From: Rheinheimera texasensis DSM 17496
Lineage (GTDB): Bacteria; Pseudomonadota; Gammaproteobacteria; Enterobacterales; Alteromonadaceae
Direction: 5' to 3'
DNA length: 64,000 nucleotides
Assembly: GCF_000711985.1 (NCBI RefSeq)
Contig: NZ_KL544005.1
Span: forward strand, 509,970 to 573,969
Under the pieces are notes generated by a model. That model saw only the letters and a list, made by a program, of their open reading frames with translations, did not search any database and was not told the origin of the DNA. This document shows positions 1 to 64,000 of the stretch, piece by piece. Every line of letters starts with the position of its first letter. Within the stretch, counting starts at the first letter, position 1. The translations under genes and the position numbers were made by a program.

Positions 1-309
1 AGCTTTACCGGGGCCCACAGCGTCCAGTTGTAAGTCCTGATACATCAGCAGGCTCCATAACTCGCGCTGTGCCTGAAGTGCAGTAGTCAAAGTCACATTG
101 CTGCCAGACAAACTAAATGCTGCCGGATAAGCGCCAAACAGTTCACCACTGTCAGTTGCGTCGCTACCGCTTTGCTGATCAGTCCAACTAACTGCTGCTT
201 GCCAATGCTGAAAACCCTGACTGAAATCCGGGTTGAGCAGGCCTGCCTGTGCCATGCCGGAACATCCGAGCAAAACTGGCAACAGACACTGCCGGAGTGT
301 CTTCTTCAT
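1..309 (-). CDS. Secreted protein, N-terminal part only (cut by window edge)
   Basis: An open frame of 103 codons runs from an ATG at 309 off the left edge of the window, so the C-terminus is missing. A ribosome site AGGAG lies about 7 bases upstream on the minus strand. The N-terminus (MKKTLRQCLLPVLLGCSGMA) looks like a signal peptide, either a classical one or a lipoprotein-like one around LLGCSG. The mature part begins GLLNPDFSQGFQHWQ, a start common in secreted carbohydrate-binding or PEP-CTERM-type proteins. A palindrome related to the arabinose-block operators lies about 200 bases upstream (515-533), which hints at a role in polysaccharide use. The function is not recognised. Confidence 0.6.
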   Translation of the reverse strand, partial: MKKTLRQCLLPVLLGCSGMAQAGLLNPDFSQGFQHWQAAVSWTDQQSGSDATDSGELFGAYPAAFSLSGSNVTLTTALQAQRELWSLLMYQDLQLDAVGPGKA

Positions 310-514
310 CGTCTTCTCCTGTTACGCCACCGTTCGGGCGGTGGCCTTGTTGTCAGCCTGCAGCTGCAGGCTTGCTCCTCTGCCTGTGACGGATCACAGA
401 CGTGAAAACTGCGGGTCTGAAGTCACGGGGCCACACAGCATTGCCCGCGCGTTGCAGCGGGCAGAGGAATACAAGGCCGGAGGACGTCAGTGCGGGCGCC
501 TACACGCCAAATGC

Positions 515-533
515 AATATTGTATTACAATATT
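515..533. promoter_or_regulatory. Operator-like palindrome, ATTGTATTACAAT type
   Basis: AATATTGTATTACAATATT is a 19-base palindrome apart from its central base. Its core ATTGTATTACAAT recurs exactly in front of tkt (12310-12322) and in weaker form in front of araB (8540-8552) and of the mutarotase gene (3898-3910). I infer a binding site for a sugar-responsive repressor shared by this block. Confidence 0.5.
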
Positions 534-643
534 AATAAACTAAAGGTAAGGGGCTGTAAAGAGCGGAAATAGGGAAATTTTGTGGTTAATGCGGTGGATG
601 TGTTGGGAATGGGATATTGATCGTACGGCGTGTGACGCCCAGC

Positions 644-704
644 GCGCTTTGCTCGCCGATACCTACGCTCCAGACACACACGTAGGTACCGGCAAGCAGA
701 GCGC
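644..704. repeat. Long imperfect hairpin
   Basis: Arms 644-667 and 681-704 are complementary at 21 of 24 positions around a 13-base loop. A T-run follows on the plus strand at 714-720. It lies downstream of the minus-strand arabinanase gene, but the T-run is on the wrong side for a terminator of that gene. It may be a REP-like element. Confidence 0.45.
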
Positions 705-768
705 CGCCGTAAATTTTTTTATGTAATGGCGTGCCAACTTACTTAATCGGCAAACACCTTATCAGGTG

Positions 769-2613
769 TCATTTCACCGCCCGCGGATGGAAAATCTGAC
801 AAACACTGCCATTAGCAGGCGCTTGCGCCAAGGCGGTGCCATCGGCCAGGCCACAATGCGCCAGATCCATCACCTGCTTGCTGTAGCTGTTAGTCAGCAC
901 CACGCCACCGCCGGGCTGTGGTGTCAGTTGCCAACGGGCAGTTTTTGCATCACAGCTGCTTGGCGTGAGCGCTGCGCCCGGCACTATGGCATCGCCTTGC
1001 ACCGCCAGACAGGCTTCAGGGGTTTGGCTTGATTTCAACAAAATACTGCCGTCAACCCCAGCGCTGTCTTTGCGTTGTGGTGCCTGCACCGCCTGCCATT
1101 GCTGACAAGCAGCGTCACGCCAGCCTTGTTGTGTGACTGAGGTTTTGCTGTCACAACCGGCACTCAGTACCTTGCCGGATTGCTGACTGACCAGCGCAAA
1201 AGTGCCTTGTGGCACCAGCTGCCAGGGGCCACAAGCGGTTTTGCCGTTGCTACAACTCAGTGGCTGGTTCTGAGCCAGATTCGATACAGTCAACCAGCCA
1301 TCGCCCGCCGCGTTCAGTTGCCACTGCTGACTGCTTTCGTCGCGCCACGGCTGCAGCTTGTCAACAGCCAGCACCTGGCCGGAACTTTGGTCCAGCAAAC
1401 GCACGGCATTAGTCGCCATTGCATCCGGTTGCCAACGACTGGCCTTCGCACAGTCACTCAGCTGTGGCTGGCCTGTTTTGTCCACTGCCAAACACTGGCC
1501 TGAGTTTTTATCACGCAGCTTATAGACCAGGCCCTGCACTTTGCCAATGCGCGGACCTTGTTCACCGGACGGCCGTGCCACCTGGACACCGGGAGCCAGC
1601 GGTTCACCAAATACCGGCAAGCCTGCGCTGTCAAAACTGAATTTTTGCGCCCGTAATGAACGCGTTGCGCCGCAGCCCTGACTGGCTTTGTCATTGCCGT
1701 GGTAAATCAGCCAATGTTCTTTGCCATCCGGCGATTTAAAAAAGCCGTTGTGGCCCGGGCCAAACACTTGCTCTGTGCGGCTAAACACCGGCTTGTCGTG
1801 TTTTTTCCAGTGCGCGGGATTGAGCGCATCATCGCCAATCAGCTCCATCAGCCCGAGTTTGTAATCCGGTGTATCGCAGAAACTGGCGGAATAAGTGACA
1901 AAAGTACGTCCCTGATACTGCAGCGCAGCAGCGCCCTCGGTGACTTTGCGGCCACTGGTTTCCCAGCCCAGCACAGGCCGGGTTAACACCTGATGTGGCT
2001 TGCCGGGCGTCAAAGTCCAGGGGTTGTCCATCTGCGCAATCAGATTGAGCTGCTCGTCACCCTGCCACTGTGAATACAGCAGGTAGAGTTTGCCATTGTG
2101 CTGCAGATAACTGCCGTCGATGTTCCAGCTGTCCGGCATCATCGCGGCTTTGTATTGATAAGGCCCCATCGGATCGTCGCCGGCACTCTCCAGCACATTC
2201 AGATGCTGGTGATCTAAAGTGCCATCCTGGCCTGCGGTATACATCAGATACCAGCGGTAACCGTTCGGGCCTTTTAAACGATGAAACTCAAAAGCCCAGA
2301 AGTTACAGCAGCGTTTAGGGTCAGCATCCGACCAGACATAGACCGGCGTTGCGGTCGCAAGTCCTGCCAGCGTTGGGGATTTACGCATCACCAGCTGAGA
2401 GGTCCAGGTGGTGGTGGTCAGATAATAATTGCCGTCAAAATATTCCAGCCAGGGGTCAGCGCCGTTTTCAAACAATGGATTGGTAAAAGCGCCCTCTGCT
2501 GCGGGCACCTGTTTTTGCCCCGCAGGCTGTGCTGCAGCATTCACCAACAGGGGCAAACTGAGTAGCGTGCTCAGTACGCTGATGATGAGCTTGTTCTTGT
2601 GCAGTTTGTTCAT
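769..2613 (-). CDS. Secreted GH43 arabinan-degrading enzyme with ricin-type lectin domain
   Basis: 614 residues. An N-terminal signal peptide (about 1-27, ending VNAAA) points to export. The GH43 five-bladed propeller follows: ADPW with Asp53 as the likely general base, NIDGS with Asp166, and TEGAAAL with Glu226 as the likely general acid. The motif set resembles exo-acting arabinofuranosidases of GH43. From about residue 365 to the end there are three QxW-like repeats (RWQ, QQWQ, RWQL) typical of a ricin-type beta-trefoil carbohydrate-binding domain. The start is 3 bases after the stop of the upstream mutarotase gene with AAGGAA in front, so the two are probably translated together. It probably releases L-arabinose from arabinan for the araBDA pathway nearby. 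Exact linkage specificity cannot be read from sequence. Confidence 0.85.
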   Translation of the reverse strand: MNKLHKNKLIISVLSTLLSLPLLVNAAAQPAGQKQVPAAEGAFTNPLFENGADPWLEYFDGNYYLTTTTWTSQLVMRKSPTLAGLATATPVYVWSDADPKRCCNFWAFEFHRLKGPNGYRWYLMYTAGQDGTLDHQHLNVLESAGDDPMGPYQYKAAMMPDSWNIDGSYLQHNGKLYLLYSQWQGDEQLNLIAQMDNPWTLTPGKPHQVLTRPVLGWETSGRKVTEGAAALQYQGRTFVTYSASFCDTPDYKLGLMELIGDDALNPAHWKKHDKPVFSRTEQVFGPGHNGFFKSPDGKEHWLIYHGNDKASQGCGATRSLRAQKFSFDSAGLPVFGEPLAPGVQVARPSGEQGPRIGKVQGLVYKLRDKNSGQCLAVDKTGQPQLSDCAKASRWQPDAMATNAVRLLDQSSGQVLAVDKLQPWRDESSQQWQLNAAGDGWLTVSNLAQNQPLSCSNGKTACGPWQLVPQGTFALVSQQSGKVLSAGCDSKTSVTQQGWRDAACQQWQAVQAPQRKDSAGVDGSILLKSSQTPEACLAVQGDAIVPGAALTPSSCDAKTARWQLTPQPGGGVVLTNSYSKQVMDLAHCGLADGTALAQAPANGSVCQIFHPRAVK

Positions 2614-2616
2614 CTG

Positions 2617-3858
2617 TTATTCCTTCGCAGGCTGCGTGCTAAACCGGTAAACAATACGACTGTGATAAGTCTGGCCCGGCTCTAACACTGTCGAGGCAAA
2701 GCCCGGCTGGTTTGGCGCATCAGGGAAATGCTGCGGCTCTAAACAAAAACCACTGCGATGACCGTAAGTCTGGCCTTTGCCTTTGATGGTGCCATCGAGG
2801 AAATTGCCGGAATAAAACTGCACGGCGATGTCATCCGTCAGCACTTCCAGCACGCGGCCACTGGCAGGCTCCAATACACGGCCCGCCAGCACCAGGTTTT
2901 TATCTGGCGTGGTTTTTAATACAAAGTTATGGTCATAACCCAGGCCTAATTTCAGCTGGGCATCGTCTGCTGCGATATCGCGGCCGATGGCTTTGGCGGT
3001 GCGAAAATCAAAAGGTGTTCCTGCCACTTCCTGCAGCTGCCCGGTAGGGATCAGGCCTGCGCCGACTGGTGTAATTTGCGCTGCCGGAATAGTCAGTTCG
3101 TGATTTAAAATATCGCCGCCACCAGCGAGGTTAAAATAACTGTGCTGCGTCAGATTCACCACTGTGGTTTTGTCGGTAGTGGCCTGGAAAGTCATCTGCA
3201 GTTCATTGCTGTTGGTCAGCAGGTAGGTCACTTCCACGCTGAGATTGCCCGGATAACCCTGATCCCCGTCCGGACTGAGCAGGCTCAGTACGACACCAAC
3301 GCCGTCAGGCTGTGTGAAGCTTTTTGCAGTCCAGAGCTTTTTATCAAACCCCTGCACCCCGCCGTGTAAATGGTTGGCGCCGTCATTGGTGTCGAGCTGA
3401 TAGCTGGTACCGTTTAAAGCGAATTTGCCACCGGCAATGCGATTGCCATAACGGCCGATAATGGCGCCAAAATACGGGTTGTTGTCGACATACTGCTGCA
3501 GGTTGTCGTAGCCCAATACAATATCAGCACTTTGACCTTTGACATCTGGCGTCACCAGCCGCGTGATAATGCCGCCGTAATTGGTCACATCCAGCTCGAT
3601 GCCGTTAGCGTTTTTTAAACGGTATAACTGCACCGCACGACCGTCGGCTAAAGTACCAAATGGCTGTTCACTGACTGTTGGCTGCATAGGTTGAGCGTCC
3701 TGACTGGATGATTGAGAGAGTACCGGAGTGGCGGTTTGCGCTTGCGGCTGTGTGCCTGTCTGTGTCGGTGCAGGTCCGCAACCGCTGAGCGGCAGACACA
3801 CACAGACACAAAGCAGCAGCGGCGATGGTTTTCTGATCCAGCGCGGGAATATTGTCAT
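2617..3858 (-). CDS. Lipoprotein aldose 1-epimerase (galactose mutarotase family)
   Basis: 413 residues from the ATG at 3858; a GTG at 3864 is also open, but AAGG spaced 7 bases from the ATG favours 3858. A lipobox LSGC with Cys27 predicts a lipid-anchored envelope protein, followed by a Gln/Thr/Pro-rich linker of about 40 residues. The catalytic domain (about 66-405) shows NHLHGG, the catalytic His239 in NLTQHSYFNL, GYDHNF, and the catalytic Glu374 in LEPQHFPD. The enzyme interconverts the anomers of aldoses such as arabinose or galactose. Its envelope location and its coupling to the secreted GH43 enzyme suggest that it acts on sugars released outside the cytoplasm. An operator-like half palindrome lies just upstream at 3898-3910. 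Confidence 0.88.
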   Translation of the reverse strand: MTIFPRWIRKPSPLLLCVCVCLPLSGCGPAPTQTGTQPQAQTATPVLSQSSSQDAQPMQPTVSEQPFGTLADGRAVQLYRLKNANGIELDVTNYGGIITRLVTPDVKGQSADIVLGYDNLQQYVDNNPYFGAIIGRYGNRIAGGKFALNGTSYQLDTNDGANHLHGGVQGFDKKLWTAKSFTQPDGVGVVLSLLSPDGDQGYPGNLSVEVTYLLTNSNELQMTFQATTDKTTVVNLTQHSYFNLAGGGDILNHELTIPAAQITPVGAGLIPTGQLQEVAGTPFDFRTAKAIGRDIAADDAQLKLGLGYDHNFVLKTTPDKNLVLAGRVLEPASGRVLEVLTDDIAVQFYSGNFLDGTIKGKGQTYGHRSGFCLEPQHFPDAPNQPGFASTVLEPGQTYHSRIVYRFSTQPAKE

Positions 3859-3897
3859 GATCACACCTTGTCGGATTGGTTATTTCTTTATTGTAGT

Positions 3898-3910
3898 TTT
3901 ATAATACAAT
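3898..3910 (-). promoter_or_regulatory. Weak operator-like site before the mutarotase gene
   Basis: Minus strand ATTGTATTATAAA matches the ATTGTATTACAAT core at 10 of 13 positions. TACAAT at about 3889-3894 on the minus strand is a plausible -10 element for the mutarotase-GH43 pair. Inferred from similarity to the sites at 515-533 and 12310-12322. Confidence 0.35.
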
Positions 3911-3940
3911 TAACCAATCTAAGACAAGTGCTTTTGTGGT

Positions 3941-4525
3941 TTAAATCTGTAGTTCGCCGTTTTGCACCAGAATGCAGTCCATCCCGGCGGCCGCAGCGGC
4001 TTGCTGGCCAATCGCTGTATCTTCAAACACCACACAATGCTGCGGCGCCACGCCAAGTTGCGCTGCGACTGTTAAAAAGGTTTCCGGATGCGGTTTGCCG
4101 TGTACCACATCAGTGGCGGTTACGACAGTCTCCACCAGCTCAAGCAGACCAGTCTCTGCCAGCATTTTCAGTGCATGGCCGCGGTCGGCGCCGGTGCCAA
4201 TACCGATTTTTAACCGGCCACGATAATGTTTCAGCACTGCGACAGTGGCAGGGATCAGCTGCGGCACTTCATCCAGCTGCTCCCATAGTTCGCGTTTGAC
4301 CCTGGCAACTTCTTCGACATCATGCGAGAAGCCATATTTTTCATTCAGCAACACCACGGTCTGATCGGTCGGCACGCCGCCGAGGCTATGCATGTACACA
4401 GGGTCAAACGGATAACCGTAGCGCTCACACGTCTGGCGCCAGGCCACGCCATGGCTGCCCATCGAATCGATTAAAGTGCCATCCATATCAAAAACGATGG
4501 CGTGATAAGCGGATAGATCCAGCAT
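3941..4525 (-). CDS. HAD-superfamily sugar-phosphate phosphatase, YqaB-like
   Basis: 194 residues from the ATG at 4525, chosen because GGAG precedes it closely; an upstream ATG at 4552 would lie inside the araA terminator. Motif I is FDMDGTLIDS (nucleophile Asp in DMDGT), motif II is GIGTGAD and motif IV is VVFEDTAIG, with the small alpha-helical cap of beta-phosphoglucomutase-type enzymes between I and II. The closest E. coli relative by eye is YqaB, which removes phosphate from fructose-1-phosphate and 6-phosphogluconate. It sits downstream of araA behind a terminator with no room for a promoter of its own, so it probably depends on read-through. It may clear sugar phosphates that build up during pentose use; the substrate is inferred. 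Confidence 0.8.
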   Translation of the reverse strand: MLDLSAYHAIVFDMDGTLIDSMGSHGVAWRQTCERYGYPFDPVYMHSLGGVPTDQTVVLLNEKYGFSHDVEEVARVKRELWEQLDEVPQLIPATVAVLKHYRGRLKIGIGTGADRGHALKMLAETGLLELVETVVTATDVVHGKPHPETFLTVAAQLGVAPQHCVVFEDTAIGQQAAAAAGMDCILVQNGELQI

Positions 4526-4550
4526 CGGTACTCCGTGATTGTGTTCGTAC

Positions 4551-4580
4551 AAAAAACAACAGGCCCGCAGGCCTGTTGTT
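4551..4580 (-). terminator. Rho-independent terminator of araBDA
   Basis: Perfect 11-bp stem (AACAACAGGCC at 4555-4565 with GGCCTGTTGTT at 4570-4580), four-base loop, and a run of A on the plus strand at 4551-4556 that becomes U on the minus-strand transcript. It lies 35 bases after the araA stop. Confidence 0.88.
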
Positions 4581-4614
4581 GTTGATCAGAGCGCAGCGGC
4601 AACGCCGCGACTAC

Positions 4615-6111
4615 TTACAGCCCTTGTTTCAGGAAATAATAAGCTGAGCTCTGGCGCAGTTCGTTTTTCAGCTGCCGGATATTGGTGGCATCATCGATGA
4701 TCACTGTCTCCACACCAGCCATTTCAGCAAAATCCACCACCATGTCGGTGGTCACGGCCTGGCTGAACACTGTGTGGTGCGCGCCACCGGCGTGGATCCA
4801 GGCCGCCGCTGCCACGCTTAAGTTTGGCTTAGGTTCCCATAAAGCTGACGCCACTGGCAACTCTGGCGTACCGGCCGGTGGTACCACAGTATCGACTTCA
4901 TTGATCAAAATGCGGAATCTGTTGCCCAAATCAATTGGCGACACGTTAATGGCCGGGCCTGGCGCAGCGCTAAACAGCAAACGCGCTACGTCACATTTCA
5001 CACCAATAGTGTGGCGATGCACTTCAAGGCGTGGCTTGGCAGCCGCAATTGACGGGCACACTTCCAGCATGTGCGCGCCGAGCACCTGGTCGCGGCTGCC
5101 GAAGTTATAGGTGTAGTCTTCCATAAACGAACAACCACCGGCGCGGCCCTGGCCCATCACTTTCATGATGCGCACCATGGCCGAGGTTTTCCAGTCGCCT
5201 TCAGCGCCGTAGCCATAGCCCTGCGCCATCAGTCGCTGGGTGGCGAGACCAGGTAAACCAGTCAAACCCGCCAGGTTTTCAAAACAGTTGGTAAAGGCTT
5301 TAAAACCGCCTTTATCGAGGAATGTGCGCATGCCAAGCTCAAGCCGCGCTTCGTTTTTCAGCATCTGCAACGCGTAGTCATCGCTAAATACAGCCGGCGC
5401 AATGTCGTAATCCTGCCGGTATAAATCCAGCTGACTGATGATGTCGGCATCAGAAACCGCATCCACCACAGCCACCAAATCGGCCAGGCTATAAGCATGC
5501 ACTTCGTAACCAAACTGAATTTGTGCGGCGACTTTGTCGCCTTCGGTCACTGCGACCTGACGCATATTGTCGCCAAAACGGGCGATTTTTAATGAGCGGC
5601 TTTCGGCCCAGCCCAATGCGGCGCGGCACCAGTCATCCAGCTCCTGCACCACTGTTGGGTTTTGCCAGTGACCGACCACCACTTTGCGCTCTTTACGCAT
5701 CCGGGTGCCGATAAAACCAAACTCGCGGCAACCATGCGCACTTTGGTGGGTGTTCATGTAGTTCATGTTGATCTCTGCCCACGGCAGCTCAGCATTAAAC
5801 TGGGTGTGCAAATGCAGGAATGGCTTACGCAGCTCATTGAGGCCGGCTATCCACATTTTGGCCGGCGAAAAGGTATGCATCCACAGCACCAGCCCGACGC
5901 AATCCGGATTAGCATTGGCCTGCTGGCAAACGGCGAAAATCTCTTCCGGGCTTTTTACCGTCGGTTTCACCACCAGTTGCACCGGCAATTTGCCGCTTTG
6001 ATTAAGACCTGCCACGATAATTTCGCTGTCCTGCGCTACTGTTTGCAGCACCTTCGGGCCGTATAAGTGTTGAGAACCGGTAACAAACCAGACTTCTTTG
6101 GTACTTTTCAT
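4615..6111 (-). CDS. araA: L-arabinose isomerase
   Basis: 498 residues against about 500 in E. coli AraA, collinear from [18 protein letters not shown] to the C-terminus. It converts L-arabinose to L-ribulose in the cytoplasm using Mn2+. Catalytic regions are visible: [11 protein letters not shown] and FMEDYTYNF with the two active-site glutamates, the metal-binding His in [10 protein letters not shown], and the second His in GGAHHTVFS near residue 447. AGAGGAA lies 8 bases before the start. It is the last gene of the araB-araD-araA transcript, 28 bases after araD, and is followed by a strong terminator. Confidence 0.97.
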
Positions 6112-6139
6112 CGTTCAATTCCTCTTGGCTGCGGCCGGC

Positions 6140-6832
6140 TCAGGCCTGACCGTAATAAGCGTTTTTGCCGTGTTTACGGAAATAATGTTTGTCCATCACC
6201 GCTTTGGCTAACAGGTCGCCCTGCGGCGCCAGGGTGCGGGTTAAATAAGCCATCCGCGCAATTTCCTCGAGGATCACTGCGTGATAGACGGATTTCGCTG
6301 CATCTTTACCCCAGGTAAAAGGCGCATGTCCGGCGACCACCACCATAGGTGCCGCCAGCGGGTCCAGTTCGGCGAAAGCGCGCACGATTTGCACGCCGGT
6401 TTCTTCTTCATAATCCCGCGCCACTTGTTCCATGCTCATCTCACCGGTGCAAGGCACGGCGCCATAAACAAAATCGGCATGAGTAGTACCGAGGCACGGA
6501 ATGGGCAACTTGGCCTGTGCCCAGGCAGTGGCATAAGTAGAATGGGTATGGGTGACACCACCAATGTCATTAAAATGCCGATATAAATGGGTATGCGTTT
6601 TCGTGTCGGACGACGGACGTAAACGGCCCTCGACTATCTGGTTGTCCAAATCAACAATGACCATGTCTTCGGCACGCATATCTTCATACGCCACGCCGCT
6701 TGGTTTAATCGCAATCACGCCTTTGGCGCGGTCGATTTGCGACACATTGCCGAAGGTGTAAATCACCAGTCCGCGCTTTTGCAGCTCTAAGTTGGCTTCA
6801 AACACTTCACGTTTTAACTCGGTGTAGCTCAT
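6140..6832 (-). CDS. araD: L-ribulose-5-phosphate 4-epimerase
   Basis: 230 residues, the normal length for AraD. It epimerises L-ribulose 5-phosphate to D-xylulose 5-phosphate, the entry to the pentose phosphate pathway, by zinc-dependent retro-aldol chemistry. The zinc ligands appear as His95 and His97 in VTHTHSTYATAW and His169 in VVAGHAPF; the phosphate-binding GNVSQID and KPSGV segments are present. Its ATG overlaps the araB stop by four bases (ATGA), so the two are translationally coupled. Confidence 0.97.
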   Translation of the reverse strand: MSYTELKREVFEANLELQKRGLVIYTFGNVSQIDRAKGVIAIKPSGVAYEDMRAEDMVIVDLDNQIVEGRLRPSSDTKTHTHLYRHFNDIGGVTHTHSTYATAWAQAKLPIPCLGTTHADFVYGAVPCTGEMSMEQVARDYEEETGVQIVRAFAELDPLAAPMVVVAGHAPFTWGKDAAKSVYHAVILEEIARMAYLTRTLAPQGDLLAKAVMDKHYFRKHGKNAYYGQA

Positions 6833-8499
6833 AGCCCCTCCTGTGCTTTTGCATCCACAAAGGCACCAAGCTGCTGATATTGTTGATATAAACCGTCATA
6901 GATTGCGGCATGGGCCGCATTGGGGCTGTAGGTCTGGCATACCGGCGACGCCATTACCGCCTGTGCCGCCGCCACAGTCGGGAACACACCAGCCGCAACC
7001 GCAGCAAAAATGGCGGCGCCTAAGGCACAGCTTTGTTCGCTGTCGAGCACGGCGATATCGCAGTTCCAGACGTCAGCACAAATCTGCATCACCAGAGGCG
7101 ATTTTTTCGAAATGCCACCAATCACCACCACCGAATCCACCGGCACGCCCTGCTCGCGGAAACGCTCAGTAATAGCGCGTGAACCAAAAGCCGTGGCCTC
7201 GACTAAAGCGCGGAAAATCTGTGGCGCCTGGCTGCCCATTTTCAGGCCGCTAATCGCCATCGCCACCCGTTGACTGGCATCCGGCGTACGCCGGCCATTC
7301 ACCCAATCAAGCGCCGTGATGCCGGTCTGGCCCGGGTTCAGTTTCGCCGCTTCACGCGACAAAGCCGGAATAATCTGCACTTCTAATTCTGCCAGCGCTG
7401 CGGGGGGTAATTGCTGACCAAGCAGCTGCAACGGGAAACTTAACAAGTCGCGAAACCAGGCGTATAAATCGCCGAAGGCCGACTGACCCGCTTCCAGGCC
7501 AATCATGCCCGGTAACACTGAGCCATCGACCTGACCACAGATGCCACGCACCGGTTTGTCTGCCAAAAGGTCTGGGCTTGCGACCGTGATATCGCAAGTC
7601 GAAGTGCCCATCACTTTGGTCAAGACACCGGGCCGCACATTGGCAGCGACTGCACCCATATGGCAGTCAAATGCGCCATAACCAATGGCAATACCACGCG
7701 GCAAGCCTAAACGCTGCGCCCATTCGGCACACAAACGACCGGCGGCCTGATCAGAAGTGCGGGTATCGGCGTTCAGCCTTTCAGCAAAACCAGCCAGTAA
7801 CGGGTCGATGCCGGCAAAAAACGCCTCTGGTGGAAAACCGCCCCAGCTTTGATGCCACATCATTTTGTGACCGGCAGCACAGCGGCCGAGGTAAAAATCG
7901 GCCGGTGCCGTGGTATTGGTCAACACCGCAGTGATCCAGTCGCAGTGTTCAACAAAGCTGTAAGCGGCCGCGCGTACTTGAGGGTCCTGCCGCAGCACAT
8001 GCAGGGCTTTGGCCCAATACCATTCAGAGGAATAAATGCCACCGATAAACTGCAGATAATTCGGCCCGGCACCCCGCGCCGCATAGCTATTGGCGGCTGC
8101 AGTGATTTCGGCGGCTTCTGCCAGCGCGGTATGGTCTTTCCACAGCACAAACATCGCATTGGGGTTGTCGGCAAATTCCGGCAACAGTGCCAACGGCACG
8201 CCGGCGCTGTTGATCGCCACCGGCGTTGAACCTGTGGTGTCGACACTCAAGCCCACCACTTTGTTGGCGCTGCCCGCCGGCGCTTGTTGCCACAATAACT
8301 GCAGCACTTGTTCCAGCGCGTCGAGGTAATCCTGCGGATGCTGACGGAACTGGTCACGGCCCGGCTCACAATACAAACCCTGACTCCAGCGTGGATAGTT
8401 CACCACGGCGCTGGCCAGCTCCTGGCCACTGGCGGTATCCACCAGCAAGGCCCGGACTGAGTCCGAACCATAATCAATTCCAATGACATAAAACGACAT
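6829..8499 (-). CDS. araB: L-ribulokinase
   Basis: 556 residues, FGGY carbohydrate kinase family, close to the 566 of E. coli AraB. It phosphorylates L-ribulose at the 5-position with ATP. The N-terminal nucleotide-binding segment GIDYGSDSVRALLVD, the middle GYGAFDCHMGAV and the C-terminal VVVIGGISKKSPLVMQ mark the two actin-like domains. The start has AAAGG 6 bases upstream. It heads the araBDA operon and is divergent from tal; the shared 240-bp region contains operator-like sites at 8540-8552 and near 8710. Confidence 0.96.
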   Translation of the reverse strand: MSFYVIGIDYGSDSVRALLVDTASGQELASAVVNYPRWSQGLYCEPGRDQFRQHPQDYLDALEQVLQLLWQQAPAGSANKVVGLSVDTTGSTPVAINSAGVPLALLPEFADNPNAMFVLWKDHTALAEAAEITAAANSYAARGAGPNYLQFIGGIYSSEWYWAKALHVLRQDPQVRAAAYSFVEHCDWITAVLTNTTAPADFYLGRCAAGHKMMWHQSWGGFPPEAFFAGIDPLLAGFAERLNADTRTSDQAAGRLCAEWAQRLGLPRGIAIGYGAFDCHMGAVAANVRPGVLTKVMGTSTCDITVASPDLLADKPVRGICGQVDGSVLPGMIGLEAGQSAFGDLYAWFRDLLSFPLQLLGQQLPPAALAELEVQIIPALSREAAKLNPGQTGITALDWVNGRRTPDASQRVAMAISGLKMGSQAPQIFRALVEATAFGSRAITERFREQGVPVDSVVVIGGISKKSPLVMQICADVWNCDIAVLDSEQSCALGAAIFAAVAAGVFPTVAAAQAVMASPVCQTYSPNAAHAAIYDGLYQQYQQLGAFVDAKAQEGL

Positions 8500-8539
8500 A
8501 AGTACCTTTCTCGCTTTGCATCGACATCATTACAAATTA

Positions 8540-8552
8540 ATTGTATGATAAT
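8540..8552. promoter_or_regulatory. Operator-like site between araB and tal
   Basis: ATTGTATGATAAT matches the core ATTGTATTACAAT at 11 of 13 positions and lies in the divergent control region 8500-8739. A further right-half site TTACAATTAA at 8710-8719 is placed just before the tal ribosome site. Both are inferred to bind the same repressor as the tkt site. Confidence 0.4.
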
Positions 8553-8739
8553 ATCACCATTTGAGAGCTGTAAAGATCATATAAAAATATATTTTGATTT
8601 ACACTGATGTTTTTCGTTAAGGCGGCTGTCTTTTAAGGATTTTATCGATAAACGTCGCATCCCCTTCTGGAATCCAGCAGGGGTATCAACACCAATTCAG
8701 GCCATTTTTTTACAATTAAATATGATAAATGAGGGATTT

Positions 8740-9687
8740 ATGTCAGACCAATTAAGCCAGTTAAAGCAGTTCACGACTGTCGTGGCCGACACCGGCGATT
8801 TTGCTGCTATCAAGTTGTATCAGCCACAAGACGCGACGACTAATCCGTCGCTGATTTTAAAAACCATCGAGCAGGCGCAGTACCGCCATCTGGCTGCAGA
8901 AGCGCTGCAGTGGGCAGCCAGCCGTACCACAGACGATGCCCGCATCAGTCTGGCCGCCGACAAACTGGCGGTATTAATCGGTCAGCAGCTGATGGCGCAG
9001 GTCCCGGGTTATGTCTCGACCGAAGTCGACGCCCGCCTGTCGTTTGATACGATGGCGACTATTGAAAAAGCCCATCAGCTGCTGGAGCTGTATCAGGCAC
9101 AAGGTTCGGACACCCAGCGGGTGCTGATAAAAATCGCCGCCACCTGGGAAGGGATTCAGGCCGCGCGCGTGCTGGAGCAACAGGGTGTGCGCTGTAATCT
9201 GACGCTGATCTTCAGTTTTGCCCAGGCCCGTGCCTGTGCTGAGGCAGGTAGTTATTTAATCTCGCCTTTTGTGGGTCGGATCCTCGACTGGTACAAAAAA
9301 CAGCAGCCGCAGCAGGATTTCAGCGGCGAACAAGACCCGGGCGTTCAGTTTGTCCGCCGTGTGTATCAGTATTTTAAAACGCATCGTTATCCGACTATTG
9401 TGATGGGTGCGAGTTTTCGCAACAGTGAAGAAATTCGCCAGCTGGCCGGCTGCGATCGCCTGACCATCAGCCCGGCATTACTGCAGGAACTCGCCGACAG
9501 CACAGGCCCGGTGCCACGTCGTTTACATGCCGACGTCCCGGCCGCAGCTATGCCTTCAACGCTGACCGAAGCCCAGTTCCGCTGGCAGATGCTGGAAGAC
9601 CAGATGGCCAGCGACAAACTGCAGGAAGGCATCCGCCAGTTTGCTGCTGATCAGCAGAAGCTGGAGGATATTTTGCGGGGGCTTTGA
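8740..9687 (+). CDS. tal: Transaldolase
   Basis: 316 residues from the ATG at 8740; an in-frame ATG at 8722 is open, but GAGGGA before 8740 and the E. coli TalB start (MTDKLTSLRQ) favour the shorter form. It transfers the dihydroxyacetone unit between sedoheptulose 7-phosphate and glyceraldehyde 3-phosphate in the non-oxidative pentose phosphate pathway. Asp17 lies in VADTGD, the substrate loop is [11 protein letters not shown], and the Schiff-base lysine is Lys131 in [11 protein letters not shown]. Divergent from araBDA; with tkt it completes the route from arabinose to glycolysis. Confidence 0.97.
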
Positions 9688-9715
9688 TGCTAGGCTTGGC
9701 GTGTCGCTGCGCAGG

Positions 9716-10282
9716 CTTTGCCCTGCGGGCGGCTTTGTTTTAGTAATCGTTTTTGCCGTTACGGCTATTCCGTCTAGCAGAGAGTTCACCTAACGGTGAG
9801 TCACTTTCTTTTGTTTCAGCAAAAGAAAGTAACCAAAGAAAAACCGACCCCGGTTACGCTCGAAAGCCCGCTGAAAAATGGCAATTTGAGGCAAAAACGC
9901 AACTCGCGATTCGCTAACGTCGAATCGCTCAAACACCCGTTTTTTTAAAACCTCAAATCACCATTTTTCATCGGCTCGCTCCAACGGGGAAATTGGTTTT
10001 CTTAGTTGTTACTGCTTTTGACGCGAGTGAATTAAAAACAAATCTTGATGCTGAAGCAGGCTGCCCGTTGGAGCGAGCCGGCTGAAAATCGTTGGCCAAG
10101 GTTTTAAGAAAACGGGTGTCTGAGCTGGGCAACGGTAGCGCACAGCGAGTTACGTTTTCGCCTTGGACGGCGACTTTTCAGACGGGCTTTCGAGCGGAAC
10201 CGGGCGAGCGCTTTTTGGTTACTTTTTATCGCGATAAAAAGTAACTCGCCCATCGGGCGAAACGGCCGCCCGCAGGGCAAAG
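9716..10282. repeat. 567-bp imperfect palindromic element between tal and tkt
   Basis: The ends are a perfect 18-base inverted repeat (9716-9733 with 10265-10282, core GCCCTGCGGGCGGC). Inside, successive blocks also pair across the centre: CGAAAGCCCG with CGGGCTTTCG, AACACCCGTTTT with AAAACGGGTGT, GGCTCGCTCCAACGGG with CCCGTTGGAGCGAGCC. Each arm carries its own hairpin (9803-9830 and a perfect 28-base palindrome at 10218-10245). The element fills the convergent gap, ending 2 bases before the tkt stop codon, and may act as a bidirectional terminator or be a MITE-like repeat. No convincing protein is encoded. Confidence 0.7.
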
Positions 10283-10284
10283 AA

Positions 10285-12291
10285 CTAAGCCAGCAACTGC
10301 TGCGCCACAGCCACAATATTCTCCACGCTAAAGCCAAAATGTTGCATCAGCACCGGCCCTGGTGCTGACTCACCGAAGCTGCGCATGCCGATGATAGCGC
10401 CGTCACGGCCGGTGTATTTGTACCAGTAGTCCTGATGCGCCGCTTCAATCGCCAGAATTTTACTGCCGGCCGGTAACACCGCGGCCTGATAGGCGGCGTC
10501 CTGGGCGTCAAACACATCGGTGCTTGGCATCGACACCAGCCTCACCGCCACACCGGAGGCGGCCAGCTGCTGATAAGCCTCAAATGCCAGCCCCACTTCA
10601 GCGCCGGTGGCGAGCAGAATAAGTGCCGGCACTGCCTGTTGACCGCTTTGCGCCACTACATAAGCGCCGCGCTGAATCAGGCTCAAATCCAAATCTTTTG
10701 GTACTACAGCTGCGGTGTTCTGCCGGCTTAAGACCAATGCCGTCGGGCCCTGCTTCCTTTTGAGCGCATGTTGCCAGGCCACGGCCGTTTCAGTGGCATC
10801 TGCCGGGCGCCAGGTGGATAAGTTCGGGGTTAAACGTAAATTCGGCACTTGTTCGACCGGTTGATGCGTAGGGCCATCTTCGCCTTGGGCAATCGAATCG
10901 TGGGTGTAGACAAAAATACTCCGAATGCCCATCAAAGCCGCCATCCGCACCGCATTGCGGCCATATTCCATAAACATCAGGAAAGTACCACCAAAGGGGA
11001 TAAAACCACCGTGCAGCGCCACGCCGTTCATGATGCTGTTCATGCCAAATTCGCGCACGCCATAATGCAGATAGTTACCATCCGCATGTTGATGCAGTGC
11101 TTTGGCTTCGGGCCACAAGGTCAGATTAGAGCCGGCCAAATCGGCCGAACCGCCGAGAATTTCTGGCAGCAGTGCGGCAAACACACCAATGCTTTGCTGC
11201 GAGGCTTTACGGGTCGCAATGGCCTGCGCCTGTTGCTGACAATCCAAAATATGCTTTTGCGCAACTTCGGCAAAAGATGCCGGTAAGTCGCTCTCCAACA
11301 CCCGCCGGTTGAACTCGGCGGCAAGTGCCGGGAAACGGCTTTGATATTCCAGCCATAGCTGCTGCCAGGCCAGTTGTTTCGTGGTGCCTTGGTCACGCTG
11401 ATCCCAGGCTTTTGCGATTTCTGGCGGGATCTCAAACGCCGGCCAAGGCCAACCCAGTTGCGCCCTGACCGCGGCCACCTCGGTCTCTCCCAAAGGTGCG
11501 CCATGGCAATCGTGGGTACCGGCTTTATTCGGTGAGCCAAAACCAATCACGGTTTTACAGCAAATCAGCGTTGGCTGATGGGTATTCGCCTGTGCCTCGC
11601 GGATCGCCTGTGCTATAGCGGCCGGGTCATGACCATCGACACCGCTAATCACCTGCCAGCCATAAGCGGCAAAGCGTTGTGGTGTGTTGTCGCTGAACCA
11701 GCCTTCGACATGACCGTCAATTGAAATGCCATTGTCATCCCAAAACGCAATCAGTTTGCCAAGCTGCAAGGTGCCCGCCAGCGAGCAGGCTTCATGCGAC
11801 ACCCCTTCCATCAGGCAACCGTCACCCAGAAAGCAATACGTGAAATGGTCTACTAACGCCAGACCCGGTTGGTTAAACTGCGCCGCCAGTGTTTTTTCTG
11901 CCACCGCCATGCCGACGGCATTAGCAATACCGGCTCCGAGCGGGCCTGTGGTTGTCTCAACACCAAGCGTATAACCATATTCCGGGTGGCCCGGCGTTTT
12001 TGAATGCAGCTGTCGGAAGCGTTGTAATTCGCTCATCGGCAGGTCATAACCGCTTAAATGCAACAGCGCATACAGCAACATTGAGCCGTGGCCGTTCGAC
12101 AACACAAAACGGTCGCGGTCGACCCAGGCCGGGTCTTGTGGGTTGTGCTTAAAAAAATCACGCCACAGCACAGTGGCAATATCTGCCATGCCCATCGGCG
12201 CGCCAGGATGACCCGATTTGGCCTGTTGCACCGCATCCATCGCCAATACCCGAATGGCATTGGCCAGTTGTTGTTCTGTTGTCGCCGTCAT
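10285..12291 (-). CDS. tkt: Transketolase
   Basis: 668 residues, the usual length for bacterial transketolase. It moves two-carbon units between pentose phosphates using thiamine diphosphate. The cofactor motif runs from [13 protein letters not shown] to [10 protein letters not shown]; the substrate-binding [19 protein letters not shown] and [17 protein letters not shown] segments are intact. AAGGTG precedes the ATG by about 7 bases. An exact ATTGTATTACAAT palindrome lies 19 bases upstream of the start, so expression probably follows the arabinose block. A housekeeping paralogue elsewhere in the genome is likely. Confidence 0.97.
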
Positions 12292-12309
12292 AACCGCACC
12301 TTAATTAAT

Positions 12310-12322
12310 ATTGTATTACAAT
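12310..12322. promoter_or_regulatory. Operator palindrome before tkt
   Basis: ATTGTATTACAAT, identical over 13 bases to the centre of the palindrome at 515-533, flanked by A/T-rich arms (TAATTAAT and TAAAG). Located 19 bases before the tkt ATG, where a bound repressor would block the promoter. Confidence 0.5.
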
Positions 12323-12432
12323 TAAAGCTATCATGACAAAAGCCGGCACGACAAACAAGTCTTCGCCGTCGAATATCAGTGACAAGAAGGAGCAATCAGA
12401 GTTTTGCACGTTGAAGTTTTTAGCTGTCACAG

Positions 12433-12472
12433 TACAAAAACAAAAAAGGCCACTGTAAAACAGTGACCTTTT
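12433..12472 (-). terminator. Terminator of the cold-shock gene
   Basis: Stem 12444-12455 with 12461-12472 (one mismatch) and A-rich plus-strand sequence at 12434-12447 giving a U-tract on the minus-strand RNA. A second hairpin at 12498-12520 (AATCAGTGC / GCACTGATT) lies closer to the gene. Confidence 0.75.
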
Positions 12473-12529
12473 CAGCGGGCGGGCCTGCAGGCCTGCTAAT
12501 CAGTGCTCAGGGCACTGATTGATTTGTTC

Positions 12530-12739
12530 TTACAGAACAGTGATTTTGGTAGCTTGTGGGCCTTTTTGGCCTGGCGCTACGATGAACTGAACGCGTTGAC
12601 CTTCTTGCAGCGTTTTGAAACCGGTAGAAGCGATCTCGCTGAAGTGAGCGAATACGTCCGGGCCTGAAGCCTGTTCGATAAAGCCAAAACCTTTAGTTTC
12701 GTTGAACCATTTCACTGTGCCAGTAGTTGGAGTAGACAT
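12530..12739 (-). CDS. Cold-shock protein of the CspA family
   Basis: 69 residues forming a single cold-shock domain that binds single-stranded RNA or DNA as a chaperone. The RNP1 motif is KGFGFIEQ and the RNP2 motif is VFAHFSEI; the start [11 protein letters not shown] is typical. Monocistronic, with its own terminator downstream and about 240 bases without another minus-strand gene upstream. CspA-type genes are often controlled through long leaders, but which paralogue this is and whether it is cold-inducible cannot be told. Confidence 0.95.
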
Positions 12740-12814
12740 TGTATGTACCTGTAATAATTAACATTAATTTGAGTCTGAAATCAGACGATGGTGCTGCAAA
12801 AGATGTTTTAACTT

Positions 12815-12948
12815 ATGAAGACAGGAGGTACTAATACAACTGGTACTTTCGATGTGGTGCATAAATAATGAACAAACTGATTAAGCGCGGCCAGTGTATC
12901 TGGTTTGGCGAAACTGTCAAAGCTTATTTCTCTGAGTTATTAAAATAA
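12815..12948 (+). other. Two overlapping mini-ORFs divergent from the cold-shock gene
   Basis: An 17-residue frame (12815-12868) and a 26-residue frame (12868-12948, MNKLIKRGQCIWFGETVKAY...) overlap through TAATG, a classical coupling arrangement. The second peptide has a protein-like composition. No strong ribosome site precedes the first. It could be a real small gene, a leader peptide or chance; I do not recognise it. Confidence 0.2.
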
Positions 12949-12982
12949 ATAATTTTATAACCCGAGGTTTTACTGCCCGCCG

Positions 12983-14107
12983 CTACAAACTACTTAGCGA
13001 CTGACGGAACCGGCGCAGCGAAAAGCGGAATAACACAGCGCCAATCAGCAGCAACGCCAGCAGCTGTGGCCAGACGACGTCCAGGCCAGCGCCGCGATAC
13101 AAAATGGCCTGCGCCGCCGCGACAAAATGGGTATTGGGTGCCGCCAGCATCAGATGCTGGATAAGCGCCGGCATACTCTCCCGTGGTGTCATACCACCGG
13201 ACAGCAGCTGCAGCGGCAATAACACTAAAATCAGCAACAAGCCAAACTGCGGCATTGAGCGCGCCACAGTCGCCATAAAAATACCCATCGAAGTAGTAGC
13301 AAACAGCTGTAACGCAGTGACCAGCAAAAACAGCGCCACAGAGCCCGCCACCGGTACCTGCAGCACCAGCTGGATCATCAGCGTCAGCGAAAAACCGGTG
13401 GCCAGCAGCACCACCAGCCCCATTGCCAGGATCTTCGCCAGCATGATTTCCGCAGGTGTTACCGGCATCACCAGCAGATGTTCGATAGTGCCGTGTTCGC
13501 GTTCGCGGATAAGCGCTGCACCGGTCAGGATAATAGAAATCATCGTCACGGCATTGATCAGTTCCATCAGTGAGCCAAACCAGCTGGACGTTAAGTTCGG
13601 GTTGTAGCTGGCCCGCAGCACCAAATCGACCGGCAGGCTAGTATTAAGCCGGTGACGCTGACGGAACTCGTTGATTTCGCTGCTGACAATTTGCTCGATG
13701 TAACCACTGCCGCTAAAGGCCTGGCTGATGCGTGTCGCATCCACGCTGAGCTGAATACTGCGGGCACGCCCGGCCAGCAAATCCCGCTCAAAGCCTGGCG
13801 GAATATTCAGCACAAAACTGTAGATCCCGGCATCAAGCGCGGCATCGACCTCCGCCAGACTGATCAGCTCCGGCGGTTTAAAATATGGCGGATACAAGGC
13901 CGCCACGATGCGGCCGGATAACGTCGACTGATCTTCGTCCACCACTGCAATTGGCGCTTTGTGCAAGGTTTCCGGCATTGAAGTGCCGGCGATATAAATG
14001 CTGGCGCTGAAAGTATACAAAATCAGCAGCAACATCATCGGGTCACGCCACAGGCTCCACAGTTCTTTGCTGCCAAGCCGCAGAATATTCGCCAGTTTGT
14101 GCCGCAT
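12983..14107 (-). CDS. ABC-2 type transporter permease, YhhJ-like
   Basis: 374 residues, the same length as E. coli YhhJ. One N-terminal membrane helix (about 22-40), a large extracytoplasmic domain with the conserved PIAVVDEDQSTLSGRIV segment, then five C-terminal helices (about 180-370). The ABC-2 family signature EREHGTIEHLLVMPVTPAEIMLAK is at about 198-222. It starts 3 bases after the rbbA stop, so it is the third gene of the operon and probably forms the membrane channel with the permease half of the RbbA-like protein. Substrate unknown. Confidence 0.88.
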   Translation of the reverse strand: MRHKLANILRLGSKELWSLWRDPMMLLLILYTFSASIYIAGTSMPETLHKAPIAVVDEDQSTLSGRIVAALYPPYFKPPELISLAEVDAALDAGIYSFVLNIPPGFERDLLAGRARSIQLSVDATRISQAFSGSGYIEQIVSSEINEFRQRHRLNTSLPVDLVLRASYNPNLTSSWFGSLMELINAVTMISIILTGAALIREREHGTIEHLLVMPVTPAEIMLAKILAMGLVVLLATGFSLTLMIQLVLQVPVAGSVALFLLVTALQLFATTSMGIFMATVARSMPQFGLLLILVLLPLQLLSGGMTPRESMPALIQHLMLAAPNTHFVAAAQAILYRGAGLDVVWPQLLALLLIGAVLFRFSLRRFRQSLSSL

Positions 14108-14110
14108 CTG

Positions 14111-16852
14111 TCAGGACTCCTGCTTTTTCAGCAGCAACACCGCCGCCAGCAAAATCAGCGGCGCCGCCAGGCTCATCTGCAGCAGCGCCGGATAAATATC
14201 TGCCAGCTGCAGTGCTTTACTGAATACACCACGGCTGATGGTCAAAAAAGCGCTGGCCGGATGGACTTCACCAATCAGCCGGCCGGCGCCTTCCAGTGCG
14301 GACACCGGCGTGATCATGCCGGCAAATTGCACGGCTGGGATAATACTGCCAAGCACCGCCACCAGAATGGCCGCGATCTGACTGTTGGTAAAAGTCGACG
14401 CAAATAAACCGAACCCGGTGGAAAACAGCACAAACATCAGCGCGCTCAGACTTAAAGCAACAAAACTGCCGGTCAGCGGCACCTGAAACAAAGTCACGGC
14501 CGCAAGCAGCATCAGCAGATAATTCAGCATGGCGAGCGCAATATAAGGCAGTTGTTTGCCCAGTAAAAACTCCAGCCGGCTGACTGGCGTCACATACAAA
14601 TTGATGATAGAACCCAGCTCTTTTTCCCGAACCACCGACAAGGCCGTCAGCACCGCCGGGATCATCAGCAGCAACAACGGGATCATCGCCGGTACCATCG
14701 CTACCAGGCTTTTTACATCCGGGTTGTAACGAAAGCGGGTTTCCAGACTGCTGCTCAGGCCACTTGCATCAGCACCGAGCGCTTCGGTCGCCTGCATCCG
14801 CAACCAATGCAGATGCATACCGAGCACATACCCTTTTATCGTTTCAGCGCGGTTGGGCATAGCACCGTCGACCCAGGCGGCGATGGCCACCTGTTGGCCA
14901 CGCGCCACATCACGGCCAAAACCGGGCGGAATTTCCAGTGCCAGACTGATATCGCCGCTGCGCATACGCCGGTCGATGTCGTGCTGGCTTTGCAGCGGGG
15001 CTTTTTCGATAAAATAGCGTGAACCGGCCAGGTTCAGCACATAGTTCTGGCTCAGCACCGACTGGTCCTGATCCAGCACGGCAAAACTGAGATCTTCCAC
15101 GTCCATGGTGATGCCAAAACCAATAAACACCATCAGCACCAGGCTGCCAAGTAATGCCAGTGCGGCGCGGATTGGGTCCCGCCTGAGCTCCAGCGTTTCG
15201 CGCTGACTGAAGCTCCACAACCGCTGCCAGCTAAATCGCCGCTTCGACGCAGCTGCCGTTTTTTTCTCAGCCGCAGCATGTGGTGCCAACAGCGCCAACC
15301 CGCTGCTACTGCCCTGCTCGCGGGCGCCGGCTTGTTCCAAATAACGGATAAAGGCCTGCTCCAAATTATCAGCCTGCTGGCTGGCCACAATTTGCGCCGG
15401 TGTGTCGCTGACCAGCACTTTGCCGGCATGCATCAGCGAGATGCGGTCGCAGCGCTCGGCTTCGTTCATAAAGTGGGTCGAGATAAAAATGGTGACCTGG
15501 TCCTGGCGCGCCAAATCAATCATCAGTTGCCAGAACTGGTCGCGGGCAATAGGGTCGACGCCGGAAGTTGGTTCGTCGAGGATTAACAGCTCCGGCTGAT
15601 GCACCATCGCCACCGCCAGCGACAAGCGCTGGCGCATGCCCAGCGGCAAACTGTCCGGCAAGGCTTCAGCTGCCTGAGTCAGACCAAAACGCTGCAACAT
15701 TGCACTGACGCGCGCGGCAATCTGCGCCGCCGGCACCTGAAACAACTGCGCATGCAAACGCAGGTTTTGCAGCACCGTCAGCTCGCTATACAGTGAAAAC
15801 GCCTGCGACATATACCCCACCCTTTTGCGGGTAGAAATATCGTCCGGGTCCAACACCTGACCAAACAACCTGGCTTGGCCCGAGGTTGCCGGTAATAAAC
15901 CGGTCAGCATCTTCATCGTGGTAGATTTGCCGCAGCCATTGGAGCCGAGAAAACCAAAAATCTCGCCTTTTTTGATTTGGAAACTGACATTATCCACGGC
16001 GACGAAGTCACCGAACTGCCGGCTCAGGCCCGCCGCTTCGATGGCTGTCTGGCTGTTGCTGTCTGCGACAAGCGGCGGCACTGTCACCGGCTGATAGTCC
16101 GCCGTCAGCGCCGCCGGTAATAAACGGATAAAAGCTGCTTCTAACTGTTGGGTTTGGGTTTGCTGTTTGAGCGCAGCCGGGCTGCCACAGGCCAGCACAG
16201 TACCGGCGTTCAGCGCCACCAGATAATCAAACTGTTCGGCTTCGTCCATGTAGGCGGTCGCCACCAGCACGCTCATCTGTGGCGCCTGCTGCCGGATACG
16301 CTGAATGAGCTGCCAGAACTGACTGCGCGCCAGCGGGTCAACGCCGGTGGTCGGCTCGTCGAGGATCAACAGTTTCGGGTCATGGATCAGCGCGCAGCAC
16401 AAGCCGAGTTTTTGTTTCATACCGCCGGATAACTTGCCGGCCGGCCGCTGTAAAAAGGCATACAAACCAGTCGCCTGCGTCAGTTCGTCAATACGCCGGC
16501 GCCGCTCAGCTGCATTGTGACCAAATAAGCGGGCAAAAAACTGCAGATTTTCTTCCACCGACAAGGTCAGATACAGATTTTTGCCAAGGCCCTGCGGCAT
16601 GTAGGCAATGTCAGCACAAACCCGCTCGCGGTGCGCGCGGCTTGCCATGTCGCCGCCCAGCACTTCCACCCGTCCCTGCTGAATGGCGCGGGCGCCGGCC
16701 AGCAGCGACAACAGGCTGGATTTACCCACGCCGTCCGGCCCAATCAGGCCAACCATTTTACCGGCCGGGATCTCTAGCGAAATATCCGCCAGCGCTGTGG
16801 TTTTACCATGCACCAGCCGGACCTGCTGCAGCCTGGCTACCACATCGGTCAC
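14111..16852 (-). CDS. rbbA: RbbA-like ABC transporter: two ATPase domains fused to a permease
   Basis: 913 residues, matching E. coli RbbA (911). The first ATPase domain has Walker [10 protein letters not shown], signature LSGGMKQK and Walker [14 protein letters not shown]; the second has [10 protein letters not shown], a changed signature (LPLGMRQRL) and [13 protein letters not shown]. From about residue 555 there is an ABC-2 permease half with one helix, a periplasmic domain and five C-terminal helices. E. coli RbbA was reported as a ribosome-associated ATPase, but the family layout and the membrane-fusion partner here argue for export. It begins inside the stop of the preceding gene (ATGA overlap). 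Confidence 0.9.
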
Positions 16853-18033
16853 TGTGCGCTCTCCACCACTAATGGCGGTACTGAAGCCGGCCAGGGTTCA
16901 GTGCGGTCCAGCCGCAGGTAAGCCACACCCGGCAGGCCGGTTTTCACTTTGGTTTTATGCCGCAGCAGCAACTGCGGGTCGATGCGCGCCTTGACTCTGA
17001 ACATCAGCTTTTCGCGCTCACTGGCGGTTTCCACGGTTTTTGGCGTAAATTGCGCCACATCAGCGACATAAGACACTTGCGCCGGAATGGCCACGCCAGG
17101 CAGCGCATCCAGCACCAGCCGGACTTCACTGCCAATATCTATCCGGCCAGCTACTGCCGACGGCAGGAAAAACGTCATATGCACGTCGCTGACATCAATC
17201 AGGCTCAGCACTTTGCCGCCGGCTGCGACAATTTCGCCAACCTGGGCAATGCGGTATTGAATTCGGCCGGCCCGCGGCGCACGCAGCTGATTGTCGCGCA
17301 GTTCCGATTCCACCCGCGCCACTGTGGCACTGGCGGCGTCCACCGCCGATGCCGCCGCCACAATTTGCGCCTCGGCGGACACAATGGCCGCCTGCGACGC
17401 TTCCAGCTGCGCCTGCACCGCGCTGACTGCGGTTTTGGCGCTGGTCACCAGCGTATCGTTATCTTCCGCCATCTGTTTGGACACTGAACCGGTTTGCGCC
17501 AGCGTGCCGGTGCGGCTGGCTCTGCTGCGCGCGGCGGCAAGTTCGGCCTGACGCTGCAACAACAACGCCTGCAGCGCGGCTTTTTCACTGTTGCGCTGTA
17601 GCAGCTGGCTTTGCGCCGTCACCGTGCTGCTTTGCGCCTGACGCGATTGTGCCTGCGCCTGCAACAGCTGCGCTTCCAGTGACTCTGACGCCACAGTCGC
17701 CACCAGCTGGCCAGCTTCGACAAAATCGCCTTCATCAACCAGTAATTCTTTGATCCGCCCTGCAGTTTTAGCGGCCACTGCAATTTCAACCGCTTCAATC
17801 CGACCATTGCTTTTCAGCAGATTACTATCCGTTGCACCGTGGTATTTCAGCAGATAAAACACAGCCAAGGCCGCAGCACCAGCCAACACCAGCAGCGTGG
17901 TCCGGAATATTGTCCGCTGGTTGTCCGGCGATGGACCAGATGGTTGTGTTGCTGATTGTGTTGCTGATTGAGTAGAGGGTCCCGTCATAGTCCGTCTCGT
18001 CCTGGGTGGCTGCATAGCCTGCTTTCGTCGCAT
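16849..18033 (-). CDS. HlyD-family membrane fusion protein, YhiI-like
   Basis: Up to 394 residues; starts at 18033, 18015 (Met7) or 17988 (Met16) are all possible and none has a clear ribosome site. One membrane helix (about 48-66), a lipoyl half-motif ([20 protein letters not shown]), a long Ala/Gln-rich coiled-coil hairpin, and the second half ([20 protein letters not shown]). The C-terminal [19 protein letters not shown] is nearly the same as in E. coli YhiI. It bridges the inner membrane transporter to the periplasm or an outer-membrane channel. First gene of the yhiI-rbbA-yhhJ type operon. Confidence 0.88.
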
Positions 18034-18158
18034 GAATAGGAACTATAAGCCGGACTCTGTGAAGTTTCTTTGATGCAGACCAAAAGAATGTGATTCACCT
18101 GGCTTGGTGACAAGATTGAGAGCAGAGGCCTGACATGCCGCCCCGTGCAGTTTTAGCA

Positions 18159-18198
18159 ATAAAAAAGCAGCACCGCCATCACTGTGGGGGTGCTGCTT
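18159..18198 (-). terminator. Terminator of katG
   Basis: Stem AAGCAGCACC (18165-18174) with GGTGCTGCTT (18189-18198), and a run of A at 18160-18166 that gives U in the minus-strand transcript, 15 bases after the katG stop. Confidence 0.82.
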
Positions 18199-18212
18199 GT
18201 CAGCATCGGCCG

Positions 18213-21088
<2,876 letters not shown>

Positions 21089-22432
21089 ATGAAGTATTTT
21101 GAAGCAAACTTTGACGGCCTTGTCGGGCCAACACATAACTATGCCGGACTTTCTGTCGGTAATGTGGCATCGCAGAATAATGCCAACAATCAATCGAAGC
21201 CAAAACAAGCCGCACTCCAAGGCTTGCAAAAAATGAAAGCATTAGCCGACCTTGGCATGGTGCAAGGCGTGTTAGCACCACAAGAACGGCCAGACGTGTT
21301 TACCTTACGGCGACTTGGCTTTAGCGGTAGTGATGCCAACGTTATTCAACAAGCAGCAAAACAAGCGCCCGCAGTCCTGCGGGCTGTATGTTCTGCCTCA
21401 AGCATGTGGACAGCCAACGCCGCGACCATCTCCCCCAGTCGGGATACATTAGACGGCAAAATTCATTTTACCCCTGCAAATTTGACCAATAAATTTCATC
21501 GCTCGCTCGAACCTGCTACAACAGGTCGTATTCTGGCAGCGATGTTTAATGATGCCCGTTATTTTGTGCATCACACTCATCTACCGGATAACGACCACTT
21601 TGGTGACGAAGGGGCAGCCAATCACACCCGGCTTTGCGCTGATTATGGCCAACCGGGTGTTGAGGTTTTTGTGTTTGGCCGCGCAGCCTTCGACCCATCA
21701 AGACCCGCCCCCAAGAAATATCCAGCCCGTCAAAGCCTTGAATCATGTCAGGCGGTGGCGCGTTTACATGGTTTGTCTGACGATAAAGTCGTTTATATCC
21801 AACAAAACCCGGAAGTCATTGATCAAGGCGTTTTTCATAATGATGTGATCGCCGTGGGCAACCAAAATGTGCTGTTTTATCATCAGCAGGCTTTTTTAGA
21901 TTCGGCAACCAAACTTGCTGAATTAAAAAGTAAATTTGGCGCTGAAACCCCGCTGTATCTGATTGAGGTGCTAGACAGCGAAGTCACGGTACAACAAGCT
22001 ATCCAAACGTATTTGTTTAATACCCAGGTCATTACCTTGCCTTGCGGCGACATGGCCATTATCGCACCGACTGAATGCCGCAATCACCCGACAGTGAGTG
22101 CCTACCTGGCTGAACTGACAGAGCGTGGCACGCCGATTCGCCAGGTGCATTATCACGACGTGAAACAAAGTATGCAAAATGGCGGCGGGCCCGCGTGCTT
22201 AAGATTAAGAGTGGCGATGTCTGAACAGGAAAAACAAGCGGTAAATCCGAATGTCCTGATGACTGATGAACTGTTTGTGACGATGAATCAATGGGTTGAA
22301 CGTCATTACCGCGATGTGTTAACAGAGCGGGATTTAGCAGATCCAGCCTTGTTAGTCGAAAATCGCACAGCGTTAGATGCCTTAACCAAAATCCTCAACT
22401 TAGGCTCGGTTTATCAATTTCAACGTGATTGA
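21089..22432 (+). CDS. astB: N-succinylarginine dihydrolase
   Basis: 447 residues, the same length as E. coli AstB. It converts N2-succinylarginine to succinylornithine, ammonia and CO2, step two of the arginine succinyltransferase pathway. The pentein-fold features are present: [16 protein letters not shown] at the start, the [22 protein letters not shown] segment with the catalytic His and Glu, and [12 protein letters not shown] with the nucleophilic Cys near residue 368. GAAGGAA precedes the start. The other ast genes are not beside it, so it is transcribed alone here. Its A/T-richer codon use differs somewhat from the arabinose genes. Confidence 0.95.
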
Positions 22433-22565
22433 GCCTGCTTAAATACGATACAGGCCAGAAGACTCGCCGACTTGGCCAGGCAAGATATCCAGCTGGATGA
22501 CAGTTTCAGCAAATTAGTCGTGTTATGTTCTTAAATCTGTGGAAAAGCTCAGTGCTTCAGACGCA

Positions 22566-22587
22566 AAAACCGCCGAAAGGCGGTTTT
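22566..22587. terminator. Hairpin terminator after astB
   Basis: AAAACCGCC, loop GAAA, GGCGGTTTT. Symmetrical A and T flanks allow termination in both directions; astB ends 134 bases earlier. Confidence 0.6.
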
Positions 22588-22804
22588 GACCCCAAACATA
22601 ATGACAGCATCACGTCAGGATTCACCCGCACCATCCATGGCGCTCGCCCTGCGGGCGTCGCTGCGCGACGTGCCAAACGGCTATCCTGCGTGCTACTCGT
22701 ATCATCCTGATACTCGCCCTCGCGGGCCAGCAGGGCTGTTCCAGTTTGCTCCAGGCAAACTGGTGGTCGAAGAAGGTTCAAATCTGCGGGTCGCACCGAC
22801 AAAA

Positions 22805-22825
22805 AAACCGCCGAAATGGCGGTTT
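22805..22825 (-). terminator. Terminator following the tRNA-Arg remnant
   Basis: AAACCGCC, five-base loop, GGCGGTTT, with seven A on the plus strand at 22801-22807 giving a U-run on the minus strand. It lies 7 bases beyond the CCA end of the tRNA fragment. Confidence 0.65.
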
Positions 22826-22831
22826 ATTTGT

Positions 22832-22876
<45 letters not shown>

Positions 22877-23161
22877 AGAGGAACTCAGGTTCGAATGTAA
22901 TTCAGTGCAAATTATTGATTGTAGACAAATATCAACTTAATACAATTACTTAAACAGAAATAGATCAAGTCAATTAATGTCACCTGATGGCAATCAAGGG
23001 AATTAATACGGATAGAAACTGAAGGATTTCAGGATTTTTTCTTGATAAATGTGTCACATTGCATTTCTATTTTTTAGACGATTGCTCTCGGTCTTGAAAT
23101 TGCTCTGGTGAAGTCTTTTTCCGGGCAGGGATGCTGGACAGGTGTAAAGGTCTTTCAAATG

Positions 23162-23237
23162 CGATCGGGCGGAAATATACGAGCACTCGTATGACTGTTA
23201 GTAAGTGTGTTTATGCTCGTAAATTTCCGCCCGATCG
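23162..23237. repeat. 76-bp inverted repeat
   Basis: Arms 23162-23185 and 23214-23237 are complementary at 23 of 24 positions (core CGATCGGGCGGAAAT) around a 28-base loop. No T-tract follows directly. It could be a mobile-element end pair or a recombination site; I do not recognise it. Confidence 0.6.
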
Positions 23238-23448
23238 TGTTTGGGAGAGCTTTATACCTGGCCAGAATGCATGCTCGAAAAAGCGCACCCTCTGGATCTG
23301 ATCCAACTTCCAGGTAACCCTGATATCGGTGTTTACCCTCGAAAAGGGCAGCCCTGCTCTGGATTAGCTCCCCAATATCCGTTGTCATTATTCGACGGGC
23401 CATCCGGCGGAGACTAATAAATACTACGGATTTGTGAGATGGCATAAA

Positions 23449-23514
23449 TGGCGCTGTTCAAATAAACTGCGCCAAAATATCTAGCAAAATGGCGCAGTTC
23501 AAAAAACTGCGCCA
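23449..23514. promoter_or_regulatory. Tandem palindromes before the Fic gene, probable operators
   Basis: Two copies of the palindrome TGGCGCAGTT-N5/6-AACTGCGCCA, an imperfect one at 23449-23474 and a perfect one at 23490-23514, with a further half (TGGCGCCA) at 23518. They lie directly before a protein with an N-terminal helix-turn-helix, so autoregulation is a reasonable inference. Confidence 0.5.
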
Positions 23515-23516
23515 TA

Positions 23517-24914
23517 ATGGCGCCAAATCACTTATCCCGCGCTTCAATGATGACAGCAACCACGCAAGAAATACTCAAGAGCATCCAACTCGCGACAAAT
23601 GGTATAACGCTGGCCGAATTACTGAGTCAGCACCCAACGCTGGCCAGGCGCACGGCTCAAAGATATATCTCTGAATTAATCAACCAGCGAAGCATCACCG
23701 CGATTGGTGAAGGTCGCGCCAGACGGTATTTTTCGTTGCAGCGAAATCAGCAACCACTTCACCGAGATACAGACCGGTTCCCTGCTTTAATTCCCGTATC
23801 AGCGGATAGTTTGGACATTTTGGCTTATATCGACCAGCCACCAGAGGCACGCATCCCGGTCGGTTATCAAAACGATTTCATTGACTCATATCAGCCAAAT
23901 AAAGATGCGTATTTATCGGATTCGTTACGACGGCAATTACACAAAATCGGTAAAACCACCGAACAATCACAACCTGCCGGAACTTACAGCAGAGCCATCC
24001 TTAACCGGTTATTGATTGATTTATCCTGGGCATCAAGCCACTTGGAGGGGAATACATATTCTAGGCTCGATACCCTGCAGCTGATTGAAAATGGCAAAGT
24101 CGCGCCAGGCAAAGCTGCAATCGAAACCCAGATGATCCTCAATCACAAAACCGCGATTGAGCTACTGGTGGAAAACATCGATACCGCTGAGCTGAACCGA
24201 TATACCCTGATGAACTTGCACAGCGCCTTGGCAGAAAACCTGCTGCCCAATCCGGCAGATGAGGGGCGGATCAGACAACATGCCGTTGATATCGGTAAAA
24301 GTGTTTACCGGCCAATTTCAACGCCACAAATGCTTGAGCAACAATTCGATGTGCTGCTTGGCAAAGCCAACCAAATTATCGATCCGTTTGAGCAATCTTT
24401 TTTTATGATGGTCCACCTACCCTATCTGCAGCCGTTTGCTGATATGAACAAACGGACCTCCCGACTCGCGGCAAATTTACCATTGTTTCGTGCCAACCTG
24501 TGCCCGCTGACATTTTTGGATGTCCCGGAACAAGCTTATAGCAGAGCCACTTTAGGCGTATATGAAATGACCCGGGTGGAATTGCTGCGTGATCTTTATG
24601 TATGGGCCTATGAGCGATCAGCACAAGAGTACTTAGCAATCAGGCAAGAATTAGCAGAGCCAGACCCGCTCCGGCTTTTGTGGCGTGAACTGGTTAAAAA
24701 AACCATTCGGCAAATAGTCACCACGCCAACCGCTGACGCAATGGGAATTATCGCCGGCATGCTCAACACCACAGTACCCGAACCGCAGCAAGGGCCGGTA
24801 AAGGCCCTGATTGTTGAAGAGTTGCGCCGGATTCATGAAGGCGTTTTGGCTCGCTATGGCTTGCGCCCATCAGAATTTGAAGCCTGGAAAGCGGCTCAGG
24901 CAAAATTAGCTTAG
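23517..24914 (+). CDS. Fic-family protein with N-terminal HTH and a non-canonical active-site motif
   Basis: 465 residues if the ATG at 23517 is used; ATGs at 23547 and 23550 are alternatives, and none has a good ribosome site. Residues 15-72 resemble a winged helix-turn-helix (TLARRTAQRYISELINQRSI). An inhibitory-helix motif S/T-x-x-x-E-G-N occurs as SSHLEGN (Ser173-Asn179). The Fic motif, normally HPFxxGNGRxxR, reads QPFADMNKRTSR at 305-316: the catalytic His is Gln and both loop glycines are replaced. Fic enzymes with the usual motif transfer AMP to target proteins; this variant probably cannot do so in the standard way and may be a regulator. It lies next to a tRNA-derived att-like site, which suggests acquisition by transfer. 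Confidence 0.8.
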   Translation: MAPNHLSRASMMTATTQEILKSIQLATNGITLAELLSQHPTLARRTAQRYISELINQRSITAIGEGRARRYFSLQRNQQPLHRDTDRFPALIPVSADSLDILAYIDQPPEARIPVGYQNDFIDSYQPNKDAYLSDSLRRQLHKIGKTTEQSQPAGTYSRAILNRLLIDLSWASSHLEGNTYSRLDTLQLIENGKVAPGKAAIETQMILNHKTAIELLVENIDTAELNRYTLMNLHSALAENLLPNPADEGRIRQHAVDIGKSVYRPISTPQMLEQQFDVLLGKANQIIDPFEQSFFMMVHLPYLQPFADMNKRTSRLAANLPLFRANLCPLTFLDVPEQAYSRATLGVYEMTRVELLRDLYVWAYERSAQEYLAIRQELAEPDPLRLLWRELVKKTIRQIVTTPTADAMGIIAGMLNTTVPEPQQGPVKALIVEELRRIHEGVLARYGLRPSEFEAWKAAQAKLA

Positions 24915-24929
24915 AGTGAAAAAATTGGG

Positions 24930-26906
24930 CTAGTGAAGCTTGAATTTTGCTACAGTAGCATTCATTTGCTCAGCTAATGCAGCAAGCTGCTCACTGTTTT
25001 CAGCATTTTGCTGTGCCGCCTCGCTTGTATCTTCTGCTACCAAGTTGATGCTAATAATTTTTTGGTTGATATCTTCGGCAACGACTGCTTGTTGCTCTGA
25101 CGCTGAAGCGATTTGTGTATTTTTGTCGTTGATGGCCTGGATGTTCAAAAGCACCGCATCCAGCGTCTGACCGACGGTTTCAATTCGACTATTTCCCTCT
25201 GATGCCTTACCTTGGCTTTTTGTGATGGCGTCCGCAGCTTGCTGAGATCCACTTTGAAAGGCGGAGATCATATGTTGGATATCTTTGGTTGACGCAGCTG
25301 TACGACTTGCCAGAGCCCTCACTTCATCTGCCACCACTGCAAAGCCTCTGCCCTGTTCACCAGCGCGAGCTGCTTCGATCGCGGCATTCAACGCGAGTAA
25401 GTTGGTCTGTTCTGCGATACTGTTGATAACATCGAGCACTGCTGTAATTTCATTGCTTTTGCTTTTAAGTAACTCAATCACTTGGGCTGTTGCGCTTACT
25501 TCTTGGGATAACTCACCAATCAAAGCGATTGTTTGCAACAATTGCTGCTGACCCTGCGCTGCATTTTTCTGCACAAGTTCGGAAAGCTCTGCGGCTTCGG
25601 TCGTTGACAGAGCAACGTCACGAACCGTAGTGCTCATCTCATGCATAGCGGTCGCTGCGAGTTCCGTATCCTGTTGTTGACGTTGGATCCCTTTAAAGGT
25701 CTGCGCTGTTACGACTGAAGATTCTTCGGCAGCTGCAGCTAATTGAGCAGACGCACTACTGAGTCCACCAATCACTTTTTGCAACTGCGTTACTAACGAT
25801 GCTGTAGCCCGGGATATATTGCCAAACTCATCATCTCCGGCACCCGCAGTGATTTGATGGGTATCCATGGTTAAATCACCTGCAGCCACAGCCGCCAGCG
25901 TTTGTTCTATCGTCGTTACAGCGTTGGTCATAGAGTGAATCATTTTGCGAATGACAATTACGGTGACAATACTGAGCAAGCTCAATAATACAGCCAAAAA
26001 AATCAGTTGATTGAGCGCAGTGTGCTTTAACTCAGAAGCCTCTGCAGCAAGCTCATCAGACAAAACTTTCTCGAACTCTGTTAGTTTAGTAATTCGTGCA
26101 GTAGCCAGGTCAAACCAAGTTGCATCATCAATTGAAAATTCTGTCGCGGTTGCTGTGGCAAAGGCTTGCTGATGAATCTCGGCTACTTTACGAAACTCCG
26201 AGAGTAACTGCATATCATCCCAGCGTTTTTTCTGTGCTGGTGTGAGCATGCCAGACATACCTTCAGCATAAGCATGATAAGCCCCCAGATTGTTGGCAAA
26301 AGTAGTCAGCGTTTGCTCGGTAAAACGGCTCTGACTAAACACTATGCCCAAAATTGCGCGCTCCCGTCCGGCTCTTTCTTTCGTTTCAATAAGTTTATTC
26401 AACGTGGCCAGTCTTCGGCTCAACCCTAAATGCGCCAGTTGAAGCTCAGCTTGGTGATCTTTAGCGATGAGATCTGCGATCAATTTAGTGTAACGCGCAG
26501 CAGATACTGCACTCTCCATTGAAAGCCCGTCAATCTTTGTCCTGAGTTCATCTACTTCAGCCTGAATGGCTGCAAATTCTGTTAAAGCAATTGATCTTAC
26601 CAAGCTCAGAGCGTCGTTTGTTTTGTTTCGTAGCCCAGATAACCGGTCTTTAAAGCGCGCTCCTTTGCTTGCGAGAACTACACCACTTGCACCTCGCTCA
26701 GCCTGTAATGCTCCGATCAATTGACTTATTTTAACGGAATGACTGACGGTCGTTTCAACCTGCTGTGCGATACTGTAGTTTCCCACATCCATCAAAATAC
26801 GATTGAGTGCCAAACCAAGTAGAGTCAGAACCGGCAGCGTCAGTAACAAGAGAAGTTTGGATTTGACTGTAAGATTGCGGATTTCCATCGTCGTGATAGG
26901 CCTCAT
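24930..26906 (-). CDS. Methyl-accepting chemotaxis protein with a nitrate/nitrite-sensing (NIT) domain
   Basis: 658 residues from the ATG at 26906, which has AGGG 6 bases upstream. A membrane helix (about 14-34), then an extracytoplasmic helical domain with [19 protein letters not shown], the hallmark of NIT domains, a second helix (about 296-318), a HAMP segment and the cytoplasmic signalling hairpin whose tip is [20 protein letters not shown]. It should steer swimming in response to nitrate or nitrite through CheA and CheW. Located beside narX and the nitrate reductase operon, which supports the ligand assignment. Confidence 0.88.
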
Positions 26907-27092
26907 ATTTTTCCCTGATAGAAACAACATAGGAGACACTCGAAAAAAGGCAAACAACTACCACTTTCGGATTAGACCTTGATTTAACTACCTAGAAAGA
27001 GCGATTAAATGCCGCGTTAATGAGCTGTTTGTCACTTGAGGTGTATGATTGTTAAAGCAGATAAAACTATAAGTCAGCTGGTATCCAAGCAA

Positions 27093-27374
27093 TTAAACTC
27101 GTTCCCGAAGCAAATTATTACGTAACAACGCGCGCCGGACACCCAAACACATTTTGCCAAATCGGCGGATCTCATCAAATTTAGGACTTACACCACGCTT
27201 CATTGCACTCTCCCAATAACAGATCTCGCTATCAACCATCTCGAGTAGCTTTTTCGGGCAACCGGCACAATCTGTATTTGCACCACAGATAAAGGTGCTC
27301 GGCTCATACAACGGAAATTCAGCTTTAACCTGCGCGATAATCTCGCGCATCGCAGTCATTCGATCCGGCTTCAT
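27093..27374 (-). CDS. Small cysteine-containing protein, function unknown
   Basis: 93 residues from the ATG at 27374 (a TTG at 27380 is also open). Five cysteines, with the arrangement CGANTDCAGCP at about 30-40 and single Cys in EICYWES and KMCLGVRR, could bind zinc or an iron-sulfur cluster. The start is 2 bases after the stop of the preceding small gene, so both are co-transcribed. Not recognised as a known family; its position between narX and a nitrate chemoreceptor suggests a link to nitrate or redox sensing, but this is only context. Confidence 0.6.
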   Translation of the reverse strand: MKPDRMTAMREIIAQVKAEFPLYEPSTFICGANTDCAGCPKKLLEMVDSEICYWESAMKRGVSPKFDEIRRFGKMCLGVRRALLRNNLLRERV

Positions 27375-27376
27375 TC

Positions 27377-27673
27377 TCAAAGCTCATTCGCAATATCGGG
27401 AGTATGAGGGGGCTTGGGCAGCGATTTTGTGGCGGCATACCCTTCTGCTATTTCCTGCTCCATCAGCTCCTGAAAAAACAGCAGGTGCTGATTTAGGTTA
27501 AGAATAGAATCAAGCAATTGCTGTTGAATGTTTAGCATTTTTCTTTCAGTTGAATATTCAACCGGATGCCTCTGTCTATTTTCATCCAGCGGGTATGAGT
27601 CATTTGGGGATGTTACCTGCTGTTCAATCCTATCTAAACAGCTTCCAGAAATTTGCTTATCGTGTTTAGTCAC
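27377..27673 (-). CDS. Small hypothetical protein with helical C-terminal part
   Basis: 98 residues from a GTG at 27673, or 53 from the ATG at 27538 (MLNIQQQLLDSIL), which gives a shorter, mostly helical protein with a Leu/Gln-rich probable coiled coil. Neither start has a convincing ribosome site. Directly upstream of, and coupled to, the cysteine-containing gene, and downstream of narX in the same direction. No family recognised. The N-terminal half is low in recognisable structure, so the shorter form is possible. Confidence 0.45.
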   Translation of the reverse strand: MTKHDKQISGSCLDRIEQQVTSPNDSYPLDENRQRHPVEYSTERKMLNIQQQLLDSILNLNQHLLFFQELMEQEIAEGYAATKSLPKPPHTPDIANEL

Positions 27674-27685
27674 GTTGCAGTCACG

Positions 27686-27715
27686 ACTTCATGATTAGTA
27701 TTTGAATCATGAAGT
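27686..27715. repeat. Hairpin after narX
   Basis: ACTTCATGATT (27686-27696) and AATCATGAAGT (27705-27715) form a perfect 11-bp stem with an eight-base loop, between the narX stop and the next gene. No U-tract on the minus strand, so its role as terminator or regulatory site is open. Confidence 0.5.
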
Positions 27716-27761
27716 CCGCAGCTCTTTATGCCAATTAACCAAAGGAGGTAGTTCCATTTTA

Positions 27762-29564
27762 TTATGCAGGTACTCTCTGCGCTAAATACTCTGGGTAGAA
27801 TCTAAAATATACGCCGGTGCCGCCTGCTTTACGACGTTCTATCCGTAATTCGCCGTGGAGCTGCCGGCTGCGTTCCTGCATTATGGCGAGACCGTAATGA
27901 TTGAGCTTTTCGGCTTTATCAGGAATCCCGATGCCGTTATCCTCAACACAAAGCTCTATCCACTTATCAGGGTGCTGTTTCAGTCCGACCAATACCTCAG
28001 TGCCCCTACTATGGTGTGCCGCGTTCTGACTGGCCTCCCGCACAATTTGCAGTAAATGAATTTCTTCTTGTGGTGATAACGGAATGTTTGCTAACTGATA
28101 GTCGACTCGAAACCGCATTCCAGACTGTTCAGCCAGCACAACAACCGCTTGCTGCAACGCAGCTTCGACACCGCCACCATCCACTTTTAGTCGGAACGTG
28201 GTCAATAGTTCACGCAGTTGCCGATAAGCACTATCAAGGCCCTGTTTCAGTTCGTCCGTAATGTCCTGCAATAGGTCGGGTCGTTGTTTTTCAATGGCTT
28301 TATTAAGCCTTGTCACCTGAATTTTCAGATATGATAAGGCCTGCGCAAGAGAGTCATGCAGCTCACGGGCAATAACGGTTCGTTCTTGCATCAATACCAA
28401 CCGACGGCCCTGCTCCTGCTCTTGCTTTAAACTCAGTGCTATCGCTATATGACCTGCAACACTGCGGAATAACTGTAGCTGCCAATCGCTCAGAGATTCA
28501 GTACTGTGGGTGCGAACAACTAAAACACCATGATGATTTGCTTCACGCTGCACCTGAAAACGGTATACCCAGCCAGTATTATCAATCTGACCACTGTCAC
28601 TCGCTGATGTACAATCTCCACAGCTAGAACGTCCACATTCTTCATGGTTGGTATCAGGCAGGATTTGTAAATAAGGCCGGTTGCCCTGCTCTGTAAGTAG
28701 ACACAGCTCAATATCCTCAACCGAAACAACGTGCTGCAATTGCTGTACTATGGTATCGAGTCTGTTGCGATCGACAGTTTCAACAGTCAGGTCCCGCACC
28801 ATATCGTATAAAAACTGCAGTTTCGTATTAGAAATTTGCAACGCCTGAGTTTGAGCATCCACCCGTTTTTGCAAGGTGCCATACATAGACGCAATCGCAT
28901 CTGACATTTTATTCAGCGTTTGCGCCAAAACCCCCAGTTCATCCTGTTCCTGTGGCTGGACCCGGCAAGTAAAGTCACCTTGACCAATCCGATGTGCTGC
29001 CCGGGTTAATTCACTAAGAGGTTGTTCAACCCTATTGCGTAACCAATGCAGGACCACAGCTGCGAGAAATACTGTGGTAAAAAGCGCGAAGATTTGCACG
29101 ATGCGCAACAGACGAACCTTGTGTTCAGCGTCCTGCTGAATGGTGCTGACTAATACTTCAATCTCATTGACTTGGCGCTGTGCGCGCGCAAACCGCTCAG
29201 CCGCTGACAGCGTCAACAATTCCTGATCCAGCAACAACCAATTCTGCCGCGCTTTGACGAATTGCAAGTTCAGCTGGGTATTACTGGTTTTCATATGACT
29301 GAACACCGGATGCTGCCAGCTCTGCTGCAGCTTCTCCCGCGATGCCTGAAAATCTGCACCCGATGATTGTTCACTTAACATCACGACTTTAAATGTCTGC
29401 ATCCTGAGCGACCCGGCAACGTTAATTGCTAATGCATCACTGTCCGCCCGTTCTGACAGCCAATAAGAAATAATCATAGTGCCGAGAGCTAAAGTGACGA
29501 TGATGCCTAGCGCAATGCCAATACGACTGACAATTGAAGACTGTTGCTTCAACAATGGTTTCAT
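27762..29564 (-). CDS. narX: Nitrate/nitrite sensor histidine kinase NarX
   Basis: 600 residues from the ATG at 29564 (a GTG at 29579 is also open; AGGTGG lies 11 bases before the ATG). Helix 1 (about 16-35) is followed by the P-box INVAGSLRMQTFK (47-59), which binds nitrate and nitrite at the outer face of the membrane. A second helix (about 155-173), a HAMP domain, a central cysteine cluster (CGRSSCGDC, 310-318), the dimerisation/phosphoacceptor segment VIARELHDSLAQAL with His403, and a HATPase domain (NAAHHS, EDNGIGIPD, GTGVYFRF) complete a NarX architecture. No narL lies next to it, so its response regulator must be encoded elsewhere. Divergent from narGHJI. Confidence 0.93.
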   Translation of the reverse strand: MKPLLKQQSSIVSRIGIALGIIVTLALGTMIISYWLSERADSDALAINVAGSLRMQTFKVVMLSEQSSGADFQASREKLQQSWQHPVFSHMKTSNTQLNLQFVKARQNWLLLDQELLTLSAAERFARAQRQVNEIEVLVSTIQQDAEHKVRLLRIVQIFALFTTVFLAAVVLHWLRNRVEQPLSELTRAAHRIGQGDFTCRVQPQEQDELGVLAQTLNKMSDAIASMYGTLQKRVDAQTQALQISNTKLQFLYDMVRDLTVETVDRNRLDTIVQQLQHVVSVEDIELCLLTEQGNRPYLQILPDTNHEECGRSSCGDCTSASDSGQIDNTGWVYRFQVQREANHHGVLVVRTHSTESLSDWQLQLFRSVAGHIAIALSLKQEQEQGRRLVLMQERTVIARELHDSLAQALSYLKIQVTRLNKAIEKQRPDLLQDITDELKQGLDSAYRQLRELLTTFRLKVDGGGVEAALQQAVVVLAEQSGMRFRVDYQLANIPLSPQEEIHLLQIVREASQNAAHHSRGTEVLVGLKQHPDKWIELCVEDNGIGIPDKAEKLNHYGLAIMQERSRQLHGELRIERRKAGGTGVYFRFYPEYLAQRVPA

Positions 29565-29892
29565 AGCTAGCAGACCCACCTGTTGTGCTGATACCCCATC
29601 TTACCTGTTTCGCTAGCTAATTTCAGGAGCTACTCCTTTTGCGCTCAGTCTCTTAGCGATGGGTGTAATCAAGCAAAGAAAAATCAATTAATTCCATTAT
29701 TTTCATACAGATAAGCATTTAAAGCCATTACCTACTAGGTGGTACTTTTCAGCGTTTGTACCTTTTTACGCTCCGTGGATTGCTTGCGCCAAATCAATCA
29801 TGATTCGCCATGCGCAATCCAGACTACTGGCAAGTTCAGCATCGCAGTCTGGTGCCCCACACCGCACCAGATTGGCAAGCAGGAGTAATATA
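29565..29892. promoter_or_regulatory. Divergent narX/narG control region
   Basis: 328 bases without a gene. A NarL/NarP-like 7-2-7 site at 29729-29744 (TACCTACTAGGTGGTA, 12-13 of 16 consensus positions), a single perfect heptamer TACTCCT at 29631-29637, and an FNR-like half-conserved box at 29784-29797 (TTGCGCCAAATCAA, 8 of 10). If FNR sits near -41, transcription would start about 29832 and the NarL site would be near -95, which resembles the E. coli narG promoter layout. Confidence 0.5.
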
Positions 29893-32800
29893 ATGAGTCA
29901 CTTGCTCGACAAACTGCGTTTTTTTAAAACGCGCAGCACCCCCTTCGCCGAAGGGCATGGCATCACCACCAATCAGGACAGAACCTGGGAACAGGGTTAC
30001 CGGCAGCGCTGGCAACATGACAAGATTGTCCGTTCCACCCACGGCGTCAACTGTACCGGTTCCTGTAGCTGGAAAATTTATGTCAAAGACGGCCTGGTGA
30101 CCTGGGAAACCCAGCAAACCGACTATCCGCGCACCAGACCGGATTTACCCAATCACGAACCCCGCGGCTGTCCGCGCGGCGCCAGTTATTCCTGGTATAT
30201 CTACAGCGCCAACCGGTTGAAATACCCGAAAGTGCGCCAGCATCTGATGAAACTGTGGCGCGAAGCCAAAGCGGTGCATCAGGACCCGGTGTTAGCCTGG
30301 CAGTCGATTGTCTCTGATCCGGTCAAAGCCAAAAGCTACAAAGAACGCCGTGGTTTAGGTGGTTTTATCCGCGCCAGCTGGGATGAAGTCAATGAACTCA
30401 TCGCTGCGGCCAATATCTACACCACCAAGCAACATGGCCCGGACCGCGTCACGGGCTTCTCGCCCATTCCGGCGATGTCGATGGTGTCTTACGCCGCCGG
30501 CGCACGTTACTTGTCGCTGATTGGTGGCAACTGCTTAAGTTTCTATGACTGGTACTGTGATTTACCGCCGTCTTCGCCGCAAGTCTGGGGCGAGCAAACC
30601 GACGTGCCGGAATCAGCTGACTGGTACAACTCGAATTACATTATTGTCTGGGGCTCAAACGTGCCGCAAACGCGCACACCAGACGCGCATTTTTTATCTG
30701 AAGTACGCTACAAAGGTACCAAAACCTGTGTCATCACCTCGGATTATTCCGAAGCCTCCAAATTCGGTGACACCTGGCTGGCGCCAAAACAAGGTACAGA
30801 CGCGGCACTGGCGATGGCCTTTGGCCATGTCATTTTAAAAGAATTCCATGTCGACAGCCCCAGCAGCTATTTCACCGACTACGTGCGGCGTTACACCGAT
30901 ATGCCGATGTTAGTCCTGCTGGAAGAACATGACGGCAAGCTGACGCAAGGCCGCTTCCTGCGCGCCGCTGATCTGGTCGACAACCTCGGTGAAGCCAATA
31001 ACCCGGACTGGAAAACTATCGGCGTGAAACAAGATGGCAGCCTGACCAGTCCAAACGGTGCTATCGGTTATCGCTGGGGCCAGAACACCAATCAGGTGGG
31101 TAAATGGAACCTGGAACAAAAAGACAAAGACGGCGATATCGAGCTGAAACTGTCGTTAATTGACGCGCATGACAGCATCGCTGAAGTCGCCTTCCCGTAT
31201 TTTGGCGGTGCGCCGCACGAGTACAAATACTTCCAGCACACTGAACACGACGAAGTACAAATCCGCCGTATTCCGGTGCGTAAAGTTCAGCTCAAAGATG
31301 GCACTGAAGCTTTAGTCGCCACTGTCTATGACCTGACGCTGGCGCATTATGGTGTCGATAACGGCACGGCTTTTGGCCTCACCGACCCGAATCGCGCGCA
31401 GTCATATGCCGACAACGTGCCTTATACCCCGGCCTGGCAACAAGCCATTACCGGTGTCGAACCAGAAGCGCTGATCCGGGTTGCCCGTGAGTTTGCCCGC
31501 AACGCCGACAAAACCCGTGGCCGCTCTATGGTCATCGTCGGGGCTGCACTGAACCACTGGTATCACATGGACATGAACTACCGTGGCCTCATCAATATGC
31601 TGATGATGTGCGGCTGTATCGGTCAAAGCGGCGGCGGCTGGGCGCATTATGTCGGTCAGGAAAAACTGCGGCCACAAACCGGCTGGGCCCCGCTGGCCTT
31701 TGCGCTGGACTGGCAAAAACCACCACGTCATATGAACGGCACCTCGTTTTTCTATAACCATGCCAGCCAATGGCGGTATGAAAAACTCGATATGGCTGAA
31801 GTGGTGTCGCCACTTGCCAATAAAGAAAAATGGACCGGTTCTATTATAGACTTTAACAGCCGTGCCGAACGCATGGGCTGGTTACCTTCTGCGCCGCAGC
31901 TTGGCACCAACCCGCTGCATTTAGTCAGCAAAGCCAAAGCGGCTGGCCTCGATGTCAAAGACTATGTGGTGAACGAGCTGAAAAACGGCAGCCTGAAATT
32001 TGCCTGTCAGGAGCCGGAAAATCCACAAAACTTCCCGCGTAATATGTTTATCTGGCGCTCCAACCTGCTGGGCTCGAGCGGTAAAGGCCATGAATATATG
32101 CTGCGGCATTTACTCGGCACCAAACATGGTTTGCTCGGGAAAGACTTAGGCGGATTTGGCGGCAAAAAACCAGAAGACGTGCAGTGGTCCGACAACGCCG
32201 CTGAAGGCAAAGTCGATTTGTGGGTGACGTTAGATTTCCGTATGTCAACCACTTGTCTGTATTCCGACATCGTATTGCCAACCGCCACCTGGTATGAAAA
32301 AGACGACATGAATACCTCGGACATGCATCCGTTTATTCATCCGTTGTCCGCCGCCATCGACCCGGTATGGGAAGCCCGCAGCGACTGGGAAATTTTTAAA
32401 GGCATCGCCAAAGAATTCTCCCGCCTCTGTCCGGGCCATTTAGGTGTTGAAACCGATTTGGTCACCACGCCGATGCACCACGACACCCCGGCCGAACTGG
32501 CCCAGCCTTATGGCGTCAAAGCCTGGTGGAAAGGGGAATGTGAAGCCATCCCTGGCCTGACCATGCCGCACCTGAACGTGGTCGAGCGTGATTATCCCAA
32601 TACTTATCAGCGCTTTACCTCACTTGGGCCATTGCTGGAAAAAGCCGGCAACGGCGGTAAAGGCATCAGCTGGGATACCAAAAATGAGGTTCATTTCCTC
32701 AAAGAGCTAAACCGCACGCACACCGCCGAAGGCGTCAACAAAGGCCTGGCGCGGATTGACAGTGCCATTGACGCCTGCGAAGTGATTTTAAGCCTGGCGC

Positions 32801-33633
32801 CGGAAACCAATGGTCAGGTTGCCGTCAAAGCCTGGGCGGCTTTATCGAAAATTACCGGCCGCGATCACCGTCATCTGGCGCTCAACAAAGAAGACGAAAA
32901 AATTCGCTGGCGCGATATCGTGGCGCAGCCGCGTAAGATCATCTCCTCGCCAACCTGGTCAGGTCTGGAAGACGAGCATGTGTCCTACAACGCCGGCTAT
33001 ACCAACGTACACGAGCTTATTCCGTGGCGCACCATCACCGGCCGCCAGCAGTTTTATCAGGATCACGAATGGATGCGCGATTTTGGTGAGCAGCAATGTG
33101 CCTACAAGCCACCGATCAACTTAAAAACCGTGGCGCCGGTGCTGCATAAAAAACCGAATGGCAACAAAGAAATCGTACTGAACTGGATCACGCCACACCA
33201 AAAATGGGGCATCCACAGTACCTATTCCGACAACTTGCTGATGCTGACCTTGTCGCGAGGCGGCCCTATTGTCTGGCTCAGCGAGCTGGACGCCAAAGCG
33301 GCTGGCATCGAAGACAACGACTGGATTGAAATTTTTAACGTCAACGGCGCTATTGCTGCCCGCGCCGTGGTGTCGCAGCGCGTGCCGGAAGGCATGAGCA
33401 TGATGTACCACGCTCAGGAACGCATCGTGAACGTGCCAGGCGCTGAAACCACCGGCACCCGTGGCGGTATTCACAATTCGGTGACCCGTGCTGTGATGAA
33501 ACCAACACACATGATCGGCGGTTATGCCCAGCAAGCCTACGGCTTTAACTATTACGGCACCGTCGGCTGTAACCGCGACGAATTCGTCATCGTGCGCAAG
33601 ATGAGCAACGTCGACTGGTTAGACACCAAATAA
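29893..33633 (+). CDS. narG: Respiratory nitrate reductase, alpha (molybdenum) subunit
   Basis: 1246 residues from the ATG at 29893 (AGGAG 7 bases before); E. coli NarG has 1247. An upstream in-frame start at 29800 has no ribosome site. It reduces nitrate to nitrite at a bis-molybdopterin guanine dinucleotide centre on the cytoplasmic face. The FS0 4Fe-4S ligands appear as STHGVNCTGSC (His in the first position) and RGCPRG; the Mo-ligand aspartate lies in QTRTPDAHF. No twin-arginine signal, in line with the cytoplasmic NarG type. First gene of narGHJI-ppiC. Confidence 0.98.
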   Translation: MSHLLDKLRFFKTRSTPFAEGHGITTNQDRTWEQGYRQRWQHDKIVRSTHGVNCTGSCSWKIYVKDGLVTWETQQTDYPRTRPDLPNHEPRGCPRGASYSWYIYSANRLKYPKVRQHLMKLWREAKAVHQDPVLAWQSIVSDPVKAKSYKERRGLGGFIRASWDEVNELIAAANIYTTKQHGPDRVTGFSPIPAMSMVSYAAGARYLSLIGGNCLSFYDWYCDLPPSSPQVWGEQTDVPESADWYNSNYIIVWGSNVPQTRTPDAHFLSEVRYKGTKTCVITSDYSEASKFGDTWLAPKQGTDAALAMAFGHVILKEFHVDSPSSYFTDYVRRYTDMPMLVLLEEHDGKLTQGRFLRAADLVDNLGEANNPDWKTIGVKQDGSLTSPNGAIGYRWGQNTNQVGKWNLEQKDKDGDIELKLSLIDAHDSIAEVAFPYFGGAPHEYKYFQHTEHDEVQIRRIPVRKVQLKDGTEALVATVYDLTLAHYGVDNGTAFGLTDPNRAQSYADNVPYTPAWQQAITGVEPEALIRVAREFARNADKTRGRSMVIVGAALNHWYHMDMNYRGLINMLMMCGCIGQSGGGWAHYVGQEKLRPQTGWAPLAFALDWQKPPRHMNGTSFFYNHASQWRYEKLDMAEVVSPLANKEKWTGSIIDFNSRAERMGWLPSAPQLGTNPLHLVSKAKAAGLDVKDYVVNELKNGSLKFACQEPENPQNFPRNMFIWRSNLLGSSGKGHEYMLRHLLGTKHGLLGKDLGGFGGKKPEDVQWSDNAAEGKVDLWVTLDFRMSTTCLYSDIVLPTATWYEKDDMNTSDMHPFIHPLSAAIDPVWEARSDWEIFKGIAKEFSRLCPGHLGVETDLVTTPMHHDTPAELAQPYGVKAWWKGECEAIPGLTMPHLNVVERDYPNTYQRFTSLGPLLEKAGNGGKGISWDTKNEVHFLKELNRTHTAEGVNKGLARIDSAIDACEVILSLAPETNGQVAVKAWAALSKITGRDHRHLALNKEDEKIRWRDIVAQPRKIISSPTWSGLEDEHVSYNAGYTNVHELIPWRTITGRQQFYQDHEWMRDFGEQQCAYKPPINLKTVAPVLHKKPNGNKEIVLNWITPHQKWGIHSTYSDNLLMLTLSRGGPIVWLSELDAKAAGIEDNDWIEIFNVNGAIAARAVVSQRVPEGMSMMYHAQERIVNVPGAETTGTRGGIHNSVTRAVMKPTHMIGGYAQQAYGFNYYGTVGCNRDEFVIVRKMSNVDWLDTK

Positions 33634-33650
33634 GCTTGGAGTAGCAATTT

Positions 33651-35186
33651 ATGAAAGTCAGAGCCCAAATTGGCATGGTGTTAAACCTCGACAAATGTAT
33701 CGGTTGCCACACCTGCTCTATCACGTGTAAAAACGTCTGGACCTCACGGGAAGGCGTCGAATATGCCTGGTTTAACAACGTTGAAACCAAGCCCGGCATC
33801 GGTTTTCCGAAAGAATGGGAAAACCAGCAAAAATGGCACGGCGGCTGGACCAAAAATGCCAGCGGCGAGCTGGAACTCAAAATTGGCGGCAAACGCCGGG
33901 TGCTGGCGAATATTTTCGCCAACCCGGACTTACCGGAAATTGACGACTATTACGAACCCTTTGATTTTGATTATCAGCATCTGCACACCGCCAAAGACAG
34001 CCAGCACCAGCCGGTCGCGCGGCCGCGGTCACTGATTAGCGGCCAGCGCATGGAGAAAATCGAATGGGGACCAAACTGGGAAGAAATTCTCGGCACTGAG
34101 TTCGAAAAACGCAAAAAAGACCAGAACTTCAACGACGTGGTGCAAAAAGACATTTATGGCCAGTTTGAAAAAACTTTCATGATGTACCTGCCACGGCTGT
34201 GTGAGCACTGCCTGAATCCGGCTTGTGTCGCGGCCTGCCCCAGCGGCGCTGTGTACAAACGCGAAGAAGACGGCATTGTGCTGATCGATCAGGACAAATG
34301 CCGCGGCTGGCGCATGTGTGTGTCGGCCTGTCCGTACAAAAAAATCTATTACAACTGGAAAACCGGTAAATCTGAAAAATGCACTTTCTGCTTCCCGCGC
34401 ATTGAAGCCGGTCAGCCGACTGTGTGCTCAGAAACCTGCGTCGGCCGCATCCGCTATTTAGGTGTGTTGTTGTATGACGCCGACAAAATTGCCGCCGCGG
34501 CCAGCGTTGCCAACGAGCAGGACCTGTATCAGGCGCAGCTGGATATTTTCTTAAATCCAAACGATCCGAAAGTCATCGCCGCCGCCCGCGCCGAAGGCAT
34601 CAGTGATAACTGGATTAAAGCGGCGCAGCAAAGCCCGGTGTACATGATGGCAATGGACTGGAAAATCGCCCTGCCACTGCACCCGGAATACCGCACTCTG
34701 CCGATGGTCTGGTATGTGCCGCCCCTGTCGCCAATTCAAAGCGCCGTACAGGCCGGTCATGTCGGCATGAATGGCGAGATCCCTGATTTAAAATCGCTGC
34801 GTATTCCATTGAAATACTTAGCGAATTTATTAACCGCCGGCGACGAAAAACCTGTGGTGCGGGCTTTGGAGCGGATGATTGCGATGCGCGCCTTTAAACG
34901 CTCGCAGCAGGTCGATGGCGTCGAAGACTTAGCGGTGCTACAGCAGGTCGGCCTCACCGCACATCAGGTGGAAGAAATGTACCGGTATATGGCGCTTGCC
35001 AACTACGAGGACCGGTTTGTCATTCCGACCAGCCATCGCGCTTATGCCGAAAATGCCTATGACCTGAAGAGCTCCTGTGGCTTTAGTTTTGGTAACGGCT
35101 GTGGCGATGGCAATAACGGCGTCAACCTGTTTGGCAGCAAAGCCAAAGGCGTGCGTCAGGTCATTCCGGTGGAATTGAAGGATTAA
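33651..35186 (+). CDS. narH: Respiratory nitrate reductase, beta (iron-sulfur) subunit
   Basis: 511 residues, usual NarH length. It carries electrons from NarI haem to NarG through four Fe-S clusters. Cysteine groups are CIGCHTCSITC near the N-terminus, CEHCLNPACVAACPSG, CRGWRMCVSACP (the Trp in place of one Cys is the normal mark of the 3Fe-4S cluster) and CTFCFPRIEAGQPTVC. Starts 17 bases after narG with GGAGTAGC just before. Confidence 0.98.
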   Translation: MKVRAQIGMVLNLDKCIGCHTCSITCKNVWTSREGVEYAWFNNVETKPGIGFPKEWENQQKWHGGWTKNASGELELKIGGKRRVLANIFANPDLPEIDDYYEPFDFDYQHLHTAKDSQHQPVARPRSLISGQRMEKIEWGPNWEEILGTEFEKRKKDQNFNDVVQKDIYGQFEKTFMMYLPRLCEHCLNPACVAACPSGAVYKREEDGIVLIDQDKCRGWRMCVSACPYKKIYYNWKTGKSEKCTFCFPRIEAGQPTVCSETCVGRIRYLGVLLYDADKIAAAASVANEQDLYQAQLDIFLNPNDPKVIAAARAEGISDNWIKAAQQSPVYMMAMDWKIALPLHPEYRTLPMVWYVPPLSPIQSAVQAGHVGMNGEIPDLKSLRIPLKYLANLLTAGDEKPVVRALERMIAMRAFKRSQQVDGVEDLAVLQQVGLTAHQVEEMYRYMALANYEDRFVIPTSHRAYAENAYDLKSSCGFSFGNGCGDGNNGVNLFGSKAKGVRQVIPVELKD

Positions 35187-35190
35187 CAAC

Positions 35191-35943
35191 ATGCAAATAC
35201 TTCAGGTGATTTCGTTATTGCTCGACTACCCGACCGAACTGCTACACGACAGTCAGGCCGAGCTTGAACAAATTGTGCAGGCGGCGGCGTTGTCCGACGC
35301 CGCCAAAACGGCGCTGCTGGCCTTTATCAGCCAGCGGCTTGGCAAAGATTTAATGGACTGGCAGGCCGAATACGACAGTCAGTTTGAACGCGGCCGTAGC
35401 TTAAGCCTGCTGCTGTTTGAACATTTACACGGCGAATCGCGGGACCGCGGTCAGGCGATGGTCGACCTGCAGGCGCAGTATCGCGAAGCCGGGCTGGATA
35501 TCTCCCAAAAAGAACTGCCGGATTATCTGCCGCTGTACTTAGAGTTTTTATCGACCCAGGGCGATGACAACGCGCGTTTTGGTCTGCAGGAAGTGGCGCC
35601 GATTTTAGGCCTGCTGGCTGCTCGTCTCGCACAGCGCGATTCGGATTATCAAATCCTGCTGCACAGCCTGCTGGAGCTGTCCGAAGCTGACATTGACCTC
35701 GCTGATTTGGCCAAACAAATCAGCAGCGAGCAGCGCGATGACACACCCAAAGCGCTGGATAAAGTCTGGGAAGAGGAAATGGTCAGCTTTATGTCGGCTG
35801 GCAATAACGGCGCCGGTGAAACCAGCTGCCCCAGCAGTCAATACCGCCCAACTGAAGGTCAACGCCGCGACCAGATGGTGCCGGTGCAGTTTTTTAACGA
35901 GGCGACACCCGCTGCCGCTGCAGCTTCAGGAGTTTTATCATGA
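35191..35943 (+). CDS. narJ: Nitrate reductase assembly chaperone
   Basis: 250 residues, TorD/NarJ family. It binds NarG and holds it open for molybdenum cofactor insertion and for assembly with NarHI; it is not part of the final enzyme. Family features are LLDYPTELL near the start, RGRSLSLLLFEHLHGESRDRGQAM and DYLPLYLEFLS. Starts 4 bases after narH; its stop overlaps the narI start (ATGA). Confidence 0.95.
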   Translation: MQILQVISLLLDYPTELLHDSQAELEQIVQAAALSDAAKTALLAFISQRLGKDLMDWQAEYDSQFERGRSLSLLLFEHLHGESRDRGQAMVDLQAQYREAGLDISQKELPDYLPLYLEFLSTQGDDNARFGLQEVAPILGLLAARLAQRDSDYQILLHSLLELSEADIDLADLAKQISSEQRDDTPKALDKVWEEEMVSFMSAGNNGAGETSCPSSQYRPTEGQRRDQMVPVQFFNEATPAAAAASGVLS

Positions 35944-36629
35944 ATTACTTTGATCATCTCGCCTTTGGCATCTACCCCTATATCGCCTTTGCGGTGATGT
36001 TGATTGGCAGCTGGATCCGTTACGACCGCGAGCAATACAGCTGGAAAACCAGCTCTAGCCAGTTGCTGGAAAAGAAAGAGTTACGCCGTGGCAGTATCCC
36101 GTTTCATATCGGCATTCTGGCCATTCTGGGCGGTCATGCCGTCGGTCTGCTGACGCCGGCCGAAGTCTGGCACGTGCTCGGCATCAGCGCGTCATTTAAA
36201 CAAATGATCGCAATGGGCGTCGGCGGCTTTTTTGGCCTGATCTGCCTGTACGGTTTAGTCATTCTGCTGAAACGCCGGCTGACCAATCCACGCGTACGCG
36301 CCAGCAGCAATCCGATGGACATCGCGCTGCTGTGGTTATTACTGGCGCAGCTGCTGTTGGGCTTAACCTCAATTTTTGTCTCCGCCGGTCATATGGACGG
36401 CAGTGAAATGCTGAAGTTAATGGCCTGGGCACAAAACACCGTGACCTTTGACAGCGCAGAAGCAGTCGCGGCGATGCAGGGCGTGCACTGGATTTTTAAA
36501 GCGCACATTGTGCTTGGCATGACGCTGTTTGTAGTGTTTCCGTTCAGCCGGCTGGTGCATATGCTCAGCGTGCCGCTGCAATATATCCGCCGGCCGCATC
36601 AGATTGTGCGTCAGCGCTTTGTGCGCTAA
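35940..36629 (+). CDS. narI: Respiratory nitrate reductase, gamma (cytochrome b) subunit
   Basis: 229 residues, five membrane helices with the N-terminus outside. It takes electrons from quinol at the periplasmic side and passes them through two b haems to NarH. Haem-ligand histidines are visible in PFHIGILAILGGHAVG (helix 2) and in MQGVHWIFKAHIVLGM (helix 5). Translationally coupled to narJ. Confidence 0.97.
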   Translation: MNYFDHLAFGIYPYIAFAVMLIGSWIRYDREQYSWKTSSSQLLEKKELRRGSIPFHIGILAILGGHAVGLLTPAEVWHVLGISASFKQMIAMGVGGFFGLICLYGLVILLKRRLTNPRVRASSNPMDIALLWLLLAQLLLGLTSIFVSAGHMDGSEMLKLMAWAQNTVTFDSAEAVAAMQGVHWIFKAHIVLGMTLFVVFPFSRLVHMLSVPLQYIRRPHQIVRQRFVR

Positions 36630-36663
36630 CCCGCCTCGGAGAAGTGATGCCGTAACCAGAACA

Positions 36664-36686
36664 CAGGCCAGCGCACAGCTGGCCTG
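36664..36686 (+). other. Hairpin between narI and the isomerase gene
   Basis: Perfect 9-bp stem CAGGCCAGC/GCTGGCCTG with a five-base loop, ending just before the GGGAG ribosome site of the next gene. No T-tract; it may be a processing or attenuation site. Confidence 0.4.
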
Positions 36687-36699
36687 TCGGGAGTTCAAC

Positions 36700-37494
36700 A
36701 TGATCGAAGTCAATCAGCAGCAAATTTCCGAAGCGGAGATCTTTGCTGAAATGCAATATCACCCGGCCGCCGACAAACGCGCCGCCATGGTCGCTGCCGC
36801 GCAAAGTCTGATTATTGAAAAGTTAATCTGCCAGCGCGCCGACGAACTGGGCTTAACCAAAGAACTTGCCGCGTTACAACAGACGGAAAACACCGATCAG
36901 CGCCAGGCTGCGCAAGACAGCTTGGTGCAACAAGTGATCGATTTGGAGGTGAAAGTCCCCAGTGCCAAAACAGCGGATTGTGAGCTTTATTATCAGCAAA
37001 ATCCGCAAAAATTCGTCAGCTCGCCATTATTGGAAGTGCGACACATTTTGCTGGCTTGTGCGCCAGACGACCAAACGGGCCGCAGCAAAGCACAACAACA
37101 GGCCGAAGCCCTGATTGGACAAATTCAGGCGGGCAGCGCCTTTGCCGGCTTAGCCAGTCAGTATTCTGCCTGTTCGACCAAAGACAGTGGCGGTTTACTA
37201 GGCCAGATCTCCAAAGGCCAGACCGTGCCGGAACTGGAGCGGCCGTTATTTCGCTTACAGCCGGGCTTATTGCCTTATCCGCTGGAAAGCCGCTATGGCC
37301 TGCATGTGGTTGAAGTGCTGCACAGAGTCGAAGGCCAGCAGTTGCCCTATCAAGCGGTTTCACAACGCATTGCCGACTACCTGAACGAAAAAGTCCGGCG
37401 TAAAGCGATCAGTCAGTACATCACGCAGCTAATCTCAACCTCACAGATTGATGGCTTTGATTTTAATGTGAATTCATCACCGTTGATGCAATAA
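36700..37494 (+). CDS. Parvulin-type peptidyl-prolyl isomerase of the nar operon
   Basis: 264 residues from the ATG at 36700 with GGGAG 5-6 bases upstream. No signal peptide, so probably cytoplasmic. An N-terminal helical segment precedes a parvulin domain (about 120-215): LEVRHILLACAP, FAGLASQYSACSTKDSGGLLG, and SRYGLHVVEV. Similar genes close many nar operons, where they are thought to help fold or mature the nitrate reductase. Ends before a hairpin at 37510-37536. Confidence 0.88.
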   Translation: MIEVNQQQISEAEIFAEMQYHPAADKRAAMVAAAQSLIIEKLICQRADELGLTKELAALQQTENTDQRQAAQDSLVQQVIDLEVKVPSAKTADCELYYQQNPQKFVSSPLLEVRHILLACAPDDQTGRSKAQQQAEALIGQIQAGSAFAGLASQYSACSTKDSGGLLGQISKGQTVPELERPLFRLQPGLLPYPLESRYGLHVVEVLHRVEGQQLPYQAVSQRIADYLNEKVRRKAISQYITQLISTSQIDGFDFNVNSSPLMQ

Positions 37495-37509
37495 TTGACG
37501 TGGGATAGC

Positions 37510-37536
37510 CGCTGGCCGTTATTACAACGGTCAGCG
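37510..37536 (+). terminator. Probable terminator of the nar operon
   Basis: CGCTGGCCGTT and AACGGTCAGCG (10 of 11 paired) with a five-base loop, 16 bases after the isomerase stop. The following T-richness (CTGTCTGTTT) is weak, so termination may be partial. Confidence 0.45.
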
Positions 37537-37629
37537 CTGTCTGTTTCCAGCATTAGTTCGATGCTGCCGTTTTTATGCACTAAACACAGCGGATGAATTT
37601 TGGCTGTCGAATTATAAGGTCTGATACCC

Positions 37630-38808
37630 ATGTTCAAGGGATACATTCGCTGGTTCAAACATGTATTCGCATTAAATAACTGTAATGGTCAGCGCCTTTC
37701 AGCCATTCCATTGACTCAACGTTTTAAAGCGGTCACCGCTGCGTTTGTTGCGCTGTGGCTCGTTGCCCAAATCAGCGAGTTTTCACTGCGTGGCAGTGAG
37801 CATGCTCTGTTGCTGGCGTCTATGGGGGCTTCTGCCGTTTTATTATTTGGCTTGCCAGGCAGCCCTTTAGCAAAACCGGCAGTTTTCTTTTGGGGCCATT
37901 TACTTGCTGCCGCTATCGGACTAATGGTCAGCCATTTGGTGAATCATTTCGCGCTTATGGCTGCCCTGACCATTTCCTTGGTGATATTGATGATGTATCT
38001 ATTTGAGGTGATGCATCCGCCTGCGGGGGTTACAGCTCTAATTCCCGTGATAGCAACAACTACTGGACCTGCGCTAGGGTTTGATTTTCTACTATACCCG
38101 GTCGGCCTGAATTTAATCGTGATGCTAACGGTCAGTTTGTTCTTACAACGCTATTTGTTAAGAATCAACAAAATCACTCCGGATCCAGGAACACTAGGAA
38201 CCCGAGACTTACCTCCACTAGCAAAGAGCCAGTTGCAGAAACAGGACATACGAGCAGCCATGCAAGAATGCTCACCGGGGCTGGATATTAGTGAGTCTGA
38301 CCTGGTGCGTTTATTCAGCCTTGCTCAACAAAAAGCAATGAACCGACAAATTAGGACGCTTCATTGTAGCGACATCATGGCAAAGGACTTAGTGACTGTC
38401 GAGCCGGAAACGTCGTTGCAACAAGCATGGAATTTGCTCCGTAAACATAAAATCAACATGTTGCCGGTCGTCGATGCCAATTATCGTTTGGTCGGTGTGA
38501 TCTCGGTCTCAGATTTTTTAAATGACCTTGCGATTGCAGAACACACTGGAATCAGCCAACACCTTCACAGCCTGCGGCTTCATTTGCGGCTGAAATGGTT
38601 AGGTAGCGCGCATTTTGCCCACCACAAGGTGGCAGACAAAATGAGCACTCGCTTGATAGTCGCAACACCAAACGACGCGATATCAACGCTCGTGCCATTA
38701 CTTGCTAACAATGGATTACATCAAGTCCCTATTGTGACCGAAAACTTTGAACTTTGCGGTGTTGTCACTCAATCTGACTTGATGACGGCTATGACACATT
38801 CCAAGTAA
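37630..38808 (+). CDS. HPP-family membrane protein with C-terminal CBS pair, probable nitrite transporter
   Basis: 392 residues. About five membrane helices in the first 180 residues carry the family motif EVMHPPAGVTAL (about 125-136). A linker leads to two CBS domains (about 245-300 and 330-390; CSDIMAKDLVTVEPETSL, VADKMSTRLIVATPNDAIS), which in other proteins sense adenosine nucleotides. HPP proteins from cyanobacteria and chloroplasts transport nitrite, and this gene lies between nitrate reductase and nirC, so nitrite transport with nucleotide control is a reasonable inference. AAGG precedes the start by 9 bases. Confidence 0.82.
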   Translation: MFKGYIRWFKHVFALNNCNGQRLSAIPLTQRFKAVTAAFVALWLVAQISEFSLRGSEHALLLASMGASAVLLFGLPGSPLAKPAVFFWGHLLAAAIGLMVSHLVNHFALMAALTISLVILMMYLFEVMHPPAGVTALIPVIATTTGPALGFDFLLYPVGLNLIVMLTVSLFLQRYLLRINKITPDPGTLGTRDLPPLAKSQLQKQDIRAAMQECSPGLDISESDLVRLFSLAQQKAMNRQIRTLHCSDIMAKDLVTVEPETSLQQAWNLLRKHKINMLPVVDANYRLVGVISVSDFLNDLAIAEHTGISQHLHSLRLHLRLKWLGSAHFAHHKVADKMSTRLIVATPNDAISTLVPLLANNGLHQVPIVTENFELCGVVTQSDLMTAMTHSK

Positions 38809-38839
38809 TTCAGTAGCTACAACTACTAACCACCCAAAT

Positions 38840-38855
38840 TACCTCTTTGTGGTTA
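38840..38855. promoter_or_regulatory. NarL/NarP-like site before the first porin gene
   Basis: TACCTCTTTGTGGTTA matches TACYYMT-NN-AKRRGTA at 14 of 16 positions, with a perfect left heptamer. Centre about 94 bases before the porin ATG. Confidence 0.45.
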
Positions 38856-38941
38856 TCCGACTGTTTATATTGGTATTTTCCTGAAAAACGCCTTTTATTC
38901 CACCTACAATACGCGCAGCGAACCGCAAGAGGAAAACTACG

Positions 38942-40126
38942 ATGAAACGCGCGTTATTGCTGGCCAGCCTGGCCCTGTCTGAAGCAGCTTTTGCAGATGG
39001 CATCAATCAAATATGGCAAGACTCTAGCTTAAAATGGAATTTCCGTTATCGCCTCGAACAAGTGCAACCTGATGGTCCGCTCGAGGATGCTTTAGCGTCG
39101 ACATTGCGCAGCCGACTCACAGTCAATACTGGTAAATGGACATTGGCTTCCAATCAAAGTATTAGCGCGTTGATTGAAGCTGACCATGTGGCCGTAATCG
39201 GTGGCGAGACTTATAACAATACAGTGAATGGTTTGAGCAAATACGCCACAATCGCAGATCCGGACGGCCTGGATTTGAATCAGGCTGCTCTGTTGTTTAA
39301 AGCAGGTGACTCCAGTCAAATTACGCTTGGCAGGCAGCGCCTGAACTTCGGCGACCAACGCTTTATTGGCAGTGTTGGTTGGCGGCAGAACGAACAGACT
39401 TTTGATGGGATCCGACTGACACAGAGTTTCGGCAGTGCGGTGCAACTCGATCTTGCCAGTTTACATAATGCAAATCGGGTGTTTGGTCCGGATGGGACGA
39501 ATGCTGACTTACACGGGCGGTTTAATCTGGCACAGGCACAATGGATGGTCAAACCAGAACATGTGCTGCAAGGCTATTTCTATGACCTCGATTTTGACAG
39601 TCTCATCGCCCGTTCTAGCAGCACAAGTGGCCTTGATTACAAAGGTGCAGCGCAAGGTTTTAAATGGCAGCTGGCCCTTGCCAATCAACAGGATGCTCAC
39701 CTGGCTCCCACCAATTACAATGTCAGCTATCAACGGATGGAACTGAGTTATCCACTGGGTAAAGTTACAGTCAAAGGGATTGCCGAAAGGTTAGGCTCTG
39801 ATGGCAAAGTGGCATTCCAGACGCCATTTGCCACTTTACATGCGTTTAATGGCTTTGCTGACATGTTTTTAACCACTCCGGTCAATGGCTTACGGGAGCA
39901 TGCGGTACAGTTGGCTTTCCCATTACTGAAAACAAAAGCGACGGTCTCCTGGCACCGTTTCAACAGTGATTATGCTGATATCCATTACGGCAATGAAATA
40001 GGTGCGACGCTTGCCTATGAAGTAAACCCTCAATGGCAATTGTTGGGTAAAGTCGCCTTTTATCAGGCAGATAAATTTCAGGCAGATACTCGTAAATTCT
40101 GGTGGATGGTGACTTACCAGCCATAA
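38942..40126 (+). CDS. Outer-membrane porin of the alginate-export-like family (paralogue 1)
   Basis: 394 residues. Signal peptide ends about residue 18 (SEAAFA|DG). The rest is rich in alternating amphipathic strands and ends in an aromatic-containing strand (FWWMVTYQP), as in beta-barrels. Distinctive segment: GRQRLNFGDQRFIGSVGWRQ, nearly the same as in the gene at 44453-45718. Its place between an HPP transporter and nirC, with a NarL-like site upstream, suggests a role in passage of nitrate or nitrite across the outer membrane; this is inferred. GAGG precedes the start closely. Confidence 0.78.
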   Translation: MKRALLLASLALSEAAFADGINQIWQDSSLKWNFRYRLEQVQPDGPLEDALASTLRSRLTVNTGKWTLASNQSISALIEADHVAVIGGETYNNTVNGLSKYATIADPDGLDLNQAALLFKAGDSSQITLGRQRLNFGDQRFIGSVGWRQNEQTFDGIRLTQSFGSAVQLDLASLHNANRVFGPDGTNADLHGRFNLAQAQWMVKPEHVLQGYFYDLDFDSLIARSSSTSGLDYKGAAQGFKWQLALANQQDAHLAPTNYNVSYQRMELSYPLGKVTVKGIAERLGSDGKVAFQTPFATLHAFNGFADMFLTTPVNGLREHAVQLAFPLLKTKATVSWHRFNSDYADIHYGNEIGATLAYEVNPQWQLLGKVAFYQADKFQADTRKFWWMVTYQP

Positions 40127-40146
40127 AAGCGATTTAGTCTCTCGGT

Positions 40147-40170
40147 CCGACAACTCCACGTCGGTTTTTT
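40147..40170 (+). terminator. Terminator of the first porin gene
   Basis: CCGAC (40147-40151), eight-base loop, GTCGG (40160-40164), then six T. A second hairpin (AGCGCCA/TGGCGCT, 40173-40199) followed by TTTTT lies right behind and overlaps the end of the antiterminator gene on the other strand. Confidence 0.75.
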
Positions 40171-40181
40171 GCAGCGCCACT

Positions 40182-41429
40182 TCATATTGATTTGGCGCTC
40201 TTTTTATTGCGAATGGCAAACTTTTCTACGACCTGCTCAGCCACTTTCGCTAGTGATTCCTGCCTATCCATTGCCAGTTTTTGTAATTGGTGATGGGCTT
40301 GTTGCTCAGTCAGCTGATGCTGGTCGATTAACAGTAGCTTTGCTCTTTGAATAATTTTGAGTTCTTGTACCGCAATTCTTGCATTACATAACTCTGCCTC
40401 AATATTTGAAATGTAGTGTGACTGCTCCCGCAACAAGTGTAGCAACGATGCTTGTTCCGGATATTTCACAGTACTTGGAATAAGGGGCGGTCCATTATCT
40501 TTCGTTATTCCTACCTGTTCTGTCCGATGAAGTTGTAGCAAACGCTGTTCTTTATCGTAGATTTGTCTCGAGTTGGTCAATTGCAATTCCAGGTTCGCTT
40601 TGACGGGCTCTAACATACTGTGCAACACATCAATCCGTTGAGTGGCGCTTTGGTACCACAGCTCTGCTAATGCTGGCGACGCCTGTGAGTGAACACAAAG
40701 ACCAAGCATCAGCTGTTTCAGTTCAGCATACTGTTGGTCAGTATCTTGCTCAAAGTAGGGCTGAAACTGCCGACTACTCTCGGCATCGATTACCGGCCAA
40801 AGTGCCCGTAAAGCATCATTTTGAGACTGCCCCAGTACTTGTAATCGCTCTACCAGCTCACCTCCAGCCGCTTTACCAGAAAATGCAATGACTCCCCAGG
40901 CACGTTCCTGTCCCGCATACTCTTTGGCTTGTAATAGATAGATCAGGCTAAGTACCGACCTGCTGACCTGCGCAGAAACCGACAGTCCTGCCGCGTCAAT
41001 CACCACATCAAGCCAAAGACGGATCAATACTGAATATTTTTCACAGGGTGCCTGACTGACTTCCTGCTGCAACTGGTAGTGCTGTACAGATTTTCTGATC
41101 TCCGGTAAGCCAAAACTACTTTGCAACGCCAATGCTATCGAAGTTTGCAATCTTGCCGCACTGATGTAGCCCGACGACATGATGTTTTGTATCACCCGGG
41201 CTGTATTTTCCAAGGCCTGCTCAACTAATTTGGCCTGATCATTCAGCTGGATTTGGAATGAGGTCTGCGGTGTATACATCACCAAATTGCTGAGTCCACG
41301 CTCGCGTTGCAGGTGGTGAACGACATCGCCGATTTGAGCCACTAACTCAATCAGTGCATGGAGCTGCCGCAATGCAGCCAAATCTTGCTGCTTTGCTGCC
41401 AATAATAAACGAAGCACTAATGGATCCAT
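40182..41429 (-). CDS. NIT-ANTAR nitrate/nitrite-responsive antiterminator, NasR-like
   Basis: 415 residues, close to Klebsiella NasR (about 396). Residues about 30-270 form a soluble NIT domain (HHLQRERGLSNLVMY, QAKEYAGQERAWGVIAFSG), and about 345-405 an ANTAR RNA-binding domain (ELKIIQRAKLLLIDQHQLTEQQAHHQLQKLAMD). NasR binds nitrate or nitrite and then stabilises a leader hairpin that prevents a terminator. The expected targets are in the window: the leaders of nirC (divergent, next door) and nirB both show a hexaloop hairpin overlapping a terminator. No clear ribosome site precedes the ATG. Confidence 0.9.
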   Translation of the reverse strand: MDPLVLRLLLAAKQQDLAALRQLHALIELVAQIGDVVHHLQRERGLSNLVMYTPQTSFQIQLNDQAKLVEQALENTARVIQNIMSSGYISAARLQTSIALALQSSFGLPEIRKSVQHYQLQQEVSQAPCEKYSVLIRLWLDVVIDAAGLSVSAQVSRSVLSLIYLLQAKEYAGQERAWGVIAFSGKAAGGELVERLQVLGQSQNDALRALWPVIDAESSRQFQPYFEQDTDQQYAELKQLMLGLCVHSQASPALAELWYQSATQRIDVLHSMLEPVKANLELQLTNSRQIYDKEQRLLQLHRTEQVGITKDNGPPLIPSTVKYPEQASLLHLLREQSHYISNIEAELCNARIAVQELKIIQRAKLLLIDQHQLTEQQAHHQLQKLAMDRQESLAKVAEQVVEKFAIRNKKSAKSI

Positions 41430-41809
41430 TGGAACTCAGCATCTATTTCAAGGAACTTTGCTATCGCAAATGATGTTCCAACATAGCAAATACAAAACTA
41501 TGTCACTGATTTATATAATGTATATTGCCAATAGCCATTCAGTACGCTAACACTGCGAAATACAAAAATGCGCTATGGCTGTGCAACCCCTGCACTGATA
41601 TGGCGCACCATCAAGAAGATGTTGAACACACTAAAAATATTTTCCCATAGATATGAAAGACTTAACTAGTTAGCAAATCTGGCATCTGAAATGCATTAAC
41701 TGGAAAGCGGAATAACCGCAGCAATCACAACAGAATATTGGACAAAGGCGTCCGCTCCTCACCTGAGGGCGGACGCTTTTTTTTGCACACAGCACAAGAA
41801 GGAAAAACT
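41430..41809. promoter_or_regulatory. Divergent control region with long nirC leader
   Basis: 380 bases without a gene. Contains an 8-bp inverted pair TTTGCTAT/ATAGCAAA near the antiterminator start, an A/T-rich part at about 41505-41535 suited to a promoter, a GCGG-AATAA-CCGC hairpin (41707-41719), and the P2/terminator pair of the nirC leader. No convincing FNR or NarL box was found here. Confidence 0.5.
41740..41784 (+). promoter_or_regulatory. Probable ANTAR antitermination leader of nirC
   Basis: A small hairpin GGAC-AAAGGC-GTCC (41740-41753) has a six-base loop with A at position 1 and G at position 4, the hallmark of ANTAR target loops. Its 3' strand overlaps the 5' strand of an intrinsic terminator: GCGTCCGC (41748-41755) with GCGGACGC (41769-41776), internal CCTCA/TGAGG extension, then eight T (41777-41784). 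The two structures exclude each other. nirC starts 26 bases later. Confidence 0.75.
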
Positions 41810-42658
41810 ATGGCTTACCTTATTCCCGCTGAATTTGTCACCAAAATGGTCGACGCTGGCGAATCAAAGATTTTTATGTCGACCCGGGATACTCTGATTC
41901 GTGCCTTCATGGCAGGGGCGATTCTGGCACTGGCGGCCGTATTTGCAGTGACAGTCTCTGTACAAACCGGTTCACCGTTGGCTGGAGCTATGTTATTTCC
42001 GGTTGGCTTTATCATGTTGTATTTAATGGGTTTTGACTTGTTAACCGGTGTTTTTGTGTTAACACCTTTAGCATGGTTAGATAAGCGCCCTGGGGTTACC
42101 ATTAGCGGCATTTTAAGGAATTGGGGATTGGTATTTTGTGGCAATTTCGCTGGTGCTTTGACAGTTGCGTTCATGATGGCCTTTGTATTCACGATGGGGT
42201 TTGACGCCCCGGCCGGCCCGGTCGGTGAAAAGCTGGCTGGCGTTGGTGAAGCCAGAACCGTGGGTTATGCTGCACATGGCGTTAGCGGATGGCTGACAAT
42301 CTTTTTACGCGGCATGCTGTGTAACTGGATGGTATCGATGGGCGTCGTTGGCGCCATGATATCCACCAATGTCAGTGGCAAAGTGATCGCGATGTGGATG
42401 CCGATCATGCTGTTCTTTTATATGGTATTCGAACATTCGGTCGTCAATATGTTTCTGTTTCCTTTTGCCTTGATGATGGGCGGCGATTTTTCCGTGATGG
42501 ACTATCTGCTGTGGAACGAGATCCCGACAGCACTGGGCAATCTGGTTGGTGGTTTGGCATTTACCGGTCTCACTTTGTATAGCACTCACTACAAAACGGC
42601 ACCGAAGCGGGATTTGTTGAACACAAGCAGTTACAGTACGAATAAAAAGGCCGCCTGA
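41810..42658 (+). CDS. nirC: Formate/nitrite transporter family channel, nitrite type
   Basis: 282 residues from the ATG at 41810 with AAGGA about 8 bases before; a longer frame from 41738 would run through the leader terminator. Six membrane helices of the FocA/NirC fold; conserved features include LRNWGLVFCGNFAGAL, LRGMLCNWMVSMGV and EHSVVNMFLFPFALMMGG with the pore histidine. It carries nitrite across the inner membrane. Regulated by a probable nitrate-dependent antitermination leader and followed 2 bases later by a phosphatase-kinase gene. Confidence 0.9.
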   Translation: MAYLIPAEFVTKMVDAGESKIFMSTRDTLIRAFMAGAILALAAVFAVTVSVQTGSPLAGAMLFPVGFIMLYLMGFDLLTGVFVLTPLAWLDKRPGVTISGILRNWGLVFCGNFAGALTVAFMMAFVFTMGFDAPAGPVGEKLAGVGEARTVGYAAHGVSGWLTIFLRGMLCNWMVSMGVVGAMISTNVSGKVIAMWMPIMLFFYMVFEHSVVNMFLFPFALMMGGDFSVMDYLLWNEIPTALGNLVGGLAFTGLTLYSTHYKTAPKRDLLNTSSYSTNKKAA

Positions 42659-42660
42659 TA

Positions 42661-44367
42661 GTGGGTTTGCATTTAAATATCGGCCAGTACAGTACCGCTG
42701 GCCGTAAATCGATCAATCAGGACTTTATTGACTACAGCATGCCTGCCAGAGCACTTTTGCAGGAAAAAGGTGCTGTATTGGCCATCGCAGATGGGATTGG
42801 TAGCAGTCAGGTCAGCCAGATCGCCAGTGAAACTGCAGTGCGCAGTTTTATCCTGGATTATTTTGCGACCAATCCTGCCTGGTCAGTGCAACATGCAGGT
42901 CAACAGGTGTTGCAAGCCTGCCATCGTTGGCTCTACCAGCAAAACAGACAAAGCAGCTATGGACAAGATCCTGATAAAGGCTATTGCTGCGCCTTCTCGG
43001 CGGTGATTTTCCGGCAAAAACAGGCACATCTGTTTCATGTCGGTGATTGCCGGATCTATTTGTATCGACAGTCACGATTGTCGCAGCTAACCCGTGATCA
43101 ACGTGTCTGGCAAGCGAATCAACTATTACTGAGCCAGGCCCTTGGCGCCCAATCATCGATTTTGCCAGACTATCAACAACTCGATGTCGCAGTTGACGAC
43201 CTATTTCTACTTGCATCCGATGGCTTTTTTGAGTTTATCGAACAAAAAAAGTTAGCTGAAGTGCTGGCACAAGCGAATCAGGATGTGGATCTCACTGAAG
43301 TGGCTCAACGACTTGCAGAAATCGCACTCACCAATGGCAGCGATGATAATATTTCAGTGCAACTTGCTTTTGTCACGCAGCTACCCACTGAGACTACCTT
43401 GCCAGGTGGCTCACTAGAAGAGCTGCCACTACCACCGCTCCTGCATGAGGGTAGTCAGTTTGATGGACTCACCGTTATACGGGTACTAAGCCAGAGTAAC
43501 CGCAGTCATTTATATTTGGTTGAATTACCTGCCGGTCAACAAGCGGTGTTAAAAGCGCCGTCGCTCGAATTGGCTGCAGACGATTCCTATCTCGAGAGTC
43601 TGCTGCGTGAAGAATGGATCGCGAATCGGGTACATAGCCCTTATGTGCTTCGTGCGGCAAGCATTGAACATCATCGGACCGCCCTTTACAGCTTGTTTGA
43701 ATACATTCCCGGTGAAACGTTACATCAATGGCGCTTGCGACAACCTCAACCAGATCTTAATCAGGTCATTGATATCGTTGAACAAGCAGGCAAAGCGTTG
43801 CAGGCGCTACACCGCGCGGAGATCCTGCACCAGGACATACGGCCTGATAACGTGATGTTGGATCAACAAGGTCAGGTAAGAGTGATCGATTTTGGTGCTG
43901 CACGACTTGCAGGTTTACAGGCGGATCATGAAGTCGCAGGTTTAATTCCAGGCACCGCGCTTTTTACCGCTCCTGAATATTTCACCGGTCAGGCCGGCAG
44001 TACTCAATCTGATCTGTATTCATTGGCAGCCCTTTGCTATTACCTACTTACAGGACAATCGCCCTATGGGCCGGATATTGCACGTTGTAAAAATCTGCCA
44101 GCTCAGCAAAAGCTCAGTTACAGGCCGCTCATTGGTCAAAATGCCGATTGGCCAGAATGGCTGGATCTGACTTTGCAAAAAGCATTGCAAGTTGATCCGT
44201 TAAAACGCTATCAGCACCTTTCAGAATTTTTATATGACTTACGTCACCCGAATCCGGGGCTTTGGCGTGAGTTGACGCTACAAGTCGCCTACCCGGTACG
44301 AATTTGGCAAACGATCTGTTATCTGCAGACATTGCTCATTCTCTGGCTATTGTTAGTTGTGAACTAA
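42661..44367 (+). CDS. Fused PP2C phosphatase - Ser/Thr kinase with C-terminal membrane anchor (paralogue 1)
   Basis: 568 residues from a GTG 2 bases after nirC, with AAGG about 9 bases upstream. Residues 1-240 form a PP2C phosphatase with metal-binding aspartates in ADGIG (Asp44), HVGDC (Asp129), ASDGFF (Asp187) and SDDNIS. Residues about 265-515 form a Hanks-type kinase: Lys298 (AVLKAP), HQDIRPDN (Asp392, Asn397), IDFGAA (Asp410) and APEYF. The glycine-rich loop is weak. One membrane helix near the end (about 545-566) would hold it at the inner membrane facing the cytoplasm. Coupling to nirC suggests that it phosphorylates and dephosphorylates the transporter or an associated protein. A related gene lies next to nasA in Pseudomonas aeruginosa (PA1782). 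Targets are unknown. Confidence 0.87.
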   Translation: MGLHLNIGQYSTAGRKSINQDFIDYSMPARALLQEKGAVLAIADGIGSSQVSQIASETAVRSFILDYFATNPAWSVQHAGQQVLQACHRWLYQQNRQSSYGQDPDKGYCCAFSAVIFRQKQAHLFHVGDCRIYLYRQSRLSQLTRDQRVWQANQLLLSQALGAQSSILPDYQQLDVAVDDLFLLASDGFFEFIEQKKLAEVLAQANQDVDLTEVAQRLAEIALTNGSDDNISVQLAFVTQLPTETTLPGGSLEELPLPPLLHEGSQFDGLTVIRVLSQSNRSHLYLVELPAGQQAVLKAPSLELAADDSYLESLLREEWIANRVHSPYVLRAASIEHHRTALYSLFEYIPGETLHQWRLRQPQPDLNQVIDIVEQAGKALQALHRAEILHQDIRPDNVMLDQQGQVRVIDFGAARLAGLQADHEVAGLIPGTALFTAPEYFTGQAGSTQSDLYSLAALCYYLLTGQSPYGPDIARCKNLPAQQKLSYRPLIGQNADWPEWLDLTLQKALQVDPLKRYQHLSEFLYDLRHPNPGLWRELTLQVAYPVRIWQTICYLQTLLILWLLLVVN

Positions 44368-44377
44368 TTTAGCGACT

Positions 44378-44405
44378 GGGACGCATGCTTGTTACGTAGC
44401 GTCCC
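44378..44405. terminator. Hairpin between convergent kinase and porin genes
   Basis: GGGACGC (44378-44384) with GCGTCCC (44399-44405) and a partly paired 14-base loop. It fills the space between two converging genes but has no clear T-tract. Confidence 0.45.
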
Positions 44406-44452
44406 ATCCGCTTACTTTTGACAACACGGGCAGTCGTTGAGCAATTGATTTG

Positions 44453-45718
44453 TCAGAACTTGGCTAACAGCTGTATCCAGTACTTGCTGGTATCTGTCAA
44501 AAAGTGTTTGGCATCATACTGCGCAGCTTTTACTAGCAAACCATACTTCGGGCTGAATTTGTATTGCAGCGTTGCATTGAGTTCAGTGCCGAAGTCCATA
44601 TTTCCTATTGCTGCATCCAGCCAGTGATATTGCAACTGTAAGTCCCATTTTGGTTGCACATAACCGGCCTTGAGCTGAAGGTCTTTCACACCATTCGCCG
44701 GAGTGTTGAGGAACTTGTCCGCGAATCCCTGAAACTTATGCAAAGTTGCTAATGGCGTGGTAAAACCCACGCCATTGCCTGAGCCCAGTTTTTCATAACC
44801 AGCTCCAAAGACATAAGACTGATAGCTAATCTGGCCTTCGATATTCTGGTAAGAAGCCCGGTAAGACTTCGGATTATCGGCAGCTTCCTGTTGCGTTGCG
44901 ATTGCCGCAGCCCATTGCCAACTGAGTGCGCCTGTCTGACCACTTTGCTGATAGTCCATGCCCAAAGTCCGGTTCGACTGCAGCGGTGCTTCGCGGAAGT
45001 CCATATCATAGGCATAGGCTTTTAATTGCTGTGTGGCGGAGATGGCGTAATTCAGATCCAGCAAATGAATATTGCTACGCCAATCACCTTGCGGACTCTT
45101 GCTACCAAAGACCCGGTTGACTCTGTTACTGAAGCTGTAATCCATTTTGACTGCTGAACTGAGCTGAGTCTGATAGCGAATCGCATCAAAAGTCTGTTCG
45201 TTTTGCCGCCAGCCCACGCTACCAACAAAACGCTCATTACCAAGCGCCAGCTTTTGCCGGCCTATTTTCAGCTGATGGCCTTGATGCTGGTATTGCACGA
45301 ACACCTGATTTAAATCACTGCCTGCCGGGTCTGCAATCAACGGATATTGTGTTTTACCGTTGAAACTATTGTTGTAGCTGGTATCCCCCAGCTCGGCGAC
45401 ATAATCAAACTCAACGCCAGCGCTGAATTGGTCAGTGATCCCCTGCAGTACAGTCAGTCGCGATAGCAAGGTACTGGCCAGGGCGTTTTCAGCCAGTCCA
45501 GCCTGATCAACGCTTTCCAATCGATAACGAAATAGCCAATTGACACTTTGTTGCCCGGCTTTTAACGTCGCTGCTGTTGCTGGCGCGACTTTAGACACGG
45601 GTTGTGTTGTTTGCGCAGCTAAGGACAGCGGCAGTAAAGCCAGCGCCGCCACGTGCAGGTTCATATATAAGGTGAATTTATTTTTTCGCCCGGTTGTTAC
45701 AGGTGTTAAAGCCATCAT
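44453..45718 (-). CDS. Outer-membrane porin of the alginate-export-like family (paralogue 2)
   Basis: 421 residues; AAGGAG lies 7 bases before the ATG. Signal peptide about residues 20-35 (NLHVAALALLPLSLAAQ). Beta-barrel composition with the segment GRQKLALGNERFVGSVGWRQ, almost the same as in the porin at 38942-40126; other shared parts are LFRYRLESV/FRYRLEQV, ALASTLLSRLTV/ALASTLRSRLTV, LATLHKFQGFADKFLNTP/FATLHAFNGFADMFLTTP. It closes the nirB-nirD-cobA direction, so it is probably co-expressed with nitrite reduction. Solute is inferred to be nitrate or nitrite. Confidence 0.78.
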   Translation of the reverse strand: MMALTPVTTGRKNKFTLYMNLHVAALALLPLSLAAQTTQPVSKVAPATAATLKAGQQSVNWLFRYRLESVDQAGLAENALASTLLSRLTVLQGITDQFSAGVEFDYVAELGDTSYNNSFNGKTQYPLIADPAGSDLNQVFVQYQHQGHQLKIGRQKLALGNERFVGSVGWRQNEQTFDAIRYQTQLSSAVKMDYSFSNRVNRVFGSKSPQGDWRSNIHLLDLNYAISATQQLKAYAYDMDFREAPLQSNRTLGMDYQQSGQTGALSWQWAAAIATQQEAADNPKSYRASYQNIEGQISYQSYVFGAGYEKLGSGNGVGFTTPLATLHKFQGFADKFLNTPANGVKDLQLKAGYVQPKWDLQLQYHWLDAAIGNMDFGTELNATLQYKFSPKYGLLVKAAQYDAKHFLTDTSKYWIQLLAKF

Positions 45719-45809
45719 AAACGCTCCTTTTTGCAGTTTTTTGGCGACACAATGCCTCGGAGGTCAATCCGACAACTTTGTGCGGTTTACATGGCCTTTG
45801 GCCTGAGAT

Positions 45810-46748
45810 TTAAAAGACCTGCAGCAGGTTTTCAGGGACCTTTAGCAAGGCTGGGGAGACTGCCATTGGCGTACTGACAACCAGTCCAATAACAATCAAT
45901 GTTGGACCCAACAACGGATTGGCTCCTCGCTGGTGGCAGGCATAACGGGCACAGATATCAGCTAGATTTCCGGTCAGTTGTTGTTGAGCATCGGTACTCA
46001 CTTGATCAAGCAAGGCAACCGGCATTTCACCGGGCCAGCCGACATTCATCAGGCCAAGGCACAACTCATTAAGACGGTTTAATCCCATGTACACCACTAA
46101 AGTGGGATTATTGCCATATTGATAGCGATAGTTGTGCCAATCTGGCTGGCGACTGGGATCGGCAAACTGTGCCGTCAAAAACTGTACTGCAGTTGCCTGA
46201 CCACGGGCTGTTAACGCAATTCCGCTATAGGCACTGGCAGCACAAGCACTGGTGATTCCAGGGACTATGGCAAAACGTAATCCGGCCTGTTCCAGCGCTT
46301 CGGCCTCTTCACTGACCCGGCCAAAAATAGTCGGATCACCGCCTTTGAGGCGGACGATCACTTTGTCTGCCGTGACGCTGAGCCTGCCGTATTCAACTAA
46401 TAGCTGGTTGATTTGAGCTTGTGGCATCGCGTGCTGACCGGCGCGTTTACCGACGTATATCTGTTGGCAACTACGTCTGCACAACGCTAACACTTGAGGG
46501 GATACCAGATTGTCATACAAAACGACATCTGCAGCGCGCAATAACCGTTCACCTTTTCGCGTTAACAGCTCCGGATCGCCAGGTCCTGCGCCAAGCAAAT
46601 AGACTCCGGGAATCGTTTCGCCGCCAGCCGGCAGCGGGACTGTGCGTCGGGTCGCACCAGCAATATAATCACCGAGGTTGCTGCCAAAGCTATTACCAAA
46701 CTGGCGCAAATTTAGGCCAGCTTGCTGGAAAAAACTTAGTACACTCAT
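45810..46748 (-). CDS. cobA: Uroporphyrinogen-III C-methyltransferase (siroheme synthesis)
   Basis: 312 residues, with an N-terminal extension of about 45 residues before the core begins at GVYLLGAGPGDPELLTRKG. It adds two methyl groups from S-adenosylmethionine to uroporphyrinogen III, giving precorrin-2 for siroheme. Further motifs are VRLKGGDPTIFGR and VPGITSACAASAYSGIALTAR. Siroheme is the prosthetic group of NirB, whose gene lies upstream in the same direction (nirB, nirD, then this gene after 123 bases). GGGAG precedes the start. The dehydrogenase/chelatase steps are not encoded here. The name nirE is also used for such genes. Confidence 0.93.
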   Translation of the reverse strand: MSVLSFFQQAGLNLRQFGNSFGSNLGDYIAGATRRTVPLPAGGETIPGVYLLGAGPGDPELLTRKGERLLRAADVVLYDNLVSPQVLALCRRSCQQIYVGKRAGQHAMPQAQINQLLVEYGRLSVTADKVIVRLKGGDPTIFGRVSEEAEALEQAGLRFAIVPGITSACAASAYSGIALTARGQATAVQFLTAQFADPSRQPDWHNYRYQYGNNPTLVVYMGLNRLNELCLGLMNVGWPGEMPVALLDQVSTDAQQQLTGNLADICARYACHQRGANPLLGPTLIVIGLVVSTPMAVSPALLKVPENLLQVF

Positions 46749-46871
46749 ATCACTCTCCCGCAGCTGGTCTTGCGCCTTTTTGCTGTTGCTGCATCCGTAA
46801 AAAAGCCGGTATACCCTGTCGCTTTAAATAGTTACTTTAATTTATCGCTAGACCTGTGAAGCATTGCATGA

Positions 46872-47240
46872 TCAGGCTGCGACAGCGTCTACCGCGACCG
46901 GTTGGCTGCCAATCAGGACCTTGTGATGAGACAACATCACCGGATACACAGGAACACTCAACGAAGGGTCTTGCAAACACTGGCCGGTGCGCAAACAAAA
47001 ATGTTGTTTGTACAAGGGCGATGCGACCACCAGCTTGTCGCCAACAGAACCTAAAATGCCGCGTGATAACACATTGGCACCACCAACTGGATCAAAATTA
47101 CCGACGGCAAACAATTCCCCTGTCCCGCCAGAGTCGTCGGGACGCAACCAGAACAGTGCAACCTGTTGCTCTGCCACTAACACACAAACACCACTATTTT
47201 CGACCAAATCGTCGAGACTACAGATCTCCTGAAAGCTCAT
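46872..47240 (-). CDS. nirD: NADH-dependent nitrite reductase, small subunit
   Basis: 122 residues with a Rieske-like fold but without the Cys and His cluster ligands, as is normal for NirD. Recognisable parts are FAVGNFDPVGGANVLSRGILGSVGDKLVVASPLYKQHF and LRTGQCLQDP. It works with NirB in reduction of nitrite to ammonium in the cytoplasm. Its ATG overlaps the nirB stop by four bases. Confidence 0.95.
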   Translation of the reverse strand: MSFQEICSLDDLVENSGVCVLVAEQQVALFWLRPDDSGGTGELFAVGNFDPVGGANVLSRGILGSVGDKLVVASPLYKQHFCLRTGQCLQDPSLSVPVYPVMLSHHKVLIGSQPVAVDAVAA

Positions 47241-49816
47241 GCGATACTCTCCTCTGTCAGATTTTTAACTGGGATTTGAAGCTGAAATTGCTGCTTTTCC
47301 TCTGCCGTCGCCGGGCGGATTTGGGCGCGCTCTTCGACAAACAAAATGTTCGAATCGGCCTTATCACTATTTACAAAATGTCTGAAACGTTTTAGTGCTT
47401 GCGGATCGTCAAGCGTTGCTTTCCATTCACAAGCGTATGTTCCTGCCAAGCGTTGCATTTGGGCTTCGAGCTCAGCAGCAATGCCAAGGCTGTCGTTGAT
47501 CACAACGTCTTGCAAGTATGCGAGCCCACCGTCCAGCTTCTCGAGCCACACGGATGTCCGCGTCAGGCGGTCGGCTGTTTTGATGTAAAACATCAGGATG
47601 CGATCGATGTAACTGATAAGAGTGTTGGTGTCTAAGTCGGTGGCAAAAAGATCGGCATGGCGTGGACGCATGCCACCGTTCCCACAAACGTACAAATTCC
47701 AGCCGCGTTCTGTGGCAATAATACCGATGTCTTTGCTTTGTGCTTCGGCGCACTCCCGGGTGCAACCAGATACCGCCATTTTGATTTTGTGTGGTGCACG
47801 CAGGCCTTTGTAGCGGTTTTCAATAGCAATGGCCTGACCCACACTGTCCTGCACGCCATATCGACACCAGGTACTGCCAACACAGGATTTTACAGTACGC
47901 AAAGATTTGCCATAGGCATGGCCGGTTTCAAAACCGGCATCGACCAGTAACCGCCAGATTTGGGGTAACTGTTCTAAACGCGCGCCAAACAAGTCGATAC
48001 GCTGGCCACCGGTGATTTTGCAATACAAATTAAAATCCTTGGCGACCTGACCAATGACAATCAGTTTATCCGCAGTAATTTCGCCACCGGCTATGCGTGG
48101 GACTATCGAATATGAACCGTCTTTTTGCATATTGGCGAGGAATGTGTCGTTGGTATCCTGCAAACCAACATGTGGTTTTTTCAGCACATATTCGTTGTAT
48201 ACAGAGGCAAGCAATGATCCTATCGTTGGTTTGCATATCTCGCAGCCATGCCCCTTGCCGTGTTGACTCAGAATTTGGTAGAACGTTGTAAGCCCCTCAA
48301 CCTGGATAAGGTGCAGCAGTTCTTGGCGTGAATAGGCAAAGTGCTCGCATAAATGATTGCTGACTTCTACGCCACGGGCTTTGAGTTCTTCATCAACCAC
48401 AGATTTCAGTAATGCACTGCAACCACCGCAGCCGGTTGCAGCTTTGGTGCAATGTTTAATGCTGGCGAGGTCACAGACACCTGCGCCAATGGCACCGACA
48501 ATGTCTCCTTTGGCGACGTTATGACAGGAGCAGATGGTCGCGCTATCTGGTAACACTAATGCCGGTAATGCCGTTTGGCCCGACGCTGGCAATATCAGCT
48601 GCTCTGGATTTGCCGGCAGCGGCATCTCATTCAGAGCATATTGCAGCAGGGTATCGTAGCCGCTGGTGTCTCCGACCAGCACAGCGCCTAAGAGCTTTTT
48701 GCCATTTGGGCTGACGACCAGTTTTTTATAGTGACCAGCTTTCGGATCGGTAAAGAGGTAGCTCATTGCGCCAGGTGTTCTCGCATGAGTATCACCAATA
48801 GAGCCGACTTCCACACCCAGCAGCTTAAGTTTGGTGCTCATATCTGCACCGCTGAAAGTCAGCGTAGCCTGTTGTTGATTTACCAGTCGATCGGCAACAA
48901 CCCGCGCCATCTGATAACCGGGTGCGACCAGACCGAATATTTTTTGTTGCCATAACGCACATTCGCCAATGGCATAGATACTCGGATCAGAAGTTTGACA
49001 CAGGTCGTTAATGACAATACCACCTCGCTCACCAACGACGAGCCCGCTTGAGCGCCCCAGTTGGTCATAAGGCCTGATGCCCGCAGAAAACAACACCAAA
49101 TCAGTTTCAAGCCTTGAACCATCGGCAAACTGCAGCTGATAGCGATATTGAGTACCCGGTGCAATGGCTTGTGTGGCCTTGCCGGTATGCACCGTAACCC
49201 CTAGTTGCTGAATTTTCTGCGCGAGTAAAGCACCACCGGCTTGATCAAGTTGCACCGCCATCAACTGCGGCGCAAATTCGACCACATGAGTCTCAAGGCC
49301 AAGCTGTTTTAGCGCATTGGCTGCTTCTAACCCTAACAAACCACCGCCAATCACTACGCCGACTTTGCTTTGAGCGGCGCTCGCTTCGATGTTCTGTAAA
49401 TCCTGTAAAGTGCGATAAACCAAACAATGCGGTTGGTCATTGCCTGGAATGGGCGGTACAAAAGGATATGAGCCTGTCGCTAATACCAGCTTCTCATATG
49501 AGAACACCCTGCCATCACGACAATAAACCAGGCGTTCTGTAGGAACAATTCGCTCGACCCAACAGTTCAGTTGTAAATCTACTTGCTGCTCCTGATACCA
49601 TTGTTCCGTCGACATCAACAGTTCGGAGAAAGGCGTGCCAGTAAAGTAGGAGGACAAATAGACCCGGTCATAGGCCAACTGAGGCTCACCACACAATACA
49701 GTCACACTGCAGCCGGCATCGCGCTGGCGTAATTGTTCAATAAAATGATGTCCAACCATTCCGTTGCCGATCACCAGGATCTGCGCCTTCACTGTGTCCT
49801 GAAATGTCTGTTGCAT
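47237..49816 (-). CDS. nirB: NADH-dependent nitrite reductase, large subunit
   Basis: 859 residues from the ATG at 49816 (GGGGA 8 bases before); a longer frame to 49855 lacks a ribosome site. It reduces nitrite to ammonium with NADH. Order of domains: FAD-binding (VIGNGMVGHHFIEQL), NADH-binding (GVVIGGGLLGLEAANAL), a BFD-type [2Fe-2S] domain (CSCHNVAKGD, TGCGGCS), and the siroheme/[4Fe-4S] domain with SCVGSTWCRYG and SGCTRECAEAQ. The leader carries a terminator with an ANTAR-type hairpin, so expression is probably switched by nitrate or nitrite through the NasR-like protein. Confidence 0.96.
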   Translation of the reverse strand: MQQTFQDTVKAQILVIGNGMVGHHFIEQLRQRDAGCSVTVLCGEPQLAYDRVYLSSYFTGTPFSELLMSTEQWYQEQQVDLQLNCWVERIVPTERLVYCRDGRVFSYEKLVLATGSYPFVPPIPGNDQPHCLVYRTLQDLQNIEASAAQSKVGVVIGGGLLGLEAANALKQLGLETHVVEFAPQLMAVQLDQAGGALLAQKIQQLGVTVHTGKATQAIAPGTQYRYQLQFADGSRLETDLVLFSAGIRPYDQLGRSSGLVVGERGGIVINDLCQTSDPSIYAIGECALWQQKIFGLVAPGYQMARVVADRLVNQQQATLTFSGADMSTKLKLLGVEVGSIGDTHARTPGAMSYLFTDPKAGHYKKLVVSPNGKKLLGAVLVGDTSGYDTLLQYALNEMPLPANPEQLILPASGQTALPALVLPDSATICSCHNVAKGDIVGAIGAGVCDLASIKHCTKAATGCGGCSALLKSVVDEELKARGVEVSNHLCEHFAYSRQELLHLIQVEGLTTFYQILSQHGKGHGCEICKPTIGSLLASVYNEYVLKKPHVGLQDTNDTFLANMQKDGSYSIVPRIAGGEITADKLIVIGQVAKDFNLYCKITGGQRIDLFGARLEQLPQIWRLLVDAGFETGHAYGKSLRTVKSCVGSTWCRYGVQDSVGQAIAIENRYKGLRAPHKIKMAVSGCTRECAEAQSKDIGIIATERGWNLYVCGNGGMRPRHADLFATDLDTNTLISYIDRILMFYIKTADRLTRTSVWLEKLDGGLAYLQDVVINDSLGIAAELEAQMQRLAGTYACEWKATLDDPQALKRFRHFVNSDKADSNILFVEERAQIRPATAEEKQQFQLQIPVKNLTEESIA

Positions 49817-49876
49817 GCTGCTTTCCCCTTGCCTTTGCTTGCTGAGCGTGCCCACGGACTGTCATTTGCAGACAAT

Positions 49877-49953
49877 AAAAAAAGCCCAGGTCTCCCCTAC
49901 TGTTTTGCAGGTTCAACTTGGGCTTCTTTGCCGGGGCAGAGTCTCGCTCTGCC
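49877..49953 (-). promoter_or_regulatory. Probable ANTAR antitermination leader of nirB
   Basis: Reading the minus strand: a strong hairpin GGCAGAG-CGAGA-CTCTGCC (49935-49953), then a small hairpin GGC-AAAGAA-GCC (49921-49932) whose six-base loop again has A at position 1 and G at position 4, then an intrinsic terminator built from AAGCCCAAGT (49916-49925) and ACCTGGGCTT (49882-49891) followed by seven U (49877-49883). The small hairpin and the terminator share the GCC strand and cannot form together. nirB starts about 60 bases further on. Confidence 0.7.
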
Positions 49954-50116
49954 TGAAATGTGTGACCAACCGGTCGTTACCAGATAAAAGAGTGAAAGCA
50001 GTAATCGGGCCAATTTAATATGTTTTTGAATTTACTGAATAAATCTAAATCCCCCCTCTGAGCTCCTCAGGCTTTTTGCACTTTTTTGGGGAAGCTGTGC
50101 ACCAGTTAGCAGCAAC

Positions 50117-50132
50117 TACTCCTGATGGGGTA
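50117..50132. promoter_or_regulatory. NarL/NarP-like site between nirB and nrdG
   Basis: TACTCCTGATGGGGTA matches TACYYMT-NN-AKRRGTA at every position except the A of the right half. It lies 25 bases upstream of a perfect FNR box in the divergent nirB/nrdG region. Confidence 0.6.
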
Positions 50133-50156
50133 TCAGGCTTCGGTTTGGAGCAATCT

Positions 50157-50170
50157 TTGATCTGGATCAA
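50157..50170. promoter_or_regulatory. Perfect FNR box before nrdG
   Basis: TTGATCTGGATCAA is a complete TTGAT-N4-ATCAA palindrome. Centred about 77 bases before the nrdG start, it fits an FNR site near -41 of a promoter starting around 50205. Anaerobic control suits an oxygen-sensitive ribonucleotide reductase. Confidence 0.75.
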
Positions 50171-50240
50171 ATTCCAGCTACAGGCAAAGCCTAACCTAAA
50201 CACCATATCTAGTATCAAAAAAAACAGAAGAACACCATAT

Positions 50241-50756
50241 ATGGGATCTTCAAGTCCAAATCAGCTCAACACCACGGCCTGCGAAATTTTGTTGCAGGAG
50301 ATCCCTGGGGAAGTCAGCCTGGCCTATCTGATCAGTGGCTGTACTCTGGGTTGTAAAGGCTGCCACAGCAGCGACAGTTGGTCCGCAGCAAATGGCGAGC
50401 CATTGACCCTAGACCGGCTAAATTCAGACTGTGAAAAATACCGGGGGCTTTTGAGCTGTGTGCTGTTTATGGGCGGTGAATGGCAAGCCGCATCCCTTGC
50501 AGAACTGCTGGATAAGTGTAGAAAAATGGGGTTACGGACCGCTCTGTATACTGGTCTTGCCTTTTGTCCTGCAGTGCTGCGGCCCCTGCTGGATTATGTC
50601 AAAACCGGCCCCTGGCAGGCAGAACTGGGTGGCCTCAATAACCCCAGCAGTAATCAACGCTTATACGATTTACAGCGTCAGCTGTGTCTGAATCCATTGC
50701 TATGGCCAACACCGGCACCTGCTTATGCCGCAGTGCCTGCTTTTTCACCTCAATAA
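50241..50756 (+). CDS. nrdG: Activase of anaerobic ribonucleotide reductase (radical SAM)
   Basis: 171 residues from the ATG at 50241; the longer open frame to 50076 would cover the FNR box. The radical-SAM cluster motif is CTLGCKGC (CxxxCxxC) near residue 34, with FMGGEWQ as the SAM-binding GGE segment. It uses S-adenosylmethionine and a 4Fe-4S cluster to generate the glycyl radical on NrdD. Unusually it precedes nrdD; the gap to nrdD is 22 bases. A weak GAAGAA lies upstream of the start. Confidence 0.9.
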   Translation: MGSSSPNQLNTTACEILLQEIPGEVSLAYLISGCTLGCKGCHSSDSWSAANGEPLTLDRLNSDCEKYRGLLSCVLFMGGEWQAASLAELLDKCRKMGLRTALYTGLAFCPAVLRPLLDYVKTGPWQAELGGLNNPSSNQRLYDLQRQLCLNPLLWPTPAPAYAAVPAFSPQ

Positions 50757-50778
50757 AAACTTAAAAAAGGAAATCATC

Positions 50779-52632
50779 ATGCAAGTGCTGCCACCGGATC
50801 AACTCGCTCAAAAACTCGAATTTATTCAGCAATATGTATCAGCCGCGAACCCGGCTGATGGCTCGAAACTGGATGCCAACGCCAATGTGACACAGAAAAA
50901 CATCGCTACGCTGGAAGCCGAGCTGATGAAAGACTGTTTTATTCAGGTCAATCGCGCTTTGGTCAGCAGCAAAATTGCCAGTTTATTCGGTCAGCCGCTG
51001 GCAGATGAATATCACCGGCAGATTGAAGCTCATGAAATCTACGTTCATGACGAAACCAGCCTGAAACCCTATTGCGTCTCTGTCACCATGTATCCATTTT
51101 TATTGGATGGCTTGACCAAACTGGGTGGAGAATCACAGGCACCAAAACACCTGGAATCTTTCTGCGGTTGCTTTGTTAATTTTGTTTTTGCCGTATCGAG
51201 TCAGTTTGCCGGCGCAGTCGCAACCGTCGAATTCCTCACCTATTTTGACTATTTTGCCCGCAAAGATTACGGCGATGATTATTTGACAACACACCGTCAT
51301 CAAATTAAAAACCACTTACAGCATGTGGTCTACGCGCTAAATCAACCAGCGGCGGCACGTGGCTATCAGAGCGTGTTCTGGAACATCTCGGTCTACGACC
51401 AACATTATTTTTCCGCGATGTTTAGTGACTTTGTCTTTCCCGATTTCACTAAGCCGGATTGGCACAGTGTGCAGGCCCTGCAACTGTTTTTCTTACGCTG
51501 GTTTAACCTGGAAAGGATGAAAACAGTCCTGACGTTTCCAGTGGTGACGGTGGCGATGTTGACAGAGAATCAACAATGCAAAGACCGCGAGTTCGCCAGC
51601 CACATTGCAGATGAGATGGCGCAGGCCAACAGCTTTTTTGTTTATCTGTCTGAAAATGCTGATTCTTTAGCATCCTGCTGTCGTTTACGCAGTGAAATCA
51701 GCGATAAGACTTTTTCCTATTCATTAGGTGCAGGCGGTGTTGCCACCGGTTCTATCAATGTGATCACGCTGAATATGAACCGGCTGATCCAGGATGGTCG
51801 TGACCTCGCAACAGAAGTCAGCAAAATTCAGCGTTATCAGGTGGCCTATCGTGCCTTGATGGAAGAATACAAAAATGCCGGTCTGCTCACGGTGTACGAT
51901 GCCGGATTTATCAGCCTCGATAAACAGTTCCTGACTATTGGTATTAATGGCATGACTGAAGCTGCAGAATTTCTTGGTCTCACTCCGGGCAATAATGCAC
52001 CTTATCTGGATTTTGTCCGTGAGCAGTTGAAAGTAATTTATGACGCGAACCGGCAAGCGCGTGCGGACTATGGCTATATGTTTAATACCGAATTTGTACC
52101 GGCAGAAAATCTGGGGGTAAAAAACGCCAAATGGGACCGGGCCGACGGCTACATGGTGAAACGGGATTGCTATAACTCCTACTTCTATCTGGTTGAAGAC
52201 GAGGAAAGTAACTTGTTAGACAAGTTTGTCCTGCATGGTAATACCCTACTGGAGTATCTCGATGGTGGCTCAGCGCTGCATCTGAATCTCGAAGAAAAAC
52301 TGCATGCGAAGGGTAATTTAGCTCTGTTGGATTTAGCGGCAAAAACCGGCTGTAACTACTTTTGTGTCAACGTCCGCATCACCTTGTGCAACTGCTGTGA
52401 ACACATAGATAAGCGTACACTGACAGCTTGCTCGAAGTGCGGGAGCGACGATATTGATTACGGGACTCGTGTCATTGGTTACCTGAAACGAGTGTCGGCT
52501 TTTAGTAAAGCACGTCGGGCTGAGCATCATCGCAGGCATTATCACCTGCAATCCATATCAGTAAAACAAAAGCAGACAGCTGAAAGCAGGAATCGAGCAT
52601 TAGAACTTCAATCAGAAACTCCTACTCCCTAA
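50779..52632 (+). CDS. nrdD: Anaerobic (class III) ribonucleoside-triphosphate reductase
   Basis: 617 residues from the ATG at 50779 (AAGGA 8 bases before); shorter than E. coli NrdD (712), like the compact forms without an N-terminal ATP cone. It makes deoxyribonucleotides without oxygen. The C-terminal zinc site is CNCCEHIDKRTLTACSKC (two CxxC pairs), and the radical glycine lies in RVIGYLKRVSAF. The catalytic core segment YSLGAGGVATGSINVITLNM is present. Controlled by the FNR and NarL-like sites upstream of nrdG, with which it forms an operon. Confidence 0.95.
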   Translation: MQVLPPDQLAQKLEFIQQYVSAANPADGSKLDANANVTQKNIATLEAELMKDCFIQVNRALVSSKIASLFGQPLADEYHRQIEAHEIYVHDETSLKPYCVSVTMYPFLLDGLTKLGGESQAPKHLESFCGCFVNFVFAVSSQFAGAVATVEFLTYFDYFARKDYGDDYLTTHRHQIKNHLQHVVYALNQPAAARGYQSVFWNISVYDQHYFSAMFSDFVFPDFTKPDWHSVQALQLFFLRWFNLERMKTVLTFPVVTVAMLTENQQCKDREFASHIADEMAQANSFFVYLSENADSLASCCRLRSEISDKTFSYSLGAGGVATGSINVITLNMNRLIQDGRDLATEVSKIQRYQVAYRALMEEYKNAGLLTVYDAGFISLDKQFLTIGINGMTEAAEFLGLTPGNNAPYLDFVREQLKVIYDANRQARADYGYMFNTEFVPAENLGVKNAKWDRADGYMVKRDCYNSYFYLVEDEESNLLDKFVLHGNTLLEYLDGGSALHLNLEEKLHAKGNLALLDLAAKTGCNYFCVNVRITLCNCCEHIDKRTLTACSKCGSDDIDYGTRVIGYLKRVSAFSKARRAEHHRRHYHLQSISVKQKQTAESRNRALELQSETPTP

Positions 52633-52641
52633 TGAGTATTC

Positions 52642-52665
52642 AACTGCTCCTTTCGGGGAGCAGTT
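52642..52665 (+). terminator. Terminator after nrdD
   Basis: AACTGCTCC (42-50) with GGAGCAGTT (57-65) in 52642-52665, ten bases after the nrdD stop; the T-tract is short, so read-through to the next gene is possible. Confidence 0.6.
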
Positions 52666-52730
52666 TGCTCATGACTGTTTTGCTATGCTGCCGGCAATAT
52701 GATTGCAAACAAGATGACAAGGTTCACATC

Positions 52731-53177
52731 ATGAGCTGTGCCCACCATTCCCAGCCCAAGCCCGCCGCTGAGGCCAATATCGACAGCTACGCCAGCTTTA
52801 TCAGCATGGCCAATGCCCAATCGGAACCACAACGCTTGCTTTGGGTGCTGGCGCGGGCCGAATTGCCAAACGGCTATACCGAAACACAACACCAACACTT
52901 TCTGCAAGGCAACGGCGGTGCTTTGGAGCCGGTCCTTTGTGTCGACAAACTGCCGTCTGAGGTCGCGGATTTTGCCAGTTTAGTTGCGGAATCAGTGCAG
53001 ACCGGCGTCGACTGGGATATCGCCTTCGTCGCCAGTATGTCCGGCCGGGCCGGCATTGCGCCGAATAGCGACGAAGCAATTCAGCCCCTGAGACTGATGC
53101 TTAATAAAATCCAGTCCGGCATTATTGCCGAGTTTCTGACCTTTAATAAACAAGGGGAGCTGGTCAGTCTGAGCTGA
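52731..53177 (+). CDS. Small protein of a family often labelled 'ribonucleotide reductase subunit alpha'
   Basis: 148 residues from the ATG at 52731 with AAGG 9 bases before; an open frame to 52632 crosses the nrdD terminator. Segments such as EPQRLLWVLARAELP, GGALEPVLCVDKLPSEV, DWDIAFVASMSGRAGI and a C-terminal FNKQGELVSLS are, from memory, typical of a widespread proteobacterial family of about 130-150 residues. It has no reductase catalytic motifs, so that label is doubtful. Its place after nrdD supports some link to nucleotide reduction, but no function is established. Confidence 0.65.
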   Translation: MSCAHHSQPKPAAEANIDSYASFISMANAQSEPQRLLWVLARAELPNGYTETQHQHFLQGNGGALEPVLCVDKLPSEVADFASLVAESVQTGVDWDIAFVASMSGRAGIAPNSDEAIQPLRLMLNKIQSGIIAEFLTFNKQGELVSLS

Positions 53178-53538
53178 GCGTGCAGCTGCCGGCACACTAA
53201 CCAGATCCAGACTCAAGGCGAAACTGCTGGGTGCGAATCGCGCAAAGTACCGCCTTTAGCGCACAAGGTTAGTACCCTTTGAAAATGGCGACTTTGACCG
53301 AAAAGCAGAATTCTGAAAGTCCGTAGGGGTAGAGCCTGTCCCTGCCCGCAATCCACGGAGTTCGACTAATTCGGGTTGGCGCAATCATGTGACGACCTGA
53401 CTACCCCTACGGATTTTTAAACGTCCGTAATTGACATAAACCTGCTATCCCGGCACCAAAGCTGCTTGGTCGCCAGCTCAACTCAATGTAACAAACACAA
53501 AGCAGCAATACACAGCTTCAGAAAACGCCTGGCGCCAG
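53178..53538. other. Intergenic region with a widely spaced inverted repeat
   Basis: 361 bases without a gene. TCCGTAGGGGTAG (53320-53332) and CTACCCCTACGGA (53401-53413) are perfect inverted copies 68 bases apart. Each includes a perfect NarL-type heptamer (AGGGGTA, TACCCCT). A T-rich tail follows the right copy. It lies between converging genes, so a terminator or repeat role is as likely as regulation. Confidence 0.45.
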
Positions 53539-54150
53539 CTAATTTTGCGTCGGCGCCTGCTTCGTTTTTGCAATTTCCTGCAGCCATAACATGATTGCAG
53601 TAGGCAACAGGTTGTCTGGCTCGAGCGTGTCCAGAAAATTCTTCAATTGCAGACCCAGTTCAGTGTCGCCAATGATGGTCAGACGTCGTTGGAAAAACAA
53701 AGTATCGGGGTCCACCTGCTGGCTCAGCAATAACAACAGCTCGTTACTGTTTGCCCGAAATAACACCTCGCCTGTACATGGCTCGGCTGAAGAACCGGCC
53801 GCTGCCAGCCAGAACTGTCTTTGTGCATTAAGACCAAGGTCATAGTGCAATTGTAAATCCGGTACTTCAATACTCAGACGTTTGCCGCACAAAAAGTCGA
53901 GAGTGCCCTGTTGCGCAACTCTGCCAAATATCTGTCTCAGTGCCTGCTTTAATACGGTAGTTCGGATTGTTGCCGGAAGTCTTTGCTCTGTAGCTCTGAG
54001 CATAGCCAGGCCATATTGACGATGTTTCAACAGCCATCGCCCAACAACAGATTCCGGCGTCGGGATTTTCGGCAGCAAAAAATTGCCAACCTTAAACCCA
54101 AGGCATCGAACTACCTCTTTGGGTGTAAAACACCGATACCCGTTTTGCAT
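53539..54150 (-). CDS. ubiT: Anaerobic ubiquinone biosynthesis accessory factor, SCP2 domain
   Basis: 203 residues from the ATG at 54150, chosen because AGAGGTG lies 6 bases before; longer frames to 54261 overlap the ubiU start. An SCP2-type lipid-binding domain (about 75-180) ends in DPDTLFFQRRLTIIGDTELGLQLKNFLDTLE, which is almost the same as in E. coli UbiT (YhbT). UbiT is required for ubiquinone synthesis without oxygen and is thought to bind isoprenoid intermediates. Divergent from ubiUV, with which it works. Confidence 0.9.
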   Translation of the reverse strand: MQNGYRCFTPKEVVRCLGFKVGNFLLPKIPTPESVVGRWLLKHRQYGLAMLRATEQRLPATIRTTVLKQALRQIFGRVAQQGTLDFLCGKRLSIEVPDLQLHYDLGLNAQRQFWLAAAGSSAEPCTGEVLFRANSNELLLLLSQQVDPDTLFFQRRLTIIGDTELGLQLKNFLDTLEPDNLLPTAIMLWLQEIAKTKQAPTQN

Positions 54151-54238
54151 CCGCCACCTCTGCAGCCGCGTCTTTATAATGGCGCCATAGTGCCAAATTC
54201 GCTGGCAAGTGCCCATAACAACAAAGAGGTAAACCTGC

Positions 54239-55312
54239 ATGGATAGCTCACGAAGTCGCACATATACAGAGGCTCATGAATTACTAACCAAGGCAGTAAC
54301 GAAGTCAGCCGCCCCATTACTTGAGCTACTGTGTCCGGCGGGCTCTATGCCAGCGCTAAAAGCAGCAATCCATGAGGGCGCGGACGCGGTTTATGTTGGC
54401 ATCAATAATGATACCAATGCGCGGCATTTTGCCGGCTTAAACTTCACCCCAGAGCAACTAAAAGATGCCGTTCAATTTACTCATCAGGCCAAACGAAAGT
54501 TACACGTTGCTATCAATACCTTTGCTCATCCGGGCCAACTCATCCGATGGCAGCGTACGATAGACATCGCAGTAGCCGCCGGCGCTGACGTCCTGATCCT
54601 GGCTGATATTGCGCTGTTGGAGTACACACAAAACCGTTACCCAGATACAGAAGTACATCTGTCGGTGCAAGCCAGTGCGACAAATCTTGCCGCACTGGAG
54701 TTTTATCAACAGTTTGGCATCCGCCGCGCAGTGTTGCCCCGTGTTCTGACCTTGCAACAGGTTCGGGCCCTGGCACGTCAGACCACGCTGGAACTTGAAG
54801 TCTTTGCTTTTGGCAGCCTGTGTATTATGGCGGAGGGCCGTTGTTATTTGAGTTCATATCTGACCGGTGAGTCGCCCAATACCGCAGGGGCTTGTTCGCC
54901 AGCAGCGTTTGTAAGGTGGCAGGAGCAAGCAGGTCAATTAGAGTCCAGGTTAAACAATGTGTTGATTGACCGTTTCAACGTCGATGAAACTGCAGGCTAC
55001 CCGACCCTCTGCAAAGGCAGGTTTGATGTCGATAGCGAACGCTATCATGTGCTGGAAGAACCCACCAGTCTCAATACTTTAGAGCTACTGCCACTGCTGC
55101 ATCGTGAAGGTATAGCATCGCTGAAAATTGAAGGCCGGCAACGTAGCCCGGCTTATGTCCGGGCTCTTACGAAGGTCTGGCGGGCTGCGATTGATAACGT
55201 CAAAGCGGCACCAGACAAGTTTCAGACCCAAGAGAGCTGGCAAGCTGTGCTGACTGGGCTATCAGAAGGCAGTCAAACCACCTTGGGTGCTTATCACCGG
55301 CACTGGAAATAA
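54239..55312 (+). CDS. ubiU: Oxygen-independent ubiquinone hydroxylation protein UbiU (peptidase U32 family)
   Basis: 357 residues, slightly longer than E. coli UbiU (331) at the N-terminus; the shared part begins LELLCPAGSMPALKAAIHEGADAVYVG. AGAGG lies about 10 bases before the ATG, and TATAAT at 54172-54177 could be a -10 element. The four Fe-S ligand cysteines are visible as CIMAEGRC, GACSPA and TLCKGR. With UbiV it forms a 4Fe-4S complex that hydroxylates ubiquinone precursors using prephenate as oxygen source. This supplies ubiquinone during nitrate respiration. Confidence 0.95.
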   Translation: MDSSRSRTYTEAHELLTKAVTKSAAPLLELLCPAGSMPALKAAIHEGADAVYVGINNDTNARHFAGLNFTPEQLKDAVQFTHQAKRKLHVAINTFAHPGQLIRWQRTIDIAVAAGADVLILADIALLEYTQNRYPDTEVHLSVQASATNLAALEFYQQFGIRRAVLPRVLTLQQVRALARQTTLELEVFAFGSLCIMAEGRCYLSSYLTGESPNTAGACSPAAFVRWQEQAGQLESRLNNVLIDRFNVDETAGYPTLCKGRFDVDSERYHVLEEPTSLNTLELLPLLHREGIASLKIEGRQRSPAYVRALTKVWRAAIDNVKAAPDKFQTQESWQAVLTGLSEGSQTTLGAYHRHWK

Positions 55313-55349
55313 CCTCAAAAAACCGATTGTCTATTCATAGGAGCACATT

Positions 55350-56255
55350 GTGGTTGCATGTTTCGACCAAACTATGGTGCCAAAAGTCAGTGTCGGCCCC
55401 ATTTTGTACTATTGGCCAAAACTTCAGCTTGAACAGTTTTATCAGCAAATCGCGGATAGCTCAGCGACTGTCGTTTATCTTGGCGAAACGGTCTGTAGCA
55501 AAAGACGTGAATTCAGCTTTGCCGACTATCTGCGTACTGCGCAAATGCTGCAGGAGGCTGGCAAGCAAGTCGTCTTATCCGGCCTGACATTATTGGAAAG
55601 CCAAGCTGACCTGCGCGCTCTGCAGCAGTTGACCACCCAGGGCCAGTTTATGGTCGAAGCCAATGATTTGGGGACAGCCCATTATCTATCCAGCCAGCAG
55701 CTGCCTTTTGTCGGTGGCGCAGCTCTCAGTCTGTATAACGAGCAAAGTGTGCTGAAACTGTGGCAACTGGGCATGCGACGCTGGGTGGTGCCGGTAGAAT
55801 TATCCCGCGACTGGCTGCAGACCCTATTGTCCCAACCGGCACTGGATTCTATTCGTCAGCAGCTGGAAATTGAAGTTTTTGCTTATGGCCACCTGCCACT
55901 GGCCTGGTCCGGTCGCTGCTTTACCGCGCGCTCGGAAAACAGGCATAAAGATGATTGTCAGCTCTGTTGTATTAAATATCCAACCGGGCGGCTCAGTACC
56001 AGTCAGGAAGGACAACCATTGTTTGTGTTAAACGGTATTCAGACGCAGTCCGGGGCAAAATACAATTTGCAAAACGACCTGCATTCAATGCAGGGTCTAG
56101 TGAATTATGTCCGGCTGAGCCCTGACCCGGACGAATTTATGGCAAAACTAAGCCAGTTCAGTCATGGTGTTGCATCGCCCCTGCGGGCAAATGAAGTGAA
56201 TGGCTACTGGCATCGTCTTGCCGGGTTTAACCAACACGGACCCAGTATTGAATGA
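55350..56255 (+). CDS. ubiV: Oxygen-independent ubiquinone hydroxylation protein UbiV (peptidase U32 family)
   Basis: 301 residues from a GTG at 55350 with AGGAG 7 bases before; the homologous core begins at VSVGPILYYWPK. The Fe-S cysteines correspond to YLGETVCSKRR and to the group CFTARSENRHKDDCQLCCIKYP. Partner of UbiU; 37 bases separate the two genes. Confidence 0.94.
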   Translation: MVACFDQTMVPKVSVGPILYYWPKLQLEQFYQQIADSSATVVYLGETVCSKRREFSFADYLRTAQMLQEAGKQVVLSGLTLLESQADLRALQQLTTQGQFMVEANDLGTAHYLSSQQLPFVGGAALSLYNEQSVLKLWQLGMRRWVVPVELSRDWLQTLLSQPALDSIRQQLEIEVFAYGHLPLAWSGRCFTARSENRHKDDCQLCCIKYPTGRLSTSQEGQPLFVLNGIQTQSGAKYNLQNDLHSMQGLVNYVRLSPDPDEFMAKLSQFSHGVASPLRANEVNGYWHRLAGFNQHGPSIE

Positions 56256-56291
56256 GTCCTCAAGTTTTAACTGAATGAGCACCTCGAATTT

Positions 56292-56828
56292 ATGAAAAAC
56301 GGCAAGATACGGATTGGAATTCTAACGGTCAGTGACCGGGCCTCACAGGGGATTTACGACGACATCTCAGGTAAAGCAATTGAACAAACTCTCGCAGAAT
56401 ATTTAACTTGCTCTTGGGAAAAAGTTTACCGGCTTATCCCAGATGAACAGGCACTGATAGAACAGACACTGATTGAGCTGACGGATGAGGAGCAATGTTG
56501 CCTCGTGGTGACCACCGGCGGTACAGGCCCTGCCAAACGGGATGTCACGCCTGAAGCAACCGAGGCGGTCTGCGACCGGATGATGCCGGGTTTTGGTGAA
56601 CTGATGCGTGCCGAATCCTTGAAATTTGTTCCCACTGCGATTTTATCCCGCCAAACGGCTGGCTTGCGCGGTCAGCGGTTGATTGTGAATTTACCAGGGA
56701 AACCCAGTGCTATTCGTCAGTGTCTCGATGCAGTGTTTCCAGCAATCCCATATTGCATTGACTTGATGGAAGGGCCTTATCTGGAGTGTAACCCGGCAAT
56801 TATTAAAGTGTTCAGGCCAAAAGCCTGA
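56292..56828 (+). CDS. mog: Molybdopterin adenylyltransferase
   Basis: 178 residues, MoaB/Mog fold. It activates molybdopterin by adenylation before molybdenum insertion, so it serves the cofactor of NarG. Mog-specific features are SDRASQGIYDD, VTTGGTGPAKRDVTPEAT, PGFGELMRAESLKFVPTAILSRQ and LPGKPSAIRQCLDAVF. The sequence follows E. coli Mog (195 residues) closely, with a shorter loop near the end. Follows ubiV by 36 bases and converges on the second kinase gene. Confidence 0.9.
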   Translation: MKNGKIRIGILTVSDRASQGIYDDISGKAIEQTLAEYLTCSWEKVYRLIPDEQALIEQTLIELTDEEQCCLVVTTGGTGPAKRDVTPEATEAVCDRMMPGFGELMRAESLKFVPTAILSRQTAGLRGQRLIVNLPGKPSAIRQCLDAVFPAIPYCIDLMEGPYLECNPAIIKVFRPKA

Positions 56829-56851
56829 GCACTATTTGCTTGTCTGCTGGT

Positions 56852-58663
56852 TTAACTACGTAAGCTAAATAGCCAAAAAAGAAGGATAAAGGTGATAAAC
56901 CAAAATCCGCTCATTAATTGCCAGAACAACAACTTATTGTTCTTCTGCGCCTGAGTCACTTGCTGATGCAAAAATAATGGGTTGGGATGCTGTAAATCCT
57001 GCATCAGCTGACTGATATGCAAATATCGCTCGGATAAATCAAAGCTCACGCCTTTTTGCAAAGCGCGATCAAACCAAAGCGGGATCCTGCTGTTATGGTT
57101 ACGCGCGCTTTGATAACGCAGGCGCTGATAGTCAGCTAATGAACTGCAATCTTCAACTTTATCACCGTATGGCAGACTGCCAGTAAACAGCTCATATGCA
57201 ATAGTCGCCAGTGCATAGACATCGCCTTGTTCGCCGGAATTATGGCCATGCAGATAATGCGGATCTGAATAACAGGCAGTGCCAAGCGCCAGTTCCTGAG
57301 TTAATGGTGAATAGAGCTCGGCAAGACCGGGCACATAAGCGGAACCAAAATCGACAATCTTCAGCTGACCATCGCTTAAGCGCATAATATTGGCGGGTTT
57401 TAAGTCCTGATGAATGATTCCGAGCTGATGAAAAGCGCTAAGCGCCTCAGCAATTTGCCGCAACAGAGCGATAGCTATTGCAGGCCGCATTGGTTGTGGT
57501 TGAGTGGTCAGGTAACAATCGAGCGAATCACCGGGCAGATATTCCATCAGGTAATACAAAAAAGTACGGGGCCGTTGTTGCCGGAACACCCGAACCACGG
57601 CCGGGTGATCAATACGCAGACCGACCCACTCTTCACGGATAAAACGTTCAATATAAGCACTGTCGTCGGCAAAGTTTTGCGATGGTGTTTTCAGTACCAT
57701 CTCTGTGTTATCCGCCAAATCACGGACCAGATATAAGTGGCTACGGGCGCTGGCAAATAAAGGCCTGAGTACCTCATAACCATCAACCTTCATACCCGGT
57801 TCCAGTGCCGGCAAAAACGGCAGCCGTGTCAGGCGATCGTTGTAATCGTCTAATGATTCATCAGGGAGTTGCCAGACTTTAGCCAGCACCACACTGATAT
57901 TGTCGTCACTGTGTTGTGCTGCCTGCAATAAAGCATCAACTTGCTGCTGCAAGGACTGCGCAGCGAGCAGAATGCCGCTAATATCGGCGTCGGATACAAA
58001 ATCACTGAGACCGTCCGAACACAGCAAAAACAAATCGCCAACTTCCAGTGGCAGCGAGCCGTGTTGCCACTGTACCTGTTCATCCATGCCTAGTGCCCGC
58101 CCCAAAAACTGACGGTTTTCGGAGAGTTTGGTCGTGTGATCTGTGCTGATTTGCCTTAGTTTGCCTGCTCGTAGCAAATACAGCCTGCTGTCACCGATAT
58201 GAAACCAACGGGCCGTTGCTGATTTCAACACCAATCCGGTAAAAGTGCATAAGTGGCCGCGGTCATCTTGCTGATATTGATGTGAACGCTGATACAAAGT
58301 GCTGTTGATAGACGTCAGAACCGTTGCCGCACTGTGATCAGTGCTCCAGCTATCCGGCGTTTTGTAGTAGTCGGCAACAAAGCTTGTACAGGCGTATAGA
58401 CTTGCGCTGGCTCCTGCCTCTGCAGAGCTGACTCCGTCTGCCAGCGCCAACGCAAATCCTTTATAAATTTGGGCATGCGCTGTGAGTTCAGGCGACAGGC
58501 AAATCGCATCCTCATTCGGTACTTTACCACCGGCAATACTGCTGCCTGTGGTTTCAATCAACAATTGCTGGCTGCTGGCTACCGCGCTCTGTGGCCAATT
58601 GGTTTGAACAGTAGGTTCCCACTCTGCCATACCTTCATTTGCCATCAACGTCGCTTTTTCCAT
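56852..58663 (-). CDS. Fused PP2C phosphatase - Ser/Thr kinase with C-terminal membrane anchor (paralogue 2)
   Basis: 603 residues from the ATG at 58663, one base after the narK stop; a frame to 58702 overlaps narK. PP2C domain (about 35-262): LADGVSS (Asp76), HIGDSR (Asp158), CSDGLSD (Asp217), SDDNIS. Kinase domain (about 292-545): Lys325 (MVLKTP), HQDLKPAN (Asp420, Asn425), VDFGSAY (Asp438); the APE motif is replaced by SDPHY (about 466-470). A C-terminal membrane helix (about 577-600). Same architecture as the protein behind nirC. Translation is coupled to narK, so it probably controls or reports on that transporter. Confidence 0.87.
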   Translation of the reverse strand: MEKATLMANEGMAEWEPTVQTNWPQSAVASSQQLLIETTGSSIAGGKVPNEDAICLSPELTAHAQIYKGFALALADGVSSAEAGASASLYACTSFVADYYKTPDSWSTDHSAATVLTSINSTLYQRSHQYQQDDRGHLCTFTGLVLKSATARWFHIGDSRLYLLRAGKLRQISTDHTTKLSENRQFLGRALGMDEQVQWQHGSLPLEVGDLFLLCSDGLSDFVSDADISGILLAAQSLQQQVDALLQAAQHSDDNISVVLAKVWQLPDESLDDYNDRLTRLPFLPALEPGMKVDGYEVLRPLFASARSHLYLVRDLADNTEMVLKTPSQNFADDSAYIERFIREEWVGLRIDHPAVVRVFRQQRPRTFLYYLMEYLPGDSLDCYLTTQPQPMRPAIAIALLRQIAEALSAFHQLGIIHQDLKPANIMRLSDGQLKIVDFGSAYVPGLAELYSPLTQELALGTACYSDPHYLHGHNSGEQGDVYALATIAYELFTGSLPYGDKVEDCSSLADYQRLRYQSARNHNSRIPLWFDRALQKGVSFDLSERYLHISQLMQDLQHPNPLFLHQQVTQAQKNNKLLFWQLMSGFWFITFILLFWLFSLRS

Positions 58664-58664
58664 C

Positions 58665-60155
58665 TCAACTGACCTGAATATGATGCACGTTGCCGTCTTC
58701 ATCTACTTCGGTCAGATGGCCTTTTGGTTCTGCCAGGAACATCACAGAAACCAGACCAATCAAGGCGGTACCACCAATCATGTAGAAGAACGTTGCGTAA
58801 TCAACGTAACTGAAAATTGTCAGATAGACGACAGCACCTACGTTACCGTACGCACCTGCCATCCCGGCAATTTGTCCGGTCATCCGACGCTTAATCAGCG
58901 GGACTATTGCAAATACTGCGCCCTCACCACCTTGTACAAAGAAACTGCAAGTCATGCACAGGATCACTGCGGCAGCAATTGGCCAGCTGCTATTGATAGT
59001 CCCCATCAGCAAATAACCAACTGCTAAACCACCAATCAACAACACCATACTTTTGCGACGGCCGAATTTATCAGAGAACCAGCCACCAAGCGGCCTCGAA
59101 ACCAGATTCATAAAGGCATAACCTGAAGCCAGAAGACCTGCTGTTACGGGGGTCAGACTGCTAAATGTTTCGAGGAAGAACAATGGCAACATCGAAACAA
59201 CAGCGAGCTCAGAACCGAAAGTAGTGAAATATGCCACGTCCAAAATGGCGACTTGCTTGAATGGATACTTTTCGTGCTCAGGCACACCTTTGCGCAAGTG
59301 CTCTGCATTGATCCGCCATACCTGATGGGTCTGGATAACAAACAGCACCACTAGTCCAATCCAAATCGCTTCCATGTAAGCTGTGCTGAACAGGTTGACG
59401 CCGGCAGGAGACATTTTCCAGGCCAACATCGCCAAAGCCAGATACATCGGGATGTTCATTATAATGAGTAACCATAAATCACCCCAGCTGGTTACTTCCA
59501 TCGCGCCGGATTTTTTCGGTTTAAAATACACTGAGCCTTTTGGTGTATTGCGTGCAGCATAATAAAACACCAATGCGTAACCCATACTGAAGATACCAAC
59601 GCTTGCCAGTGCATAGCGCCAACCTTCTGCGCCACCAAACATCAAAGCAATAGTCGGCAAGGTCATTGCGGCAGCAGCCGAGCCAAAATTGCCCCAGCCG
59701 CCGTAGATGCCTTCTGCGGTGCCCACCTGATGAGACGGGAACCATTCGCTGACTAAGCGAATGCCAATTACAAAGCCTGCGCCGACAAACCCCAATAAAA
59801 AGCGAAACAGCGCCAGACTTTCAAAAGAATTAGCAAAAGCAAAGCCTAGGCAGAAAATCGACGATAAAAACAGCAGTACACTGTACATAATGCGCGGGCC
59901 GAATTTATCGACCAGAATGCCAACCACAATCCGCGCCGGAATTGTCAGCGCCACGTTGAGAATCAACAATGCTTTGATCTGTGCATCGGTCAGACTTAAT
60001 GCCTGCTTCAGATCTGCCAGAATTGGCGCGTGGTTAAACCACATGACAAAGGTCAGAAAGAACGCAAACCAGGTTAAGTGTAAAGTTTTAATCTTCGGGT
60101 CGGCAAAGTTCAGTAACTCAACTTTGCCAGCGCCCCCATGGGCGGTACTCGCCAT
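58665..60155 (-). CDS. narK: Nitrate/nitrite MFS transporter
   Basis: 496 residues from the ATG at 60155 with GGAGG 5 bases before. Twelve membrane helices of the major facilitator superfamily. Nitrate-signature glycine-rich segments are [15 protein letters not shown] and [14 protein letters not shown]; substrate-binding arginines lie in [17 protein letters not shown] and [10 protein letters not shown]. It exchanges or co-transports nitrate and nitrite at the inner membrane. Heads a two-gene unit with the second phosphatase-kinase. FNR-like and NarL-like sites precede it. Confidence 0.93.
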
Positions 60156-60466
60156 AATGTCCTCCACTGGCATCCCAGTTATTTATAAATTCAGCATCAC
60201 TTTAGGTAGCCTAATGGACATTTCCTTTGACCGACATCAAAGTATTTAACTGCTATCTTGTTGATTAATATCGAGTATACCTACAACTAGGTAGCCCCTA
60301 CCCAACGGCAGACGCGGGGAAAAGCAGCAAAAACTACTCCTTTGGGGTTAGGTTGATTGCTCGCATTGTTAAAGATGGCAATTGCGGAGTACCTCTTTAC
60401 TCAGACAGCGTATTGATACCGGTTGCGATAGCATTGCTACCATCAACTTTCAGACTGGGAAATAAC
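60156..60466. promoter_or_regulatory. Divergent control region of the two nitrate transporters
   Basis: FNR-like boxes TTGACCGACATCAA (60227-60240) and TTGATTAATATCGA (60261-60274), each 9 of 10, and two NarL/NarP-like sites TACCTACAACTAGGTA (60278-60293) and TACTCCTTTGGGGTTA (60335-60350), each 14 of 16. For narK on the minus strand, FNR near -41 would place the start of transcription about 60192, 37 bases before the ATG, with NarL sites near -93 and -150. The arrangement for the plus-strand gene is less clear. Confidence 0.6.
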
Positions 60467-61756
60467 ATGACCAAGCTGCCGTGGCCTGTTGTGATTGCCG
60501 CCACTATGACTTTTGGCTGGTGTTTTGCTGTCTGGACCTGGTATGCCGCCGCAGGTTTGTTATTGCAGGACCAATGGCAACTCAGTGGCACTGAATTAGG
60601 CCTGTTATTGGCAAGCCCGATGTTATCTGGAGCATTATTGCGCCTGCCCGCAGGTATTCTGGCGGACCGGATTTGCCCACGCCAACTCTGGCAAATCTTG
60701 TTACTTCTGCAAACACCGCCACTTTTTCTGCTCAGTTACGTCGAAACCTTTACCGGCTATCTGTTTTGTGGGCTTTGGCTGGGCATCTCAGGTGTCAGCT
60801 TTACTCTCGGAACCCGCTATCTGACCCTGTTGGTGCCGCCGCAAAAAGCAGGTTTTGTGCTGGGAATTTTTGGCATTGGGAATGCCGGCGCCGCAATCTC
60901 GTTATTTGTTGCCAGCCATGTGGCGGACCAGGTCACTCTGTTATCAGACGCCGGCATCCTGCTCGGCTGGATTAATTTGCTGGCCTTAAGTTTATTCAGC
61001 TGGTTTTGTCCGCCGGTCAATCCGCTGTTGCATGCGACAGTTTTGCAGCAGCCTGTCGCGCAGGAACGAACCATTTCAGCTTGGCGAGATTTGTTTACTG
61101 ACAGCCGGCTCTGGCGTTTTTCACTGTATTACTATTTTGTGTTTGGTTGTTTTCTGGCATTACTGCTGTGGTTACCGCATTACTACATGACGGCCTATCA
61201 GTTACCGATGTCACAAGCGCTAAGTTTCACCCTGTTTTTTGTCGCGACTTCCAGTATGGTCCGTGGGCTTGGCGGCTATCTCGCGCAACGATTTGGCAGC
61301 AGAACCATCAACTGGAGCGTGTTCTGGATTTGCCTGTGTTGTCTGTTTTTCTTAAGTTACCCGCCGACAGATTTAGTGATCCGCGGCATTGATAAGCAGG
61401 TTGCGCTGCACATTGAAATTAATGTGTGGCTATTCACTGCACTGTTATTTATCGTCGGCATCGCCCAGGGCTTAGGCCGTGCCAGCGTGTATAGTTTGTT
61501 ATATCGCTATTACCCGCAACAATTTGGTGTTGCATCCGGCATGGTCTCCGCAATTGCAGCAACCGGCGGTTTCACACTCCCCATCCTGTTTGGCTTATCT
61601 CAGGACTTGCTAGGCATTTACAGCGGTTGTTTCATGCTGCTGTATGGTGTGCTGGCGCTTTGTATGATTTTGATGTTTTTTGCCAACCAACGTGAGCAAT
61701 TTCAGCTGGCTCTCGCAAAAGCCCGCGCAGACAATTTTTTAGCCGACGACCATTAA
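60467..61756 (+). CDS. Second NarK-type nitrate/nitrite MFS transporter
   Basis: 429 residues from the ATG at 60467 (GGGA 6 bases before); a longer frame to 60353 covers the regulatory sites. Twelve predicted helices. Nitrate-signature segments are GIFGIGNAGAAIS (about 145-157) and GMVSAIAATGGF; the Arg in LRLPAGILADR corresponds to a substrate-binding residue. It is shorter and diverged from the narK product and resembles the NarK1 type thought to bring in nitrate with protons. Four-gene plus-strand group with nnrS and the methyltransferase. Confidence 0.88.
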   Translation: MTKLPWPVVIAATMTFGWCFAVWTWYAAAGLLLQDQWQLSGTELGLLLASPMLSGALLRLPAGILADRICPRQLWQILLLLQTPPLFLLSYVETFTGYLFCGLWLGISGVSFTLGTRYLTLLVPPQKAGFVLGIFGIGNAGAAISLFVASHVADQVTLLSDAGILLGWINLLALSLFSWFCPPVNPLLHATVLQQPVAQERTISAWRDLFTDSRLWRFSLYYYFVFGCFLALLLWLPHYYMTAYQLPMSQALSFTLFFVATSSMVRGLGGYLAQRFGSRTINWSVFWICLCCLFFLSYPPTDLVIRGIDKQVALHIEINVWLFTALLFIVGIAQGLGRASVYSLLYRYYPQQFGVASGMVSAIAATGGFTLPILFGLSQDLLGIYSGCFMLLYGVLALCMILMFFANQREQFQLALAKARADNFLADDH

Positions 61757-61778
61757 ATAGTTGTTGTATGAGGACTTT

Positions 61779-62981
61779 ATGCAAATCACAGATCTGGCTC
61801 AGGAGCAGAAAATTCCAGTGTTACTGCGACTGGCATTTCGGCCATTATTTTTAGGCGCTGCGTTTTTTTCAGCGCTGGCTATTGCCTGGTGGGGCGCCAT
61901 TCTCGCCGGTTGGGTCACTGTCAAACCTGCATTGCCTTTAGTGTTTTGGCACAGCCATGAAATGGTGTTCGGTTTTGGCAGTGCCGTTGTTGCCGGATTT
62001 TTGCTGACTGCGATGCAAAACTGGACCGGGCTGCGTGCACCACACGGCAAACCATTGGCCCTGTTAGTTGCCTGCTGGTTGTTGGCGCGACTGGCGAACG
62101 CAGCGCCGGTAGCAATGCCTTTACCAATGTTGATGTTGATTGATTTGAGCTTTTTACCATTGGCTGCCGGGTTACTGGCAAAACCATTGATTGCCGCCCG
62201 ACAATATCGCAACTTATTTTTTATTCCGTTATTGCTGGTGTTAACCATCTGCAATGCTCTGATGTGGTTTGGACTTACACCGGGTTATGAACAGTTACAG
62301 AATCATGGGTCTACCAGTGCGGTTCTATTGATCACGCTGGTGATGGCGATTGTTGGCGGCCGCGTGCTACCGATGTTTACGGCCAACGGCACCCGCACCA
62401 CGCGGGTTACCTCGCTGGTTTGGTTGGATCGGGCTGCACTTGGCTGCTGCTGGGCGGTATTTGGCTTTCACTTTTTCCATTTACAATCCTGGCTCCCCAC
62501 CCAGGTACCTTTTTTATTGTGTACAGTCGCCGCAACGCTGCTGGCCGTGCGAGCGGCCCGCTGGAAAATCTGGATCACCTGGCGAGAGCCACTACTCTGG
62601 TCTTTACATCTGGCTTATTGGTGTATTCCTGCTGGATTAGCGCTATTCGCAGCGCGCTACGCAGGCTTTGCTGTGGCACAAAGTCTTGCACTCCATATGC
62701 TGACAGTTGGTGCCATGGGTGCGATGATTCTGTCTATGATGTCCAGAGTTTCATTGGGACATACCGGCCGGCAACTGAAAGTTTCACGCTGGATGCCACT
62801 GGCATTTGCTGCCATGATCGCCGCAGTGGTATGCCGCGTGTTGCTGCCGTTACAATCCACCCAGTGGTATCAGATCGGTTTGTTGTTATCAGCCGTTTGC
62901 TGGACGGTAGGATTTATACTGTTTCTGCTCTGTTACTGGAAAATTCTGACCAGCCCGCGTGCAGATGGACATCCGGGTTAA
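61779..62981 (+). CDS. nnrS: NnrS family haem-copper membrane protein
   Basis: 400 residues from the ATG at 61779 with GAGG 6 bases before. About twelve membrane helices. Family motifs include LRLAFRPLFLGAAFFSALA, FWHSHEMVFGFGSAVVAGFLLTA with two histidines, GGRVLPMFTANGT and MLTVGAMGAMILSMMSRVSLGHTGR. NnrS proteins protect cells during nitric oxide and nitrosative stress; nitric oxide is a side product of nitrate and nitrite reduction. Follows the nitrate transporter by 22 bases. Confidence 0.93.
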   Translation: MQITDLAQEQKIPVLLRLAFRPLFLGAAFFSALAIAWWGAILAGWVTVKPALPLVFWHSHEMVFGFGSAVVAGFLLTAMQNWTGLRAPHGKPLALLVACWLLARLANAAPVAMPLPMLMLIDLSFLPLAAGLLAKPLIAARQYRNLFFIPLLLVLTICNALMWFGLTPGYEQLQNHGSTSAVLLITLVMAIVGGRVLPMFTANGTRTTRVTSLVWLDRAALGCCWAVFGFHFFHLQSWLPTQVPFLLCTVAATLLAVRAARWKIWITWREPLLWSLHLAYWCIPAGLALFAARYAGFAVAQSLALHMLTVGAMGAMILSMMSRVSLGHTGRQLKVSRWMPLAFAAMIAAVVCRVLLPLQSTQWYQIGLLLSAVCWTVGFILFLLCYWKILTSPRADGHPG

Positions 62982-63116
62982 AATTGGCATCTCGGTTGGG
63001 TTGTTTAATCTGTTACTTACCGTGACAGCCAAGCAATTTTATTGATTGTAATAGCCACACCGACCACGTCTGCGCTAGCTTAGAGGCCATTAGTGCCAAG
63101 CAAGAAGGAATACCCG

Positions 63117-63749
63117 GTGAGTCAACAACATTGGGACGGCGTCTACAGCCGCAACAAGAGTGACAGTGTCAGTTGGTTTCAGCAGCAGGCAAGCATGTCG
63201 CTGGCGCTGATGCAACGCAGCAAACAACTAAAGACTAGCCGGGTCATCGATGTCGGTGCAGGTGCATCGGTACTAGCCGATAGTTTGCTGGCGGCAGGAG
63301 TCTGCGACCTGACCCTGGTGGATTTAGCTGACTCAGCATTGGCAACCACTAAACTGCGACTTGGTGATAGAGCGCAGCAGGTCCGCTGGCTGACCGGTGA
63401 CATCCTGCAATTACCATTGCCTAACGCTGGTTACGATGTCTGGCATGACAGAGCCGTGTTTCATTTTATGACCAGCGCTGCACAGCGCAACGCCTATCTT
63501 GCCCAGCTGCAACAGGCGCTGGTGCCGGGCGGATTATTGGTCATTGGTACATTTGCCAGTGATGGCCCAGAAAAATGCAGTGGCTTGCCGGTTTGTCGCT
63601 ATGATGAGCAAACCTTGACACAGCAATTTGCCAATGGCTTTAAGGCTCTTTCTATCGACTACGAAACCCATGTCACCCCATCAGGAAACACTCAGTCCTT
63701 TATCTGGGGCTGTTTCAAAAAAACAATTCAACTAACTACCCCTGAATGA
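63117..63749 (+). CDS. Class I SAM-dependent methyltransferase
   Basis: 210 residues from a GTG at 63117 with AAGGA 7 bases before (a GTG at 63093 is also open). Starts VSQQHWDGVYSRNKSDSVSWFQ, a form shared by many bacterial methyltransferases of unknown substrate. The SAM-binding motif I is VIDVGAGASVLADSLL, acidic residue in LTLVDLADSAL, then LTGDILQLPLP and YDVWHDRAVFHFM. Its position in nitrosative-stress genes is the only hint to its role. Confidence 0.8.
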   Translation: MSQQHWDGVYSRNKSDSVSWFQQQASMSLALMQRSKQLKTSRVIDVGAGASVLADSLLAAGVCDLTLVDLADSALATTKLRLGDRAQQVRWLTGDILQLPLPNAGYDVWHDRAVFHFMTSAAQRNAYLAQLQQALVPGGLLVIGTFASDGPEKCSGLPVCRYDEQTLTQQFANGFKALSIDYETHVTPSGNTQSFIWGCFKKTIQLTTPE

Positions 63750-63752
63750 GTA
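63737..63752. promoter_or_regulatory. Perfect NarL/NarP-like 7-2-7 site
   Basis: TACCCCTGAATGAGTA fits TACYYMT-NN-AKRRGTA at all positions. It overlaps the methyltransferase stop codon and lies 15 bases before a perfect FNR box; centre about 95 bases before the ATG of the DGC-domain gene. Confidence 0.65.
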
Positions 63753-63766
63753 TGTGCAAACCCAGC

Positions 63767-63780
63767 TTGATTTATATCAA
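63767..63780. promoter_or_regulatory. Perfect FNR box before the DGC-domain gene
   Basis: TTGATTTATATCAA is a complete TTGAT-N4-ATCAA palindrome, centred 65 bases before the next ATG, which would place transcription start near 63815. Confidence 0.75.
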
Positions 63781-63838
63781 GTTCTAACACTCAACCAAGC
63801 CGCAGACTGAGTCCAATTCTTCAACAGGAGTTTTAAGG

Positions 63839-64000
63839 ATGCCTCATTTTGCCAAGCAAAAACCACTGGTGTATGCCTGTTCAGGCTGCTCAAACGTGGC
63901 ACAACTGACTAATGATTTAGCGGTTGTACTGGACAGAGAAGGGATTGCCGAGATGTCTTGCATCGCGGGGATTGGCGGCAAAATCAAATCCTTGGTCAAA
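63839..64000 (+). CDS. DGC-domain putative zinc-binding protein, N-terminal part (cut by window edge)
   Basis: 54 codons are visible, from an ATG at 63839 to the window edge. The sequence VYACSGCSNVAQLTND and EMSCIAGIGGKIKSLVK matches, by eye, the DGC family, in which conserved cysteines are thought to bind metal. Perfect NarL-like and FNR boxes stand in front, so it should be strongly induced by nitrate without oxygen. Function of the family is not established. The C-terminus lies outside the window. Confidence 0.7.
   Translation, partial: MPHFAKQKPLVYACSGCSNVAQLTNDLAVVLDREGIAEMSCIAGIGGKIKSLVK

Follow-up and report, generated by a model that had tools for sequence, protein, structure and literature searches.

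Whether the nitrite genes of Rheinheimera texasensis DSM 17496 are controlled by ANTAR antitermination, and what stands in their leaders in place of the first of the two hexaloop hairpins (P1 and P2) found in such systems, is the question raised by a 64,000-nucleotide stretch of its genome (hereafter, the window). A first-pass annotation had read the leaders of nirC and nirB as ANTAR antitermination elements, in each of which a terminator shares its 5′ strand with a hairpin carrying an A1/G4 hexaloop (six bases, with A at position 1 and G at position 4), and had placed a NIT-ANTAR gene divergent from nirC. The nirC gene (41810..42658, plus strand) encodes a member of the formate/nitrite transporter family (Pfam Form_Nir_trans, 2.2e-64), and nirB (47237..49816, minus strand, with its ATG start at 49816; Pfam domains were searched as 47237-49822) encodes the nitrite reductase large subunit. 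On the 3′ side of nirB lie genes for a nirD-like Rieske protein (46872..47240, minus strand; Rieske_2, 8.5e-35) and a cobA-like tetrapyrrole methylase (45810..46748, minus strand; TP_methylase, 1.2e-42), cobA being annotated in the matching Pseudoalteromonas cluster.

In the nirC leader, P2 (41740..41753, plus strand) is formed by GGAC (41740-41743), the A1/G4 loop AAAGGC (41744-41749) and GTCC (41750-41753), and its 3′ strand lies within an intrinsic terminator (41748..41784, plus strand) whose arms, GCGTCCGC and GCGGACGC, precede a run of eight T. On the minus strand, P2 of the nirB leader (49921..49932) is formed by GGC (49932-49930), the A1/G4 loop AAAGAA (49929-49924) and GCC (49923-49921), the 3′ strand again overlapping a terminator (49877..49923, minus strand), this one with seven T. 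The overlap of hexaloop and terminator described by the annotation is confirmed in both leaders (41740-41784, plus; 49932-49877, minus). By predicted folding, the P2 hairpins alone have energies of -4.0 and -3.1 kcal/mol and the terminators -19.7 and -21.3 kcal/mol, and RNA ending just past P2 folds P2 while the full-length leader folds the terminator, which makes termination by default, with P2 held by a protein as the alternative, plausible.

Both strands of the window were scanned for A..G.. hexaloops closed by at least three Watson-Crick pairs, with overlap between their 3′ arm and the 5′ arm of a terminator, and exactly two sites, the nirC and nirB leaders, were recovered among 38-39 terminator-like sites. 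Sixty dinucleotide-preserving shuffles of the window gave one hit in 12 cases and two hits in none. Because the shuffles are poorer in terminator-like sites (mean 21.5, compared with 39 in the window), scaling to 39 sites gives a chance expectation of about 0.4, against which two sites by themselves would be no more than marginally unusual; the case for them lies in their position, before nitrite genes in both instances, and in their conservation across the genus.

The regulator gene (40182..41429, minus strand) is divergent from nirC, as annotated, and its 415-residue product contains both NIT (4.7e-33, 116 bits) and ANTAR (7.7e-14, 51.7 bits) domains above the Pfam cut-offs, the NasR-type combination in one protein. 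It aligns with the NasR structure 4akk (E 1.1e-17), shares about 24-27% identity with NasR-type proteins, and is the only ANTAR match found in its own genome (G000). The predicted nitrate pocket of NIT includes E175 and R176 in the NasR numbering of PMC7496416; E175 and R176 of the window protein do not vary among the 23 aligned rows and may be their counterparts, given a three-residue numbering offset between Klebsiella species. Among 22 genomes of the genus, a NIT-ANTAR gene was found in 13 and any ANTAR match in 14; G008 has a second ANTAR match in a 108-residue frame at a contig end, and G004, without a NIT-ANTAR gene, has a 208-residue ANTAR protein instead.

Several features of the surrounding DNA were also noted. 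Directly 3′ of nirC lies a fusion of a PP2C phosphatase and a protein kinase (42661-44367), and the same two neighbours are also annotated beside NIT-ANTAR genes of Pseudoalteromonas (L079) and Ideonella (L083). Two similar-looking proteins of outer-membrane type (38942-40126 and 44453-45718) are encoded on either side of the NIT-ANTAR/nirC block; the former matches Pfam Alginate_exp, and the Pseudoalteromonas nirB also adjoins an alginate-export-family gene. Open reading frames at 29800-36629 have the order and sizes of narGHJI, judged by size only, and the window scan found no P2/terminator leader before them.

The annotation had named comparison with related genomes as a check, and the A1/G4 hexaloops proved to be kept at both genes. 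Within the 22 genomes, nirC was found in 12 and nirB in 13, and P2 with a terminator was present in all 12 nirC leaders and in 12 of the 13 nirB leaders. The remaining nirB is that of G004, where no P2 and terminator were found in the ∼330 bases read. A1 is kept in 24 of 24 leaders and G4 in 23, the break being in the G006 nirC leader (AAAAGC). The nirC loops read AAAGGC in ten leaders, ACAGGC in one and AAAAGC in one, and the nirB loops AAAGAA in three, AACGAA in seven and AACGAG in two. The 5′ arm and loop of P2 are the most constant part of the leaders, although the terminator can do without the 5′ arm; at nirB, three core pairs of P2 do not vary among the 11 distinct rows, a fourth, outer pair forms in five, and the terminator pairs vary with compensation across the aligned rows. 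An A at loop position 4, against the G4 rule, was seen at L033 1429-1442 (AAAAGC) and at L080 7526-7539 (AACAGC).

Matches to the nirC-type or nirB-type pattern were absent from all nine genomes without a NIT-ANTAR gene, which is weak evidence of co-occurrence because all nine also lack nirC and eight lack nirB; G004 is the one informative case. The same two patterns, in degenerate form with P2 plus a T run, yielded no convincing third target gene in the 22 genomes, and reversed patterns used as a control gave 0-4 chance matches per genome for nirC and none for nirB. An extra nirC-type match in G001 (C81) was set aside, having no evident terminator by eye. In G021 (L129 11074-16291), an extra nirB-type leader lies ∼5 kb 5′ of nirB, before a nirB-like start followed by short open frames only; it was rejected as a new target, since it precedes a second, broken-looking nirB, and the locus is a nirB copy that has decayed downstream of a leader that stays intact.

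Upstream of P2, we noted promoter-like sites, which by their pattern we take to be sigma-54-like (-24/-12 sites) and NtrC-like (palindromes). The presumed -24/-12 site of nirC (TGGCATCTGAAATGC, 41680..41694, plus strand) predicts a start near 41706, and that of nirB (TGGCCCGATTACTGC, 49998..50012, minus strand) a start near 49986. Calling a site when at least 7 of 11 positions agreed with the consensus, we found one 59-115 nt 5′ of P2 in 24 of 24 genus leaders; for the G009 nirC leader the second-best match was taken, since its sequence is the same as that of the window's site. Farther upstream, NtrC-like palindromes occur in 10 of 12 nirC leaders, including that of the window (GTGCA-N5-TGCAC, 41581..41595, plus strand), and in 9 of 12 nirB leaders, the window's own nirB being without one.

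For a strict P1 we then required an A..G.. hexaloop on at least four pairs, with C-G or U-G as the closing pair, located 3′ of the predicted start and 5′ of P2. Such a P1 was found in only 1 of 24 genus leaders, compared with 0.3 expected from the rate of 1.25% per shuffled leader, and in neither leader of the window, so that neither has the dual-hexaloop arrangement, with an A1/G4 loop in P1, of Ramesh 2012. The single hit, in the nirC leader of G009, is an A..G.. hexaloop on an 8-pair stem, 33 nt from P2, and loosening the rule to three pairs and any closing pair added one further genus leader (L038, linker 54). Outside the genus, the same scan was applied to the 100 nt 5′ of P2 in leaders that had been chosen for an A-type P2 loop and are thus uninformative on P2 conservation. 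P1 was detected in 0 of 13 alteromonad and 15 of 22 non-alteromonad leaders of a first set (shuffled, 1.9%), in a second set, in none of 9 leaders from the window's family and in 3 of the 7 remaining ones, and, with both sets pooled, in 0 of 22 alteromonad and 18 of 29 non-alteromonad leaders. Positive controls included Klebsiella nasF (L078) and the matching leaders of Pantoea (L081) and Erwinia (L084). The leaders of L087, L094 and L080 were found with a looser pattern only; hits at L062 13599, L069 16452, L140, L147 and L156 2763 were rejected by eye as non-leaders, and dropped or relabelled, before counting; and no leader was found at L062, L072, L074, L082, L085, L091, L092, L093, L096, L103 and 17 further loci of the second set.

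A canonical P1 that had been overlooked was therefore rejected after searches by a strict and a loose rule against shuffled leaders, the strict rule having come up empty in 23 of 24 genus leaders. The annotation had reported five-base loops rather than A1/G4 hexaloops in the GC hairpins upstream of P2, which is borne out, and had left the first element as either different or misassigned; of these, the empty scan retains the former and discards the latter. At nirC, the hairpin GCGG-AATAA-CCGC (41707..41719, plus strand) stands at the predicted 5′ end of the transcript, and at nirB, GGCAGAG-CGAGA-CTCTGCC (49935..49953, minus strand) ends two bases before P2. Sixteen nirC leaders were examined, 11 of the 12 from the genus (G009 being left out) and five from another genus of the family, and in all 16 the stem of the five-base-loop hairpin begins 9-16 nt past the C of the -12 element, within ∼4 nt of the predicted start. 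The search script favoured five-base loops, but an unbiased ranking also placed the same stem on top in 11 of 11 genus leaders, nine of which have five loop bases; in L034 and L037 an extra G-U pair closes it to a three-base loop. Fifteen of the 16 leaders were carried forward (L152 repeats L151), and five of the six stem pairs have changed on both sides while the loop letters vary, in an alignment that leans towards the hairpin because it was cut in the hairpin-set frame. The distance from this hairpin to P2 is 12-45 nt. The nirB hairpin keeps its register in 10 of 11 distinct rows (not in G006), mostly 0-2 nt from P2, and three of its pairs have changed on both sides, one appearing as U-A, C-G and G-C; none of its loops is A1/G4. 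In nine nirC leaders (L034-L042), the 3′ strand of the hairpin (CACCTC/CATCTC) could, by eye, pair with the ribosome-binding stretch (GAGGTG/AAGGTG), a possible link to translation that does not apply to the nirC leader of the window.

The distribution of P1 follows the relationships of the regulators. A tree of 53 NIT-ANTAR proteins splits into a side of 24 rows (support 100/100), with all 17 rows that have P1, three without it and four for which no leader was found, and a side that contains a group of 28 rows (100/99); of these 28, 23 lack P1, one is mixed (G009) and four have no leader found. A genome from the window's family (G405) is placed among Alteromonas, in keeping with a probable origin of the window in Alteromonadaceae. 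Outside the 100/99 group, the rows without P1 are two Thiomicrospira-like proteins and Neopusillimonas. Fourteen of the 17 P1 rows follow the strict rule, and L104, L087 and L094 were assigned by eye from a short AAYGGC core. The P1 labels require fewer changes on the tree than in any of 500 shuffles, a contrast inflated by near-copies. As judged from the leader sequences, P1 is absent across a well-supported alteromonad NIT-ANTAR clade, with one leader excepted.

The RNA-binding face also differs in this clade. According to section 2.7 of the NasR study, changes at R340, W362, R366 and N373 abolished RNA binding (PMC7496416), and in the window protein these residues are L, H, Q and Q, which calls for caution in assuming NasR-like binding. 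For these positions, NasR numbering was fixed by matching residues, which show the Klebsiella pneumoniae sequence to be offset by 3. Arginine stands at NasR position 340 in 16 of 16 rows with P1 and in 2 of 26 without, omitting G009 (L002, labelled mixed) and L094 (gap). As a cause of P1 loss, the loss of R340 was not upheld, there being only three phylogenetically independent pairs (two agree, none disagrees and one shows no difference), nor is the position singled out, since five other columns, of 50 conserved in the rows with P1, separate the groups about equally. A tie between the two losses is offered as a lead only.

The layout resembles that of several known leaders. Klebsiella nasF likewise has a NIT-ANTAR regulator, NasR, and a P2 loop AAAGGC that shares a strand with the terminator, and its signal is nitrate or nitrite as stated in the NasR study (PMC7496416, in part); in contrast to the window leaders it carries a canonical P1 (CGAACC-AATGGC-GGTTCG, linker 9), and NasR differs from the window protein at the four binding-critical positions. 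Pseudomonas nirBD, with its leader NalA, also combines a sigma-54 promoter with an antitermination leader, on the evidence of excerpts from PMC12830290 and PMC3973561, but there the regulator is NasT released from NasS rather than a one-component NIT-ANTAR protein. No Rfam family matched the window at gathering level. In a 391-base search at relaxed threshold, the nirC leader matched Pseudomonas RNA P11 (RF00625) with 28.3 bits (gathering 70, E 1.8e-4), and the nirB leader had no meaningful match at relaxed threshold. The P11 consensus, which we infer to be NalA, carries the same GGACAAAGGCGUCC as the window nirC leader, but it has an A1/G4 loop, AuaGAA, 5′ of P2. In the Enterococcus EutV/eut system, an A1/G4 hexaloop is also embedded in the terminator as an antitermination hairpin, but there are two hexaloops and the input is an ethanolamine two-component system. 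Among the matches listed in searches of titles and abstracts in the open-access literature, with subscription journals mostly uncovered, there were no single-hexaloop NIT-ANTAR leaders or ANTAR-controlled nir genes in this group, and no form of 'antiterminat' occurs in the searched portions of two Alteromonas nitrate papers (PMC12388587, PMC4899447).

Published work on NasR and EutV suggests that P1 normally matters. In the relevant passages of these papers, binding of NasR to P2 alone (∼12 μM) was about 12-fold weaker than to P1P2 (∼1 μM), and SELEX picked the same two-hexaloop motif (PMC7496416); in eut leaders a 5-12 nt linker separates the two A1/G4 hexaloops, and deleting P1 or changing the linker length impairs induction (PMC3369931). 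Parts of the EutV structure work describe one hexaloop as the minimal binding motif and call for a search for such sites, and also state that the EutV dimer must touch each hexaloop in turn to prevent termination and that lengthening the linker by 20 nt abolishes antitermination in the eut system (PMC8934654). Insofar as these results speak against function with one loop, they imply either that the alteromonad lineage differs or that a second contact, not of A1/G4 type, exists.

The leaders might still carry the canonical motif of two hexaloops, with P1 degenerate or missed, for example as ACAGAA just before the nirC P2 or as the G009 nirC hairpin. Such a motif has close precedent in the family, inspection by eye allows a weak pairing around ACAGAA in the nirC leader of the window, and the 33-nt linker of the 8-pair G009 hexaloop has company in the linkers above 30 nt of L089 and L080. 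We consider it unlikely, since a strict P1 at the near-chance frequency of 1 in 24 genus leaders compares with 15 of 22 in the first non-alteromonad set, and since the ∼35 nt between predicted start and P2 in the nirC leaders of the window and G007 are mostly taken up by the five-base-loop hairpin. If instead attenuators of the same geometry still need two elements, the upstream covarying hairpin might be a second protein contact, recognized by shape or stem. Its stem is indeed kept by compensatory changes, at nirB most rows have it within 0-2 nt of P2, two elements are the norm for NasR and EutV, and the ANTAR RNA-binding positions differ in the alteromonad clade; but a generic role of a 5′ hairpin accounts for the same data, and the wide variation in loop sequence and, at nirC, in distance to P2 (12-45 nt) is unlike a fixed contact, which makes this rather improbable. 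That ordinary terminators carry hexaloops by chance, with no NIT-ANTAR control, would be compatible with the single hits in 12 of 60 shuffles, but both sites lie between divergent genes, so that neither terminator serves an upstream gene, and 24 leaders conserve the 5′ arm and loop of P2; we regard coincidence as very improbable.

The conserved overlap of P2 and terminator, the sole ANTAR protein and a layout like that of known nitrate leaders support the annotated reading, and nitrate-responsive ANTAR antitermination of the known kind is probably real at nirC and nirB. We think it likely, as the best explanation of the comparisons, that both transcripts start from NtrC/sigma-54 promoters, stop by default and are antiterminated by the NIT-ANTAR protein through a single P2 hexaloop, with P1 replaced by a structural hairpin. 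Under nitrogen limitation, the nirC and nirBD-cobA operons would be started from these promoters, at the predicted sites, and transcription would by default stop at the leader terminator. The NIT-ANTAR protein, when bound to nitrate or nitrite, would bind the lone A1/G4 hexaloop as P2 emerges, which would keep the 3′ strand of P2 out of the terminator and allow RNA polymerase to read into nirC and nirBD-cobA. The hairpin in the place of P1, whose loop is not conserved, may shield the 5′ end of the leader or hold upstream RNA away from P2. More tentatively, this lineage of regulators may have shifted from recognition of two hexaloops to one, with a changed RNA-binding face and with P1 replaced by a structural hairpin, at nirC a five-base-loop hairpin at the 5′ end of the transcript.

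The alteromonad leaders are best read as natural single-hexaloop ANTAR antiterminators. Portions of the EutV work made the case that ANTAR dimers read hexaloops one by one and raised the question of how widely single hexaloops are used (PMC8934654), and a lineage-wide change in RNA target would bear on that open question. These leaders provide natural single-hexaloop candidates in many species, and the two-loop leaders of sister regulators are ready controls. If the reading is correct, P1 would be dispensable, and the need for it directly testable; genome searches requiring both loops would miss part of the nitrate regulons; and these leaders would prove, from nature, that in a cell ANTAR antitermination needs no more than one hexaloop.
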